A stretch of 64,000 nt of DNA. Origin: an uncultured Pelagibacteraceae bacterium. Lineage in GTDB: Bacteria > Pseudomonadota > Alphaproteobacteria > Pelagibacterales > Pelagibacteraceae. The stretch lies in the NCBI GenBank assembly GCA_902561095.1, contig CACEOF010000001.1, forward strand, positions 1 through 64,000, written 5' to 3'. The translations under genes and the position numbers were made by a program. The notes beneath the pieces were generated by a model. That model saw only the letters and a program-made list of their open reading frames with translations, was not told the DNA's origin and made no database searches. Positions 1 through 64,000 of the stretch are shown here, one piece after another. Every line of letters starts with the position of its first letter. The first letter of the stretch is position 1.

Positions 1-132
1 TGTGCTAGTTGGTATGCAAAAGCAGTTGAGGCTGAAAAGGCTTGTCCTATTTTCTTGAAAAGAACTCATCAAAACACCTTAAAATATGTTCCAATTGAAA
101 CTTTAAAAAAGTTTGCAATAGATTTATCGTAA
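1..132 (+). CDS. C-terminal fragment of a CDS truncated by the window start (product unknown)
   Basis: Frame 1 is open from base 1: CASWYAKAVEAEKACPIFLKRTHQNTLKYVPIETLKKFAIDLS*, stop TAA at 130-132; convergent with the next gene. Confidence 0.6.
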   Translation, partial: CASWYAKAVEAEKACPIFLKRTHQNTLKYVPIETLKKFAIDLS

Positions 133-133
133 T

Positions 134-1753
134 TTACATATTGCCATATTTAGGTCCACCTCCGCCCTCAGGAGTTACCCAAACAATATTTTGCGAAGGT
201 TCTTTAATATCACAAGTTTTACAGTGAATACAGTTTTGTGAATTGATGACAAATTTATTAACTTCATTTTCTTTTTGAACTTCATAAACTCCTGCAGGAC
301 AATATCTTTGAGCAGGTTCATCAAATTTTTCTAAAGTATAATTAATTGGTAAATTAGGGTCTTTAAGTTTCAAATGAACTGGCTGATTATCTGCGTGATT
401 TGTACCTGTTAAATAAACAGAGCTCGTTTTATCAAAAGTTAAAACATTATCATATTTAGGATAATCTATTTTTGGCATATCTTTAGCTAGTTTTAAAGTC
501 TCATGATCAGCGTGCTTATGCTTAAGTGTAAAAGGCATTTTTCCTCTAAATAAAATTTGATCTATACCTGTAAATATTATTCCTAATATTAATCCCCAAC
601 TGAAACTAGGTTTGACATTTCTTGCCTCAAACAATTCTTTATAGAGCCAGCTATTTTTAAATTTTTGTTCAAATATAGATAAATCTTTATTATCTTTTAA
701 ATGCTCATTTATAGTTTCAGCAGCTATTATACCACTTTTCATAGCTGTGTGAGAGCCTTTGATTTTTGGCATGTTTAAAGTTCCCGCATCACAGCCAACT
801 AACAATGCTCCTGGCATAAACATCTGAGGTAAACTCTGAAAACCTCCCTCAATTAAAGCTCTTGCACCATATGAAATTCTTTTTCCACCTTCTATAATTT
901 TCCTGATAGCTGGATGAGTTTTAAATCTTTGAAACTCATCGTATGGAGATAAATGAGGGTTTTTATAATCTAAACCAATTACATATCCTAAGAAAACCTG
1001 TTTATTTTCTGCATGATACATAAAACTTCCGCCGTAAGTGTTGTTATCTAATGGCCATCCAGCTGTGTGCATTACTAGACCTTCCTCGTGAGTTTTCTCA
1101 TCAATTTCCCAAATTTCTTTAAACCCAATCCCGTATTGTTGTGGATCTTTTCCTTTATTTAATTCAAATTTTTGAATTAATTCTTTTCCAAGATGGCCTC
1201 TGCAGCCTTCCGCAAAAACTGTAACTTTTCCCAATAACTCAATACCTGGTTCAAAACTATCTTTTTTATTTCCTTCTTTATCTACACCCATATCTTGAGT
1301 AGCAACTCCTTTTACAGATCCATCATCGTTGTATAAAATTTCACTTGCTGGAAATCCTGGAAAAATTTCAACACCTAAATTTTCTGCTTGCTCAGCAAGC
1401 CATCTACATAAATTTGCTAAACTAATAATGTAATTTTTATGATTTTGTTGAACTTTAGGAAGCAACCAGGTTGGCCAGCTTAATGATTTTGTTTTTCCTA
1501 AAAATAAAAATTTTTCTTTTGTTACTTTAGTTTTTATTGGAGAATTTAGTTCTTTCCAATTAGGTAATAATTCATCTAATGCACGTGTCTCAAAAACATT
1601 ACCACTTAGAATATGTGCTCCTATTTCTGAAGCTTTCTCTAGTAGGCAAACATTTAGATTTGGATCTAATTGTTTTAGTTTTATTGCTGTTGATAAACCT
1701 GATGGCCCGCCACCAATGATCACAACATCATATTCCATCGATTCCCTAGACAT
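134..1753 (-). CDS. Electron transfer flavoprotein-ubiquinone oxidoreductase
   Basis: N-terminal FAD motif VVIIGGGPSGLS; C-terminal 4Fe-4S motif CIHCKTCDIKEPSQNIVWVTPEGGGGP typical of ETF-QO; etfAB adjacent. Confidence 0.95.
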   Translation of the reverse strand: MSRESMEYDVVIIGGGPSGLSTAIKLKQLDPNLNVCLLEKASEIGAHILSGNVFETRALDELLPNWKELNSPIKTKVTKEKFLFLGKTKSLSWPTWLLPKVQQNHKNYIISLANLCRWLAEQAENLGVEIFPGFPASEILYNDDGSVKGVATQDMGVDKEGNKKDSFEPGIELLGKVTVFAEGCRGHLGKELIQKFELNKGKDPQQYGIGFKEIWEIDEKTHEEGLVMHTAGWPLDNNTYGGSFMYHAENKQVFLGYVIGLDYKNPHLSPYDEFQRFKTHPAIRKIIEGGKRISYGARALIEGGFQSLPQMFMPGALLVGCDAGTLNMPKIKGSHTAMKSGIIAAETINEHLKDNKDLSIFEQKFKNSWLYKELFEARNVKPSFSWGLILGIIFTGIDQILFRGKMPFTLKHKHADHETLKLAKDMPKIDYPKYDNVLTFDKTSSVYLTGTNHADNQPVHLKLKDPNLPINYTLEKFDEPAQRYCPAGVYEVQKENEVNKFVINSQNCIHCKTCDIKEPSQNIVWVTPEGGGGPKYGNM

Positions 1754-1776
1754 AAACTAGTTTTTAACGGTAAGGA

Positions 1777-2730
1777 TTATTTTTGTATAGTGTTTAATTT
1801 GTTCAGCTCTTCCATGAACTGTGGAAGTGCTTCAAATAGATCAGCTTCAAGGCCATAATCTGCAACACTAAATATTGGAGCTTCTCCATCTTTATTGATT
1901 GCGACAATTACTTTACTCTCTTTCATTCCTGCTAAATGCTGGATTGCCCCTGAAATTCCAATAGCAATATATAAATCTGGTACAACAACTTTTCCAGTTT
2001 GACCAACTTGATGATCGTTACTGATATAACCTGCATCTACGGCAGCTCTGGATGCACCAATGGCTGCTCCTAGTTTATCCGCAACTTCTGTTATTAATTT
2101 AAAATTATCTCCGCTCTGCATTCCTCTACCACCTGAAACTACAATCCTTGCAGTTCCTAGTTCTGGTCTGTCAGATTTTATTTCTTCTCTCTTAATAAAC
2201 TTAGTATTAGAAAATTCTTCTCCAGCCTCTCCTTTTTCAATCGTTGCAGTTCCGCCAGTTCTTTCACAAGGTTCAAAAGATGTAGGTCTAATCGTTACAC
2301 ATTTCTTGGTATCATTTGTTTTTACTGTTGCAAAAGCGTTTCCTGCATAAATAGGTCTTAAAAAAGTATCAGGAGATATTACTTTTATAATATCGCTGAC
2401 CTGAGAAGTATCTAAATGAGCAGCAACTCTTGGCATTAAGTTTTTACCAAATGTGTTTGCAGAACAAACAATATGAGAATAATTTTCTGCAAGTTTTACT
2501 ATTGCTGGTGTAAAATTTTCTGCTGTAAAATTTTCATAATGTGGTGCCTCTATACTGATTACTTTTTTAATCACTGGTAATTCAGATAGTTTCTTAGCAG
2601 CGGACTCGCTATTTTGACCAATAATTACCGCGTGAACTTCTGTATCGATTTGAGATGCAGCAGTTGCAGCGTTTAACGTAAAAGGCCTTAACTCTTTATT
2701 ATTATGTTCTGCTATAAGTAATACAGCCAT
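1777..2730 (-). CDS. etfA: Electron transfer flavoprotein alpha subunit
   Basis: C-terminal VVSGGRGM...GASRAAVDAGY...QVGQTGKVV.PDLYIAIGISGAIQHLAGM signature. Confidence 0.95.
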   Translation of the reverse strand: MAVLLIAEHNNKELRPFTLNAATAASQIDTEVHAVIIGQNSESAAKKLSELPVIKKVISIEAPHYENFTAENFTPAIVKLAENYSHIVCSANTFGKNLMPRVAAHLDTSQVSDIIKVISPDTFLRPIYAGNAFATVKTNDTKKCVTIRPTSFEPCERTGGTATIEKGEAGEEFSNTKFIKREEIKSDRPELGTARIVVSGGRGMQSGDNFKLITEVADKLGAAIGASRAAVDAGYISNDHQVGQTGKVVVPDLYIAIGISGAIQHLAGMKESKVIVAINKDGEAPIFSVADYGLEADLFEALPQFMEELNKLNTIQK

Positions 2731-3479
2731 TATATAACTTTTGCCTCGTTTTTTAATTTTTGAACTAGTTCAGCAACATTTGCTACTTTGATGCCAGCTT
2801 TTCTTTTTGGTGGTTCCTCAACTTTTAACTGCTGAACTCTTGGAGTGATATCAATTCCTAAATCTGAAACATTTATTTCTTCAATAGGCTTTTTCTTTGC
2901 CTTCATAATATTTGGCAATGAAGCATATCTAGGCTCATTTAATCTTAAATCACAGGTTACAATTGCTGGTATATTAATTTCAACAGTTTCAAGACCTTCA
3001 TCAATTTCTCTGGTAACCTCTAAAGAATTATCTTTTACTTCTATGTTTGATGCAAAAGTTGCTTGTGGCCAATTTAATAAAGCACTTAGCATTTGTCCTG
3101 TTTGATTACAATCATCATCAATTGCTTGTTTGCCCATAAAAACTAAATCTGGTTTTTCTTTTTCAACAATTTTTTGTAAAATTTTTGAAACAGCTAAAGG
3201 TTCCAAAACACCTTCAGTCTTTACATGAATTCCTTTATCTGCTCCAACTGCTAAAGCTTTTCTAACAGTCTCTTGAGCTTTTTCTTCTCCTACTGTTATT
3301 GCAACAATCTCTGTTGCTTTACCTGCCTCTTTTATTTTAACTGCTTCTTCAATAGCGTTATCATCAGGGGGATTAGTTGACATTTTAACATTATCTGTAA
3401 CTACACCTGATCCATCCTCTTTCACTCTTATTTGGACGTTATAATCAATTACTCTTTTTACAGCGACTAGAATTTTCAT
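2730..3479 (-). CDS. etfB: Electron transfer flavoprotein beta subunit
   Basis: MKILVAVKRVIDYNVQIRVK..., internal VFMGKQAIDDDCNQTGQM motif; TAATG-type coupling to etfA. Confidence 0.95.
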   Translation of the reverse strand: MKILVAVKRVIDYNVQIRVKEDGSGVVTDNVKMSTNPPDDNAIEEAVKIKEAGKATEIVAITVGEEKAQETVRKALAVGADKGIHVKTEGVLEPLAVSKILQKIVEKEKPDLVFMGKQAIDDDCNQTGQMLSALLNWPQATFASNIEVKDNSLEVTREIDEGLETVEINIPAIVTCDLRLNEPRYASLPNIMKAKKKPIEEINVSDLGIDITPRVQQLKVEEPPKRKAGIKVANVAELVQKLKNEAKVI

Positions 3480-5911
3480 TATGCTCTCAATAAATTATTT
3501 TCTTTATCGTATGGACTTTCTTCTAATACAGTAGCCTCATACATTTCTCCTAAGATATCAACTTGTAATTTGTCACCCACATTTGCAAAATCAGGTTTAA
3601 CCATTGCTAATGCTATTGATTTATCTAATCTAAAACCAAACTCACCCCCAGTTGCTCTTCCAACAACTTTACTGTCTTTATATATAGGGTTATTACCTAA
3701 TACATCTGCATCTTTTGTATTATGCACTTCAAGAGTAACTAATTTGTTATCAAATCCCTTCTCTCTCCATTTATTTAAAGCTTCCAATCCAATAAAATTA
3801 CCTTTGTTAGGATGAATAAATCTATCCAACCCAGATTCGTAAGGTGAATATTCAATTGATAATTCTGTACCTACAAGTTTGTATGATTTTTCTAATCTTA
3901 AACTATTCATAGCTCTTATGCCAAAAGGTTTTATTCCTAAATCCTTACCTGCATCCATTAATTTATCAAAAATATGATTTTGATACTCAATTGGGTGATG
4001 CAATTCCCACCCTAGCTCACCTACAAAATTTACTCTCATTGCATTAACTGGAGCATAACCAACATTGACCTTTTTAGCAGTTAACCATTTAAAATTTTCA
4101 TTTGAAAAATCATCTGTAGAAACTTTTTGCATTAAATCTCTGGCTTTTGGACCAGCGACCACAAGTACACCTGTACTATTAGTTAAGTCTTCAAATATAA
4201 CTGAGCCATCAGTTGGCATCCATTTTTGTATCCAATCATGATCTAATCTTAAATTTGCTCCTGCAGAAACAAGGTAATAAGAATTTTCCGCCTCTTTCAT
4301 AATTGTAAATTCTGAATGAACACCTCCTTTAGTATTTAAAGCGTGACATAAATTTATTCTGCCAATTTTTTTTGGTAATTTGTTTGCAACTAAAAAATCT
4401 AAAAATTCTTCAGCTTTAGGTCCTTTTATTCTACATTTGGCAAATGCTGTCATATCTAACAAGCCAACATTTTCCTTTACATTTTGACACTCTTTTTTAA
4501 TTGCATCGAACCATTTTGATCGTCTAAACGACCAATCATCTTTTTGTTCCATGCCATCAGTTGCAAAAAAGTTTGGTCTTTCCCAACCAAATTTTTGTCC
4601 AAAAACTGCACCCAAATTTCTCATTCTTTCATAACATGGTGCTGTTCTTAAAGGTCTTGCTGCTGGTCTTTCTTCATCAGGATAGTGAGTGATAAAAACA
4701 TGACTGTACGCTTCCTCATTTTTTGCTTTTAAGTATGATTTAGTTGCATAATTTCCATAACGTCTTGGTTCAACTCCCAACATATCAATAGTAGGTTCGC
4801 CATCTACAATCCACTCCGCTAATTGCCAACCAGCTCCACCTGCTGCAGTAATCCCAAAACTGTGTCCTTCATTAATCCAAAAATTTTTTAATCCCCACGC
4901 TGGACCAACTATTGGATTTCCATCAGGTGTGTAACAGATTGCACCATTATAAACTTTTTTTACACCAACTTCTCCAAAAGCAGGCACTCGGTGAATTGCT
5001 CCCTCAATATGTGGAGCTAATCTATCAAGATCTTCTTGAAACAATTCGTACTCTGAATTTTTTGATGGACCTTCAACATAACAAGCTGGTGCGCCATCTT
5101 CATAAGGTCCTAATATCAATCCACCTGCTTCTTCTCGCATATACCATCGACTATCACTATCCCTAAGAACTCCCATTTCAGGAAGACCTTCTTTTTTTCT
5201 CTTTTGAATTTCAGGATGAGGTTCAGTTACAATATATTGATGCTCAACTGGAATTACTGGAATATCTAAACCTACCATTTCACCAGTTTGTCTTGCAAAA
5301 TTACCAGAACATGAAATTACATGTTCACATTCAATTGAACCTTTGTCTGTTTCTACTATCCAACCGTCTTTAGTTTGTTTCATACTCATTACGGCTGTAT
5401 TTCTATAAATTTCTGCTCCTCTATTTCTTGCACCAGTTGCTAAAGCTTGAGTTAAATCAGCTGGCTGAATATATCCATCTTCTGGGTGTTGTATTGCGCC
5501 AACTAAATCATCTGTATGACACAATGGCCAAATTTCTTTTACTTGTTGAGGAGTTAAAAATTTTACATCTACTCCAATCGTTTGTGCAACACCAGCATAT
5601 TGATGATACTCATCCATTCTATCTTTTGTGCTTGCTAATCGAATATTTGAAACAACACTAAAACCAACATTCTTTCCAGTTTCTTCCTCTAAAGTTTTGT
5701 AAAGATTAACTGCGTATTTATGAAGCTGTCCGACCGAATAACTCATGTTAAACAAAGGTAATAAACCAGCTGCATGCCAAGTAGAACCTGAAGTTAGTTC
5801 TTTTCTCTCAACTAAAACAACATCTGACCAACCTTTTTTTGCTAGATGATAAAGAGCACTTACTCCTACAACCCCACCACCAACTACAACAACTTTGGTT
5901 TTTGTTTTCAT
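3479..5911 (-). CDS. Dimethylglycine/sarcosine dehydrogenase-like flavoprotein (FAD oxidoreductase + GcvT domains)
   Basis: N-terminal VVVVGGGVVGVSALYHLAKKGW (DAO fold), SGSTWHAAGLLP; C-terminal GcvT-like domain; directly upstream of etfBA. Confidence 0.88.
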   Translation of the reverse strand: MKTKTKVVVVGGGVVGVSALYHLAKKGWSDVVLVERKELTSGSTWHAAGLLPLFNMSYSVGQLHKYAVNLYKTLEEETGKNVGFSVVSNIRLASTKDRMDEYHQYAGVAQTIGVDVKFLTPQQVKEIWPLCHTDDLVGAIQHPEDGYIQPADLTQALATGARNRGAEIYRNTAVMSMKQTKDGWIVETDKGSIECEHVISCSGNFARQTGEMVGLDIPVIPVEHQYIVTEPHPEIQKRKKEGLPEMGVLRDSDSRWYMREEAGGLILGPYEDGAPACYVEGPSKNSEYELFQEDLDRLAPHIEGAIHRVPAFGEVGVKKVYNGAICYTPDGNPIVGPAWGLKNFWINEGHSFGITAAGGAGWQLAEWIVDGEPTIDMLGVEPRRYGNYATKSYLKAKNEEAYSHVFITHYPDEERPAARPLRTAPCYERMRNLGAVFGQKFGWERPNFFATDGMEQKDDWSFRRSKWFDAIKKECQNVKENVGLLDMTAFAKCRIKGPKAEEFLDFLVANKLPKKIGRINLCHALNTKGGVHSEFTIMKEAENSYYLVSAGANLRLDHDWIQKWMPTDGSVIFEDLTNSTGVLVVAGPKARDLMQKVSTDDFSNENFKWLTAKKVNVGYAPVNAMRVNFVGELGWELHHPIEYQNHIFDKLMDAGKDLGIKPFGIRAMNSLRLEKSYKLVGTELSIEYSPYESGLDRFIHPNKGNFIGLEALNKWREKGFDNKLVTLEVHNTKDADVLGNNPIYKDSKVVGRATGGEFGFRLDKSIALAMVKPDFANVGDKLQVDILGEMYEATVLEESPYDKENNLLRA

Positions 5912-5968
5912 TGAACGATTCCTACTAAATTTTCATTAATTACGAAACAAAAATGTATCAACAAGATA

Positions 5969-6442
5969 TCAGATTGAGCTACCTAGAGGTATTGGGTTTG
6001 AGACCATAGTTGTGAGCCAGCAGTCCTTTAATTCTCCATCCAGAATGTATTTTTCAACTTGCCAATTAAATTTATGATAAATTTTATTTTTATCCAGAAT
6101 AATAACCTCAAATTGTGCCAATTTATCATTACTTCTTAATTCGGTTATTGTATGGCTTAAATGGTCAATCATCATTTGGTATGAATTTCCTTTAAGCATT
6201 CTTTTAAAGTTATTTAATGGTCCTGTAACTTTTTTATTGTTTGGATGTGCAAAATTCCATGTTTGTTCAATACCACTATCTTGATAATTTAAATCATTTT
6301 GCTGAAGTCCAGTTAGTTGAATTTTGACAACTTCTTTAGGTTTAATATTCTTATCAGGATTTAACAAATCAGCTTTGGAAAAACTTGTTAATAGAAAAAT
6401 TAAAATAAATACTTTAAATGTTATTTGCAGTTTCTTTAACAT
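5969..6442 (-). CDS. Exported DUF4864-like hypothetical protein
   Basis: Signal-peptide-like N-terminus (FKVFILIFLLTSFSKA); resembles DUF4864; overlaps the upstream gene by 29 nt. Confidence 0.6.
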   Translation of the reverse strand: MLKKLQITFKVFILIFLLTSFSKADLLNPDKNIKPKEVVKIQLTGLQQNDLNYQDSGIEQTWNFAHPNNKKVTGPLNNFKRMLKGNSYQMMIDHLSHTITELRSNDKLAQFEVIILDKNKIYHKFNWQVEKYILDGELKDCWLTTMVSNPIPLGSSI

Positions 6443-6983
6443 CTTCTAAAAATTCTTGTCTCTTGGCATCGCTCACAAATGGTACTGCAAAATACCTTCT
6501 GTAGATAATGTTATATATGCCACACATGTGAAAAACTCCTCTTTTCAATCTTCGAATAGGCAAATTTAGAAAGAAAGTTGTGATAGCTAATCTTGGAGAG
6601 CCATATGTGCAAAATATTATTGCTTTTTTTTGCTTTAAATTACCAATTGGATATCCATAATTTCCAACCAACTTTTTAAATTTAAATGCCCAAGGTGGTG
6701 CTAGAACTTTATCAATCCAACCTTCAACAATAGCAGGCATTCTAAAATTCCAAATTGGAGCAATCAAGACAATGATATCAGAATTTTCAATTCTTTTTCT
6801 ATGATCAAGAACTTCTTGATCAGGTTCCTCACCTGCAAATACTGGATTAAATTTTTCTTTATATAAATCGACTACATCTACGGAATTACCATTTAGTTCT
6901 ACTTGTTTGATAAATTTATTTTTAATTGCAGCATTAAAAGAATTATCTTTGTAATGACCATAAATTAAGAAGACTTTTTTCAT
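6414..6983 (-). CDS. NAD(P)H dehydrogenase (quinone)/flavodoxin-like fold protein
   Basis: FLIYGHYKDNSFNAAIKNKF...IVLIAPIWNFRMPAIVEGWIDKVLAPPWAF, typical of the MdaB/NQO1-like family. Confidence 0.8.
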   Translation of the reverse strand: MKKVFLIYGHYKDNSFNAAIKNKFIKQVELNGNSVDVVDLYKEKFNPVFAGEEPDQEVLDHRKRIENSDIIVLIAPIWNFRMPAIVEGWIDKVLAPPWAFKFKKLVGNYGYPIGNLKQKKAIIFCTYGSPRLAITTFFLNLPIRRLKRGVFHMCGIYNIIYRRYFAVPFVSDAKRQEFLEDVKETANNI

Positions 6984-7044
6984 AGATACGTATTAGCTCA
7001 AAAATCTAAAAAAACTAATAAATATTTATGAATATTTGTAATAG

Positions 7045-8655
7045 CTACTCTGCAGTTTTGTATTTGCTGTTGTTAATGATAAAGACAAATAAAATTGGAA
7101 GTATTAACGTTAATAAAGTTACCACAATTAATAAAATCCCAAGTTCAGAATAATCAGCTGTTGTTTGAATTTCACCACTAACTTTATCTTTAACTTCTCT
7201 AGTAACTGTAAATATTTCATTTAAATATTTCGTTCCTAAGGCACTTGCTGACAATGCAAGGTTGGTGAAGGAGGCAAAAACTGCAAAAAAAGTTGCTTTT
7301 AAATGAGATGGAGCATTTTTTGCTATCCAAGCAAGTAATGGAATCATTGATACTTGACCCAAAGGAGATTCAAGAGCTGTATTAATTAAAGCAATAAACT
7401 TAGCATCAACCACTCCTCCAGTTAATGAAGATGTCCAATTATGAAAACCATAGTACATTCCAACACTTGGTAAAAATAAAATTGCACCTGCAATACTTAA
7501 AACAACAATTATTTTGGCAATTGAATTCTTTGCCATAAATGGTCTTAACAAAACAATCCCTGCTAAAGTTAAAATTGATGCAAGTAATGATAAAATTGAA
7601 AAAAACTGTTCATTAAATTCAAGCTGATCAATTTCAAACCAAGTTAAACCTGGTCCAGGTCCCGGCATTGCTCTAAAAATAAATATAATTACAGCTGTAC
7701 CAACTATTGTTAATCTTAATTCCTGAGGTAGTTCTTTAATAAGTTTAAACATTAAAAATAAAATAATTATTACTGAGCCTATAAAAACAATTTCTTGTGC
7801 AAATGGGACGTTAAAAGATCCTACCGAGAGTGTGAAAATAACAAAAACTAAACTACCACCTAAAATCCACCAGTTTATCTCTGTTTTTTCATTTCCTCTT
7901 TCTTCCTTAAATTCTAATCCTTGAAACTTCAAAATATTGATTTTTTTTTGTCTTAAGTAATTTGCTAAAATTACACCAAAGATCGAAACTAGGGGTATTA
8001 CAAGAGCGTATAAATAAATTGTTCCATATAAATTTATTTTTTCAGATTGCTCTAAACTTTCAACATCTCTAAATAAAATGACATTTACTAATGCTACAAG
8101 AACTGTTCCTCCTATTATTGCAAAACGACCAAGAGTTTGCATTGTTGTATGCATTATTTTTACTTGGTCTTTGCTATAATCTATTCCTTCTTCATCTGAT
8201 AAAGGAACTGCTTCAACAGTCATTGCATCTGCAACTACATCCTGAACGACATATCCAACTGGAGCTAAAATTACACTTATTACAAACCAAGTTTCTACAG
8301 AAAATATTTCTGACATGGTTTCTGTATGAATAATTAGTCCGTACATTATTAATAGACTTAAAGCTATTAATGATGCCCCAAAGTAGACCATATAATTTTT
8401 TCTTTCCCATATAAGATCAACAAGATGGCCTAAAGGCATTTTCAATGCCCAAGGGATACCTGCCCAAAAACCAAGTCCTGCAAGAAATGCAGCTGACAAA
8501 TTTAAATAATCTTTAACAAAGAAAGTTCCAACAATTCCTGTTAAACCTGAAATACCAGCAGCCATATAAACCATTAATGGTGGAAGATAAGTCCACTTAA
8601 ATTCTCGTCCCAAATCTAAAAAAGTGCTATCTAAAAATTTTAATACTTTGTTCAT
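7045..8655 (-). CDS. Multi-spanning transporter, MFS/BT1 (folate-biopterin transporter)-like
   Basis: 536 aa, many hydrophobic segments; LGFWAGIPWALKMPLGHLVDLIW and DVVADAMTVEA resemble the BT1/MFS family. Confidence 0.65.
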   Translation of the reverse strand: MNKVLKFLDSTFLDLGREFKWTYLPPLMVYMAAGISGLTGIVGTFFVKDYLNLSAAFLAGLGFWAGIPWALKMPLGHLVDLIWERKNYMVYFGASLIALSLLIMYGLIIHTETMSEIFSVETWFVISVILAPVGYVVQDVVADAMTVEAVPLSDEEGIDYSKDQVKIMHTTMQTLGRFAIIGGTVLVALVNVILFRDVESLEQSEKINLYGTIYLYALVIPLVSIFGVILANYLRQKKINILKFQGLEFKEERGNEKTEINWWILGGSLVFVIFTLSVGSFNVPFAQEIVFIGSVIIILFLMFKLIKELPQELRLTIVGTAVIIFIFRAMPGPGPGLTWFEIDQLEFNEQFFSILSLLASILTLAGIVLLRPFMAKNSIAKIIVVLSIAGAILFLPSVGMYYGFHNWTSSLTGGVVDAKFIALINTALESPLGQVSMIPLLAWIAKNAPSHLKATFFAVFASFTNLALSASALGTKYLNEIFTVTREVKDKVSGEIQTTADYSELGILLIVVTLLTLILPILFVFIINNSKYKTAE

Positions 8656-9089
8656 TAGTCACTAAGAACTGGAAAGGCTTGTCTTACTTTCAAGAAATGT
8701 TTTTGATATTCCATTTTGGTACATTTATTTTCAACATATCCTATACGATTTTTTTCAACTAACTGTTTTGCATTTTCGTCACGTATTCCAAGTTGCAACC
8801 ATAAAACTTTAGCACCAATTTTCACGGTGTCTTCTGCAATTGCCATTACTTCTCTGGAAGGTCTAAATACATCAACAATATCTATATTTTTTTTTATATC
8901 TGTTATTTTAGCATATACCTCTTCACCCAAAATTTTTTGACCTTTAGCAGATGGGTTAACTGGAAATACTTTATACCCATATTTTTGCATATACTTCATT
9001 ACAATAGTAGATGGTTTAGTTTGATCGTTACTAACTCCTATCATAGCTATAGTTTTGTATTTTGAGAGAATATCTTTGATTTGACTCAT
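8655..9089 (-). CDS. CoA-binding domain protein (YccU-like)
   Basis: TIAMIGVSNDQTKPSTIVMKYMQKYGYKVFPVNPSAKGQKILGE...VWLQLGIR. Confidence 0.85.
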   Translation of the reverse strand: MSQIKDILSKYKTIAMIGVSNDQTKPSTIVMKYMQKYGYKVFPVNPSAKGQKILGEEVYAKITDIKKNIDIVDVFRPSREVMAIAEDTVKIGAKVLWLQLGIRDENAKQLVEKNRIGYVENKCTKMEYQKHFLKVRQAFPVLSD

Positions 9090-9091
9090 AC

Positions 9092-9286
9092 TTATTTATC
9101 ACTTTTGATTTGTTCTTCACAAAATTTCTTTGCCTCTTCTAAATCAGTAATTTTGGTATCAGACAATTTTTGGCTCGCAGCTAAACATGCATCTACTGCT
9201 CTTTTAAAGTTATATTCATTAAAGTTGAAAACTATAAACATTCCAAAAATAATTAAAATAACGATGAAAAAATTTTTTTTATTCAT
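9092..9286 (-). CDS. Small hypothetical membrane-anchored protein
   Basis: 64-aa ORF with N-terminal TM segment, tightly packed between neighbours. Confidence 0.5.
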   Translation of the reverse strand: MNKKNFFIVILIIFGMFIVFNFNEYNFKRAVDACLAASQKLSDTKITDLEEAKKFCEEQIKSDK

Positions 9287-9288
9287 TA

Positions 9289-10069
9289 TTATTTATTTTT
9301 CCAGACAGGTTTCCTTTTTTCTAAAAAAGCTGAAATACCTTCTTTAGCATCCATTGCCATCATGTTAACAGTCATCATTTTACTGGTGTGTGCATATGCT
9401 TTTCTTAAAGGCATTTCTAATTGTTTATAAAAAGTTTGTTTACCTATCTTTATTGATAAATTAGATTTAGAAGCTATTTTTTTAGCAATACTGAGTACTT
9501 CTCTATTTAGCTTTTGTTTGGAGAAACAGTCATTTATTAATCCTATTTCTTTTGCATAATTTGCTTTTATTGGTTCACCAGTTAACAACATTTTCATCAT
9601 AGGCTTACGATTAATTTTCCTACTTACGGCAACCATTGGTGTACTGCAAAATAATCCAATATTTACTCCTGGAGTTGCAAATAAAGCATCTTTTGTACTA
9701 TACGCTAGATCGCAGCTTGCAACTAACTGACAACCAGCTGCAAAAGCAGCACCGTGGACTTTTGCTATTACAGGTTTTCTACCTTCTACAATTTGAAGCA
9801 TAACTTTTGAGCAAAGATTAAAAAGTTTTTGATATCTATCTCTTTTTTTTTAATCCTCTTACCTCTTTTAAATTATGACCTGCACTAAACCCCTTGCCTG
9901 CGCCTTCTATTATTATAACTTTAACTTTATTGTCAGCATCTAATTTTTTTAATGCTTTTAATAAGTCGTTAAGATTTTTAAATGATAATGAATTATATGT
10001 TTTTGGTTCATTAAGTATTATTGATGAAATTTCATTATTAAGTTTTATAATTTTAATATTACTTTTCAT
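9289..10069 (-). pseudogene. Enoyl-CoA hydratase/isomerase split into two ORFs by a +1 nt change in an A9 tract
   Basis: ORF 9836-10069 (MKSNIKIIKL...AGKGFSAGHNLKEVRGLKKKR*) and ORF 9289-9801 (MLQIVEGRKPVIAKVHGAAFAAGCQLVASCDLAY...) are consecutive parts of one crotonase; removing one A gives ...GLKKRDRYQKLFNLCSKVMLQIVEGRKP... Confidence 0.88.
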
Positions 10070-10074
10070 TATTG

Positions 10075-10449
10075 CTATTTTAGTTTGCCTTCTTCTCTCA
10101 TTTTAGCTCTAATTTTTGTAGCTGATATTTTTTGAGTTTCTTCGTCTAAAACTATTTCCTCGATTTTATATCCCACTCCTCTGCCATAACAAATATTTGT
10201 AATATTTGGCACTACCATAATCTTAAACCTACCTTCAAATTCAGGGTTTAATCTATCTTCTATATTTTTTTTCACTGTATCAAAATCAAATGGATTATCA
10301 TCTACACCCTGTACATCTCTTATTTGAATACAAACTTGACCTGTTTTTTTAATAATTTCTTTAAATAATGTGTAATGACCATCATGAAATGGTTGCCATC
10401 TTCCAAGCATTTGTGCTGTTGGTTTTTTATTATCCCATTGATATTTCAT
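10075..10449 (-). CDS. Small nucleotidyltransferase (adenylyl/cytidylyltransferase-like)
   Basis: GRWQPFHDGHYTLF (HxGH) and ISATKIR (ISxTxxR) nucleotidyltransferase motifs. Confidence 0.85.
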   Translation of the reverse strand: MKYQWDNKKPTAQMLGRWQPFHDGHYTLFKEIIKKTGQVCIQIRDVQGVDDNPFDFDTVKKNIEDRLNPEFEGRFKIMVVPNITNICYGRGVGYKIEEIVLDEETQKISATKIRAKMREEGKLK

Positions 10450-10856
10450 TTTTTGATCTCCTTAACGATTTTTAAAGCCCAATTCTTAGCATCTTGAGTA
10501 GTAACATGGTAATTAAATGTTTTTGGCTTTACAAACATTTGATTTGTATCATCAAAACGTCCTTCTTTAATTGTATCTACCCAAATTATGAAGTCTGCTG
10601 GGAATATGCTTCTCGCTTCTGGAGTCGGCGCTATGAAATCTGCAATAACATAATGACCTTCACCCTTTAACTTTAGAGCAAACTTAGCCATCCTTTTTGC
10701 TTGTCTAATCCTTCCTTCTTTAGAAAAATCCCAATCATCTGCTGCTCCTCTAACTTCGTCAGCATTTAATCTTTTAGCATTTAAATAAGGTGCTATTTCA
10801 TTTGCTAGTGTTGTTTTACCTGCACCAGGTAATCCCATCACCAAAATTATTTTCAT
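10446..10856 (-). CDS. P-loop kinase, adenylylsulfate kinase (CysC)-like
   Basis: Walker A GLPGAGKTT; LNADEVR, HYVIADFIAPTPEARSIF, IWVDTIKEGRFDDTN resemble APS kinase. Confidence 0.85.
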   Translation of the reverse strand: MKIILVMGLPGAGKTTLANEIAPYLNAKRLNADEVRGAADDWDFSKEGRIRQAKRMAKFALKLKGEGHYVIADFIAPTPEARSIFPADFIIWVDTIKEGRFDDTNQMFVKPKTFNYHVTTQDAKNWALKIVKEIKK

Positions 10857-11479
10857 TTTACTTTATACAATCCTAACCAAGCATTTACATCTTTACTCGC
10901 TATGTAATCAGATTTAAAAAACTCTAATTCTTCCCAGTTATTATTTTCTTTTAAATCTAATATTTTTTTATCGAAACCATACTCCTCATAAATTCCTTCG
11001 TTAATTGTAAAACAAATTAAACCGCCAGGTTTTGTTATTCTTACAAACTCATCTAACGCATCAGATTTCACGTGTCCAAACGTAAAGGTTCCAACACACA
11101 TAACACTATCATAAAGATTATCACTTAATTCAATACGTTTGTTTAAGTCAATGTTAAATAATTTTTGATATAAATTTTTTGGTACTGTTTCTAATAATTT
11201 TTGTGAAAGATCAGCACCATGAAAGTTTTCATAACCAAATTTTCTAAGTTGTAGTCCTACTAATCCAGTTCCACATCCTGCATCAAAAAAAAGTGCATCT
11301 TTATTAACTAGATATTTTTTTATTACTTCAACAGTTTCTTTGGGACCTGTATAGTTCCATTCAACCATATCTCTATTATATTTATCTTTTTCTCCCCACT
11401 CATCATAATACCTCATCACTTCCTCGGTAGTCTTGAGTTTGTAAATTGGAACTTTATTACCCACATCTTTTAGTGCCAT
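10853..11479 (-). CDS. SAM-dependent class I methyltransferase
   Basis: ALFFDAGCGTGLVGLQLRKFGYENFHGADLS motif I. Confidence 0.85.
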   Translation of the reverse strand: MALKDVGNKVPIYKLKTTEEVMRYYDEWGEKDKYNRDMVEWNYTGPKETVEVIKKYLVNKDALFFDAGCGTGLVGLQLRKFGYENFHGADLSQKLLETVPKNLYQKLFNIDLNKRIELSDNLYDSVMCVGTFTFGHVKSDALDEFVRITKPGGLICFTINEGIYEEYGFDKKILDLKENNNWEELEFFKSDYIASKDVNAWLGLYKVK

Positions 11480-11485
11480 AAAATT

Positions 11486-12718
11486 TTATCCTATTAAATT
11501 TTGAGCTACCCATTTGTGAAATTGATGGGTTGGTTGATCCATTATTGGAGAAAAATTTCCTCCATTGTAAGCAGGTGAATTTCTACCCTCTTGCATACCT
11601 TCAACAGCATTTATATCCTCTAACATTACATCTTTCCAAAATTTTAAAATTTGTTTTCTCATTTCTTTTAATTGTTTGCCGTTTGCACTCTCTTCTCCAA
11701 CATAATACATTTGCATATGTTCTTTTGTTTTATTCATTGCTAAAGGCTCTAACCAAAAAACATAAAAATGATCTACATGTAAACCAATCATAACATTTGG
11801 GAATAGAGCTATGTATTCTGAATTTTTTGTCATACTTTTTTCCCAATTTGGAAATGTATCAAAAATTTTATTACCTTTAACAATTTGGTCATATTTTTTA
11901 CTCCCTTGACCAGCAAATCGATTTGGTAAACCTTGAATGTGATAATGATCATTTATGTTAGATACTTTATTTAACTCAGGATGAATTGTTGGCAAATGAT
12001 AGCTTTCACAATAATTTTCTATAGCAAATTTCCAATTGGTTTTTACTTCTAAGCTGAAGTACCCATAATCATTTGATTTTACTATTAACTTTTGATCGTC
12101 TTTATTTATGAATTTCGACCATCTTTCCTCAAGAGGTTTGATGTACTGGTCAAAATCCAATTCATTTGAATTAATATTTACAAATATTATATCCATCCAA
12201 AGTTTAGTTTTAACCTCTTTTAGATTGCTATTTGTTTTATTAAAGTTTGGAGACTCATGATTGTTCAGGCCACCAATGTGTGGGGTTGCAACTAACTGCC
12301 CATTAAAATTATAAGCCCAAGAATGATAAGGGCATCTAATAACGTTTTTTAACGTGCAGGCTTTATCCAAAAGTTTGAATCCCCTATGACTACAGACATT
12401 GTGAAAAACTCTCACAACCATATTTTTGTCTCTAATTAATATCAAAGGAATCCCGAGCAGATTGTAAGGTTTAACATCTCCAATTTTTGGAATTGAGCTT
12501 CCAACCCCAATTGCTGTCCATTTATTGTAAAAAATTTTTTCCTTTTCATGAGCTAAATAGTCTTGATTTGTATAGCACTCATTAGGTAAGCCATTTGCCA
12601 CTTCTATCGGCTTGTCTACATTGTTGATTTTTTCAATATCTAGTATCTTTGATAAGGGTAGATTTTTAAGATTCTGATGCACAAAAAAAATTATCATTCG
12701 CATAAATTTTGGCAACAA
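11486..12718 (-). CDS. Rieske non-heme iron oxygenase alpha subunit (aromatic ring-hydroxylating/choline-betaine type)
   Basis: Rieske motif CSHRGFKLLDKACTLKNVIRCPYHSW; catalytic ENYCESYHLPTIHPEL. Start may lie downstream of the first Met. Confidence 0.9.
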   Translation of the reverse strand: MLPKFMRMIIFFVHQNLKNLPLSKILDIEKINNVDKPIEVANGLPNECYTNQDYLAHEKEKIFYNKWTAIGVGSSIPKIGDVKPYNLLGIPLILIRDKNMVVRVFHNVCSHRGFKLLDKACTLKNVIRCPYHSWAYNFNGQLVATPHIGGLNNHESPNFNKTNSNLKEVKTKLWMDIIFVNINSNELDFDQYIKPLEERWSKFINKDDQKLIVKSNDYGYFSLEVKTNWKFAIENYCESYHLPTIHPELNKVSNINDHYHIQGLPNRFAGQGSKKYDQIVKGNKIFDTFPNWEKSMTKNSEYIALFPNVMIGLHVDHFYVFWLEPLAMNKTKEHMQMYYVGEESANGKQLKEMRKQILKFWKDVMLEDINAVEGMQEGRNSPAYNGGNFSPIMDQPTHQFHKWVAQNLIG

Positions 12719-12783
12719 ATTTCATTAAGATTGATACATGAATTTCTTTGACAGCTTTTTGAAAACAGATAATGATCTGAAAA

Positions 12784-13512
12784 ATGAATTTTTCTCTAGA
12801 AATTGGACCAAAGACAGATGTTGATGCGGTCCCTGCATTAAGAGATGTTTACATCACTATGTTGCCAGGTGGAGATTATAGAGAAACTGCTGAAAAGGCC
12901 TCTGAACTTGTTAGAAAAGGATTTAATCCAGTACCCCACTTCCCGGCTCGATCGATGCAAGATGAGAAGGAACTTAAAGATTATGTTTCTAGATGTAAGG
13001 ACGGTGGAGTTAAGCAAGTTTTAATTATTGGTGGTGGTAGAGAGCCTGCAGGAAAATTTGACAGTTCATTTCAACTTTTAGAAACAGGATATTTCGAAAA
13101 AATGAAAATAGGAATAGCTGGACATCCTGAAGGAAGTCCTGATATATCCGACTCAGAATTAGAAAAAGCTATGATAGATAAAAAGCCTTATGCTGATTAT
13201 ATCGTAACTCAATGGTTACTTGATCCTCAGCCTATTATAGATTTTATTTCTAAACAAAGCGTACCAGTGCATGTTGGAATTACTGGGCCATTAAAAATAT
13301 CTAGCTTAATCAAGTTTGCTAATATTGTTGGGGCAAAAAATTCTATTAACTTTCTTAAATCTAATTTTACTAAGGCGTTAGATTTATTGAAACCTAAAGA
13401 CCCTAATGATTTAATTGGGAAAGTTAAATCGCATACTGATAACTTCCACATTTATACATTCGGCGGCTTGAAGGAAACTAACAAGTGGTTGAAGGAGAAT
13501 AGTTATGTCTAA
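12784..13512 (+). CDS. Methylenetetrahydrofolate reductase-family protein
   Basis: FNPVPHFPARSMQDEKELKDYV...VLIIGGGREPAG; TIM-barrel MTHFR-like; overlaps next gene by 8 nt. Confidence 0.85.
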   Translation: MNFSLEIGPKTDVDAVPALRDVYITMLPGGDYRETAEKASELVRKGFNPVPHFPARSMQDEKELKDYVSRCKDGGVKQVLIIGGGREPAGKFDSSFQLLETGYFEKMKIGIAGHPEGSPDISDSELEKAMIDKKPYADYIVTQWLLDPQPIIDFISKQSVPVHVGITGPLKISSLIKFANIVGAKNSINFLKSNFTKALDLLKPKDPNDLIGKVKSHTDNFHIYTFGGLKETNKWLKENSYV

Positions 13513-14863
13513 TGAATTTGACTACACTAAATTAAAACATGTTACCTCTGTTGATCAATCAGACAGAGAAGTACCGTACAATTTACGACAAAGTGGGCCA
13601 ACAAAAGTTGAAATGTTAATTTCAACAAGAGTGAGAAAATCACCGTATTGGCATTTATCAATGCAAGCAGGATGTTGGAGAGCAACTGTCTATAATCGTA
13701 TTTATCATCCAAGAGGTTATGTAAAACCTGAAGATGGTGGTGCAATGGTAGAATATGATGCAATTGTTAATCATGTAACTATGTGGAATGTTGCTGTTGA
13801 AAGACAAATAAGAGTAAAGGGTCCTGATGCAGAAAAATTTACTGATTATGTAATCACACGAGATGCAACTAAAATTTCTCCAATGAGAGCAAGGTATGTA
13901 ATTTTATGTAATGCTTATGGAGGTGTCTTAAACGATCCAATTCTATTAAGAATTTCTGAAGATGAATTTTGGTTTTCTTTATCAGATTCTGATATTGGAA
14001 TGTATTTGCAAGGCGTAAATGCGGATGGAAGATTTAATTGCACAATAGAAGAGATAGATGCATGTCCAGTGCAAATCCAAGGACCTAAATCAAAAGCTTT
14101 AATGAAAGACCTTTGTGGAGATCAAGTAGACTTTGATAACATGCCTTTTTATGGATTAGCTGAAGCAAATATAGGGGGAAGAAGTTGTGTTATTTCACAG
14201 TCTGGTTTTTCTGGTGAGGCTGGTTATGAAATATATTTAAGAAATGCAACTTTATATGCTGAAGATATGTGGAATTCTGTTCTTAAGGCAGGAAAAAAAC
14301 ATAACCTCATGGTTATTGCACCAGCACACCATAGAAGAATTCAAGCAGGTATTCTTTCTTGGGGACAAGACATGGACCAGCAACATAATCCTTTTCAGTG
14401 TAACCTAGGATATCAAGTTTCTTTATCTGGAAAAGGAGAGTGGAATAAAAAAGGAGATTATGTAGGAAAATCAGCTTTAGAAAAAATGAAAGCAGATCTT
14501 GTTGATGGAAAAAAACCGTATAAGCTCCAATTAGTTGGTTTAGAGTTTGGTGGTAAACCAATTGAAGATTATGCACCTGATTTTTGGTTAGTTTCCCCTG
14601 AAAGTGGTGGTGAACCTGTTGGATTTATTACATCTCCTTGGTATCATCCTGAAAAAAAACAAAACATTGCAATGGGATATGTGCCATTTGATGGAACTCT
14701 AAATGCGAATGGTTTTCCAAAAGGTAAGGTTGGGACAAAATTTAGAGTTCACTTACCTGAACAATACTCTGAAAAAGCTGGAGTTCCAGTTGACGCAGTA
14801 GTAGTTGATATTCCATTTAAAGAGTCTTTTAACGCTAACACAAGAGAAGTTGTAAAAGGCTAA
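13505..14863 (+). CDS. GcvT-family tetrahydrofolate-dependent aminomethyltransferase/demethylase (DmdA/LigM-like, substrate unknown)
   Basis: GcvT features: VKGPDAEKFTDYVITRD, VQIQGPKSKALM, VISQSGFSGEAGYEIYL; coupled to MTHFR. Confidence 0.85.
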   Translation: MSNEFDYTKLKHVTSVDQSDREVPYNLRQSGPTKVEMLISTRVRKSPYWHLSMQAGCWRATVYNRIYHPRGYVKPEDGGAMVEYDAIVNHVTMWNVAVERQIRVKGPDAEKFTDYVITRDATKISPMRARYVILCNAYGGVLNDPILLRISEDEFWFSLSDSDIGMYLQGVNADGRFNCTIEEIDACPVQIQGPKSKALMKDLCGDQVDFDNMPFYGLAEANIGGRSCVISQSGFSGEAGYEIYLRNATLYAEDMWNSVLKAGKKHNLMVIAPAHHRRIQAGILSWGQDMDQQHNPFQCNLGYQVSLSGKGEWNKKGDYVGKSALEKMKADLVDGKKPYKLQLVGLEFGGKPIEDYAPDFWLVSPESGGEPVGFITSPWYHPEKKQNIAMGYVPFDGTLNANGFPKGKVGTKFRVHLPEQYSEKAGVPVDAVVVDIPFKESFNANTREVVKG

Positions 14864-14871
14864 AAATATTA

Positions 14872-14897
14872 TGGGGAAGTTAAGTTTAGCTTCCCCA
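14872..14897 (+). terminator. Hairpin TGGGGAAG...CTTCCCCA downstream of the GcvT-family gene
   Basis: Perfect 8-bp GC-rich stem starting 9 nt after the stop codon; no T tract, so possibly attenuator or 3'-stabilising. Confidence 0.55.
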
Positions 14898-14905
14898 CAA
14901 AATCA

Positions 14906-15016
14906 ATGACAAAATGGTTTTTAATTGTAATTTGCATTACTATTGCGATTGCTTTAATAATATTTCCTTTGATAGTTTCTTATAAAGCACAAAAAAATAA
15001 AAAGAATAGAAAGTAA
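14906..15016 (+). CDS. Small membrane protein, 36 aa (MTKWFLIVICITIAIALIIFPLIVSYKAQKNKKNRK)
   Basis: ATG 14906, stop TAA 14014+1000 (15014-15016) overlapping the next ATG (TAATG); one TM helix plus basic tail. Not in supplied ORF track. Confidence 0.5.
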   Translation: MTKWFLIVICITIAIALIIFPLIVSYKAQKNKKNRK

Positions 15017-15561
15017 TGTTTGGAGAATTTTTAAATATAATTGTCAGATCAATAAAATTAGACAAAACACTTTATTCAGATAATAAAAATTTTGCTGAAG
15101 CCTCAATTTATTTTGCAGGTATTATAATGATTTTAGATGGTATAGCTGGAGCAGTTGCAGCAAATACAATCATTAAAACTGCAATTGCAATGTCTGGCCT
15201 TACTGCAATTATTACTTGGTTGGTTTGGGCAATTTTTATTTATGTTATTGGTGTAAAACTTTTTCCAGATAAACAAACAAAAGTTTCATTTAGAAAAGTT
15301 TTAACTGCAGTTGGTTATGCTCATGCTCCAGGATTACTAAGATTTTTTGCAGTAACACCAGACTTAATGATACCAATAATTTTTCTTACCCAATTTTGGA
15401 TATTTGCTGGTTTAATTATTTCTACGAAACAAATTCTAAATTTAAAATCTAATTTTAAGTCTTTTGGAATTATTCTTTTATCTTTCCTAATTATAGCACT
15501 TTTGTCTATTTCATTTGTTATGAGTAGAATGAATATGTTGCCGGTTAATCAAATAAGCTAA
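15016..15561 (+). CDS. Yip1-domain-like multi-spanning membrane protein
   Basis: TM-rich; FRKVLTAVGYAHAPGLLRFFAVTPDL motif as in YIP1-family proteins. Confidence 0.7.
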   Translation: MFGEFLNIIVRSIKLDKTLYSDNKNFAEASIYFAGIIMILDGIAGAVAANTIIKTAIAMSGLTAIITWLVWAIFIYVIGVKLFPDKQTKVSFRKVLTAVGYAHAPGLLRFFAVTPDLMIPIIFLTQFWIFAGLIISTKQILNLKSNFKSFGIILLSFLIIALLSISFVMSRMNMLPVNQIS

Positions 15562-15725
15562 AGTGGAAAAATAGTTTTAGAAATCCTACAAGATTTACAA
15601 AGTTTAAACCCTGTCATGATCAGATTTTGAAATACACTTTCATCTTCTTTTCTGCATTCATCACATATATTGTTCAAGTCGTTACTATCCTTATCTTTAA
15701 TATCTTTTTCTAAATCTTTAGTCAT
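15558..15725 (-). CDS. 55-aa double-CxxC (zinc-ribbon-like) protein
   Basis: MTKDLEKDIKDKDSNDLNNICDECRKEDESVFQNLIMTGFKLCKSCRISKTIFPL*; start overlaps the DUF3726-like stop by 8 nt. Not in supplied ORF track. Confidence 0.6.
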   Translation of the reverse strand: MTKDLEKDIKDKDSNDLNNICDECRKEDESVFQNLIMTGFKLCKSCRISKTIFPL

Positions 15726-16329
15726 TATCTGTTAAACCTGCTCCAGCAGCACCTTTTTTTAGACTATCAGTTTCTTCCACAAAAGTATTTTCAGATAATT
15801 TATATAAACTGTTCCATTCATCTTGATTAAAGTTATCTTTATTTTCAATAAAATTGATCTCTAAGTTTTTAGAATAATTAGGAAATCCTATATTTAAAAA
15901 GTTAGAGTAAATATTTATGTTAGAATTTAATAAAATTTCTTTCTCTTCAAATTTAACTTTAATTTTTTTTCCAATTATTTCTGAAGATCTGCTCAAAAAT
16001 GATAAAAAAATAATTGGGTAGGCAATGTTCGAGAAATAAATTTTTTCGTAATTTTCGATTATTTTTATTTGATCTAAAAAACTAATTCCTAAAATGATTG
16101 GGCAATAAGGATTTGAAGAAGAAGAATTTGACTGATTTATTGAACTTAAGTTCTCATACGTATTTTTTTTCTTATCATTAAAATAAGAGTTTAAATGTTT
16201 GATACCGGGTAAACCAAACATCTCTAATTGTCTTATACATTTTCCAATTTCCTCAGCTTCACCCCATGAAAATCCAGCAGCTTTTGATGCTCTTTTAGCT
16301 GTAGTTTCAATCTCGCTTAAGGATTTCAT
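15718..16329 (-). CDS. DUF3726-like conserved hypothetical protein
   Basis: N-terminus SLSEIETTAKRASKAAGFSWGEAEEIGKCIRQLEMFGLPGI resembles DUF3726. Confidence 0.7.
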   Translation of the reverse strand: MKSLSEIETTAKRASKAAGFSWGEAEEIGKCIRQLEMFGLPGIKHLNSYFNDKKKNTYENLSSINQSNSSSSNPYCPIILGISFLDQIKIIENYEKIYFSNIAYPIIFLSFLSRSSEIIGKKIKVKFEEKEILLNSNINIYSNFLNIGFPNYSKNLEINFIENKDNFNQDEWNSLYKLSENTFVEETDSLKKGAAGAGLTDND

Positions 16330-16332
16330 TTT

Positions 16333-17994
16333 TTAATTACTTGACCTATAGACCCATTGTTCGTCATAGTTTTTTAATTCATCAGGTAGTGGTGCTCCTT
16401 GGAACATACAAATTCTTAACCATTTATCTGATCGTGGATCAAATTTTAAGGCTCCAAAAAAAGATAGCTTTAACCTTAGCATATCTATAGGCATTAGATT
16501 TTTACCAATAGTATTATCTTGTATCTCAGAGTATGGAAATTTTTCAACAATAAATACTCTTCTAACAATGTGTCTAAGCTCAGAATTTTTAGACAAAAAT
16601 TCTGCAACAGTAGAATTATTTTTCATATCTAATAATTTTTTATGCAGTTTTTTTACATCTCTAGCTATTGCAAGAGGTTGTTCTAATTCAGATCCGCCTT
16701 CTTTAAATCTATCAGCTAATCTAGGCTCCTCTTTATTCTTAGAAATAAACCAAAAATTTTGTGTATTTTGTTTTTTTTCAAAGTTTATTTTTAAAATATT
16801 TGAATATTTTTTTTCAATAATATTGATTAAATCTTTAATTGTTCTGTTAGTTGGAATAGTAAAATATTTATCCTCCTCAGAACTCATCTGACTTACTAAC
16901 GGATTAGTTATTTCATTATATGGTTCCATCATAATAGAAACTACATACTCAATACACTCCTCACATGCTTTCTCCTCTAACCAAAGATATATTTGGTTAA
17001 AAGGGTATTCGTCTTCAAAATCAAAATTATTATCAATAAAGTGGATAAATTTTTTTATATCTTTTAATAGGTTTTTAATTTTAATTTTCTGATACTCACT
17101 ATCAGTATTCCAGCTAGTAATGTTTGTTAAAGATTTTTTAAGGCAATCAATAAATAAAACACTATCTTTTTTCTTAACTATTTTTATTTCTCTTATTTTT
17201 TTTAAGGCGATCTCTCTGCTCATTACCCAATTATTCAATAAGGTTGGATGATTTACTATAAATGGAGCCATGCCTAATCCAGTAGAATTTCCAATACCTA
17301 AATTTTTACAAATCTTTCTATCTAATACAACAGATTTACTGGGATTTTTGTGATGAGCAACGTGGTTTACTTGATCAAATGTAAATTGCCTAACTAAATA
17401 AACTAGCATCATTTCCAATCTAAAAGGTCCATTGATTTCTTCTCTGTTCTTAATTCTAAAACGATCCGCTAAGCCAAATTTTCCAGAACCATATACTGCA
17501 GTTGTTCTGTACAAATATCCAACATTTGATAGTAATTCTAAATCTGGTTGTTTACCCTCACTTAATCTTTCAACTACATGATTGAATACTCGAACAGATT
17601 TATTTGCTCTAGACAATGTTAACTCTTTAAATGAAAGTCTACCAACTTCCTGCCTTGGTACTTCATTTTTAAGTCTATCAATATCTTTTTGAGTAGGAAC
17701 ACCATCATGTAATGTAAATGCTGCATCCCATTTTGTTGCAATTACTCTATCTGATCTTTCGTCATCTTTAATTTTATTTGCAAAACAAACAAGTGAATAA
17801 GTTCTTTTATCTTTCTTAAAAGAGTAGACTGCTTCTCCATAACCAAATCTATCTAGATTAAATAAATCTCTCTTATATTCCCAGTCTTTAAATTCATTAA
17901 GAAAGCTTCTTAAAAAAGACAGTTTAGACTGATGAAATGATCCCAATCTTGACAATTTCATTATCGTGTTTGGATCTCTAAGTTGAACTTTCAT
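16333..17994 (-). CDS. Large uncharacterised protein (553 aa)
   Basis: Long ORF in tight array with neighbours; no recognised motif. Confidence 0.8.
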   Translation of the reverse strand: MKVQLRDPNTIMKLSRLGSFHQSKLSFLRSFLNEFKDWEYKRDLFNLDRFGYGEAVYSFKKDKRTYSLVCFANKIKDDERSDRVIATKWDAAFTLHDGVPTQKDIDRLKNEVPRQEVGRLSFKELTLSRANKSVRVFNHVVERLSEGKQPDLELLSNVGYLYRTTAVYGSGKFGLADRFRIKNREEINGPFRLEMMLVYLVRQFTFDQVNHVAHHKNPSKSVVLDRKICKNLGIGNSTGLGMAPFIVNHPTLLNNWVMSREIALKKIREIKIVKKKDSVLFIDCLKKSLTNITSWNTDSEYQKIKIKNLLKDIKKFIHFIDNNFDFEDEYPFNQIYLWLEEKACEECIEYVVSIMMEPYNEITNPLVSQMSSEEDKYFTIPTNRTIKDLINIIEKKYSNILKINFEKKQNTQNFWFISKNKEEPRLADRFKEGGSELEQPLAIARDVKKLHKKLLDMKNNSTVAEFLSKNSELRHIVRRVFIVEKFPYSEIQDNTIGKNLMPIDMLRLKLSFFGALKFDPRSDKWLRICMFQGAPLPDELKNYDEQWVYRSSN

Positions 17995-17996
17995 AA

Positions 17997-18962
17997 CTAA
18001 ATTAATTTATAGAAATTGTACCAGTTGTTTCCAAGTATTCCATTTGTCTCTTCATCAGAAAATCCTACTTTTTTAAGACCTTTTTCGATATTTGAAAACC
18101 CCCTTGCGTCTTCAAACCATTTAGGTTGTTTGGGAAAGCCAGGTTTATTTTTATTACCTTCACCAAAATTTATACGTTTAGACCATGTTCCATTTCTCAT
18201 CCATTCAACAACACTATCAGGTTGCTGAAGGCAAAGATCAGATCCGATACCTATTTGTTTTGTGTTCATTATTTCAGCTGTCTTAGCAACCATCTCACAA
18301 AAACTTTCGAGGGTACAATTTGAGTTATCTTTCAAATGATGAGGATATAAAGATAATCCAAGAATACCTCCGCTATCACTTAAAATTTTTAACAAATCAG
18401 ATGATTTGTTTCTTTTTGCAGGATGCCAAAAATTTGGGTTTGCATGGGTTATTGCTATTGGTTTTTGACTTAACTCGATTGCATCAATTGTACTTTTTTC
18501 AGCTGAATGTGACATGTCAATTACTACACCCACCCTATTCATTTCTTTTATGACTTCACGTCCAAAATTGGTAACTCCACTGTCTGTATTTTCATAACAA
18601 CCAGTAGCTAATAATGATTGGTTGTTGTAAGTAAGCTGCATAAATCGGCAACCTAGTTTATGTATCTTTTCAACTAATTTTATATCATCCTCTATGGGAG
18701 AACAATTTTGAAAACCAAAAAAAATTGCTGTTTTTTTCTCTTTATTTGCCTTTTCTATATCTTTGTAGTCCCAGCCTTGAAATATTATATCTGAGTTTTC
18801 TTTAAAAAGTTTTTCCCATTTTTTAATCTCAGTTAATAACTCATTGTAGTCTTCATGATAGACTATGGTGACATGAACAGCATCAAGACCTGCAGATCTA
18901 TTAAACTCTAAGGTTTCTCTTGACCAATTACAATATTGAAGGTTATCAATTTTAAAATTCAT
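17997..18962 (-). CDS. Membrane (renal) dipeptidase-like, peptidase M19
   Basis: VVIDMSHSAEKSTIDAIELSQKPIAITHANP and IGIGSDL metal-ligand regions. Confidence 0.9.
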   Translation of the reverse strand: MNFKIDNLQYCNWSRETLEFNRSAGLDAVHVTIVYHEDYNELLTEIKKWEKLFKENSDIIFQGWDYKDIEKANKEKKTAIFFGFQNCSPIEDDIKLVEKIHKLGCRFMQLTYNNQSLLATGCYENTDSGVTNFGREVIKEMNRVGVVIDMSHSAEKSTIDAIELSQKPIAITHANPNFWHPAKRNKSSDLLKILSDSGGILGLSLYPHHLKDNSNCTLESFCEMVAKTAEIMNTKQIGIGSDLCLQQPDSVVEWMRNGTWSKRINFGEGNKNKPGFPKQPKWFEDARGFSNIEKGLKKVGFSDEETNGILGNNWYNFYKLI

Positions 18963-19053
18963 ATTAGTTGAACTCTAATCAATATGTTTTTAAATACTAT
19001 TAATTTTATTGAAATTTTAACTTAATTTTGAAATAAACTAATTACTAATTCTC

Positions 19054-19545
19054 ATGAAAAAAAATAGAAATCTAAAAGTTTCAATCGTTATGGGTAGTCA
19101 GTCTGACTATAAGACTATGCGGCTAGCGGAAATAACCCTAAAAAAAATTGGTGTTTCTTTTGAAACAAAAATTGTATCAGCTCACAGAACTCCAAAAAGG
19201 ATGTATGATTATGCGCTAAAAGCGGAACAAAATAATATAGGTGTAATTATAGCAGGCGCTGGAGGATCGGCACATTTACCCGGTATGATCTCAGCACTTA
19301 CGTCATTACCAGTTCTTGGTGTACCTATTGAAAGCAAAAAATTGAAAGGCTTAGACAGTCTATTATCAATAGCTCAAATGCCAAAAGGTATACCTGTTGG
19401 AACACTTGCTATTGGTGAAGACGGTGCAATTAATGCTGCATTACTAGCAGCGTCAATAATAGCAAACCAGAATGCATCTATTAAAGGTAAATTGATTAAT
19501 TGGAGATCTAGTCAAACTAAATCAGTAAAAAAAAATCCAAAATAA
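19054..19545 (+). CDS. purE: 5-(carboxyamino)imidazole ribonucleotide mutase
   Basis: [17 protein letters not shown]...[14 protein letters not shown]...[14 protein letters not shown]. Confidence 0.96.
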
Positions 19546-20592
19546 ATGTCTGATATTACTCTTGGTATTATAGGAGGTGGGCAGTTAGGTAGCATGTTAG
19601 CAATTGCTGCAAAAAAATTAAACATTAAAACTATAATTTTTTCTGACGATTCAGATGCGCCTGCTCAGAACTTTTGTAATCAATTTATTTCAGGAAATTA
19701 TGATGACAATAAGAAAGTTAGTGATTTTGTTAATCAAGTTGACGTTGTAACTTATGAATTTGAAAATATACCTTTTGAAACCCTTAACGAAATAAACAAG
19801 TTAAAACCAGTTTTACCTAAACCTTCTATAAATCGACTTATTCAACATCGATTGGCGGAAAAAGATTTTATAAATAAATTAAATATTAGGACTACAAGGT
19901 ATGTATCAATTGAAAAAAAGTCAGACATAGATGCCTTGAAAGATTTTTTACCAGGTATTTTGAAGACGACTACACTTGGTTATGATGGAAAAGGACAACA
20001 TCCAATAAATTCGATCGAAGAATTAAATTCTATTAATATAGATTTTTCCAGCGGATATATTCTTGAGAAACTTGTTAAACTAAAAAAAGAAATCTCAATA
20101 ATTATAACCAGATTTAGTAATAATAAATACGAAATTTATGAGCCCATTGAGAATACTCATGAAGATCAAATTTTAAAATATTCTAAAATACCTGCTGAAA
20201 TAAATGAGAAAATTTTTAATCAATCTAAAGACTGGGCTATGCTGATAGCAGAAGAACTTAAATATGTGGGAACTTTGTGTGTAGAATTTTTTATAGATAG
20301 AAATGATAATTTATATGTAAACGAAGTTGCTCCTAGGGTACATAACTCTGGCCATCTTACAATTAATGCATACAATGTAAGTCAATTTGAAAATCATGTT
20401 AGATCAGTTTGTGGGTTAGATCAAATACCATTAAGAAAAATTTCAAATGCAAAAATGATTAATTTACTAGGTGATCAGATATCTCAGTATAGAAATTCTC
20501 CCAACTTAAAAGAGAATGAATTTTTCTTTGATTATTTAAAAAAAGAGATTAAAGAAAAAAGAAAAATGGGTCATATAACAATATTAACTTAG
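19546..20592 (+). CDS. purK: 5-(carboxyamino)imidazole ribonucleotide synthase
   Basis: LGIIGGGQLGSMLAIAAK; VEFFIDRNDNLYVNEVAPRVHNSGH; follows purE. Confidence 0.96.
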   Translation: MSDITLGIIGGGQLGSMLAIAAKKLNIKTIIFSDDSDAPAQNFCNQFISGNYDDNKKVSDFVNQVDVVTYEFENIPFETLNEINKLKPVLPKPSINRLIQHRLAEKDFINKLNIRTTRYVSIEKKSDIDALKDFLPGILKTTTLGYDGKGQHPINSIEELNSINIDFSSGYILEKLVKLKKEISIIITRFSNNKYEIYEPIENTHEDQILKYSKIPAEINEKIFNQSKDWAMLIAEELKYVGTLCVEFFIDRNDNLYVNEVAPRVHNSGHLTINAYNVSQFENHVRSVCGLDQIPLRKISNAKMINLLGDQISQYRNSPNLKENEFFFDYLKKEIKEKRKMGHITILT

Positions 20593-21060
20593 ATGTTTAA
20601 ATCATTAGAGGGTAATTTTGATAATCCTAAAGTTCATGAACTTCTTAGTAACCACTTTGTTGAGCTTAGAGCGGTATCTCCAGAAGGCAGTGCTCATGTT
20701 TTAGATATTCCTGGTCTAAAAGTGTCATCAATTAAATTTTGGAGCCTGTGGCAAGATGAAAATTTAATAGGTTGTGGTGCTCTAAAATTTCTTGATGAAG
20801 GTCATGGAGAATTTAAATCTATAAGAATTCACGATAATTTTAGAAATAAAGGATATGGAATTAATGTAATTAATCATTTAATTAATGAGGCCAAGAAACT
20901 AAAGATAAAAAAATTAAGTATTGAGACAGGTGCTGGAGATTTTTTTTTACCAGCAAGAAAACTTTTTAAAAGATGTAAATTTAAGGAATGTAAACCTTTT
21001 GCAAACTATAAAGAAGATGTAAATTCTGTATATTTGACCAAAATTATTGACACAAATTAG
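20593..21060 (+). CDS. GNAT-family N-acetyltransferase
   Basis: GEFKSIRIHDNFRNKGYGINVINHLINEAKK acetyl-CoA binding motif. Confidence 0.85.
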   Translation: MFKSLEGNFDNPKVHELLSNHFVELRAVSPEGSAHVLDIPGLKVSSIKFWSLWQDENLIGCGALKFLDEGHGEFKSIRIHDNFRNKGYGINVINHLINEAKKLKIKKLSIETGAGDFFLPARKLFKRCKFKECKPFANYKEDVNSVYLTKIIDTN

Positions 21061-21124
21061 AAAATATTTTTAATTTATAATATATTTAGTTGACAAAACC
21101 CTTCAAAATCTAAACAAAGCCAGA

Positions 21125-21144
21125 ATTACTTAATTATAAGTAAT
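21125..21144. promoter_or_regulatory. Small inverted repeat ATTACTT-AATTAT-AAGTAAT in the 5' region of the cold-shock gene
   Basis: Perfect 7-bp arms about 30 nt upstream of the cspA-like ATG. Confidence 0.35.
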
Positions 21145-21174
21145 AAATTAATAACAAAAAGTAAGAAGATAAAT

Positions 21175-21381
21175 ATGAGTCTACAAGGAAAAGTAAAATG
21201 GTTCAATCCAACCAAAGGTTTTGGTTTTATTGAAAGAGAAGATAAAGAAAAAGATGTGTTTGTACATGTTTCAGCTGTAAGAGATGCTGGTATGAACGGT
21301 TTAGATGAGGGTCAAGCTTTGACTTTCGATGTTGAAGATGGTCCTAAAGGTCCTTCAGCAGTTAACTTAAAAACTGCATAA
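21175..21381 (+). CDS. cspA: Cold-shock protein
   Basis: [34 protein letters not shown]1/RNP2 motifs. Confidence 0.95.
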
Positions 21382-21394
21382 TTTCACACTTCCT

Positions 21395-21442
21395 ATTGGC
21401 TGAAAATTTTATTTATAATAACAAACTGAATTTTCAGCCAAT
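21395..21442 (+). terminator. Long hairpin downstream of the cold-shock gene
   Basis: Perfect 14-bp arms ATTGGCTGAAAATT / AATTTTCAGCCAAT with 20-nt loop, 14 nt after the stop codon. Confidence 0.6.
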
Positions 21443-21520
21443 TCCTTAATTATTACCAACCTTTAAACACAATTATTAATTATAGAATTAAATTAAAAAA
21501 TTAATAAATTAATCAAAAAT

Positions 21521-22267
21521 ATGATTGGAATTTTAGGTGGAATGGGAACTCAAGCTGGTCTAGATTTTTGTAACAAGCTTGCAGTTCTAAATAGAGGAAA
21601 AATTGATCAAGAGTATCCACTATTTTTACTTTATAATAAATCAAATATTCCTGGTAGACCTGAGTCTATAGGTGCTCAAACTAAAAATCTTTTAAATAAA
21701 TCTACAAACAAAAGAAGTAGAGAAAAATATAACAAAGTTTTAAAAAGTTTGCTCAAAGGTTGTGAACTTCTAGAAAAAAATAAATGTAAATTTATAGTAA
21801 TACCTTGTAATACGGCTCATTATTGGTTCGATGATTTACAAAATAAAATCAATATTCCAATAATTAATATGCCAAAAGAAGTTTTTAAATTTACAAAAAA
21901 AAAATGCAAAAAAAACTCTAAAATTGGTCTCCTAGCCACTGAGGGAACACTTAAAACAGGGGTTTATAAAAAAATTTTTGACAAAAATTATCAATTGATA
22001 GAGCCGTCTCAACAAATACAAAAATTGTCAGTTAATAAAGCTATTAAATTAGTTAAAATGGGAAATGTGAAAGCTGCTGCAAAAGCAATTAAACCTGCGA
22101 TTGATTCCTTAACGAAAATGAAGTGTAAAAAAATTATTTTAGGTTGTACAGAGCTCCCAATTGCTATTTTTGCATTCAAATCATTTGAAAATGTAAAATC
22201 CTCAAAAGTATTTTTAGATCCCAACTTAATTTTGGCTCATTCAGCTATGGCTAAGCATAAAAATTAG
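21521..22267 (+). CDS. Aspartate/glutamate racemase family protein
   Basis: IGILGGMGTQAGLDF; IVIPCNTAHYWFDDL; IILGCTELPI active-site motifs. Confidence 0.92.
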   Translation: MIGILGGMGTQAGLDFCNKLAVLNRGKIDQEYPLFLLYNKSNIPGRPESIGAQTKNLLNKSTNKRSREKYNKVLKSLLKGCELLEKNKCKFIVIPCNTAHYWFDDLQNKINIPIINMPKEVFKFTKKKCKKNSKIGLLATEGTLKTGVYKKIFDKNYQLIEPSQQIQKLSVNKAIKLVKMGNVKAAAKAIKPAIDSLTKMKCKKIILGCTELPIAIFAFKSFENVKSSKVFLDPNLILAHSAMAKHKN

Positions 22268-22270
22268 TTT

Positions 22271-22711
22271 ATGTCTAAAAAGTCTGAAAAGCCATATGTG
22301 TTAAGAGCTGCTGAATTTGTTTATTCAAAGATAATAGAAATAAAAAAACAAAATCCCGAAATCAATAATATACAAGCTTTTGAAAATTTCATGACTACTA
22401 AGGAATATGACATTTTAAGTTCTGGAGAATTTCATGATAGATGGTTCTTAGAACTTGAGAATAATAAATTTATTGACAAGATAACTAAAAAAAAAATTAA
22501 TGAAGAAACTTTAAGACTTTTAGAGCTTCAAAAAGATTCTATGGTAAGATTTTTAATGAAAATACCAAAGCTTTATTATACTAAGAGCCATTTTCCACTA
22601 GAAATTTCACAAAGAGCTTTTGATCACTTGTGGAGAGTTTGTGAAAGCTATGAGATGTGGTGCAAAGAGACTAATCAAGAAAATTTAATATATCTGAATA
22701 TTATTGAGTAG
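22271..22711 (+). CDS. Conserved hypothetical protein
   Basis: 146-aa ORF 3 nt after the racemase. Confidence 0.6.
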   Translation: MSKKSEKPYVLRAAEFVYSKIIEIKKQNPEINNIQAFENFMTTKEYDILSSGEFHDRWFLELENNKFIDKITKKKINEETLRLLELQKDSMVRFLMKIPKLYYTKSHFPLEISQRAFDHLWRVCESYEMWCKETNQENLIYLNIIE

Positions 22712-23087
22712 TATTATTTAAATCAAGTATTGATCTAGTAACCTCAATTCGTTTTTTAAGTAATTTTTGTAAATTTTGGTTATCCAGTTTTTGTCTAGTC
22801 ATTTTAATTCTTGTTTCCACTAATTGTCTGAGTTCTTCATCAAACGAATTAATTTTAATTTTTTTATCTGTTTCTTCTACTAAGGTTTCTTTAATTAAAG
22901 TTAAAGAATTTTTACCAGTCTCTTTTTCTATACGTTGATTAACTATGAATTGTGCACTAGCTTTATAAATATTGCCTGAAGTAAGAACTGTTACACCTGG
23001 ACCAATAAATGAAAGAATTGGTGCAAAACCTGTCAAAAAGAAAAAAGACAGCATAATTGTAAATATTCTAAATAGTCTAAATTTCAT
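22701..23087 (-). CDS. Exported hypothetical protein
   Basis: Hydrophobic N-terminus; convergent 11-nt overlap with previous gene. Confidence 0.55.
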   Translation of the reverse strand: MKFRLFRIFTIMLSFFFLTGFAPILSFIGPGVTVLTSGNIYKASAQFIVNQRIEKETGKNSLTLIKETLVEETDKKIKINSFDEELRQLVETRIKMTRQKLDNQNLQKLLKKRIEVTRSILDLNNTTQ

Positions 23088-23187
23088 AATTAAACATTAA
23101 GTGATTTGGTAATTCGTTTCTACATCTAATTTGTTCATTTTAGGTACTGATTTATTTGATTTTATTTAATTTATTTGTTTACTAAAG

Positions 23188-24039
23188 ATGATGATTAAAA
23201 TATTCCCTTTCATATTTATACTTCTATGGTCCTCTGCTTTCATAACAACTAAGCCTATTATAGACAATAGTGATCCATTTGCTGCCCTAGCTTTTAGATT
23301 TGCTTTAGTTGCTTTAGGTTTTTTTTTATTTTCTATTTATTCAAAACAAAAAATTCTAGTAAGTAAAAAAAACTTTTTCGAATCTTTTTTTAGTGGTGTA
23401 TTATTTCATGGTTTTTATCTTGGCGGTGTATTTTACTCAATTTCAATTGGCATGCCCACAGCAATTGCTGCATTAATTGTAACCCTTCAACCAGTTCTCA
23501 CAAATGCATTGAGTGGACAAATTTTAAATGAGAAAGTATCGCCAAAACAATGGATGGGTGTTTTATTGGGATTTGCTGGTGCAGGACTTGTTCTGGGTTT
23601 TGATTTAGGCTCTAAAATACCAACAGCAGGATTAATCGCGACTATAATTTCGTTATTAGCAATTACATTTTCTACTTTGTGGCAAAAAAAATTAAGTAAC
23701 AATTTACCATTATCAGTCAGTAATATGAATCAAGCTTTGGGGGGGGTTGTTTTTCATATTGTAATAATTATTTTTTTTGCAGACCCTTACATAGATTTTT
23801 CAACCACTTTTTTAATTGCAATGAGTCATCAAATTTTTTTAGTTTCGTTTGGAGCTTTTACAATTTTAATGTTTTTAATTAAAAGAAATTCTGCAAGTAA
23901 AACAGTTTCTATTTTTTTTTTAATTCCTCCTACCTCAGCTTTAATGGCTTGGATTTTTTTAAACGAAAGCCTAAACAATTTAGATCTTCTGGGTTTTTTA
24001 ATTGCAACAATTGGTGTTTATATAGCGACAAGAGATTAA
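23188..24039 (+). CDS. EamA/DMT-family transporter
   Basis: FIFILLWSSAFITTKPII; GMPTAIAALIVTLQPVLTNALSG; repeated EamA domains. Confidence 0.9.
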   Translation: MMIKIFPFIFILLWSSAFITTKPIIDNSDPFAALAFRFALVALGFFLFSIYSKQKILVSKKNFFESFFSGVLFHGFYLGGVFYSISIGMPTAIAALIVTLQPVLTNALSGQILNEKVSPKQWMGVLLGFAGAGLVLGFDLGSKIPTAGLIATIISLLAITFSTLWQKKLSNNLPLSVSNMNQALGGVVFHIVIIIFFADPYIDFSTTFLIAMSHQIFLVSFGAFTILMFLIKRNSASKTVSIFFLIPPTSALMAWIFLNESLNNLDLLGFLIATIGVYIATRD

Positions 24040-24040
24040 A

Positions 24041-24628
24041 TTACTTTCCTATATAGCCAAATTCTAAAGATGAATCTGTTATTGAATGATATAGTGACTC
24101 TCCAAAACTTCTTAGAACAAAAATTCTAAATGTATCAGGTTTGTCATTTATCATGTCAACAATTATAGATATTCCATTAAATGCAGAATTCAGACAATTA
24201 TTTTTATAAAATTCATTAAAGTTGAAAGGGCATCCTTTTTTTAAAACTTCTTTAGCATAATGACCCTCTAGCTCAATAATTGATTTTGAATGAGAAATAT
24301 CTGTGACTGCAAAATCCTCCTCTTGAAATTTTTTTTCGATTTCAGAAAATACCTCTTTTTTAGTTGTTATAATTAGCCAATTTCTTGGTCCATTCCAAAG
24401 AATTCGAGTATTTTCATTACTTTGTACTGATAATGGTCTTGAACTTAGGTTAAGATTATTTATTTTAATTTCCTCATATACAACATTAGAATTTTTATAT
24501 TGGACAATCTGAGTAATATATAATTTTTTTATTTCTGTAATTTTAATTAAATTTTTTTCGTTTTTTCCTTCACAATCGCCAAATTGTCCTTTTTGGTGGA
24601 TATGTTCTAAAGCTGATGTTGAACTCAT
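24041..24628 (-). CDS. soxG: Heterotetrameric sarcosine oxidase gamma-type subunit
   Basis: SRPLSVQSNENTRILWNGPRNWLII; last gene in B-D-A-G order. Confidence 0.85.
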   Translation of the reverse strand: MSSTSALEHIHQKGQFGDCEGKNEKNLIKITEIKKLYITQIVQYKNSNVVYEEIKINNLNLSSRPLSVQSNENTRILWNGPRNWLIITTKKEVFSEIEKKFQEEDFAVTDISHSKSIIELEGHYAKEVLKKGCPFNFNEFYKNNCLNSAFNGISIIVDMINDKPDTFRIFVLRSFGESLYHSITDSSLEFGYIGK

Positions 24629-27621
24629 GATCTAACTCTTTCTCCTTTTGGATCCACATAATGTGATGAGACTATTTCAACTGGAATTACTTTATTTTTT
24701 AATGGAGACATAACAAATAATTTTTCTCCGATCATATTTTTTCCATCCTTCAAAATCGCAAGAGAAAAAGGATTGTCATGTTCTACACTCCAGCATGAGG
24801 CAGATATATGACCTAATTTTTTGTTTGGTAAAGGAGCCTGAGCGTCTTTCACTAAATGAGAACCTTCTGGTATGCTTGTTTTTTTATCTAGAGGTACAAC
24901 TCCGACAATCTTTTGTCTGTCACTTGAGGTAAAAGCTTCTCTATTCAAAGACCTTTTGCCAATAAAATCTTTCTTTTTACTAATTAATCCCTCTAATGAA
25001 GTATCGTAAGAAATAGTTCTTCCATCAAGTTCTGATCCTGCCACATGTCCCATTTCAATTCTTAAAGTTGATAATGCTTCTGTTCCGTAAGGTTGCACTT
25101 GAAGCTCTTGACCCAGTTCAATTATTTTTTCCCACATAAAGAGACCATTGTCAGACTCTACATTTACTTCATAAGCTAATTCACCTGAAAATGAGATTCT
25201 AAAAATTCTAGCTTTAACCCCAAACAATTCAGACTCCATGTAGCCCATGAAAGGCAGTCCTTCGTTTGAAACGTCATTATTAGGAAATAATTTTTCTAAT
25301 AATTTTCTAGATTTAGGTCCTGCAATTGCTGCACCAGCCCATTGTTCAGTTGTTGAAACTACATTAACATTCAATTCAGGCCAAACAAGTTGTAGATAAT
25401 ACTCTAAATGTGAAAGGACATTCGCAGCTTGAGCTGTAGTAGTTGTCATATGATAATGATTTTCAGAAATTCTAGTTGTTGTTCCATCATCCATAACTAT
25501 TCCATCTTCTCTAAGCATCACTCCATATCTTGCTTTACCAACTGGCAACTTTAACCAAGCATTTGTGTAAACTCTATTTAGCAGTTCTGCAGCATCAGGA
25601 CCTTTTATATCAATTTTTCCTAACGTGGTAACATCACAAACACCAACATTCGTTCTAACATTTTTAGCTTCACGCTTAGATGCTTCAAAAAGAGTTTCAC
25701 TTCCTTGTTTATAATATCTTGGTCTTAACCAAACTCCAGCATCAACAAATACTGCGTTATTTTTTTCATGCCATGAATGCATAGGAGATTTGCGAGTAGG
25801 TTTAGAATGTTTTCCAACTTCTCTTCCTACAATTGCTCCAATAGATATTGGAGTGTATGGAGGTCTAAAAGTGGTATGACCTACTGCAGGTACAACTTTA
25901 TTTTCAATATCTGAAACTAATTGCAGTCCATTCAAATTACTTGTTTTACCTTGGTCGGTTGCCATTCCTAAAGTTGTGTATCTTTTAACATGCTCTATTG
26001 ATCGATACCCTTCCTTTAAAGCTATTTCGATATCTGAAACAGCAACATCATTTTGAAAATCTAAAAATCTCTTATAACTTTTTCCTTTAGGCAGGGGCAC
26101 ACACCAAAACTTATCATGTTGAGAAGATTTTTTTTCAACTACATTTGGAAAAGAAATTTTATTATCGTTGTTTGTAATCTTTTTCGATAAATCTTGGCCA
26201 GCTATAAACGAGTCTTTTAACGTTTCTTCTAATGTAAAAATCCCATTAGCAGCACCTAAAGTTGTTTCTTTCTGCTTAGATGTCCCAGGCACAAAGGCGT
26301 CAATTTCTTCCTTAAATTTAGTTTTATTTCCTGACTGTGAAGCTAGATGAATAGTTGGTGTCCAAAAACCTGAAACACAAATACAATCACACTTAATATT
26401 TTCAATTGTTCCAAGTTGCTTTTTATCATCTGAAATTTTTGCTATATCTGCTGAACTTACTTTTTTATATCCCTGTGCAGCAACAACAACATGCGAAAAT
26501 TTTATTTTAATACCAAGATTAATTGCTTCATCAATTATTTCTGATTGTGGATTAACTCTAGAGTCTAAAATAATTGGATTGACTCCATTTTTTTTAAATT
26601 CAATTGCTGTCTCATATCCACTGTCATTATTTGTAAAAACTAACGGATTTTTACCGACCAACACTCCGTAAACTTTTAAGTATTCTTTTGCTGCTGAGGA
26701 CAACATCACGCCAGGAGTATCATTATTACCAAAAACTAGTGGCCTTTCGATTGATCCTGAAGAAATTAAAACCTCTTTTGCCCTAATATACCAAAGTCTT
26801 TGTTTTGGATGATGTTTTTTTGTTTTTGGTAGATGATCGCTAACTTTTTCTGACATCACTAACATATTATGATCATAGTACCCAAAAACTTGAGATCTAT
26901 TTTTAACAACCACATTTGGCATTTCTTTTAATTCAGAAATAATACTGTTTGCCCAATCCTCACCTGATTGATTTCCAATATTTACATCACTAGTTAACAG
27001 AGATCCTCCAAATCTTGGTTTATCTTCAGCTAAAATTACTCTTGCACCATTTTTTGCAGCCGCATAAGCACTTGCTAAACCGGATGGACCAGAACCAGCA
27101 ATTAATAAGTCACAATATTCATATTTATGTTCATATCTCTCTTTATCATGTTTTGTAGAAGCAACACCTAAGCCTGCAGCTTTTCTAATAAAAGGTTCAT
27201 AAACTCGATACCAAAAACTTTTAGGCCACATGAAAGTCTTGTAATAAAATCCTGCAGGTAGAAAAATTTTTAAAAAGTTATTAATTGCACCAATATCAAA
27301 GTTTACACTTGGCCAACAATTTACACTTTTGGCTTCTAGTCCTTCAAAAAGCTCTTGCTCAGTAGCTTTAATGTTTGGCTCTGTCTCATTATTTCTATAA
27401 AGCTGAACTATTGCATAAGGCTCATCTACCCCAGCTCCAAAAAACCCTCTTGGTCTATGATATTTAAAGCTTCTACCAATTAAATGTACTCCATTAGCAA
27501 TTAAAGCAGATGCTAAAGTATCTCCTTCGTAACCATAGTATGTTTTTCCATTAAATTTAAATGACAATTTTTTATCCCTATTAATTAGTCCACCATTTTC
27601 TAATCTAAATTTTTGAGACAT
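24625..27621 (-). CDS. soxA: Heterotetrameric sarcosine oxidase alpha-type subunit (NAD-binding + GcvT domains)
   Basis: 998 aa; GDTLASALIANGVHLIGRSFKYHRPRGF; LLIAGSGPSGLASAYAAAK; GcvT-like C-terminus with GRTISYDTSLEGLISKKKDFIGKRSL. Confidence 0.9.
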   Translation of the reverse strand: MSQKFRLENGGLINRDKKLSFKFNGKTYYGYEGDTLASALIANGVHLIGRSFKYHRPRGFFGAGVDEPYAIVQLYRNNETEPNIKATEQELFEGLEAKSVNCWPSVNFDIGAINNFLKIFLPAGFYYKTFMWPKSFWYRVYEPFIRKAAGLGVASTKHDKERYEHKYEYCDLLIAGSGPSGLASAYAAAKNGARVILAEDKPRFGGSLLTSDVNIGNQSGEDWANSIISELKEMPNVVVKNRSQVFGYYDHNMLVMSEKVSDHLPKTKKHHPKQRLWYIRAKEVLISSGSIERPLVFGNNDTPGVMLSSAAKEYLKVYGVLVGKNPLVFTNNDSGYETAIEFKKNGVNPIILDSRVNPQSEIIDEAINLGIKIKFSHVVVAAQGYKKVSSADIAKISDDKKQLGTIENIKCDCICVSGFWTPTIHLASQSGNKTKFKEEIDAFVPGTSKQKETTLGAANGIFTLEETLKDSFIAGQDLSKKITNNDNKISFPNVVEKKSSQHDKFWCVPLPKGKSYKRFLDFQNDVAVSDIEIALKEGYRSIEHVKRYTTLGMATDQGKTSNLNGLQLVSDIENKVVPAVGHTTFRPPYTPISIGAIVGREVGKHSKPTRKSPMHSWHEKNNAVFVDAGVWLRPRYYKQGSETLFEASKREAKNVRTNVGVCDVTTLGKIDIKGPDAAELLNRVYTNAWLKLPVGKARYGVMLREDGIVMDDGTTTRISENHYHMTTTTAQAANVLSHLEYYLQLVWPELNVNVVSTTEQWAGAAIAGPKSRKLLEKLFPNNDVSNEGLPFMGYMESELFGVKARIFRISFSGELAYEVNVESDNGLFMWEKIIELGQELQVQPYGTEALSTLRIEMGHVAGSELDGRTISYDTSLEGLISKKKDFIGKRSLNREAFTSSDRQKIVGVVPLDKKTSIPEGSHLVKDAQAPLPNKKLGHISASCWSVEHDNPFSLAILKDGKNMIGEKLFVMSPLKNKVIPVEIVSSHYVDPKGERVRS

Positions 27622-27890
27622 TATGTTATTTCCTCATCAGCTTTATATGTATTAAATATTTCGTGAGTAGCAGTGTCTCTTTCCACCTTAATCCATTGTC
27701 TACATCCAAATAGGTGCTGCCACAATTCTAGGTGCTTACCTCTTAAACTTTTTCGGTTATAAACAAAGTTATCCCATTCTTCATCAGAGATTTCTTTATT
27801 AAGCTCAGGTCTTTTTACACTAGCATCCCCACCATAAGAAAATTCATTTTGTGATCTCATCCCACAATGCGGGCATTTAATATGAAGCAT
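27621..27890 (-). CDS. soxD: Heterotetrameric sarcosine oxidase delta-type subunit
   Basis: MLHIKCPHCGMRSQNEFSYGGDA...HLFGCRQWIKVERDTATHEI (Cys/His zinc site). Confidence 0.92.
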   Translation of the reverse strand: MLHIKCPHCGMRSQNEFSYGGDASVKRPELNKEISDEEWDNFVYNRKSLRGKHLELWQHLFGCRQWIKVERDTATHEIFNTYKADEEIT

Positions 27891-29147
27891 TTAAGATATC
27901 CAGGTCTTAGTACCAAGTCCTTTTTCGTCAATTAAGCGTCCAGTGCTAAATCGATTTAGACTAAATCCAGCATTCAGTTCGTGAACTCTATCTTGAGCGA
28001 TTGTATGAGCGAATGTCCAACCTGAAGCTGGCGTTGCTTTAAAACCACCATAACACCAACCGCAGTTTAAATACAAACCATCAATATGTGTTTTATCTAT
28101 AATAGGTGAACCATCCATTGACATATCCATTATACCACCCCAAGTTCTAAGCATTTTCAATTTACTTAAAAAAGGCATCATCGCAATTCCCTCTGTTAAA
28201 ACATGTTGAAGAGTTGGTAAATTTCCTCTTTGAGCGTAACTATTATATCCATCTAGGTCTCCGCCCATTACCATTTCTCCTTTGTCAGATTGACTTATAT
28301 AAAAATGACCTGCACCAAAAGTTACTACTCTATCTAATATTGGTTTAACAGGCTCTGATACACATGCTTGAAGAAGGTGAGTTTCTATTGGCAAAGTCAT
28401 ATTTAACTTTTCAGCTAAAATATTTGTGCTTCCAGCAACACATAATCCAACTTTTTTAGTTTTTATATTTCCTCGAGATGTTCTTATGCCATTAATCTTA
28501 CCTGCTGTAACATCAAAACCAGTTACTTCACAATTTTGAATAATATCAACACCCATAGAGTCTGCTTGACGCGCGTATCCCCAAGCAACTGCATCGTGTC
28601 TTGCTGTACCTGCACTTGGCTGCATTAATCCACCAAAAATTGGAAACCTTACATCTTCTGAAAAGTCAGCCATTGGAATTATTTCTTTTACTTGTTCACG
28701 GTTTAATAAAACAGCATCAATTCCGTTTAATCTCATCGAATTTCCTCGTCTTGCATAGGCATTCATTTGTGCATCGGAGTGTGCAAGATTGATAATTCCT
28801 CTTGGTGAGAACATCACATTATAGTTCAAATCTTGGCTCATTTTTCTCCACAGATCCATTCCAAATTCACTGAAGAGAGCGTTTTCATCATGCATGTAAT
28901 TTGATCTAATTATCGTTGTGTTTCTTCCGACGTTTCCGCCACCTATCCAACCTTTTTCAATAATTGCAACTTTTGTAATGTTATGTTCTTTTGCGAGGTA
29001 ATATGCAGTGGCAAGTCCATGGCCCCCTCCACCAATAATGACTACATCATATTCCTCTTTTGGAGTTGGATCCTTCCAAGCTAAATCCCAGTTTTCATGA
29101 TTAGAAAATGCGTTTTTAACTAAATTAAATATGGAGTATTTTTGCAT
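27891..29147 (-). CDS. soxB: Heterotetrameric sarcosine oxidase beta-type subunit
   Basis: VVIIGGGGHGLATAYYLAKEHN; GGGNVGRNTTIIRSNY; first gene of B-D-A-G cluster. Confidence 0.92.
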   Translation of the reverse strand: MQKYSIFNLVKNAFSNHENWDLAWKDPTPKEEYDVVIIGGGGHGLATAYYLAKEHNITKVAIIEKGWIGGGNVGRNTTIIRSNYMHDENALFSEFGMDLWRKMSQDLNYNVMFSPRGIINLAHSDAQMNAYARRGNSMRLNGIDAVLLNREQVKEIIPMADFSEDVRFPIFGGLMQPSAGTARHDAVAWGYARQADSMGVDIIQNCEVTGFDVTAGKINGIRTSRGNIKTKKVGLCVAGSTNILAEKLNMTLPIETHLLQACVSEPVKPILDRVVTFGAGHFYISQSDKGEMVMGGDLDGYNSYAQRGNLPTLQHVLTEGIAMMPFLSKLKMLRTWGGIMDMSMDGSPIIDKTHIDGLYLNCGWCYGGFKATPASGWTFAHTIAQDRVHELNAGFSLNRFSTGRLIDEKGLGTKTWIS

Positions 29148-29219
29148 TCATTAATTTTATAACAAAGAATATAAATAGTTCTTATTTTTTTTATATATAT
29201 TTTTTAGAAGTTTCCAAAT

Positions 29220-29267
29220 ATGACAAAAAAGGATAAGAAGTCTGCAACGATAACATATAATTTATAG
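29220..29267 (+). other. Possible 15-codon leader ORF upstream of fhs ([15 protein letters not shown])
   Basis: ATG 29220 to TAG 29265-29267, ending 9 nt before the fhs ATG. Confidence 0.25.
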
Positions 29268-29275
29268 GATTAATA

Positions 29276-30961
29276 ATGAGTGATGTTAAATCAGATATTC
29301 AAATAGCTCGAGAAGCAAAAATGCAGCCTATAAATCAGGTATTAGCAAAGATAAATGTTCCAGACAAAAGCACTGCTTTCAGTCCAATGGGACGACACAT
29401 TGCAAAAATTAACCTAGAGTATTTAGACACATTGAAAGATAAATCAGAAGGGAAATTAATTTTAGTCACTGCAATTACACCTACACCTGCTGGAGAAGGA
29501 AAAACCACTACTTCAGTTGGTTTAAATGATGGATTAAATAAAATTGGAAAAAAATCTATAGTTTGTTTAAGAGAGCCAAGTCTTGGGCCTTCATTTGGAA
29601 TGAAAGGTGGTGCTGCTGGAGGAGGTTATGCTCAAGTAGTTCCAATGGAACAAATTAATTTACATTTTACTGGAGATTTTCATGCAATTACTTCAGCTCA
29701 TAATCTATTGTCAGCATTAATCGACAATCATATCTATTGGGGAAACAAATTAGATATAGATTTAAGACGGATTGTTTGGAAAAGAGTAATGGATATGAAC
29801 GACCGTTCCTTAAGATCAATAAATATAAATTTAGGTGGAGTAGCAAATGGTTTTCCTAGAGAAGACGGATTTGATATTACTGTTGCTTCAGAAATCATGG
29901 CAATTTTCTGCTTATCAAATGATTTAAAGGATCTAGAAAAAAGAATTGGTAATATAACAATTGCTTATACGAGAGATAAGAAACCAGTTTACGCGAAAGA
30001 CTTGAAAGCACACGGTCCAATGACTGTATTATTAAAAGATGCAATCAGACCAAATGTAACCCAAACATTGGAAAATAATCCTGCAATTATTCATGGTGGC
30101 CCATTTGCAAATATCGCACATGGATGTAACTCAGTTATAGCAACTAAAACTGGATTAAAACTTGCAGACTATGTTGTAACAGAAGCAGGCTTTGGTGCTG
30201 ACCTCGGAGCAGAAAAGTTTTTAGATATAAAATGCAGAAAATCTAATTTGAAACCGAGTTGTGTAGTCATCGTAGCAACAATCAGAGCTTTAAAAATGCA
30301 TGGTGGTGTTGCAAAGGATGATTTAAAAAATGAAAATGTTGAGGCTTTAAAAAAAGGTCTAGTGAATCTTGAAAGACACATAGAAAATGTTAAAAAATTT
30401 GGATTACCTGTTGCGATCGCGGTTAATCATTTTATTAAAGATACAGATAGTGAAGTTAAAGCTTTAATTGATTTTTGTGAAAACTTAGGGGTTAAAGCAA
30501 GTTTATGCACTCACTGGGCAAATGGTAGTGAAGGGACAAAAGAATTAGCAGCGCATGTTGCTAATTTGTGTGAAAAAAAAGATGCTAAGTTTAATTTTCT
30601 TTATGAAAGTAAAACGCCTTTATTTAAAAAAATAGAAACGATTGCAAAAGAAATTTATAGAGCTGATGAAGTAATTGCTGATACAAAAATAAGAGATCAA
30701 TTAAAAGGTTTTGAGGAGGCAGGCTATGGAGAATTGCCAATTTGTGTAGCAAAAACACAATACAGTTTTTCAACTGATCCAAATCTTAAAGGTGCACCAA
30801 CTGGACATGCTTTGCCTATTAGAGAAATTAGACTATCGTCAGGTGCAGAATTTATTGTTGTTGTTTGTGGGTCAATTATGACTATGCCAGGACTGCCCCG
30901 TGTACCTGCAGCAGACTCTATAAAACTAAATGATAAGGGCGATATCGAAGGATTATTTTAG
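29276..30961 (+). CDS. fhs: Formate-tetrahydrofolate ligase
   Basis: [60 protein letters not shown]. Confidence 0.97.
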
Positions 30962-31741
30962 ATTAAGGTAATTTAACCAATTTTCTAATTCCCTCATCCT
31001 AGAAATTTTATCAAGCTTCTTATTTTCACTTTCAATATGTTGTATGTGACTGTTAATTTCATTGTCATCATTAAATGCTCCTTTTTTTAAAAGCCTCTCT
31101 TTTCTAAATACAATAATGTTAATCATTTTGTTATAAGTAATTTCTGGATGATATTGAAGACCCCAGATATCACAATCATTTACTTTAAAGTTTAAACCTT
31201 GAACTTTATTAATTGGATTTGAAGCTAACAGTACAGAATTTTGCGGCATGGTAACTACTTCATCAAAATTAAAAGCAGGTGTATTAAATTTTTTTTTTTT
31301 ATTTAAATAAAGTGGATGGTCTAATCCCTTTTCATTTATTTCAATATCAACTGCAATTCCTTTGTGTGAACCTTTAGTGCCTTTTTTGACCTCACCTCCT
31401 GCAGCTGTGACAGCTACTTGCATACCCCAACATATTGCTAAAATTTTTTTAATTTTTTTTTGACATTCTTTCATAAACTGAATCTGTCTTCTAATTTCAG
31501 GAGTGTCGTTATAAATATTTAAGCTACTACCACCCCAAATAAGTCCATCGTAACTGTTTAGATCGTCTATATTTTTTAATATATTTTCATCTGATGAAGG
31601 ATTAACAACATCTGTAGTTAAATCTTTTGTGAAAAAACTAAGACTATCCCTCAAACTTTCAGTATGTGTTTGAATACCTGCAGATGAAAAATGTTGATTT
31701 TCTTCTCTCAAATTTCCTTCAACAATTAATATTTTTTTCAT
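30953..31741 (-). CDS. Class I glutamine amidotransferase-like protein
   Basis: [17 protein letters not shown] (Cys nucleophile elbow), [12 protein letters not shown]. Confidence 0.85.
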
Positions 31742-32898
31742 TAAAACAAATCTCCAGAAATGCTTTTTTCATACATTTCTTTTAAATCCTTTTGATTAAT
31801 TTTTTTTGGGTTTCCTCCAGTAGATGGATCTTCAAAAGCCATTAAAGAAAGTTCATCAAGATTAATATTATTACAGTCCATCACATCTGATAATTTATGA
31901 GGTATATTTAAATCTTTTCTTAAATCTAGAATCCATTCTAAAAAACTATCAAAACTTTTATTTAAATTTAAATAATCACAAATTTCTAATATCTTGTGTT
32001 CTATTTCACTTTTATTAAATGACAATACATATGGCATAAATATTGCATTTGATAAACCATGATGAATGTTAAACTTTGAGTTAACTGGATGACTTAAAGA
32101 ATGAATAGCACCAAGACCTTTTTGGAATGCAGTTGAGCCCATCGATGAAGCTGAGAGTAAACTCATTCTTGCTTCAGTGTTTTTTCCATCTTTATAGGCA
32201 GTAATTAAATATTTTTTAATTAATTTAATACCTTCTATTGCAATACCATTTGCCATTGGATGAAAACCTGTTGCACAAAATGCCTCTAAATTATGCGCCA
32301 ATGCATCCATACCTGTCGCTGCTGTTAATCTAGGCGAAAGATCTAAAGTTAAAATGGGATCTAAAATAACAATTGATGGCAACATCTTTGGATGAAAAAT
32401 AATTTTTTTAACACCTATATCTTGATTTATAATTGCCGAAGCCCGTCCAGTTTCAGAGCCTGTTCCAGCTGTTGTGGGTATTGCAATAATGCTTGGAATT
32501 TTAGAGCTTTCAGCTCTTATCCAATAGTCTCCAATATCCTCAAAATCCCAAATTGGTCTTTCTTGACCGCACATAAATGCTACTGCCTTACCAACATCAA
32601 GTGCACTTCCACCACCAATTGCTATTACACCGTCGCAATTAGATTTGTTATAAACTTTTACACCTTCATCTACATTTTGACCTATTGGATTTCCTGAAAA
32701 GTTTGAAAAAATTTCTAAATTATTAAATTTTTTTTTTAAATTCTGTAATATATGTTTAATCATATCAAGATTAATCAAATCTTTATCAGTAACGAATAAT
32801 GGATTTGATATTTTTAGTTCTTGGCAGGCATCAACTAGATCATAAATCCTATTTTCGCCTACCCACATTAAAGTTGGGTAATTCCAATTATAATTCAT
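31741..32898 (-). CDS. Iron-containing alcohol dehydrogenase
   Basis: GVIAIGGGSALDVGKAVA; PTTAGTGSETGRASAI; GAIHSLSHPVNSKFNIHHGLSNAI. Confidence 0.93.
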   Translation of the reverse strand: MNYNWNYPTLMWVGENRIYDLVDACQELKISNPLFVTDKDLINLDMIKHILQNLKKKFNNLEIFSNFSGNPIGQNVDEGVKVYNKSNCDGVIAIGGGSALDVGKAVAFMCGQERPIWDFEDIGDYWIRAESSKIPSIIAIPTTAGTGSETGRASAIINQDIGVKKIIFHPKMLPSIVILDPILTLDLSPRLTAATGMDALAHNLEAFCATGFHPMANGIAIEGIKLIKKYLITAYKDGKNTEARMSLLSASSMGSTAFQKGLGAIHSLSHPVNSKFNIHHGLSNAIFMPYVLSFNKSEIEHKILEICDYLNLNKSFDSFLEWILDLRKDLNIPHKLSDVMDCNNINLDELSLMAFEDPSTGGNPKKINQKDLKEMYEKSISGDLF

Positions 32899-32974
32899 AG
32901 TAAATAATAATTTTATTTTTCTTTTTTTGTTAGTAAGATATATTTATAGAATTATTAATGATAGGAAAATTTAG

Positions 32975-34306
32975 ATGTCTAGAGTAGCAATTATAGGTGC
33001 TGGTCCATGTGGTCTTTCGATGTTAAGAGCATTTGAACATTTGGAAAATAAAGGAGAAAAAATACCAGAAATAGTTTGTTTCGAAAAACAAGATAACTGG
33101 GGTGGGCTTTGGAATTATAGCTGGAGAACGGGTTCTGACCAATATGGAGATCCAGTACCAAACAGCATGTACAGATATTTATGGTCAAACGGTCCTAAAG
33201 AATGTTTGGAGTTTGCTGATTATTCTTTTGATGACCACTTTGGTAAACCAATACCATCTTTTCCTCCTAGAGAGGTTCTATATGACTATATAGTTGGAAG
33301 AGTAAGCAAAGGTAATTTAAAACATAAAATCAAATTTAATACTCGAGTTACAAATACATCATTCAAAAATGACAAGTTTGAAATTAGCTATCAAGATAAA
33401 GCTAATAATAAAATTTTAACTGAAAATTTTGATTATTTGGTTATTTCGACTGGTCATTTTTCTGTTCCTTTTATCCCAGAATATGAGGGAATGAATTCCT
33501 TTCCTGGAAGAATTATGCATTCTCACGACTTTAGAGATGCTGAAGAATTTAGAGATAAAAATGTAATTGTTCTTGGCAGTAGCTATTCTGCAGAAGATGT
33601 TGCGCTACAGTGTAATAAATATGGAGCTAAAAGTGTTACTATTGGCTATAGGCACAATCCAATGGGATTTAAATGGCCCAAAGGTATGAAAGAAGTTCAT
33701 TACTTAGATAAACTTGATGGTAAAAATGCAATATTCAAAGATGGAACAAAACAAGAGGCAGATGTCATAATTTTATGCACTGGTTATTTACATCATTTTC
33801 CATTTTTAGATGAAAGTTTAAAATTAAAAACTCATAATAGATTATACCCTCCAAAATTGTACAAGGGGGTAGTATGGCAAGATAATCATAAAATTTTATA
33901 TTTAGGAATGCAGGATCAATTTCATACCTTTAATATGTTTGATTGCCAAGCTTGGTACGCAAGAGACGTTATTATGGGTAAGATCAAATTGCCTGGTAAT
34001 GATGAAATAGAAAAGGACATTAACAAGTGGGTTGGAATGGAAGAAAAATTAGAAAATCCAGATCAAATGATAGATTTTCAAACAGAATATACCAAAGAAC
34101 TTCATGAAATGTCAGATTATCCTAAGATAGATTTTGAATTAATTAGAAAACATTTCAAAGAGTGGGAGCATCATAAAGTTGAAGATATTCTAACTTATAG
34201 AAATAAATCCTTTTCTTCACCTGTGACTGGTTCTATTGCTCCAATCCATCATACGCCTTGGGAAAAAGCGATGGACGACTCTATGAAAACTTTTCTAAAT
34301 AAATAA
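32975..34306 (+). CDS. tmm: Flavin-containing monooxygenase, trimethylamine monooxygenase
   Basis: FAD motif GAGPCGLS, FMO fingerprint FPGRIMHSHDF, NADPH motif GSSYSAED; strong resemblance to bacterial Tmm and adjacency to tmo/tdm. Confidence 0.93.
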   Translation: MSRVAIIGAGPCGLSMLRAFEHLENKGEKIPEIVCFEKQDNWGGLWNYSWRTGSDQYGDPVPNSMYRYLWSNGPKECLEFADYSFDDHFGKPIPSFPPREVLYDYIVGRVSKGNLKHKIKFNTRVTNTSFKNDKFEISYQDKANNKILTENFDYLVISTGHFSVPFIPEYEGMNSFPGRIMHSHDFRDAEEFRDKNVIVLGSSYSAEDVALQCNKYGAKSVTIGYRHNPMGFKWPKGMKEVHYLDKLDGKNAIFKDGTKQEADVIILCTGYLHHFPFLDESLKLKTHNRLYPPKLYKGVVWQDNHKILYLGMQDQFHTFNMFDCQAWYARDVIMGKIKLPGNDEIEKDINKWVGMEEKLENPDQMIDFQTEYTKELHEMSDYPKIDFELIRKHFKEWEHHKVEDILTYRNKSFSSPVTGSIAPIHHTPWEKAMDDSMKTFLNK

Positions 34307-34309
34307 AAT

Positions 34310-35269
34310 TTAATATTTTATTTTTAATTTTTTATTTTTTGTAATTGCATCTAATAATGCAATCATTAAAGGGATTTTTTTACGATTAATTTTATTTAAA
34401 ATGTATGGAGCAATTTCTAAAGCAAGATCAGCACCTTCAACGGTATCATCTTTCATAAATTTTTTCTTGGCAGATTTAAAGGTAAAACCTTTACCAAGAT
34501 AATCACCCATTTTACTATTTCTACCACCAACTGCACTTACATACAGATCGCCTACACCAGCAAGCCCATAAACAGTTTCTTTTTTTCCCTTAAAATATTT
34601 AATTAAATAATCCATTTCATCAATTGATTTCCTAAATAAAGCTGAAGATGTATTCTCACCTTGTCCTGATCCAATTATCATAGAATATATATTTTTAATA
34701 GCTGAAGAAAACTCTACACCTCTAACATCAGTTGTATGTTCTGTCTTATAAAACTTAGTGGATATTACCTTTCCAATATCTTTTGCTACTTTAATATTTT
34801 TATTCCCTATAACAGTGTAACTCTTTATCTTTCGAGCAAGCTCTTTTGCTAAGCACGGGCCTTTTAAGACAGAAATATTTAGTTTGTTGTTATTTTTATT
34901 AAGCTGTTCAGACATAGTAATAATTCTTTTTGTTTTATCTAACTTTAGTCCTTTAGTAAGAACCAAAATAGGAGTTTTACTTTTAAGATGTGCTAAATAT
35001 TTACTAATTATTTCTATTCCTACAGAACTTACAGCTACAACTATAAGATCCCATTTTAAATTTAACATTTCAGGAACAAATTTTTTTGTTTTTATTTTTT
35101 TTGGTAAATTAATTTTTAAAGATGGATGAAATTTTTTTTTGAGATTTAATTTACTAATTAATTTAATATTATGTGGTTCAGAAAGTGTTACATGGTGTCT
35201 ATTTTCAATTAAAGGAATAGAAAAAGCGGCTCCCATTGCCCCTGCACCTATAATCAAAATTTTTTTCAT
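34310..35269 (-). CDS. NAD(P)-dependent glycerol-3-phosphate dehydrogenase-like
   Basis: ILIIGAGAMGAAFSIPL; VLKGPCLAKELA; GLAGVGDLYVSAVGGRNSKMGDYLGKG. Confidence 0.85.
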   Translation of the reverse strand: MKKILIIGAGAMGAAFSIPLIENRHHVTLSEPHNIKLISKLNLKKKFHPSLKINLPKKIKTKKFVPEMLNLKWDLIVVAVSSVGIEIISKYLAHLKSKTPILVLTKGLKLDKTKRIITMSEQLNKNNNKLNISVLKGPCLAKELARKIKSYTVIGNKNIKVAKDIGKVISTKFYKTEHTTDVRGVEFSSAIKNIYSMIIGSGQGENTSSALFRKSIDEMDYLIKYFKGKKETVYGLAGVGDLYVSAVGGRNSKMGDYLGKGFTFKSAKKKFMKDDTVEGADLALEIAPYILNKINRKKIPLMIALLDAITKNKKLKIKY

Positions 35270-35277
35270 ATTAAAAA

Positions 35278-37431
35278 TTAGGCTATTCCTAAATGTTTCT
35301 TTCTCTTACCGACCCAAGTTCTTATCAAATTATCAAAAATTAACCCTATAAATGCTACACAAATACCTAATGTCAAACCAATACCTGCGCCATTTTTATC
35401 AGATAAAGCTTTTAAAATATATTGACCTAAATCTTCTGTCCCAATGAAAGCTCCAATAATTACCATGAATAAAGCAAAAACTATTGTTTGATTTAAGCCA
35501 AGCATCATGTGAGGAAAGGCTAATGGGAATTCGATTTTTGTTAATCTTTGAAGCTTATTTACACCAGACATCGTTGCAGCTTCATGTAAACCTATTGGAA
35601 CACTTCTAAGGCCTTCAATTGTATATCTAGTTGCAGGAATTGTTGCATAAACAATCACAGCAATTAAAACTGATGTGTCTGTTATTCCAAATAACATCAT
35701 TACTGGAATTAAATATACAAATGATGGAAATGTTTGAAATATATCACAAACTCCCAGCATAAATTTTGCTGCACCCTTACTTTGAAAACACAAGGTTCCA
35801 ACTGTAAAACCAATTAAACAAGAAACTATAACTCCAAAAGTAGCCATGTATGTTGTAACTAATGCTCTGTCCCACCATGGACTAAGAGCTATAAATAAAG
35901 TTAACCCACATACTACTAATGCTGATCTAATACCACCAATTAAGTAACCAGCCCCAACTACTAAAACAATTGTAGCAACAGCAGGCATCCTTAAATAAAG
36001 TGCTCGCATTGGCTGCAATACTTCTTGAATTAACCATGTGTTAAATGCTTTTATATATACGAAGAATGTTTCAAAGATCCAGTCAACACCTTTGTTCCAA
36101 AAATCTGCAGTTGATATTCCTTTATTATGAGGAATTTCAAATAAATAATTAAATGTTCCTTTGAACAAAAAAGTTCCAATATATGCGAGTATAATTCCTA
36201 CAACAAAAGCTCCTGCAAAAAATATAGCATTTTTATTTCTTTGGAAAAAAGTAAGATTACCAAAATAATCTGTTTGTTTATTTGCCCATGCTAAAGACAT
36301 TTTATCTAATAATATTGCAATAAGACTAATGCATAAACCTGCTTCTAAAGCTAATCCAATATTAAGCTGATTAAGAGCTAACAATAAATTAAAACCTAAA
36401 CCCTTCGCTCCAATAAAAGCTGAGATAACCGCCATTGAAAAACAAACCATTATCACCTGGTTAACTCCAATCAGTATATCTCTTCTAGCTGTAGGAATTA
36501 ACACTTTGAACATTAGTTGCCAATTGTTACATCCACTCATTCTGCCAGCTTCGATTACTTCAGGTGGTATGGCTCTTAATCCTAATAAAGTTAATAATAT
36601 CATTGGTGGAATGGCAACTATCATGGTTATAATCACTGCCGCATGATCACCCACTCCAAATAAAACTAGCGCAGGAACAAGAACTGCATATTGTGGCATA
36701 GTTTGCATAACCAAGAGAATTGGATAAAGAGCTTTTTCCACTCGTTTACTTTTAAATGCAGATATACCTAGACCTAGTCCAAATATAAAAGACAATGGCG
36801 CGGCAACTAAAATAAACGATAAAGTTTGCATAGATGGTTTCCACTGACCAAAAATAGAAATGTAAACCATTGTTAATCCAGCGAAAATGGCTAAACCTTT
36901 GCCACTCAATTTATAAGATAATATTGTTGCTCCAGCAGCAACAATAGTCCATGGTAAACCTGGTAATTCTGCCCATGGGTTAGCATCAATAAAATCCCAA
37001 CTTGTAAATGCAACAATAGTTTCTAATCCACCTAATAAAATCTCTCTAATTAACTCAATTATAAAGGTCATAAATGCAGTTAAATTTCTACTTATTTGCA
37101 AGAGAAGTGGTCTTGTTTTAAATTCTTGTGTATCTTCATTCCAAAACTCCATCGGCATCCAATCGTTCATTAGGAAAAATAATGAGTCATTTATCCATAT
37201 AGGTAACCATCCAAGTAACGGAGGCAATCTCCAAAAGACATCAAAAGCATAATACCTTACCTCCTTGCCAGCGAAAACAAAGGTACTTTGATTGGGGTCT
37301 TTAACAAACTCTGCCTGACCCCTTATAAATTTATATGTTTCAGGAACATCGATTGCAAAACATAATGCAAAAAAAACTATTAATAAAAACAACCACTGAA
37401 ATATTTTTGGATTTTTTTTTAAAAATTCCAT
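35278..37431 (-). CDS. Glycine betaine/TMAO-type ABC transporter permease, two fused ProW-like domains
   Basis: Two EAA-like loops: EVIEAGRMSGCNNWQLMFKVLIPTARRDILIGVNQ and GLHEAATMSGVNKLQRLTKIEFPLAFPHMMLGLNQ; 717 aa. Confidence 0.92.
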   Translation of the reverse strand: MEFLKKNPKIFQWLFLLIVFFALCFAIDVPETYKFIRGQAEFVKDPNQSTFVFAGKEVRYYAFDVFWRLPPLLGWLPIWINDSLFFLMNDWMPMEFWNEDTQEFKTRPLLLQISRNLTAFMTFIIELIREILLGGLETIVAFTSWDFIDANPWAELPGLPWTIVAAGATILSYKLSGKGLAIFAGLTMVYISIFGQWKPSMQTLSFILVAAPLSFIFGLGLGISAFKSKRVEKALYPILLVMQTMPQYAVLVPALVLFGVGDHAAVIITMIVAIPPMILLTLLGLRAIPPEVIEAGRMSGCNNWQLMFKVLIPTARRDILIGVNQVIMVCFSMAVISAFIGAKGLGFNLLLALNQLNIGLALEAGLCISLIAILLDKMSLAWANKQTDYFGNLTFFQRNKNAIFFAGAFVVGIILAYIGTFLFKGTFNYLFEIPHNKGISTADFWNKGVDWIFETFFVYIKAFNTWLIQEVLQPMRALYLRMPAVATIVLVVGAGYLIGGIRSALVVCGLTLFIALSPWWDRALVTTYMATFGVIVSCLIGFTVGTLCFQSKGAAKFMLGVCDIFQTFPSFVYLIPVMMLFGITDTSVLIAVIVYATIPATRYTIEGLRSVPIGLHEAATMSGVNKLQRLTKIEFPLAFPHMMLGLNQTIVFALFMVIIGAFIGTEDLGQYILKALSDKNGAGIGLTLGICVAFIGLIFDNLIRTWVGKRKKHLGIA

Positions 37432-37434
37432 AAT

Positions 37435-38466
37435 TTAATTTCCATTTTTCCTTCCACCAAAAACTGTATTAATTATCTTTATAGGATTAATAGAGCCTAT
37501 GATTTTATTATTACTATCTATAACTCCTACAGTTTTTTCTTGAGTTAGAATTTTTTCAGCAACATTTTCAATAATCTCATCTTTTAAAACTCTTAAATCT
37601 CCTAAATTATCACTTGTAGATTGATCCATTACATCTTCAATTAACAAAACTTTTTCCCTTGGGACTTCTTCAGTAAATTTCCTCACATATTCAGTTGCAG
37701 GATTTAAAACTATTTTAGCAGGTGTATCTAATTGTTCAATGATGCCATCTTTCATAATTGCTATTCGATCAGCTAGCTTTAAAGCTTCGTCAAAATCATG
37801 AGTGACGAACATTATAGTTTTTTGCAATTTATCTTGAAGTCTTAAAAACTCATCCTGCATTTCTTTTCGGATCAAAGGATCTAATGCTGAAAAAGGCTCG
37901 TCTAAAAACCAAATATCCGGCTCTACAGCTAAGGATCTTGCAATACCTACTCTTTGCTGTTGTCCACCTGAAAGTTCTCTTGGAAAATAATTTTCCCTTC
38001 CGTCTAATCCAACCAACTTAATCATATCCATTGCCTTACTAATGCTTTCATCAGTGTTAATTCCCTTAATCTGTAATGGAAATGCTATATTTTCAACTAC
38101 AGTTTTATGCGGCAACAACGCAAAGCTTTGAAAAACCATTCCCATTTTATTTCTTCTAAGATCAATAAGTTCTTTGTTGTTTAGCTCCAATAAATCTTGA
38201 CCTTCTATAAAAATTTTTCCACCTGTTGCATCTGTTAGTCTTGAAATACATCTAAGCAATGTTGATTTACCTGATCCAGATAAGCCCATCACAACCAACA
38301 TTTCTCCTTTTGCTACTTCAAAGGAAGCATTGTTAACTCCAACTATACATCCATTTTCTTGAAAAGTTTTTGCATCTACGTTTCCGTTGGCTTCTTGGAG
38401 CATTTTTTTGGCATTTTCTCCAAAAATTTTGTAAACAGATTCACATTTAATAACTGTATCAGACAT
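37435..38466 (-). CDS. Glycine betaine/TMAO-type ABC transporter ATP-binding protein (ProV-like)
   Basis: Walker A GLSGSGKST, signature LSGGQQQRVGIARSLA, Walker B IWFLDEPFSALD; C-terminal CBS-like tail. Confidence 0.95.
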   Translation of the reverse strand: MSDTVIKCESVYKIFGENAKKMLQEANGNVDAKTFQENGCIVGVNNASFEVAKGEMLVVMGLSGSGKSTLLRCISRLTDATGGKIFIEGQDLLELNNKELIDLRRNKMGMVFQSFALLPHKTVVENIAFPLQIKGINTDESISKAMDMIKLVGLDGRENYFPRELSGGQQQRVGIARSLAVEPDIWFLDEPFSALDPLIRKEMQDEFLRLQDKLQKTIMFVTHDFDEALKLADRIAIMKDGIIEQLDTPAKIVLNPATEYVRKFTEEVPREKVLLIEDVMDQSTSDNLGDLRVLKDEIIENVAEKILTQEKTVGVIDSNNKIIGSINPIKIINTVFGGRKNGN

Positions 38467-38532
38467 AAATTATTATTAAGTTATACGAAATTTAGTTGAA
38501 TTAATATGTATATAATACTCGTCTCTCCTTAA

Positions 38533-39084
38533 TTAAAAATTTTTGATATAATAAATTCTAGTATCAATACCAGTACTTAGAAAACTTAATGCCTCCCCAC
38601 TTACTTTAATTTCTTCATCTACTCCAACATTGTTTCCACTAACTGTGAAACCTGCAAAACATTTATTTTTTTCTTCATCCCATTCAACAAATGTTTCATC
38701 AATTTTGTTGCCATTAATTGTATAAATTTCATGCGCTCTAAAGTTAAGAAAATTCGCCCCCATTATCGCTCTTTGAGGAATAAGTTTTGTTGCTTTACAG
38801 ACTTTCTCGTAAACATCGACAGATAATCTGTGATGATCAGTTCCATCAAAAGCAACTAAAATTCCAGATGGCAGACTTGATATTAGTTCATTTAATTTTC
38901 TTTCTTCTGCAATTCTTTCTTCTTCTATTTTCATCCTTTTTACTAAATCATCACCTTCTCCAAAAATATTGTTTAAAATAACAAATGATAAAATGATGAT
39001 TAAGGTAATTACTATTAATCCACCAAACTGTCTAACCTGCTCTGGTAATTCTTTTAATTTGTTAAAATAATTTTCTTGAGACAT
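38533..39084 (-). CDS. Hypothetical protein, one N-terminal TM helix (start likely MSQENYF at 39084, not 39111)
   Basis: ATG at 39082-39084 overlaps the stop of the MORN-repeat gene as TAATG; TM segment FGGLIVITLIIILSFVIL then coiled region. Confidence 0.65.
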   Translation of the reverse strand: MSQENYFNKLKELPEQVRQFGGLIVITLIIILSFVILNNIFGEGDDLVKRMKIEEERIAEERKLNELISSLPSGILVAFDGTDHHRLSVDVYEKVCKATKLIPQRAIMGANFLNFRAHEIYTINGNKIDETFVEWDEEKNKCFAGFTVSGNNVGVDEEIKVSGEALSFLSTGIDTRIYYIKNF

Positions 39085-39461
39085 TATTCTTGTAGTTTTC
39101 CATTTTTCCAAATTCCTGATTTTTGCTTTCCATCAGCCCAAGTGAATGTTCCTTGACCATTCATAAAGCCGTTGGCCCACTCGCCATCATAAGTAGAACC
39201 ATCTGGAAATGTTAATAGTCCTTGTCCACTCCATACACTATTTTTAAATTCACCTTTATAGATATATCCATTTGGCCAAGTTTCTACTCCCTGACCTTGT
39301 TTCTTGGTTTCAACCCACTCTCCTTCATAAGTAGTTTTATCAGTATAAACCCATTTTCCATATCCGTTTTCACAATTTCCCTCTTTACATCCAGTACTTC
39401 GTCCAAAAACTGATGAACTAATAAAAAAAGTTAAAATTAAAAATAAAAAAATATTTTTCAT
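39084..39461 (-). CDS. Exported MORN-repeat protein
   Basis: Signal peptide, then YEGEWVETKKQGQGVETWPNGYIYKGEFKNSVWSGQGLLTFPDGSTYDGEWANGFMNGQGTFTW. Confidence 0.85.
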   Translation of the reverse strand: MKNIFLFLILTFFISSSVFGRSTGCKEGNCENGYGKWVYTDKTTYEGEWVETKKQGQGVETWPNGYIYKGEFKNSVWSGQGLLTFPDGSTYDGEWANGFMNGQGTFTWADGKQKSGIWKNGKLQE

Positions 39462-39492
39462 GGGTTTATTTTATACAAAAATTAAATAAAAA

Positions 39493-39523
39493 AAATCCCC
39501 CCCAACAAAGTTGGGAGAGATTT
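39493..39523 (-). terminator. Intrinsic terminator for the substrate-binding protein gene
   Basis: Minus strand reads AAATCTCTCCCAAC-TTT-GTTGGGGGGGATTT followed by T-rich tract. Confidence 0.7.
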
Positions 39524-39543
39524 ATAAGTTTTATATTTTAACC

Positions 39544-40497
39544 TTAATGATCGTGTGTAAATTCTTCCCACACTTTCTTATTATCAGCTAACCATTTTTT
39601 AGCTGCATCTTCATGAGTCATTTTATCTAAATCAACTAAAGCTGCCATTGCTCCAATTTGACTTGTAGAAAATGACATTTTTTTGAATACTTTAGCTGCA
39701 TTTGGATGAGTTTTTGGAAAATCCTCATGTGCTGCTTTTTTTAGATAACCATCTGGAGAACCACATTTTCCATCTCCACCATCCTCTGGTCTGCAACCTG
39801 CAGTGTATGGAGGAAAGTCAATAAATGTAAAACCAGCACCATCTGTAAAGTTTGGTGTCCAATTGAAAATTATTGTTCCTCTTCCTTCTTTTTCAGCAGC
39901 TGCTAATTCAGCCCAAAGCGCATCTGCACTTCCAGCAAATTTAACCCACCAAAGGTCACCTAAACCTAAAGCATCAACCCTTTGAGGTATTAAATCTCCA
40001 TGCCAAGTTTGTGGACCTTCTAACATTCTTCCTTTTCCATTTGGAGAGTCAGGTGTTGTAAAGTTTTTAGCACAGTCAGGATTTTTTAAAGCAGTCCAGT
40101 CTGGTAGACCAGGGCATAATCCTTTGTCTGTAACCCAGTTTGGGTAACCCATATCCTCAAGTGTTCTTGCTTCATGATCACCCATATCTATTAAACCACC
40201 TTTATCTAAAGCAGTTGTGAATGATTTACCAAATGCAGATTCCCACACCTCGTGAGATATAGTTACATCTCCAATTCTGATTGACTCATAAACTGCTTGT
40301 GAGTCAGCATTTACATATTTAACATTGTTACCCATGCTTTCGAAAATTCCACCAATAACATAAGCCATTACAATTTGACTTGACCAGTTATGAGTTGGGA
40401 TAACGATGGGTTTTTTGCTATCTGCAGCATTAGAAATTCCTGCAAAACTTACCACAGAAATTACAAGAGCAGACAATAATGATATTACTTTTTTCAT
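39544..40497 (-). CDS. tmoX: Periplasmic substrate-binding protein of the glycine betaine/TMAO family
   Basis: Signal peptide; PIVIPTHNWSSQIVMAYVIGGIFESMGNNVKYV; ProX/OpuAC-type; next to tdm and tmm. Confidence 0.82.
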   Translation of the reverse strand: MKKVISLLSALVISVVSFAGISNAADSKKPIVIPTHNWSSQIVMAYVIGGIFESMGNNVKYVNADSQAVYESIRIGDVTISHEVWESAFGKSFTTALDKGGLIDMGDHEARTLEDMGYPNWVTDKGLCPGLPDWTALKNPDCAKNFTTPDSPNGKGRMLEGPQTWHGDLIPQRVDALGLGDLWWVKFAGSADALWAELAAAEKEGRGTIIFNWTPNFTDGAGFTFIDFPPYTAGCRPEDGGDGKCGSPDGYLKKAAHEDFPKTHPNAAKVFKKMSFSTSQIGAMAALVDLDKMTHEDAAKKWLADNKKVWEEFTHDH

Positions 40498-40514
40498 TTT
40501 TTTCCCCTCATTTA

Positions 40515-40530
40515 TTAATATTAATATTAA
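40515..40530. promoter_or_regulatory. Perfect palindrome TTAATATTAATATTAA in the tmoX/tdm divergent intergenic region
   Basis: Direct reading; 16-nt self-complementary, 18 nt upstream of the tmoX start codon. Confidence 0.35.
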
Positions 40531-40570
40531 ATTATGTTCTGATTTATAGGTATAGTCAACTCGTTTTCAG

Positions 40571-40576
40571 TATAAT
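40571..40576 (+). promoter_or_regulatory. Putative -10 box TATAAT for tdm
   Basis: Exact TATAAT about 36 nt upstream of ATG 40612; no convincing -35. Confidence 0.3.
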
Positions 40577-40611
40577 ATGGTCACAATAAAAATTATAATA
40601 AAGCGTTGATC

Positions 40612-42951
40612 ATGTTAGGAACTAGTAAAGAAATAAAATATCCAGGACTTAATATTTTACCACCAGGAGTTGAAAGACATGTTGTAAGTGGTGGTGGTCT
40701 TACTGCTTTTCATATTTTCCCTGACGATGAGATAGAAATAATTAATAATGAGGGAAATCAAATTTGTGAAATCATTTGTTTCAGCAAAGATGGAAAATCT
40801 GATGCTGGTATTTTAAACCTTAAAAGTAATAACAATAAAAATTTTATAAGAGATATCTTAAGTAAAAAGGATGAGAGCATCCTTGCAACCAATTATCAAC
40901 TTAAAAAACTCAATTTAAACATTTCAGACTCAAAGTCTTCAATAGTATTTGATATTGACAGTCAAATTGGTGAAAAAATAAAATTAAAATCTAAAGATAA
41001 GTGTTTTGCAATATTTGCAGCTCCTGGTCAAGATATGGATGTTGCAAAACAAAATCCACCCACTGATTTAATAATTTTTATTAAAAGAGCAAATATTAGT
41101 AATGATAAAGAATTAAATGTTATTCCTAACCCTGTCTTTGAACCCTCCTACGAGGAAAATATAAGTAAAGCAAGCAGCATATCCTATGAAGTTAAAGAAG
41201 GTGACTATATTCAAGTTATAAGTCCAACTGGAAGACAATGTTCAGACTTTGTTGCATTTGACACAAGAAAATTAGAAAAAGGAATTGAGAAAGGACTAGA
41301 TTGGCAAACAACTAGGACTTTTATGGGTCATACGTTTCCAGGACCAGGATTATTTTCTAAATTTTATGATACTGACCATGAGCCTTTAGTGGAGGTAATT
41401 AGAGATACTGTTGGCAAACATGATACTTTTAATCTTGCTTGTACTTCAAAGTACTATGAAGATGCTGGTTATTTTGGCCATGCAAATTGCTCTGATAATC
41501 TTACAGAAAGTATGTCAAAGTATGGTCTACAAAAACAAAAAGGGTGGCACGCAATCAATTTATTTTTTAATACATCTGAAGGTGGATTAAACTCAGTTGT
41601 TTCAGATGAATCATATTCGCGTCCAGGTGATTATGTCATGTTTAGAGCCTTAAAAGATTTAACTATTGGAACAACAGCATGTCCTAGTGATATAGATGCC
41701 TGTAATTCGTGGAATCCAACTAATATTTTTGTTAGAACATACGACAAGAAAAAAGAATTTACTAAATCATTTGCATTCAGGATGAAAACAGACTCAGAAA
41801 AAAAACTTACAAGAAATTCTGGGTTTTATGAGAGAACTTCAAAATTAACAAGAAACTTCATAGATGCTAGAGGTTTTTGGCTTCCAAATGATTACACAAA
41901 ACATGGTCTTGTTAATGAGTACAACGCTTGTAGAAATGATGCAGTTTTAATTGATTTATCTTCATTAAGAAAATTTGAAATTATTGGTCCTGATGCTGAA
42001 GAATTATTAAATTATACACTTACAAGAAACATTAAAAAATTATCAGTAGGTCAAGTTGTATATTCTGCAATGTGCTACGAAAATGGAATGATGTTTGACG
42101 ACGGTACTCTTTTAAGATTAAGTGAGACTGGTTTTAGATGGATTTGTGGAGATGAATATGGAGGTGAATGGTTAAAAGAAATTGCAAAAAAGAAAAATTT
42201 CAATGCAAATATAAAAAATTCAACAGACCAAATAAGTAATGTTTCATTACAAGGTCCAAAAAGTAGAGAAATTTTAAAAAAGATAATTTTTACACCTCCT
42301 ACTCAACCTTCTATAGATGAGCTTGGTTGGTTTAGATTTAGCATTTGCAGAATAGAAGAGTTGCAAGGAATACCATTGATTGTTTCAAGAACCGGTTATA
42401 CTGGTGAACTTGGATATGAAATTTGGTGTCACCCTAAACATGCTTCTGAAGTCTGGGATAAATTAATGGAAGCAGGAAAAAAAGATGGTTTGATTCCTGC
42501 AGGATTTGGAGCTTTAGATAAACTTAGAATTGAAGCAGGATTAATTTTATTTGGTAATGAGTTTGATGGTCAACAAGATCCTTTTGAGGCAGGAATTGGT
42601 TTTGCTGTTCCACTAAAAACAAAAGAAGAGGACTTTATTGGTAAAGAAGAATTAATTAAAAGAAAAAATAACCCTCAAAAAAAACTTGTTGGATTGGAAT
42701 TAGTGGGTAAAGAAATTGCGGGTCATGGTGACTGTGTTCATATTGGTAGATCTCAAATTGGAGTAATTACAAGTGGATGTCTATCCTCAACATTAAATAA
42801 AAATATAGCTTTGTGTAGAATGGATGTTCAATATTCAGAAATTGGAACAGAAGTCGAAGTTGGAAAAATTGATGGTCACCAAAAAAGAATAAGCGCAAAA
42901 GTAGTTGGATTTCCTTTTTATGATCCTACTAAGTCCAAAGTAAAATCATAA
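40612..42951 (+). CDS. tdm: Trimethylamine N-oxide demethylase-like protein (DUF1989 + GcvT domains); track start at 40606 is TTG, ATG at 40612 more likely
   Basis: N-terminal SPTGRQCSDFVAFD, LACTSKYYEDAGYFGHANCSDN, TACPSDIDACNSW (DUF1989 Cys); C-terminal GcvT domain VSRTGYTGELGYEIWC. Confidence 0.9.
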   Translation: MLGTSKEIKYPGLNILPPGVERHVVSGGGLTAFHIFPDDEIEIINNEGNQICEIICFSKDGKSDAGILNLKSNNNKNFIRDILSKKDESILATNYQLKKLNLNISDSKSSIVFDIDSQIGEKIKLKSKDKCFAIFAAPGQDMDVAKQNPPTDLIIFIKRANISNDKELNVIPNPVFEPSYEENISKASSISYEVKEGDYIQVISPTGRQCSDFVAFDTRKLEKGIEKGLDWQTTRTFMGHTFPGPGLFSKFYDTDHEPLVEVIRDTVGKHDTFNLACTSKYYEDAGYFGHANCSDNLTESMSKYGLQKQKGWHAINLFFNTSEGGLNSVVSDESYSRPGDYVMFRALKDLTIGTTACPSDIDACNSWNPTNIFVRTYDKKKEFTKSFAFRMKTDSEKKLTRNSGFYERTSKLTRNFIDARGFWLPNDYTKHGLVNEYNACRNDAVLIDLSSLRKFEIIGPDAEELLNYTLTRNIKKLSVGQVVYSAMCYENGMMFDDGTLLRLSETGFRWICGDEYGGEWLKEIAKKKNFNANIKNSTDQISNVSLQGPKSREILKKIIFTPPTQPSIDELGWFRFSICRIEELQGIPLIVSRTGYTGELGYEIWCHPKHASEVWDKLMEAGKKDGLIPAGFGALDKLRIEAGLILFGNEFDGQQDPFEAGIGFAVPLKTKEEDFIGKEELIKRKNNPQKKLVGLELVGKEIAGHGDCVHIGRSQIGVITSGCLSSTLNKNIALCRMDVQYSEIGTEVEVGKIDGHQKRISAKVVGFPFYDPTKSKVKS

Positions 42952-42956
42952 ATTAA

Positions 42957-43307
42957 ATGCCAAAAGATAAAAAAACTCTTTTAAATTTTTGGGAAGATCA
43001 AATGAGAGAATCTCATACTTCAAGTAATTATTTTTTTAGAAAATCACCTTCTCATTATCATATGATGTTATTAGTAATGTCTGCCTACAAAGAAAATAAG
43101 AAATTATCTGTTGAACAGCTAAAAACTAAACTATTTAAAACATCCAGGCCAAAATCAGCTCTTATTATTAATGAAGCTTGTGAAAAAGGATTCTTTCATT
43201 TGGAGAAAACCTCAAAAGATCAAAGAATTAAGAATATTAAGCCAAGCGATTCTTTTATTAGAGAGTTCAATGAATATTTAACGACTCTTAAAAATATAAG
43301 CTATTAA
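42957..43307 (+). CDS. Small winged-helix (MarR-like) candidate regulator
   Basis: C-terminal LKTKLFKTSRPKSALIINEACEKGFFHLEKTSKDQRIKNIKPSDSFIREFNEYL resembles a wHTH DNA-binding domain; 5 nt after tdm. Confidence 0.55.
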   Translation: MPKDKKTLLNFWEDQMRESHTSSNYFFRKSPSHYHMMLLVMSAYKENKKLSVEQLKTKLFKTSRPKSALIINEACEKGFFHLEKTSKDQRIKNIKPSDSFIREFNEYLTTLKNISY

Positions 43308-43328
43308 GCACTTATTTCTGCTAAGTTT

Positions 43329-43355
43329 AAAGTGTATATTTTATATATATACTTT
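43329..43355 (+). terminator. AT-rich hairpin with T tail downstream of the regulator candidate
   Basis: AAAGTGTATAT-loop-ATATATACTTT (one G:U) followed by TT. Confidence 0.45.
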
Positions 43356-43409
43356 TTAGTTCTAAAAATAATTATATCAATTATGTTTTGTAAAAAATAA
43401 GATTTTGGT

Positions 43410-44735
43410 ATGTCATTACCCACAAAAGCAAAAGTAGTAATTATCGGTGGTGGTATACATGGTTTGAGCACTGCTTGGAAACTATCAGAAACTTATAAAA
43501 ACCCTGGAGATATTGTTGTTTTAGAAAAGAAAGACACTGCTTCAGGTGCTAGTGGAATTGCATGTGGTGTTGTAAGAAATAATTATTTTCAGCCAGCAAT
43601 GAGAGAACTGATGGCTCATTCTGTTTCAGTTTGGGAAAGCGATCCTAAGGCTTTTAAATATAATGCAGTTGGATATTTACAAATTTCGCCTGAGGTTATG
43701 CATAAAGATGTTGCAAGTATTTATGAGCAACAAAAAGCTATTGGTTACGAGTCAGAATTTATTGAGGGTGAGAAAGATTGCATGAAATATATGAAAGGTA
43801 TATTTGATGACTGGCAGGCCGAAGGTATTACTTCAGTTCTACACGAAAAAAAAGGTGGATATGCTTTTAATAAAGACTCTATTAAAGCTCTAGAAAATAA
43901 ATCTACCAGCAATGGTGTACAGGTAATGAAAGGTGTTAAGGTAACAGGTTTTAAAAGAGGTAGTAATAGTAAAGCAGTTACTGGGGTTGAGACCAATAAA
44001 GGTACAATTGAATGTGAACAAGTAGTTGTTGGTGCAGGTCCATGGGCAAGAGATTTTTGGAATATGTTGGAGCTTCCTAAGATAGCAAAAATAAAAGGTA
44101 AAGATGGTAAGCTTCACGAAACCGATATGTGGAAATATTGGATGCTTCAAGAAGGGGTAATTGGAGTTGAGCCTGATTTTTTAAAAACAAATGACGGTAA
44201 GCAACCACCTGTAGTTCACGTAGACTCAACAGCACCATTATATTCAGATAAAACAAAAAAATTATTAACAGATAAAATTTGGGGAATTTATTATAAACCA
44301 GATATTGAAGGTTTAGGAGTTCAAGGAGGAACTTCTCCTTATATTGTAGATAAACATTTTGATGAAGTTAATGTAGATCCATATGGAATAGAGTCTCCCG
44401 AATACCAAACCACTGAGGCGTTTAATGAAATGTGGTGTTCGGCTTTAGCTCATTGTCAAAAAAGATTTGAGGGTAAATCTGACTTATATAGAAAAGGTCC
44501 ATCAGGTGGGCTTGGATGTATGACACCAGACTCTTTCCCAATATTTGATAGATTTTTAGAAAATGTTTATATGATAGCAGACGCTAATCACGGCTATAAA
44601 ATGATTGGTGTAGGAGAGCTTGTTGCAAAAGAAATTCTTGGTGCTGAGAGTGATTTATTAAAACCGTTTAGATTCAACCGTTACGAGAAGGGAGAACTTC
44701 ACCCTACTTCGAACAGTCCGTTCCCTTGGAGTTAA
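43410..44735 (+). CDS. FAD-dependent oxidoreductase, SoxB/GlxD-like
   Basis: VVIIGGGIHGLSTAWKLSE; ASGASGIACGVVRNNYFQPAM; upstream of glutamine synthetase/mgs cluster. Confidence 0.88.
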   Translation: MSLPTKAKVVIIGGGIHGLSTAWKLSETYKNPGDIVVLEKKDTASGASGIACGVVRNNYFQPAMRELMAHSVSVWESDPKAFKYNAVGYLQISPEVMHKDVASIYEQQKAIGYESEFIEGEKDCMKYMKGIFDDWQAEGITSVLHEKKGGYAFNKDSIKALENKSTSNGVQVMKGVKVTGFKRGSNSKAVTGVETNKGTIECEQVVVGAGPWARDFWNMLELPKIAKIKGKDGKLHETDMWKYWMLQEGVIGVEPDFLKTNDGKQPPVVHVDSTAPLYSDKTKKLLTDKIWGIYYKPDIEGLGVQGGTSPYIVDKHFDEVNVDPYGIESPEYQTTEAFNEMWCSALAHCQKRFEGKSDLYRKGPSGGLGCMTPDSFPIFDRFLENVYMIADANHGYKMIGVGELVAKEILGAESDLLKPFRFNRYEKGELHPTSNSPFPWS

Positions 44736-44805
44736 ACTTCAAGCCTAGACACAAATAAATTTTTCAGCTACGTTTTAGAAAATTTATAATTGATTAAGGG
44801 GAAAA

Positions 44806-46275
44806 ATGACTGATCTAGAAAAACATGTGAACCAGCCAGGTAGAGCAAAATTAGTTAAAAATGTAAGAGAAAAAATTAATGAGTTAGGGATTACATATAT
44901 TTATTATCAATTTATCTCTGTCACTGGAAGAGTTGTTGGAAAAGGTATACCTGCTGATCATTGGGAAAGGACTGCAGAAAAAGGTTTTCAATTAGTTTAT
45001 GGAGCAACAGCAAATCTATTTTTAGATCGTCACAATAACTATATTGGATATGGACCTGAAGCAATGGAGCTGGTTGGAATTCCTGATCCAGAAACTTTTG
45101 TTCAATTACCATGGGATAAGAGAGTTGGAAGAGTATTTGTTACTTGTTTTAGAAATAGAGAAGAAAGAAAAAATCCTGGAGGTCATTTAACTTCTGACTG
45201 TAGAGGAAATTTACGAATATTTGCTGATGAGTTTAAAAAGAAACATGGTCTTGAGTTAAGAGTCGGTACTGAACCAGAAATGATGTGGTTGACAAAAAAT
45301 GAAGACGGCACACCTACAGGAAAAGGGTTTTCAAAACCTTTCTGCTACCACATTGATCAGTTTGAGTCTTTAAGACCTGTATTTATGAAAGTAATCGAAT
45401 ATGCTAAGGCTATGGGTCTTGATATGATTCAAGGTGACCATGAAGATGCACCAGGTCAGTTAGAGCTTAATTGGACATATGATAATGTTTTAAGAAATGC
45501 TGACAGGTTATCCACCTACAGGCAAATTTGTGCACAAGTTGCAAGAGAACATGGTTTAATAGCTTGTTTTATGACCAAACCGTTTATGGGAGTATCAGCA
45601 AGTGGATGCCATACAAATATGTCTCTTTGGAAAGGTGGAAAGATAAAGGTTAACAAACTTGGAAATAAAAAGTTACCAGGTGTCGAAGAAGTTTTTAGCT
45701 ATGTAGAAGGTGGGACCAACACTTTCATGCCTGATACTAAAGATATGCAAATGCCAGGAAAAGTGGGATTGCAATCGATTGCTGGAATTATGAAACATTT
45801 GCCTGCCTTGACTGCTTTAGGATCTTCAACAGTAAATTCTTATCGAAGACTTTGGGACCAGGGATTTTGGGCACCTGTTTATGCTGATTGGGGTTACCAA
45901 AATAGAACTTGTGGTTTAAGAGTTTCTGCGCCTGGAAGATTTGAATATAGATCTGTGGACTCAATGCATAATCCTTACTTACTAGGAGCGGCATTATTGA
46001 AAGCTTGTGATGAAGGTATATCAAAAAAAATGAAGCCAGCTGCACCAGAATCTAGAAACATTTACGAAGCACAAAAAGCTGGTAAAGATGTTAAAAAACT
46101 TCCTTTAAGTTTAGGGGAAGCTTTGGATAGATTGGCAGAAGATGAAGTAATTAAATCTGCAATGCCAGATGAAATGTATAAAGTTTTCCATTGGTATAAA
46201 AATGATGAATGGGAAAGATTTTTAGGCGCAACAACTCAATGGGATCTGGATACTTATCTTGATTGTCTTCCATAG
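44806..46275 (+). CDS. Glutamine synthetase-family protein (GlnT-like)
   Basis: GTEPEMMW, QGDHEDAPGQLELNW, GVSASGCHTNMSLW, PGRFEYRSVD catalytic motifs. Confidence 0.9.
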   Translation: MTDLEKHVNQPGRAKLVKNVREKINELGITYIYYQFISVTGRVVGKGIPADHWERTAEKGFQLVYGATANLFLDRHNNYIGYGPEAMELVGIPDPETFVQLPWDKRVGRVFVTCFRNREERKNPGGHLTSDCRGNLRIFADEFKKKHGLELRVGTEPEMMWLTKNEDGTPTGKGFSKPFCYHIDQFESLRPVFMKVIEYAKAMGLDMIQGDHEDAPGQLELNWTYDNVLRNADRLSTYRQICAQVAREHGLIACFMTKPFMGVSASGCHTNMSLWKGGKIKVNKLGNKKLPGVEEVFSYVEGGTNTFMPDTKDMQMPGKVGLQSIAGIMKHLPALTALGSSTVNSYRRLWDQGFWAPVYADWGYQNRTCGLRVSAPGRFEYRSVDSMHNPYLLGAALLKACDEGISKKMKPAAPESRNIYEAQKAGKDVKKLPLSLGEALDRLAEDEVIKSAMPDEMYKVFHWYKNDEWERFLGATTQWDLDTYLDCLP

Positions 46276-46300
46276 GTCATAAATAAAAGAAGGGTAAAAT

Positions 46301-47245
46301 ATGTGTGGTATAGCAGGTTTAATTCATAGAGGTAAATCCTCAAATGTTGGAAGTGAACTCCAAGGTATGCTCCAAGCATTAAAACATAGAGGTGAAGATT
46401 CAACAGGTTATGCTTTATACGGAGATACGGATGGTAAAAATTTTATCATGCGTTTTAAAGTTGGAGAAAATGTTGGTGAAGGTAGTTCTTCAGTTATGGA
46501 AGATGTTTCTGTCTATGATGAGAGAAAAAAAATTGTTGATCAAACTTTAGCCGAGATGGGTGCAAAAATTGTCAAAGAAGAAAGAACTCTCCCTTACTCA
46601 TTAAGATATGAAATTGATTTTGAAACAAAAGATTTATTAGATTTTTCTCAAAGAATTGAAAGTATCCCTGGAGTTGAAATATTATCAATGGGAAAATCTT
46701 TAGAAGTAATTAAAGACTTGGGAAACGCAAAAATGGTATGTGACAGATATAGTTTAGATAAACTTGTTGGAACACATGCTATTGGCCATGCAAGAATGGC
46801 AACAGAGTCCGGTGTAGATATTAAATCAGCTCACCCATTCTGGGGTTATCCTTTTAGTGATGTATCAGTTGTGCATAACGGACAACTTACAAATTATTGG
46901 AACAATAGAAGAGTTCTTGAAAATAAAGGAATGAGATTTATGTCAGAATGTGATTCAGAATTGATAGCGGTTTATATAGCTCAAAAAATGAGAGAGGGAG
47001 CAAGTCTTGAAGAAGGAATGAAAGACTCTCTATCTGGGCTTGATGGTGTGTTTACTTATTTCGTAGCAACCAAAGACTCTTTAGGTATGGCAAAAGATAC
47101 AATGGCAGCAAAACCATTAGTGCTTTATGAATCAGATGATTTAGTTGCAATGGGATCAGAAGAGATAGCGATAAGATCAGTATTACCACATGAAATTGAC
47201 ACTTATGATCCTTTTGATGGAGAGGTAAAAGTATGGCAAATATAA
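46301..47245 (+). CDS. mgsA: N-methylglutamate synthase-type subunit A (class II glutamine amidotransferase)
   Basis: N-terminal MCGIAGLIHRG with Cys2 nucleophile; followed by GXGXG and FMN subunits. Confidence 0.82.
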   Translation: MCGIAGLIHRGKSSNVGSELQGMLQALKHRGEDSTGYALYGDTDGKNFIMRFKVGENVGEGSSSVMEDVSVYDERKKIVDQTLAEMGAKIVKEERTLPYSLRYEIDFETKDLLDFSQRIESIPGVEILSMGKSLEVIKDLGNAKMVCDRYSLDKLVGTHAIGHARMATESGVDIKSAHPFWGYPFSDVSVVHNGQLTNYWNNRRVLENKGMRFMSECDSELIAVYIAQKMREGASLEEGMKDSLSGLDGVFTYFVATKDSLGMAKDTMAAKPLVLYESDDLVAMGSEEIAIRSVLPHEIDTYDPFDGEVKVWQI

Positions 47246-48087
47246 AAACTATTGATAAAAAGTCCAAAGCCCAATCAATGGGTATGCATACTGAGGTTCT
47301 TACAGGAAGAACTCAGCAAAAGTTTTTTAATCCAGACGAGGCTGAAAACTTTTATTACTTTGGAACATACGATGTTGATTTTAATAAAAGGACAGACTTA
47401 GATGTAATGAATATGTCTGCGCCTGAAGCTAATAAGGAAATAGATAACCTAATGAGCCAAGGATATGGAACAATTGTAATTAAAAATCCACAAGGGAAAC
47501 ATAGTTTAGGTGTTGGTATTTTAAATAAACTAAACTTAATTTTTGAGGGTAGTTTAGGTTATTTTGGAATGGGATCTTGTGATGGTCCAATCGTGAGAAT
47601 TAATGGAAGAGTTGGTTGGTCATGTGCAGAAAACTTGATGGCTGGAAAAGTTGTTATTGAAAAAAATGCAGGTTCTTGTTTTGGAGCTGCTATCAGAGGT
47701 GGAGATTTAATCTGTAAAGGTAGTGTTGGTGCGAGAACTGGCATCGATATGAAAGGTGGCACTATTATTATTGGTGGTGATGCTGGCGCATTTACTGGTT
47801 TTATGATGCAAAGAGGACGAATAATAATTCTTGGAGATGTTGGAATAAATTTAGGAGACTCTATGTATGATGGGACAATTTTCGTAGGTGGAGAAATTGG
47901 ATCTTATGGTAGTGATGCTGTAGATTCAGAGTTAACACTTAGTGACCAAGATTGGTTAAGAAGAAAACTCAAGGTTGCAGAAATAGGTGAAGATTTTGAT
48001 GTTAGTAAAATGAAGAAAATTGTAGCTGGAAAAAAACTTTGGAATTATGACAATTTAGAACCTACAGAGAAGAAGGGAGCAATTTAA
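47233..48087 (+). CDS. mgsB: N-methylglutamate synthase-type subunit B (GltB GXGXG domain)
   Basis: Repeats GGDLICKGSVGARTGIDMKGGTIIIGGDAGAFTGFMMQRGRIIILGDVG. Confidence 0.82.
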   Translation: MANIKTIDKKSKAQSMGMHTEVLTGRTQQKFFNPDEAENFYYFGTYDVDFNKRTDLDVMNMSAPEANKEIDNLMSQGYGTIVIKNPQGKHSLGVGILNKLNLIFEGSLGYFGMGSCDGPIVRINGRVGWSCAENLMAGKVVIEKNAGSCFGAAIRGGDLICKGSVGARTGIDMKGGTIIIGGDAGAFTGFMMQRGRIIILGDVGINLGDSMYDGTIFVGGEIGSYGSDAVDSELTLSDQDWLRRKLKVAEIGEDFDVSKMKKIVAGKKLWNYDNLEPTEKKGAI

Positions 48088-49499
48088 TGCCTAAGAAAAA
48101 AAGTAAAAAAGTTAAAAAGAACGGAAAAGGTGTTGGTGGAAAAGCTGATGTCCATGCACACGAAGAAGGAAAAAGAAATAAAAGTTTATTAGGACATAAT
48201 GCAATTTTTACTCCTGAAGTAATAGACGACATTCATATAAAAGCTCAGTTAGGAAGATACAGAATGCGTGGTATGGCATTAATGAAAAAAATTCCAACAT
48301 TCGATGATTTAGTTTTTCTACCAGGAACATTAACTAGATTTGTAATAGAAGGTTACAGAGAAAAGTGTGAGACTAAAACAGTTATTGGTCCAAGATGTGA
48401 AAACCCAATTGAATTAGATATTCCAGTTTATATTACAGGAATGAGTTTTGGTGCACTTTCTTATGAAGCAAAAACTGCTTTAGCAAGAGGAGCAACCATG
48501 GCTGGTAGTGCTACCTGCTCAGGTGAAGGTGGAATGATACCAGATGAAAGAAGATATTCAGAAAAATGGTACTATCAATGTATTCAATCAAGATATGGAT
48601 TTAATCCTCACCATGCACAATTAGCTGATGGGATAGAAGTTTTTATAGGACAAGGTCAAAAAGTTGGAATGGGTGGTCACCTTATGGGGCAGAAAGTAAC
48701 TGACCAAGTTGCTGAAATGAGATCATTACCCTCTGGTATTGACCAAAGATCTCCTGCGAGACATCCTGACTGGTTAGGTCCGGATGATTTAGCTTTAAAG
48801 GTTGAAGAATTAAGACAACTCACAAAAAATAAAGTTCCAATTCAATTAAAATTAGGAGCTTCAAAAGTTTACGATGATGTACGTATGGCTGCAAAATGTG
48901 ACCCAGACTCAATTTATTTAGATGGAATGGAAGGATCCACTGGAGCTGGTCCACATATCGCTGCTGCAAACACTGGAATACCTGGAATTGCTGCTATTAG
49001 AGAAGCAAGAAGAGCAATAGATGACGTTGGTAAAACTGGAAAAGTTACTCTGATTTATGCTGGTGGAGTAAGAGATGGTGCAGATATGGCAAAAGCTTTA
49101 GCTTTAGGAGCTGACGCGATTGCTATTGGAACTGGATCAATGATTGCATTAAATTGTAATAAAGACATACCTGAGGCTAATTTTGAAAAAGAAATTGGTG
49201 TAAAAGCGGGAGAATGTTACCACTGTCACACAGGTCGTTGCCCAGTTGGAGTTGCTACGCAAGATCCAAAACTAAGAGCAAGATTAAATCCTGATGATGC
49301 TGCTTTAAGAGTTTATAATTATTTACATTCAATGACTTTAGAAGCTCAATTATTGGCTAGAGCTTGTGGTAAAACAAATATTCACTCACTTGAGCCAGAA
49401 GATTTAGCTGCACTAACATCTGAGGCATCCGCTTTGGCAAAAGTTCCTTTAGCTGGAACTAATTATACAGTTGGAGTTGACAATTATCACAAAATCTAA
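48087..49499 (+). CDS. mgsC: N-methylglutamate synthase-type subunit C (FMN/Fe-S GltB central domain)
   Basis: LDGMEGSTGAGPHIAAANTGIPG; LIYAGGVRDGADMAKALALGADAIAIGTG; C-H-C-H-TGRCPVGVATQDP cluster. Confidence 0.87.
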   Translation: MPKKKSKKVKKNGKGVGGKADVHAHEEGKRNKSLLGHNAIFTPEVIDDIHIKAQLGRYRMRGMALMKKIPTFDDLVFLPGTLTRFVIEGYREKCETKTVIGPRCENPIELDIPVYITGMSFGALSYEAKTALARGATMAGSATCSGEGGMIPDERRYSEKWYYQCIQSRYGFNPHHAQLADGIEVFIGQGQKVGMGGHLMGQKVTDQVAEMRSLPSGIDQRSPARHPDWLGPDDLALKVEELRQLTKNKVPIQLKLGASKVYDDVRMAAKCDPDSIYLDGMEGSTGAGPHIAAANTGIPGIAAIREARRAIDDVGKTGKVTLIYAGGVRDGADMAKALALGADAIAIGTGSMIALNCNKDIPEANFEKEIGVKAGECYHCHTGRCPVGVATQDPKLRARLNPDDAALRVYNYLHSMTLEAQLLARACGKTNIHSLEPEDLAALTSEASALAKVPLAGTNYTVGVDNYHKI

Positions 49500-49507
49500 G
49501 TGTAAAT

Positions 49508-49918
49508 ATGGCTAAGAAAAAAGTAAAAAAAATATCAAAAAAAAAACAAGTAGTTGGTCAGTTAGGTAAAAAAAAAGAAACTGCAAGAGAAAAGATGATT
49601 GGCCAAACAATTGGTTATCGATATGACGTTAATCTTTTGCCTGATTATTCAAAAATTACTCCTTTTTTAAAAAAATATATTGAAGCTATGGGATGGGATG
49701 ATTTAAATTGGCTTGAGGATGTTCATATGGGTTATGAGGATGATAGACCTGCCGTATTTTGTAGGAATGCTAACGGATGGGTTACTATTCCAAAATCCAT
49801 TAAACTACCTAATAATCAACAAGATCGAGATATGATAGCTAGAGAGCTCTTAGTTAAATTTCAAATGTCTCCTAAACATCCTCTAGTTGATCTTAAAAAA
49901 GCCTATTTAAAATTTTAA
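49508..49918 (+). CDS. Conserved hypothetical protein in the mgs operon
   Basis: 136 aa with Lys-rich N-terminus; 8 nt after mgsC. Confidence 0.65.
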   Translation: MAKKKVKKISKKKQVVGQLGKKKETAREKMIGQTIGYRYDVNLLPDYSKITPFLKKYIEAMGWDDLNWLEDVHMGYEDDRPAVFCRNANGWVTIPKSIKLPNNQQDRDMIARELLVKFQMSPKHPLVDLKKAYLKF

Positions 49919-50042
49919 GATCACAATCAAGAGTTGATTTTATTTTAAAATCTATTGTCCAGAGTAGGTTTTTGAATATTGTTTTATTTGTAACACCTTT
50001 AAAAATTTCATAAGATTTCTTAAACAAATATGGGGGTAAAAA

Positions 50043-51443
50043 ATGACTGATCAGTTAGGTGCTCTTACAACTATATTTACAGAATTTTACTACTGGGTAA
50101 CAGTAGTACTGATGTTTTTAATTCACGTCGGTTTCTGTATGTACGAAGTTGGAGCATCAAGATACAAACACCACCAACATACTTTAATGAAAAACACAAT
50201 GCTTATACCTTTGGTAACAGTAACATGGTTTTTATTTGGTTGGTGGATTTATTGGGCTTTTCCAACGGGACCTGGACTAGCTCCATCAATAATGACAGAA
50301 AGCACCGGACTCGTTTTAAGTGGTGGATTTGGAGGAAATGATCTTGCTAATCCAACTAATGCTCTTATGGCAGTAAATTTAAACGATCATATTATGGGTG
50401 TTTTCTGGGCAGCGTTCTTATTATTTTCATGGACTGCTGCTTCTATCGTTTCTGGCGCTATCATTGAAAGGATAACAACTTTTGCATTTGGAGTTTTAGC
50501 AATTGCGATTGGATCTGTTTTCTGGTCGATAGATGCTTCATGGGGATGGCACTTTGACGGGTGGATGTTAAAAATTTTAGGATATCATGATGCTTATGCG
50601 TCAGGTGTTATTCATGCTATAGCAGGTGGATTTGCACTAGGTGTTCTAATGGTTCTTGGACCAAGAATTGGAAAGTTCTCATCAAGTGGTGAACCAAGAA
50701 ACATAGGACCTAGAAATCCTTGGCTAGTTACCATTGGATTATTTCTAATTTATACTGGTTTCTGGGGATTTTATGCAGCATGTAATGTTCCTATTTATGA
50801 TCTTGGGCCAGAGTATGGAATGGAAGGAGTAACATTCTGGACTGCAACTAACATTTATTTAACGCCTACTACATTAAGTGGAATAACTATGAACTTCTTA
50901 ATGTCGTTATCAGGTGGATTGTTAGCTGGATATGTAATTGCTAAAGGTGATCCTTTCTGGACTTACTCAAGTGGACTAGCAGGTATAATATGTGCATCAG
51001 CTGGAAATGACTTATATCATCCAATTCAAGCCTTAATTATTGGTATGATTGGTGTTGTGATTTCCTACAAACTTCATTATTGGGTTGAACGAAAGTTCAA
51101 AATTGATGATGCAGTTGGGGCAGTAGCTGTACATGGTTATGCCGGCTTTATTGGTCTAGTAATCTGTGGCTTTGTTTTAAATGGTTATCCATCATCTGGT
51201 TATAGTGTTGGAGCTATGTTTGATGGATCAACCTATGCAACAATTAATCCATTGGGTCAATTCATAGGAGCAATAATAATGTTCGTAGTTCTTGGGCTTG
51301 TGCCAGGATATATAATTGCTAGAGTTCTTAACGGAATGGGTAAATTAAGAATCCCTCGTGAAGTTGAGATAGCAGGACTAGACTATGAAATGATGGAAAC
51401 TGCAAAAGATGATGAAAAAGCAGTCGCATCGGCAACCAGGTAA
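50043..51443 (+). CDS. amt: Ammonium/methylammonium transporter (Amt)
   Basis: HVGFCMYEVGASRYKHHQHTLMKN; SWGWHFDGWM; HAIAGGFALGVL; VHGYAGFIGLV. Confidence 0.92.
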   Translation: MTDQLGALTTIFTEFYYWVTVVLMFLIHVGFCMYEVGASRYKHHQHTLMKNTMLIPLVTVTWFLFGWWIYWAFPTGPGLAPSIMTESTGLVLSGGFGGNDLANPTNALMAVNLNDHIMGVFWAAFLLFSWTAASIVSGAIIERITTFAFGVLAIAIGSVFWSIDASWGWHFDGWMLKILGYHDAYASGVIHAIAGGFALGVLMVLGPRIGKFSSSGEPRNIGPRNPWLVTIGLFLIYTGFWGFYAACNVPIYDLGPEYGMEGVTFWTATNIYLTPTTLSGITMNFLMSLSGGLLAGYVIAKGDPFWTYSSGLAGIICASAGNDLYHPIQALIIGMIGVVISYKLHYWVERKFKIDDAVGAVAVHGYAGFIGLVICGFVLNGYPSSGYSVGAMFDGSTYATINPLGQFIGAIIMFVVLGLVPGYIIARVLNGMGKLRIPREVEIAGLDYEMMETAKDDEKAVASATR

Positions 51444-51454
51444 AGGAGAAAAAT

Positions 51455-51685
51455 ATGGCTACAGTATCAAACTGGATAGATCATCTAAATAAACCTGCAG
51501 AAGAGGTTGCTGGATCGGTTTATCCTGGAGCAGGATCTAGTGAATTTATACTAGTCCTATTGTTAATTGCTGTATGGATTGGATGGAGTGTCATCACAGA
51601 TAAGTCTGAGAGGGAAGAACTTGATAGACTATCTAGAAAAAGACACGGTGCAAACGATCATAAAAGCAATATTACCGATTGGTAA
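51455..51685 (+). CDS. Small membrane protein downstream of amt
   Basis: 76 aa, one TM segment (EFILVLLLIAVWIGWSVI), 11 nt after amt. Confidence 0.6.
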   Translation: MATVSNWIDHLNKPAEEVAGSVYPGAGSSEFILVLLLIAVWIGWSVITDKSEREELDRLSRKRHGANDHKSNITDW

Positions 51686-51698
51686 TTAAAAGAAATTT

Positions 51699-51722
51699 GG
51701 GCGCTACTTAAATGTAGCGCCC
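51699..51722 (+). terminator. Strong intrinsic terminator-like hairpin
   Basis: GGGCGCTAC-TTAAAT-GTAGCGCCC perfect 9-bp stem followed by TTTCTTT, 13 nt after the 76-aa ORF. Confidence 0.85.
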
Positions 51723-51743
51723 TTTCTTTATAATTTTATTATA

Positions 51744-51896
51744 ATGAGTGAAGATAAAAACGAAGAGCTAAGACCAACGAAAATGAGAGGGGTTGCTTTT
51801 CCGAAAGCAAAGTATGGTGTAATCCTCGCAATTATCTTAATAGTTGTTGTAAATTTTATTTTATATAAGGAAACTATCTTTTCATTTTTTAAATAA
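51744..51896 (+). CDS. 50-aa membrane protein (MSEDKNEELRPTKMRGVAFPKAKYGVILAIILIVVVNFILYKETIFSFFK)
   Basis: ATG 51744, TAA 51894-51896; one TM helix; between terminator and gmaS. Not in supplied ORF track. Confidence 0.55.
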   Translation: MSEDKNEELRPTKMRGVAFPKAKYGVILAIILIVVVNFILYKETIFSFFK

Positions 51897-51913
51897 TTGT
51901 GATAGCCTAAGTA

Positions 51914-53239
51914 ATGGCTAAAAACTTATTCAAATTAGCAGAGCAAAAAAAAATAAAATATTTCTTAATAAGCTTTGTTGATCTTTTTGGCGTACTCAGA
52001 TCAAAATTAGTTCCAACGCATGCTATTAAAGAAATGCAGACTGCAGGAGCGGGATTTGCTGGTTTTGCAGCTTGGCTAGATATGTCTCCCGCAGATAGCG
52101 ATATGTTTGGTATTCCAGATCCAGACAGTCTTATTCAATTACCTTGGAATAAAGAGGTGGGATGGCTTGCATCAGACTTATGGATGAATGGTAAACCTGT
52201 AGAAGCCTCTCCAAGAGTAATGTTAAAGTATCAAATTAATAAATTAAAAAAACAAAATTTAAAAATGAAATCAGGTGTAGAGTGTGAATACTTTTTAATT
52301 TCACCTGATGGAAATTCTATTGCTGATGTAAGAGATACTCAATCTAAACCTTGTTATGACCAATCTGCTTTAATGAGGAGATATGATTTAATTAAAGAAA
52401 TCTGTGATTGTATGATTGAGATGGGATGGGGTCCTTATCAAAATGATCATGAAGACGCAAATGGACAATTTGAAATGAATTGGGACTATGATGATTGTCT
52501 AAAAACAGCAGATAGACACACATTTTTTAAATATATGGTAAAAACCATAGCTGAAAAACATGGTTTGAGAGCAACCTTTATGCCTAAACCATTTGAAAAC
52601 CTCACAGGTAATGGCTGTCATGCCCACGTATCAGTTTGGGATGGAAAGAAAAATAAATTTTTAGATAAATCTGACAAGTTTGGACTTAGTAAAATGGCAT
52701 ATAATTTTTTAGGTGGAGTAATTAAAAACGCCTCATCCTTATCTGCTTTCTTTAATCCAACAATTAATAGCTATAGAAGAATTAATGCCCCTCCAACAAA
52801 ATCTGGATCATCATGGTCACCGAGCAGCATATCTTATACAGGTAATAACAGAACACATATGATAAGAATTCCAGATCCTGGTAGATTTGAATTAAGATTG
52901 ATGGATGGATCTGCAAATCCATATTTATTACAAGCAAGCGTGTTAGCTGCTGGGCTATATGGATTAAAAAATAAAATTGATCCAGGAGAGGCTCTTACTT
53001 GTAACATGTATACAGATTACAAAAAATATCCTAATTTACCTAAATTACCAAACGAACTTCATGAATCGCTAGAACTTTTAAAAAATAATAAGGAAATGAA
53101 TGAAGCTTTTGGAAAAGAAACAATTAATAGTTATATAAAACTTAAAAAATCTGAAATTAATGAATTTGATAATAAAGAAAACTTCGATAAGTCCAAACCT
53201 GTAACGCAATGGGAAAGACAAAATACTTTAGACTGTTAA
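51914..53239 (+). CDS. gmaS: Gamma-glutamylmethylamide synthetase
   Basis: IKYFLISFVDLFGVLRSKLVPTHAIKEMQTAGAGFAGFAAWLDMSPADSDMFGIPDP...CYDQSALMRRYDLIKEICDCM resembles GmaS; mgs/amt upstream. Confidence 0.88.
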   Translation: MAKNLFKLAEQKKIKYFLISFVDLFGVLRSKLVPTHAIKEMQTAGAGFAGFAAWLDMSPADSDMFGIPDPDSLIQLPWNKEVGWLASDLWMNGKPVEASPRVMLKYQINKLKKQNLKMKSGVECEYFLISPDGNSIADVRDTQSKPCYDQSALMRRYDLIKEICDCMIEMGWGPYQNDHEDANGQFEMNWDYDDCLKTADRHTFFKYMVKTIAEKHGLRATFMPKPFENLTGNGCHAHVSVWDGKKNKFLDKSDKFGLSKMAYNFLGGVIKNASSLSAFFNPTINSYRRINAPPTKSGSSWSPSSISYTGNNRTHMIRIPDPGRFELRLMDGSANPYLLQASVLAAGLYGLKNKIDPGEALTCNMYTDYKKYPNLPKLPNELHESLELLKNNKEMNEAFGKETINSYIKLKKSEINEFDNKENFDKSKPVTQWERQNTLDC

Positions 53240-53240
53240 A

Positions 53241-54374
53241 GTGAAGAGTTTAAAAAGTATTAAAAACTGGACGCTAACAAAATCTATAAAAAATAACAAT
53301 TTCAGTTTTAAAAGAAATTATGTTTTAAGATTTGTCCCTTCTTTGTTATTAACAAATGCTTTTAAATCAATTTCTAGATGGAAAAATTATAAGGCTACAC
53401 CCTTAATTAAACTTGATAAATTACAAAAAAATTTAAAAGTTAATAATGTTTTTTATAAAGATGAGTCCAAAAGATTTCATTTAAAATCCTTTAAAGCATT
53501 AGGAGGAGCGTATGCAGTTGAAAGAATATCTAAAGGAAAAAAAAATATAATTATTTCCTCAGCGACTGCTGGAAACCATGGAAGATCTGTTGCATGGGGC
53601 GCAAAAAGATTAGGTTTAAAATGTAAAATCTTTGTTAGTCAATACGTAAGTGATTCAAGAGTTAATGAAATTAAAAAATTTGGAGCTGAAGTCATAAGAG
53701 TTAAAGGAGATTATGAAAACTCAGTTAATGAATGTAAAAAGTTATCGAAAAAAAATAATTGGAAAATTGTGCAAGATGTTGCGACAAGAAATTACAAATT
53801 GGTCCCTCAACTTACAATGGCGGGATATTCCATAATGATAAGAGAAATATCTAAACAAACTAATCAATATATAACCCATATTTTTTTACAAGCTGGTGTC
53901 GGGGGCATGGCTGCCGGTGTTGTTGCTGGTGTTGCAAAATATTTTAAAAGAATTCCAAAAATTATAATTGTTGAGCCTGATAGAGCTGATTGTGTACTTC
54001 AGAGCGTTAAAATTAATAGAATTAAAAAAATTAGGATTAAAAAAGAAAGTATCATGGGAGGTATGTCATGTAATGAAATGTCATATATTCCATGGCAAAT
54101 ATTAAAAAAAGCAAGCAATTGTTGTATATCTGTAAGTGATCGGAATGTTGCCAAAACTGTAGCTATGCTTAAAGACAAAAAGCTCAGCAAAAATTCAATA
54201 ATTGGTGGAGAGTGCTCTACACCTGGAATTATAAGCCTAATTGGTGTTTGTAATAATTATAAGACTAAAAAACTCATTGAACTAAACGAAAAATCTAATG
54301 TTTTGGTAATAGGATGCGAAGGTAATGCAGATGTTAAACTTTACAAACAACTGCTATCTAAAGGAAGAAAATAA
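53241..54374 (+). CDS. PLP-dependent ammonia-lyase (threonine dehydratase/diaminopropionate ammonia-lyase-like)
   Basis: FHLKSFKALGGAYAVER (PLP Lys), SSATAGNHGRSVAWGAKRLG, IFLQAGVGGMAAGV; GTG start. Confidence 0.85.
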   Translation: MKSLKSIKNWTLTKSIKNNNFSFKRNYVLRFVPSLLLTNAFKSISRWKNYKATPLIKLDKLQKNLKVNNVFYKDESKRFHLKSFKALGGAYAVERISKGKKNIIISSATAGNHGRSVAWGAKRLGLKCKIFVSQYVSDSRVNEIKKFGAEVIRVKGDYENSVNECKKLSKKNNWKIVQDVATRNYKLVPQLTMAGYSIMIREISKQTNQYITHIFLQAGVGGMAAGVVAGVAKYFKRIPKIIIVEPDRADCVLQSVKINRIKKIRIKKESIMGGMSCNEMSYIPWQILKKASNCCISVSDRNVAKTVAMLKDKKLSKNSIIGGECSTPGIISLIGVCNNYKTKKLIELNEKSNVLVIGCEGNADVKLYKQLLSKGRK

Positions 54375-54381
54375 AATTCAC

Positions 54382-55800
54382 ATGACAAAAAATGCAATAT
54401 TTTGGATTAGGGAAGATTTTAGAATTGAAAATAATCCAGCACTTTCTTTTGCTAGTCAAAATCATGATAATGTTATTGGATTATTTATTTATAACAAAGC
54501 TGATTTTGATAAAAAAAGAGAAGCACAAAAATGGTGGCTTTATAAATCTCTAGAACAATTTAAATCAGAATTATCTAAATATAAAATAAATCTTCAAATA
54601 TTAGAGGGAGATGAGCTAGATGTGTTGTCAAAGATAAAAAAAAAAGACAACATTTCAGTTTATTGGAACAAAATATATGAACCAGATGTAATTGCTAAAG
54701 GTAAAAAAATTAGAGATGCTTTTTTAAAAAATGAAGTTCAGTTTAAATATTTTAAAGGAAATATTTTAAACGAATTTCAAGAAGTAACTAAAAATGATGG
54801 AACACCCTTTAAAGTATTTAGTCCATTTTGGAGAAATGCTGAACAAAAATATTTAAGCTTACCTCCAAGAAAAAATTATATTGTAAGAAAAAAGACAAAG
54901 TCAATCACAGTTTTCAAGAATTGTATTGAGCCTAAAGATATTTTGCCTAAAAAGAATTGGTATAAAAAATTTGAAGAATATTGGAAAGTTTCAGAAAGTG
55001 ACTCAAAAAAAGTTCTTAATACTTTAATTGAAAAAAAGATTAAGGATTATGGAACGGCTAGAGATTATCCATCGGTTGAAGGCACATCAAAATTGTCTCC
55101 CTATATTAAACATGGTCAAATTCATGTAAGCACTATTTGGCAAAAGTGTAATGAAATTAGATCTAAAGGAGTTGGCTACAGAAAATATATCAACGAATTA
55201 GGTTGGCGTGAGTTTTCACATAGTTTAATTAATTATTTTCCAGAATTTTTAAAAGGTAATTACAGAAAAGAATTTGATCGATTTCCTTGGGTAAAAAACG
55301 AAAAGTTTCTAAAAGCATGGAAATCAGGAATGACAGGCTATCCTATTGTAGATGCTGGAATGAGAGAGTTATACGAAACCGGATGGATGCATAACAGAAT
55401 TAGAATGGTAGTTGGTTCTTTTTTGGTTAAGCATTTGAGAATTAATTGGACTGAGGGTGAAAAGCATTTCAGAAATTGTTTATTAGATTTTAATAAAGCA
55501 AATAACGTAGCTCAATGGCAATGGGTTGCTGGTTGTGGAGCTGATGCTGCACCTTACTTTAGAATATTTAATCCAATTTTGCAGGGAGAAAAATTTGATA
55601 AAGAAGGTTTGTATGTGAAGAAATGGGTTCCAGAATTAAATAAAGTGCCTAATAAATTCATCCATAAACCTTGGGAAATGGAACACAAATATCAAGAAGC
55701 AATAAAGACTATAATAGGGAAAGATTATCCTAAACCTATTGTAATCCACGAAAAAGCAAGAGCAGCTGCTCTAGAGGCTTTTCAATCACTTAAGAAATAA
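54382..55800 (+). CDS. phr: Deoxyribodipyrimidine photolyase/cryptochrome family (internal ATG 54382 preferred over track start 54325)
   Basis: AIFWIREDFRIENNPAL; TGYPIVDAGMRELYETGWMHNRIRMVVGSFLVKHLRI; NVAQWQWVAGCGADAAPYFRIFNP. Confidence 0.95.
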   Translation: MTKNAIFWIREDFRIENNPALSFASQNHDNVIGLFIYNKADFDKKREAQKWWLYKSLEQFKSELSKYKINLQILEGDELDVLSKIKKKDNISVYWNKIYEPDVIAKGKKIRDAFLKNEVQFKYFKGNILNEFQEVTKNDGTPFKVFSPFWRNAEQKYLSLPPRKNYIVRKKTKSITVFKNCIEPKDILPKKNWYKKFEEYWKVSESDSKKVLNTLIEKKIKDYGTARDYPSVEGTSKLSPYIKHGQIHVSTIWQKCNEIRSKGVGYRKYINELGWREFSHSLINYFPEFLKGNYRKEFDRFPWVKNEKFLKAWKSGMTGYPIVDAGMRELYETGWMHNRIRMVVGSFLVKHLRINWTEGEKHFRNCLLDFNKANNVAQWQWVAGCGADAAPYFRIFNPILQGEKFDKEGLYVKKWVPELNKVPNKFIHKPWEMEHKYQEAIKTIIGKDYPKPIVIHEKARAAALEAFQSLKK

Positions 55801-55805
55801 ATGCT

Positions 55806-56225
55806 CTATTCACCAATAAAATGGTGAATAATTGTTCTATTTTGTGGCTCTAAACGATGTTCAAATAAATATAAACCCTGCCAAGTTCCAAGCAATAATT
55901 CAGTATCTTTAATACTAAGAGAAATTTGATTATTTGTTAATGCAGATTTTATATGAGAAGGCATATCATCTTTACCTTCGGTAGTATGAACATACAATTT
56001 TTTGTCCATAGGTACCAGTTTATCAAAATAATTTATTAAATCTGTTTGAACGTCTGGATCAGCATTTTCTTGAACAATTAAGGATGCACTAGTATGTTGA
56101 ACACTCAAATTAAGCATCCCATTTTTAAACTTATTTTTTTTAATCCAATGAATTGTCTGATCTGTGAATTCATACAACCTTTGGCCAACAGTACTTATTT
56201 TAAGATTAAAGAACTCTTGCTTCAT
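55806..56225 (-). CDS. YjbQ-family (secondary thiamine-phosphate synthase enzyme) protein
   Basis: NLSVQHTSASLIVQENADPDVQTDL; GTWQGLYLFEHR. Confidence 0.9.
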   Translation of the reverse strand: MKQEFFNLKISTVGQRLYEFTDQTIHWIKKNKFKNGMLNLSVQHTSASLIVQENADPDVQTDLINYFDKLVPMDKKLYVHTTEGKDDMPSHIKSALTNNQISLSIKDTELLLGTWQGLYLFEHRLEPQNRTIIHHFIGE

Positions 56226-57277
56226 TAATTCTTTTCCACAGATGTTAATTCGTATAATCGACTGATGGTACGTTTAAATGGGTTTTCTAATAATCTTGAT
56301 GAAGTAAATTGATCTATATTTTGCTCAGCAGTAACTGCTAAAGGGATATTTTTGTCATATATGACATCTATTAAAGTTATAAATCGCTGTTGTTGATTAG
56401 AATTAATATCATTAAATTGTGGAATATTATCAAGAGTAACAAATTTGCAACTTTTAATTATCTCTAAATAGTCTTCAGCACCAAGGTTTCTATTACATAG
56501 ATCATCAAAATTAAATCTAGCTACTCCTTCATAAAAATGTTCTATTTTAAAATTTCTTCCCTTTACGTCAATTATTTTTGATAAATGATTTTTATCTTTT
56601 GTGATTGTTCTAAAAAATTTATTTATTTTAAAATTAGTCTCTTGATTGAGAGGGTAAAAATATCTTTGTTTCTGATTTTCATTTGATTTTCTATAATCGT
56701 CTTCTATTTTGAGCTCAAGTTCAGCAGAATATTTCTCCATAATTTTTATAAAAGGTTTAAACTGATCTCTTTGAAGTCCATCTTTATAAAGTTCAGAAAT
56801 TTTTGTATTAGACGTTAAAATAATTTTAATATTTTCTTTAAATATTTGCTGAAATAATTTTCCTAAAATCATCGCATCAACAATGTTGGTTACTTGAAAC
56901 TCATCAAAATAAATTAATTTAGTTTTAGATTTTAAATCTTTTACAAATTGATTGATTATATTTTCCTCGTTATTTTCCTTTCTTACATGTGCAAAATCAT
57001 GAAAGCTCAACATAAATTCATTAAAGTGCTGTCTTAATTTTTTTTCTTCTACTAAATCAAAAAAAAAATTTAAGATCATTGTTTTTCCAACACCAACACC
57101 TCCGTGTAAATAAAAAGCTAGTCTTGAATTATTTTTTAAAAAAAATTTATTTAAAATTGATTTATTAAAATTTAATTTGTAATAACTTTTTAATTCTTTA
57201 ATAACAGTTAGTTGATAAGAATTAATTTCTAAATTATTTTTTTTACAAAAATTTTTGAAAAGATTTTCTAAATTCAT
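56225..57277 (-). CDS. zapE: AFG1-like ATPase, cell-division protein ZapE
   Basis: LHGGVGVGKTMILNFFF Walker A; LIYFDEFQVTNIVDAMILGKLF. Confidence 0.9.
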   Translation of the reverse strand: MNLENLFKNFCKKNNLEINSYQLTVIKELKSYYKLNFNKSILNKFFLKNNSRLAFYLHGGVGVGKTMILNFFFDLVEEKKLRQHFNEFMLSFHDFAHVRKENNEENIINQFVKDLKSKTKLIYFDEFQVTNIVDAMILGKLFQQIFKENIKIILTSNTKISELYKDGLQRDQFKPFIKIMEKYSAELELKIEDDYRKSNENQKQRYFYPLNQETNFKINKFFRTITKDKNHLSKIIDVKGRNFKIEHFYEGVARFNFDDLCNRNLGAEDYLEIIKSCKFVTLDNIPQFNDINSNQQQRFITLIDVIYDKNIPLAVTAEQNIDQFTSSRLLENPFKRTISRLYELTSVEKN

Positions 57278-57702
57278 TTTTTTGTTTTAAAATCAATACC
57301 ATATTCTGATCTTGGTCCTTTTCGTAATCCAAATGGACCTGAGATAAATATAGTTAACGGTCTTGTTCCTGGCTTAAGATCCACTCTATGCAAATTATTT
57401 GCTGATCTAAAACCAATATAACCAGGCGGTCTCCAGAATTTTCCTGTGCTCAATGTTTCCCAATAACCACCTCTTAAAACTATTGTTATATAGGGAAAAG
57501 TATGATTATGCACACCATCACCGTGATCATCAGCTAGCATCTCATGTATTAAGATATTGAATGGAAACCACTTTGGTCGATGTCTCATCAGAACATAATA
57601 ACGATTCATCCATGGCTTTGCTTCATGGAATTTAGGATGCGAGGGTCCTCTATCTAATACAACTTTTTTTCTTCCGATCTTATCTAACAATTTTAAGATC
57701 AT
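57274..57702 (-). CDS. Cupin-like hypothetical protein
   Basis: DDHGDGVHNHTFPYITIVLRGGYWE...NNLHRVDLKPGTRPLTIFISGP; cupin-type His pattern. Confidence 0.65.
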   Translation of the reverse strand: MILKLLDKIGRKKVVLDRGPSHPKFHEAKPWMNRYYVLMRHRPKWFPFNILIHEMLADDHGDGVHNHTFPYITIVLRGGYWETLSTGKFWRPPGYIGFRSANNLHRVDLKPGTRPLTIFISGPFGLRKGPRSEYGIDFKTKK

Positions 57703-57704
57703 AT

Positions 57705-59003
57705 TTAATTATATTGAATAATAGATCCACTTCTGACTAAATATAAATTATTATTAAATATTAATGGTTTCGACACAAGATCTGATGAAACTTTTTCTAT
57801 TTTGAGAATACTACCGTTTTGTAAATCTTTAACAATTAGTTTACCATCTGTATTCGTTAAATACAAATTCTTATTTCCTATAGCAAATCCTATTGGATAA
57901 ATATTTTTTCGTTTTTTTAGTTTATAATTTTTAAAAAGGTCTGTTACTCTAATTATGTTTCCCTTATTCTTTTCTATTACATACAAGTAACCTTCATCGG
58001 AGACAGTAAATATTAAATTTCCAATTATCACAGGCGTAATATTGGATTTAATATTACTTATCCAATTGGTGGTACCAGTTTTAATATCAATTGAATAAAA
58101 TTCATATTTATTGTTTGAAAAAAAAATAGAACTACCATCCGAAACAAGTTTTGAAGTTTTGAAATTATAAGTTTCATTTACAATACTGCTACTTTGTGTA
58201 GGTAATTGCCAAACAATCAATCCACTTTCAGCATCAGCTGCAGTTATGTCTCCAATTGAATTACTGAAAACTATCATATCACCAATTATAACAAGTGAAT
58301 ATTTAGAATTTGGAATTGTGAAGGAGTCCTCTGTTGGTAAGTTCCAACATTCTGTTCCATCCTTTATTTTATAACATCTAAGGGTATTTTTATAATCGAT
58401 AACAAAAAATTTATTTTTATATTTTTTTATTTCTGAATTAAAAGGATAAGTATTATTTTTAGACCAGTTGAGATCACCGTTATTAGCATTGATTGAGTAG
58501 TATTTTGCTATGCTGTCACTTACTAAAATACTGTCTTCATAAAAAATGAAATCTAATTTAGGATGTAATTTTTTTTCAGCTTTCGAATAATGGTTTTTTT
58601 TCCATAAAATTTTTTGATTTTCATCGTATCTTATAATTGAACCTTTTTTATCGAAAAATACGATATCATTCTCTATAAAAAGAGGCTTAAAATTAATTTG
58701 ATTTAAGTCCTCTAATCTTGAAAATTTGTAACTTCCTATTTTTTTTAACTCACCTTTATAACTCTGTGAACCAAAATCATTTCGATTGTTGATATATTGG
58801 AAATTTGTTTTAATCTCTGAAAGATCTAAGTTTAAATTTTGATTAAATTCTACAACAACAGACTTTTTTTCCTCAAAAACTTTTTTAATATTTGGTTTAG
58901 CTAAAAGTTCTTTATCTTTATCTTTCCATATTCTTGAGTTTTCGTTAAATGAGCAATTATTGAAGAAAAAAAAAACAATTAATAAAATAATTAATCTATT
59001 CAC
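57705..59003 (-). CDS. BamB-like PQQ-repeat beta-propeller lipoprotein
   Basis: Lipobox-like FFFNNCSFN; repeats such as ITAADAESGLIVWQLPTQ and FYSIDIKTGTTNW; TPR gene adjacent. Confidence 0.8.
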   Translation of the reverse strand: MNRLIILLIVFFFFNNCSFNENSRIWKDKDKELLAKPNIKKVFEEKKSVVVEFNQNLNLDLSEIKTNFQYINNRNDFGSQSYKGELKKIGSYKFSRLEDLNQINFKPLFIENDIVFFDKKGSIIRYDENQKILWKKNHYSKAEKKLHPKLDFIFYEDSILVSDSIAKYYSINANNGDLNWSKNNTYPFNSEIKKYKNKFFVIDYKNTLRCYKIKDGTECWNLPTEDSFTIPNSKYSLVIIGDMIVFSNSIGDITAADAESGLIVWQLPTQSSSIVNETYNFKTSKLVSDGSSIFFSNNKYEFYSIDIKTGTTNWISNIKSNITPVIIGNLIFTVSDEGYLYVIEKNKGNIIRVTDLFKNYKLKKRKNIYPIGFAIGNKNLYLTNTDGKLIVKDLQNGSILKIEKVSSDLVSKPLIFNNNLYLVRSGSIIQYN

Positions 59004-59640
59004 TCAAATCTCTTTTCAATCTTTTCTCTGCTTCTAACCTTATATCTGGATTGGGGTTTTCTATACTAATTATTTGATTGAAAAACTCTTTGGCCTTCTG
59101 ATTTTGCTCTTTCGCATAAAAATACTCTGCCAATAAATATAAAGCGTGAGATTTCCAGACACTTTGGGAGTTTATTACTGGATTTAAAGTGCTTAATAGA
59201 TCTCCCTCTGAATATTGATCCGCATTATATAGAGCTTTTTTGTATATTATTAAATTTTTTATCTCCTTCTCTAAAGATGTTTGATTTATCAAAATATCAA
59301 AGAAACTATTTATCTGACTCTGATCTGAAATAAGTTTATTATCAATAATGAAATAAAGTGACAATGGGGAATAAGTTGGATCTTTTTCGTTAATGATCTC
59401 AATTAACTTGTTTATAACTTTATCTTTGGAATTTTCTGAATATTCAATAGTTGCTAAATTAAAGTCATCCGAAATTTTTTTTTTTTTATTTATTTTGTAT
59501 TTATCGAAACTATAAGAGCTAATAATTATTATTAATATTAATGCTATAGATGAAATTATTTTATTCCTATTATTAACAATAAAATTCTTAATTTTATCAT
59601 TTCTATTATTAGAATTTATAATTGATATTTCTTCATCCAT
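58996..59640 (-). CDS. TPR/YfgM-like membrane-anchored protein
   Basis: N-terminal TM helix; C-terminal ALYLLAEYFYAKEQNQKAKEFFNQII TPR-like; coupled to BamB-like gene. Confidence 0.7.
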   Translation of the reverse strand: MDEEISIINSNNRNDKIKNFIVNNRNKIISSIALILIIIISSYSFDKYKINKKKKISDDFNLATIEYSENSKDKVINKLIEIINEKDPTYSPLSLYFIIDNKLISDQSQINSFFDILINQTSLEKEIKNLIIYKKALYNADQYSEGDLLSTLNPVINSQSVWKSHALYLLAEYFYAKEQNQKAKEFFNQIISIENPNPDIRLEAEKRLKRDLSE

Positions 59641-59642
59641 AT

Positions 59643-62312
59643 CTAAATCATATTACGCAAAACATACTGGAGTATTCCACCATTTTTATAATACTCTAAT
59701 TCATTTTTTGTATCTATTCTACAAAGTGCTTTAATTTTTTTAATTTCACCTGAAGCATATTTAATTTCAACTTCCACATGATCAGAAGGATTTATTCCTT
59801 CCTCAAGATTTAAAACACTTATTAACTCTGATCCTTCTAATTTTAAGGTCTTTCTATTCATTCCTTCTACAAATTGAAGAGGCAATACTCCCATACCTAT
59901 CAAATTAGATCTATGAATTCTTTCAAAACTTTCTGCAATTACTAATGTAATTCCAAGTAACTTAGTTCCTTTTGCAGCCCAATCTCTTGAGGATCCAGTG
60001 CCATACTCTTTCCCACCGATTACAACTAGGTCTGTTCCTCTTCTTTTATATTCTACTACTGCATCATAAACTGGTACTATTTTATTTTCTGGATATAATT
60101 TTGTAAATCCACCTTCAGTTCCTTGTGCCATTTCGTTTCTAATTCTTATATTTGCAAAAGTACCTCTCATCATAACTTCATGATTTCCTCTTCTAGCACC
60201 ATACGAATTATAATCTTGAGGTAAAATTTGATGCTCCATAAAATAATCTCCAGTAGGACTGTCTTTTTGGATACTTCCAGCTGGTGAAATATGATCAGTA
60301 GTAATCATATCCCCAAGTATCAACAAAGGTCTTGCCTCATTAATTGGTTTAAACCCTTCAGGCTCATCTGATAAATTATCAAAAAAAGGTGGTTTTTTCA
60401 CGTAAGTTGACCCAGAGTCCCAGTTATAGATACTGCTCTTTTCACTTTTTATATCCTGCCATTGCTTTGGGCCTTCAGCTACATTTGAATATCTTTTAAT
60501 AAACATTTCCGCATTTAATGATTGCTTTAAGGTATCCTCAATTTCTTGATTTGATGGCCAAATGTCTTTTAAATAAATATCTTTTCCATTTTGATCTTTT
60601 CCAAAAGAGTCTTTGTATAAATCAAATTCCATATGACCTGCTAGTGCGTAGGCAACAACTAATGGAGGAGAGGCTAAATAATTTGCTTTTACATGAGGCG
60701 AGATCCTTCCTTCAAAATTTCGATTTCCAGATAATACAGATACTCCATAAAGCTTATTGTTTTGAACTGCTTCAACTATATTTTCTGGCAATGGCCCTGT
60801 ATTTCCGATGCATGTTGTACAGCCGTAACCCACAAGGTTAAAACCTAGTTTATCTAAGTATTCATTTAGACCAGCTTTTTTAAGATAATCTGTAACTACT
60901 TGAGACCCTGGCGCCAAGGAGGTCTTGACCCATGGTTTTACGTCTAATCCAAATTCAACAGCTTTTTTAGCCAATAGACCAGCTCCTATCAATACATTAG
61001 GATTTGAAGTATTGGTGCATGAGGTTATTGCAGCAATTAAAACTGAGCCATCTCTAATTTTGTATTCTTCACCTTTTACATCAGAAGTTTCAAATTGAGT
61101 TTTATTTGTTATTTCTTGAAAAACTTTAAAAAAACTATTTTTAGCATCTGTTAATAAGACTTTGTCTTGTGGTCTTTTTGGTCCTGAGATAGTTGGCACT
61201 ATGGTTGACATATCCAAACTCATGGTATCAGTAAATTCAATATCATCGCTTGCCCATAAACCTTGTTCTTTTGCATATTTTTCAACTATTGAAATTATTT
61301 CTTCATCTCTTCCAGAGAATTGAAGATATTTTAGTGTTTCATTATCAATAGGAAAAAATCCACAGGTTGCTCCATACTCAGGAGCCATGTTTGCAATAGT
61401 AGCTCTATCTGCTAAAGTTAGATTTTTTAGACCTTCTCCATAAAATTCAACAAATTTTCCAACTACACCTTTATCTCTCAACATTTTTACTATTGTAAGA
61501 ACTAAATCTGTAGCGGTTGTTCCCTCTGGCATTTTATTTTTTATTTCAAATCCAATAACCTCAGGAATAAGCATAGATATAGGTTGTCCAAGCATTCCGG
61601 CTTCGGCTTCAATGCCTCCTACTCCCCATCCCAAGACTGATAGTCCGTTGACCATTGTTGTATGACTATCTGTACCAACTAAAGTATCAGGAAATAAATA
61701 ATCCTCATCTTTAAATTTTTCACACCAAACAACTTTAGATAAATACTCTAAATTAACTTGATGACATATTCCAGTTCCTGGAGGTACAATTCTAAAATTG
61801 TTAAACGCATCCTGTCCCCATTTTAAAAATGAATATCTTTCTGCGTTTCTTTTAAATTCAATGTTTACATTATTTTCAAAAGAGTCTGCTTTAGATGATT
61901 GATCAACTTGTACAGAGTGATCGATAACTAAGTCAACTGTTGAAAGTGGATTTATTGAGTTAGGATCAATATTTTTTTCTTTCACAGCCTCTCTCATGGC
62001 TGCTAAATCTGCGACTGCCGGAATACCAGTATAATCCTGTAATAATACTCTTGCAGGTCTATAAGCAATTTCAGTTGTTGATTTTTTACTTTTTAGCCAA
62101 TCTCTTAGTGCATCAATTTGGTTTTTAGTAACTGATAAATCATCCTCATATCTCAATAAATTTTCTAAAAGAACCTTTAGTGATTTAGGTAATTTAGAGA
62201 TACCTTTTAATCCATTGCTCTCAGCTTTACTTAAAGAATAATATTTGTAGTTTTTTGAATTTATTTTTATTTCAGATAAAGAATTGTATGAGTTTTTCGT
62301 CCCTGGTTTCAT
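59643..62312 (-). CDS. acnA: Aconitate hydratase A
   Basis: LVGTDSHTTMVNGLSVLGWGVGGIEAEAGMLGQP; AAITSCTNTSNPNVLIGAGLL; GGKEYGTGSSRDWAAKGTKLLGI. Confidence 0.97.
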   Translation of the reverse strand: MKPGTKNSYNSLSEIKINSKNYKYYSLSKAESNGLKGISKLPKSLKVLLENLLRYEDDLSVTKNQIDALRDWLKSKKSTTEIAYRPARVLLQDYTGIPAVADLAAMREAVKEKNIDPNSINPLSTVDLVIDHSVQVDQSSKADSFENNVNIEFKRNAERYSFLKWGQDAFNNFRIVPPGTGICHQVNLEYLSKVVWCEKFKDEDYLFPDTLVGTDSHTTMVNGLSVLGWGVGGIEAEAGMLGQPISMLIPEVIGFEIKNKMPEGTTATDLVLTIVKMLRDKGVVGKFVEFYGEGLKNLTLADRATIANMAPEYGATCGFFPIDNETLKYLQFSGRDEEIISIVEKYAKEQGLWASDDIEFTDTMSLDMSTIVPTISGPKRPQDKVLLTDAKNSFFKVFQEITNKTQFETSDVKGEEYKIRDGSVLIAAITSCTNTSNPNVLIGAGLLAKKAVEFGLDVKPWVKTSLAPGSQVVTDYLKKAGLNEYLDKLGFNLVGYGCTTCIGNTGPLPENIVEAVQNNKLYGVSVLSGNRNFEGRISPHVKANYLASPPLVVAYALAGHMEFDLYKDSFGKDQNGKDIYLKDIWPSNQEIEDTLKQSLNAEMFIKRYSNVAEGPKQWQDIKSEKSSIYNWDSGSTYVKKPPFFDNLSDEPEGFKPINEARPLLILGDMITTDHISPAGSIQKDSPTGDYFMEHQILPQDYNSYGARRGNHEVMMRGTFANIRIRNEMAQGTEGGFTKLYPENKIVPVYDAVVEYKRRGTDLVVIGGKEYGTGSSRDWAAKGTKLLGITLVIAESFERIHRSNLIGMGVLPLQFVEGMNRKTLKLEGSELISVLNLEEGINPSDHVEVEIKYASGEIKKIKALCRIDTKNELEYYKNGGILQYVLRNMI

Positions 62313-62315
62313 AAT

Positions 62316-62906
62316 TTAATAATAAAATGTTGCTATACAAAATAATAGAAGCGTTGACATAGCATAATTAAACCATTTAATAAATTTCTCATTTGTCGCA
62401 AATTTCCTCATAAATCTACCCAACAGTGTCCAGAAAATTATACTTATTATTGCAAACATAAAAGCTACACTCAGCATCCATAATGAATAATTTAAAAAGT
62501 TTTTACCTGATTCTGTATAAGTTGATACTGCTATAACCGCAACTATTACACCTTTGGGATTTAAAAACTGAAAGAGAAAAGTCTCAATAAAATTTACAGG
62601 TTTCAATTCTTTATTATCAGTTGATAATTTAGAAAATGAAATTTTATATGCTAGATAAATTAGAAAAATTGTACCAGTTCCAATTAAAACTTTTTGAATT
62701 ATTGGATAAATATTAAAAATATTTATCAAACCAAAATTGACTAATGCAAGCATAGTAGTAAAACCAAAAATTACGCCAAGCATCAAAGGTATTGATTTTT
62801 TTATGCCATGATTGAATCCAGAATGAGATGCGACAACATTATTTGGGCCAGGTGAACAACTAGTTACAAACATAAATAATGAAAGAGATAAAATTTCAGG
62901 ATGCAT
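62316..62906 (-). CDS. LysE/RhtB-family exporter
   Basis: SCSPGPNNVVASHSGFNHGIKKSIPLMLGVIFG; FLFQFLNPKGVIVAV. Confidence 0.9.
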   Translation of the reverse strand: MHPEILSLSLFMFVTSCSPGPNNVVASHSGFNHGIKKSIPLMLGVIFGFTTMLALVNFGLINIFNIYPIIQKVLIGTGTIFLIYLAYKISFSKLSTDNKELKPVNFIETFLFQFLNPKGVIVAVIAVSTYTESGKNFLNYSLWMLSVAFMFAIISIIFWTLLGRFMRKFATNEKFIKWFNYAMSTLLLFCIATFYY

Positions 62907-62909
62907 ATT

Positions 62910-63251
62910 TTATGCTATAGGGAGCCCATTCTCAGATTTTTGAGATGGGTGTACTAATATCACTTTTCCCTCTTTATCAATTGATCCAAGAATAAGTACT
63001 TGTGATACCACTCCTGCAATATTTTTTTCTGCAAAATTACAAACTCCTATAACTTGTTTTCCTTTTAAATTTTCTTCATTATAATAATGAGTAATTTGAG
63101 CAGATGATTGTTTTATGCCAATCTCATCCCCAAAATCAACTTGGATCACTAGTGATGGTTTTCTAGCCTTTTCATTTTTTTTTACAGATAAAACTGTACC
63201 AACTCGAATATCAACTTTATCAAAAATATCGTAGGTTATTTGTTCTTTCAT
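62910..63251 (-). CDS. csaA: tRNA-binding/export chaperone-like protein CsaA
   Basis: FDKVDIRVGTVLSVKKNEKARKPSLVIQVDFGDEIGIKQSSAQIT. Confidence 0.93.
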   Translation of the reverse strand: MKEQITYDIFDKVDIRVGTVLSVKKNEKARKPSLVIQVDFGDEIGIKQSSAQITHYYNEENLKGKQVIGVCNFAEKNIAGVVSQVLILGSIDKEGKVILVHPSQKSENGLPIA

Positions 63252-63278
63252 ATAATTAATATATAATGAAACTTAAAT

Positions 63279-64000
63279 ATGAGTACAGAAAATAATTTAG
63301 ATGTTTTATTTGATAACTCTGTCAAAATTTTATCTGACTTAATAGCCTTTAAAACAATTTCAGGAGAAGATAATAATTCACTTATAGATTATTGTGATAA
63401 TATATTAAAAAAACTTGGAGCTATATCTTTTAGAACTTTTGATGATCATAAAAAAAGAGTCAATTTATTTGCAACTATTAAATCTAAAACAAATAGTAAC
63501 AAAAAACCTATAATTTTATCAGGACACACAGATGTTGTGCCTGTGTCTAAAGGTTGGTCTACAGATCCTTTCAAGGCTACTATTAAAGGGGATAAACTTT
63601 ATGGAAGAGGATCATGTGATATGAAAGGGTTTATTGCATGCACATTAGCTTTTGCACCAATTTATTCGAAATCTAACCTTGATAGAGATATTCATTTTTC
63701 TTTCACTTTTGATGAAGAAACTGCATGCCAAGGAGCACCCATTCTCATAAAGGAATTAAAAAAAAGAGAAATTAAAGATGGAATTTGTATTGTTGGCGAG
63801 CCAACAAACATGAAAATTATTGATGCTCACAAAGGATGCTATGAATACACAACTTATTTTAAAGGTTTAGCAGGTCATAGCTCAACACCACATAAGGGTG
63901 TGAGCGCTGTTGAATACGCTTCAAGATATGTAAATAAATTGATTGAATTAAGGAATGACCTTAAAGATAGAGCTCCAAAAGATTCTATATTTGATCCTCC
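63279..64000 (+). CDS. argE: Acetylornithine deacetylase/M20 peptidase, 3' end beyond the window
   Basis: MSTENNLDVLFDNSVKILSDLIAFKTISGEDN...ILSGHTDVVP...LYGRGSCDMKGFIA...TFDEETACQGA...VGEPTNMKIIDAHKG; no stop before 64000. Confidence 0.9.
   Translation, partial: MSTENNLDVLFDNSVKILSDLIAFKTISGEDNNSLIDYCDNILKKLGAISFRTFDDHKKRVNLFATIKSKTNSNKKPIILSGHTDVVPVSKGWSTDPFKATIKGDKLYGRGSCDMKGFIACTLAFAPIYSKSNLDRDIHFSFTFDEETACQGAPILIKELKKREIKDGICIVGEPTNMKIIDAHKGCYEYTTYFKGLAGHSSTPHKGVSAVEYASRYVNKLIELRNDLKDRAPKDSIFDP

Follow-up and report, generated by a model that had tools for sequence, protein, structure and literature searches.

The two overlapping genes at positions 12784–14863 of the window, by which we mean the whole 64,000-nt stretch of Pelagibacteraceae DNA that was analysed, probably encode a two-step methyl-oxidation unit made up of a glycine betaine demethylase, termed G452, and an oxidatively working MTHFR. 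The reading sets out from the observed gene pair, the family, clade and residue pattern of its second protein, and the neighbourhoods and co-occurrence of its genes; we infer glycine betaine as the substrate and methyl transfer as the catalytic step of G452. The features of the pair are as follows.

12784..13512, + strand: MTHFR homologue, 242 aa (PF02219; closest solved relative 7xg9; no second match in its own genome)

13505..14863, + strand: G452, a GcvT-family, DmdA-like protein of 452 aa (PF01571; clade support 99/96; N143-D144-P145, F235, E242 and Y244), proposed as THF-dependent glycine betaine demethylase

13505..13512, + strand: 8-nt overlap of the MTHFR and G452 ORFs, identical in 78/78 SAR11 loci

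In the proposed route, G452 would demethylate glycine betaine (N,N,N-trimethylglycine) once and load the methyl onto N5 of tetrahydrofolate (THF), giving dimethylglycine and 5-methyl-THF in a direct, redox-neutral transfer like that of DmdA on DMSP. The overlapping MTHFR would convert 5-methyl-THF to 5,10-methylene-THF, available for serine/glycine synthesis or formate oxidation, and dimethylglycine would be degraded further by dimethylglycine and sarcosine dehydrogenases. G452 would be, in this role, a B12-free and oxygen-free functional replacement of MtgB/C/D and GbcAB. The initial annotation had described a THF-dependent demethylase of the DmdA/LigM type that feeds an oxidative MTHFR, with the methyl donor left open. 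The enzymatic part of that description gained support from the clade of G452, E242/Y244, the N-D-P motif and the 7xg9 match; the donor can be narrowed down, since co-occurrence statistics and the genes around G452 in several lineages both point to glycine betaine.

Both ORFs were recovered with the 8-nt overlap that had been described. The exact overlap was found in all 78 SAR11 loci with a detectable MTHFR (80 loci fetched from a genome scan, Pelagibacteraceae proteins being 92–99% identical), which suggests that the two genes are translationally coupled, and among 61 related genomes, the majority incomplete, 52 have G452. With the overlap recurring and G452 widely kept in relatives, the arrangement is no chance event. 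Pfam analysis assigned the MTHFR ORF to PF02219 (25.3 bits, cut-off 24) and G452 to GCV_T (PF01571, E 5.8e-39) with an additional sub-threshold GCV_T_C barrel. The lack of glycine-cleavage H and P partners was confirmed, as gcvH and gcvP were absent among the neighbouring ORFs checked, which carry other annotations (Rieske oxygenase, SAM methyltransferase, a Pfam-less ORF, DUF3726 and M19 dipeptidase). Riboswitch control of the pair was searched for and gave no Rfam match within the window.

The pair is not new. Sun et al. (2011) listed SAR11_1265, related to DmdA and located beside metF (SAR11_1264), as an aminomethyltransferase without an assigned substrate, and named SAR11_1253 as dimethylglycine dehydrogenase and SAR11_1285 as formate-THF ligase (PMC3160333). 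The window repeats this gene order with homologues at 3479–5911, 12784–14863 and 29276–30961, so that by synteny its pair is near-certainly orthologous to SAR11_1264/1265. Both genes of the pair fall together in stationary-phase Pelagibacter (PMC5069961). The literature searched, with few subscription papers covered, yielded no later functional work on the pair, and the literature found held no earlier proposal of glycine betaine as its substrate. The gene pair had been noticed before, and most likely consists of a GcvT-derived, THF-dependent demethylase of glycine betaine and an MTHFR oxidising methyl-THF.

G452 lies outside the DmdA family as defined by model NF009133, scoring 226 bits at a cut-off of 410; other G452 members reached 245–270 bits and the deep branch L152 337 bits. 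This bears out the impression that G452 is not a canonical DmdA, and a true DmdA is encoded elsewhere in the source genome (L003, 546–547 bits), as are a DmdA paralogue (L002, 393 bits, slightly below the cut-off) and a GcvT (L008). Scores likewise placed G452 outside LigM/DesA (35 bits at a cut-off of 580, and 40 at 800) and outside GcvT (148 bits at a cut-off of 300, and 132 at 236). The PF06253 domain of the MTTB family (betaine:corrinoid methyltransferases), to which MtgB belongs, was absent, Pfam giving GCV_T and GCV_T_C alone. A maximum-likelihood tree of 43 sequences revealed G452 to be one clade (99/96), with DmdA plus paralogue as sister (whole group 96/93). The DmdA clade (100/100) is separate from G452, LigM forms its own 100/100 branch, and G452 stands apart from GcvT, DMGDH, SoxA, Tdm and LigM. 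Phylogeny against DmdA, LigM, GcvT and DMGDH, on which the initial annotation had made its reading depend, thus put G452 on a branch of its own outside the DmdA clade. As for the THF-binding residues, whose absence the initial annotation had counted against its reading, the folate-site motif of G452 retains its conserved Glu (E242) and Tyr (Y244). G452 as DmdA, LigM or GcvT was ruled out by scores, clade and, for GcvT, the catalytic residue. The greater length compared with typical DmdA was confirmed as an N-terminal extension of about 40 residues, which is kept out to Haloarchaea, where G452 reaches 51–57% identity. The DmdA paralogue clade, a further GcvT-type group, includes L042 and L043 (7971–9113) as well as L002 of the source genome; in roseobacters, genes for OsmC, an enoyl-CoA hydratase and an acyl-CoA synthetase line up with the paralogue gene.

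Alignment revealed N143-D144 in every G452 row and P145 in all except L128. Asn at the position of the GcvT catalytic Asp, which we take to be D97 in E. coli and D101 in human, is common to G452, DmdA and the DmdA paralogue (N-D-P vs D-D in GcvT). This replacement makes it likelier that G452 transfers a methyl group directly than that it handles methylene groups. An aminomethyltransferase of the glycine-cleavage or dimethylglycine type, acting on methylene groups and lying next to MTHFR for some other reason, would share the fold and the folate-binding domain and would suit the adjoining dimethylglycine enzymes; given that every G452 row shows DmdA's Asn at the site of the catalytic Asp, and given a separate GcvT (L008) in the genome and an MTHFR that would be superfluous, we regard it as very unlikely. 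The Trp of DmdA, presumably W197, was dropped as a marker of DMSP use, roseobacter DmdA having Tyr and the deepest G452 branch (L140) Trp at that site, for which reason F235 of G452 is only suggestive as substrate indicator. The member in genome G076 branches deeply, at 52% identity, has Trp where others have F235 and lies apart from any DMGDH gene; its function may therefore differ. An AlphaFold model of G452 (mean pLDDT 61, shallow alignment) was usable for the fold, not for the pocket; Foldseek with this moderate-confidence model retrieved 3tfh and 1wos at 1e-26 or better, with DmdA (3tfh) as best match. The GCV_T folate-binding domain and fold are present in G452, as evident from PF01571 and from Foldseek on the same moderate-confidence model.

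For the partner protein, the closest solved relative was 7xg9 (5e-33), which we take to be S6MTHFR of Sphingobium SYK-6, vs 5e-4 for the canonical Thermus MTHFR. In strain SYK-6, S6MTHFR is reported to oxidise the 5-methyl-THF made by LigM (PMC12585457). The source genome (G000) gave one match to the MTHFR protein, namely the protein itself. Since MetE, MetH and MtgBCDE are reported absent from SAR11 (PMC12478193), no biosynthetic outlet for 5-methyl-THF is known in this group; this speaks for the oxidative direction, and from these relationships we infer that the MTHFR runs oxidatively on 5-methyl-THF. MTHFR homologues adjoin G452 in SAR11 and its sister family and in genomes G090, G319, G307, G469 and G503, and were found a few kb from G452 on 7/7 haloarchaeal plasmids searched. 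A reverse reaction, in which methyl-THF from a reductive MTHFR serves to methylate dimethylglycine or another acceptor, has to be considered in that sequence does not reveal direction and canonical MTHFR is reductive; it is highly improbable, as the clusters hold genes for deaminases of catabolic type, for formate dehydrogenase and for formate-THF ligase, and as the closest solved MTHFR is oxidative if 7xg9 is S6MTHFR.

The window holds further genes of the proposed pathway.

3479..5911, − strand: FAD/GcvT-domain fusion of 810 aa, dimethylglycine/sarcosine dehydrogenase type (DMGDH type), the probable next pathway step; in the class sample, 8 genomes have homologues ≤10 kb from G452

24625..27621, − strand: SoxA-type subunit alpha of sarcosine oxidase or N-methylglutamate dehydrogenase (TIGR01372, 1317 vs 1164 bits)

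27891..29147, − strand: SoxB-type subunit beta (TIGR01373, 674 vs 529 bits)

29276..30961, + strand: formate-THF ligase homologue, a later C1-oxidation step (57–58% identity to the ligases of L151 and L153–L155)

The ligase genes of L151 and L153–L155 also match an annotated haloarchaeal formate-THF ligase at 48–49%. The SAR11 DMGDH gene lies 3.5–9.3 kb from the pair, with a variable region between; among the 57 loci whose upstream sequence reached far enough, 24 had it at >80% identity.

Outside SAR11, a DMGDH-type fusion homologue, recognised by mutual similarity and FAD/GcvT architecture, was close to G452 in 10 of 14 loci fetched, and sarcosine oxidase, serine deaminases and folate C1 genes also occur in these neighbourhoods. 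At L144 and L157, one strand carries G452, MTHFR, the DMGDH type, a 173-aa ORF, SoxA, a 116-aa ORF and SoxB, an order that reads as a full route from glycine betaine to glycine. Gammaproteobacterial loci L153–L155 hold formate-THF ligase, a regulator, L-serine dehydratase and a DMGDH-like gene; the L153 regulator combines DJ-1/PfpI and AraC, presumably the architecture of GbdR as well. Haloarchaeal megaplasmids carry varying sets of genes for DMGDH-like protein, SHMT, threonine/serine ammonia-lyase, MTHFR, FolD, formate-THF ligase, FDH, DHFR and BCCT transporters. The betaine neighbourhood was absent at two haloarchaeal orthologues (L041 and L128; Haloarcula sp. GH36 and H. halophila), and two MTTB homologues share a Halomicrococcus plasmid with G452, which counts against the glycine betaine reading. 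No corrinoid partner of G452 was seen in the loci examined. At L146 (8345–10930), the G452 frame of G088 runs on over 861 open codons, which may reflect a fusion or an upstream read-through.

Instead of glycine betaine, the substrate could be a different quaternary amine (choline, carnitine, proline betaine, TMAO, trigonelline or homarine), the dimethylglycine genes then serving glycine betaine further downstream. Choline and carnitine feed into glycine betaine, BCCT carriers accept several such compounds, and some clusters contain AstE-like, creatininase and nitrilase homologues of unassigned role. Conversion of choline and carnitine to glycine betaine proceeds without methyl loss, so that the cell would require a further enzyme to demethylate betaine, of which G135, G346 and G180 showed no sign; for TMAO the window encodes a dedicated enzyme, and the literature search on homarine yielded nothing usable. 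We consider such a substrate unlikely. The window's TMAO demethylase (Tdm) homologue is encoded at 40606–42951 (+ strand) and scored 1077 bits at a cut-off of 1100.

To assess co-occurrence, an even draw of 289 Alphaproteobacteria was used, in which G452 (threshold E 1e-100) was counted in 13 genomes, a DMGDH-type homologue in 100, MTTB in 61 and GbcA-like proteins in 21, the latter being relatives with 0 matches over the curated GbcA cut-off. A DMGDH homologue was present in 13/13 G452 genomes vs 100/289 overall (Fisher p 6e-7, genomes counted as independent), and the association stands without G076 (12/12). Within the 100 DMGDH genomes, G452 and MTTB share 1 genome where ~8 are expected (p 5e-5, genomes again counted as independent); this genome is G307, with a distant MTTB (8.6e-78). 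G452 and GbcA-like proteins share 0 of the 100, and MTTB and GbcA-like proteins overlap freely (14 genomes). Families with both genome kinds, f30, f66 and f17 among them, revealed that G452 and MTTB swap at close range. Within 10 kb of the 53 DMGDH genes that share about 50% identity or more with that of the window, the matches listed comprised at least 20 MTTB, 8 G452 and 0 cases of both, and divergent neighbours <600 bp from DMGDH included at least 6 MTTB and 3 G452 genes. G452 and MTTB are thus nearly mutually exclusive and occupy the same place beside DMGDH. Against the glycine betaine reading count the distant MTTB of G307, the 23 of 100 DMGDH genomes without any of the three systems tested, and G088 and G180, where DMGDH is on another contig or distant from G452. 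In G135, G346 and G180, which have G452 and DMGDH, no MTTB or GbcA match was obtained at the thresholds used and a stand-alone PF02574 protein was absent (MetH-length frames alone in G135 and G346, nothing at E 1e-10 in G180); G452 is therefore the only candidate found for the first demethylation in these genomes.

The same sample bears on a role in DMSP degradation, with DMSP, methylmercaptopropionate (MMPA) or oxidised DMSP as substrate. DmdA plus paralogue is the sister clade of G452, removal of the second DMSP methyl was suggested by Sun et al. (PMC3160333), and the M19-DUF3726 cassette beside the SAR11 pair adjoins dmdA on one Phaeobacter plasmid. True DmdA was found in 7 of the 13 G452 genomes and was absent over the cut-off in 6; G244 and G318 have the paralogue alone, and neither protein was detected at E 1e-110 in four (G135, G346, G307 and G076). 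A step after DmdA should not occur so independently of DmdA, which disfavours the follow-on role. In addition, no dmdBCD-like cluster was seen in annotated G452 neighbourhoods, and MMPA degradation in SAR11 is described as proceeding by DmdB/DmdC, then to methanethiol (PMC5069961). We judge a DMSP-related function to be improbable.

Glycine betaine agrees with the report that SAR11 oxidises the methyl groups of this compound to CO2 (PMC3160333). Counting against it, SAR11 also has a PF02574 protein, probably BHMT and a second route, to which Sun et al. assigned glycine betaine demethylation, and the same authors proposed SAR11_1303, near opuABC, for glycine betaine (PMC3160333).

Several further genes surround the pair. 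A Rieske ring-hydroxylating oxygenase is encoded at 11486–12718 (− strand), divergent from metF and 65 bp off, with homologues in 59/80 SAR11 loci, often elsewhere in the locus. It was rejected as GbcA and left out of the unit because of its weak GbcA score (127 bits vs 670) and variable SAR11 position. Three tightly packed ORFs at 10075–11479 (− strand) were judged by eye to be nucleotidyltransferase-like and P-loop-kinase-like for the first two, the third being of SAM-methyltransferase type; SAR11 homologues are variably placed. Directly downstream of G452 in 77/80 SAR11 loci is a hydrophobic-looking 181-aa ORF (15016–15561, + strand) without Pfam or NCBIfam hit. The cassette at 15718–18962 (− strand) of DUF3726, a 553-aa protein without Pfam hit and M19 dipeptidase is beside the pair in most SAR11 loci. 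Its homologues (25%, 45% and 59% identity) likewise form a cassette, which adjoins dmdA in Phaeobacter pPGA1_262. In other roseobacters, genes of similar annotation accompany those for BCCT carriers, sarcosine oxidase and Rieske proteins, and the cassette seems to be connected with methylated osmolytes.

Glycine betaine is an abundant marine osmolyte, and BHMT, the sole assignment of its first demethylation in SAR11, links this step to methionine synthesis. A 2025 paper called the first demethylation in marine bacteria elusive until then and described a cobalamin system that roseobacters and further groups carry and Pelagibacteraceae lack (PMC12478193); in haloarchaea, dimethylglycine oxidases and BCCT carriers had been noticed with the first enzyme missing (PMC3102087). 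If the proposal is true, SAR11 could draw energy from betaine methyls independently of methionine production, the role of a gene pair noticed in 2011 would be explained, and the same first-step gap in haloarchaea would be filled. The chances are about even for the wider claim that G452 is a new class of THF-dependent glycine betaine demethylase, working without B12, oxygen or homocysteine in SAR11, other marine Alpha- and Gammaproteobacteria and Haloarchaea, that it replaced MtgB gene for gene, and that it is a main entry of betaine methyl into surface-ocean C1 oxidation.

Compared with known systems, SAR11_1264/1265 belong to the same organism clade and have the same adjacency; Sun et al. guessed at the second DMSP methyl, here glycine betaine is proposed. 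DmdA (NF009133; PDB 3tfh) is like G452 in GcvT fold, N-D-P motif and presumed THF acceptor and is its top sequence and fold match, but differs in clade and in the about 40 N-terminal residues that G452 has in addition, core G452 members scoring 226–270 bits (cut-off 410) and neighbouring dimethylglycine genes, not dmdBCD. LigM with S6MTHFR in SYK-6 follows the same logic of a T-protein-derived THF demethylase and a methyl-THF-oxidising MTHFR (PMC12585457), whereas G452 lies outside the LigM clade and scores 35 bits at the LigM cut-off of 580, and no aromatic-degradation genes are near G452. MtgB/C/D (PF06253; PMC12478193) would share with G452 the net reaction and shares the position beside a dimethylglycine dehydrogenase gene; its Pfam family is unrelated, and MTTB is corrinoid-dependent. 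GbcAB and BHMT are, like the proposed G452, routes from glycine betaine to dimethylglycine, built from unrelated protein families: GbcAB is oxygen-dependent and releases formaldehyde, and BHMT uses homocysteine as acceptor, unlike G452, for which THF is proposed.
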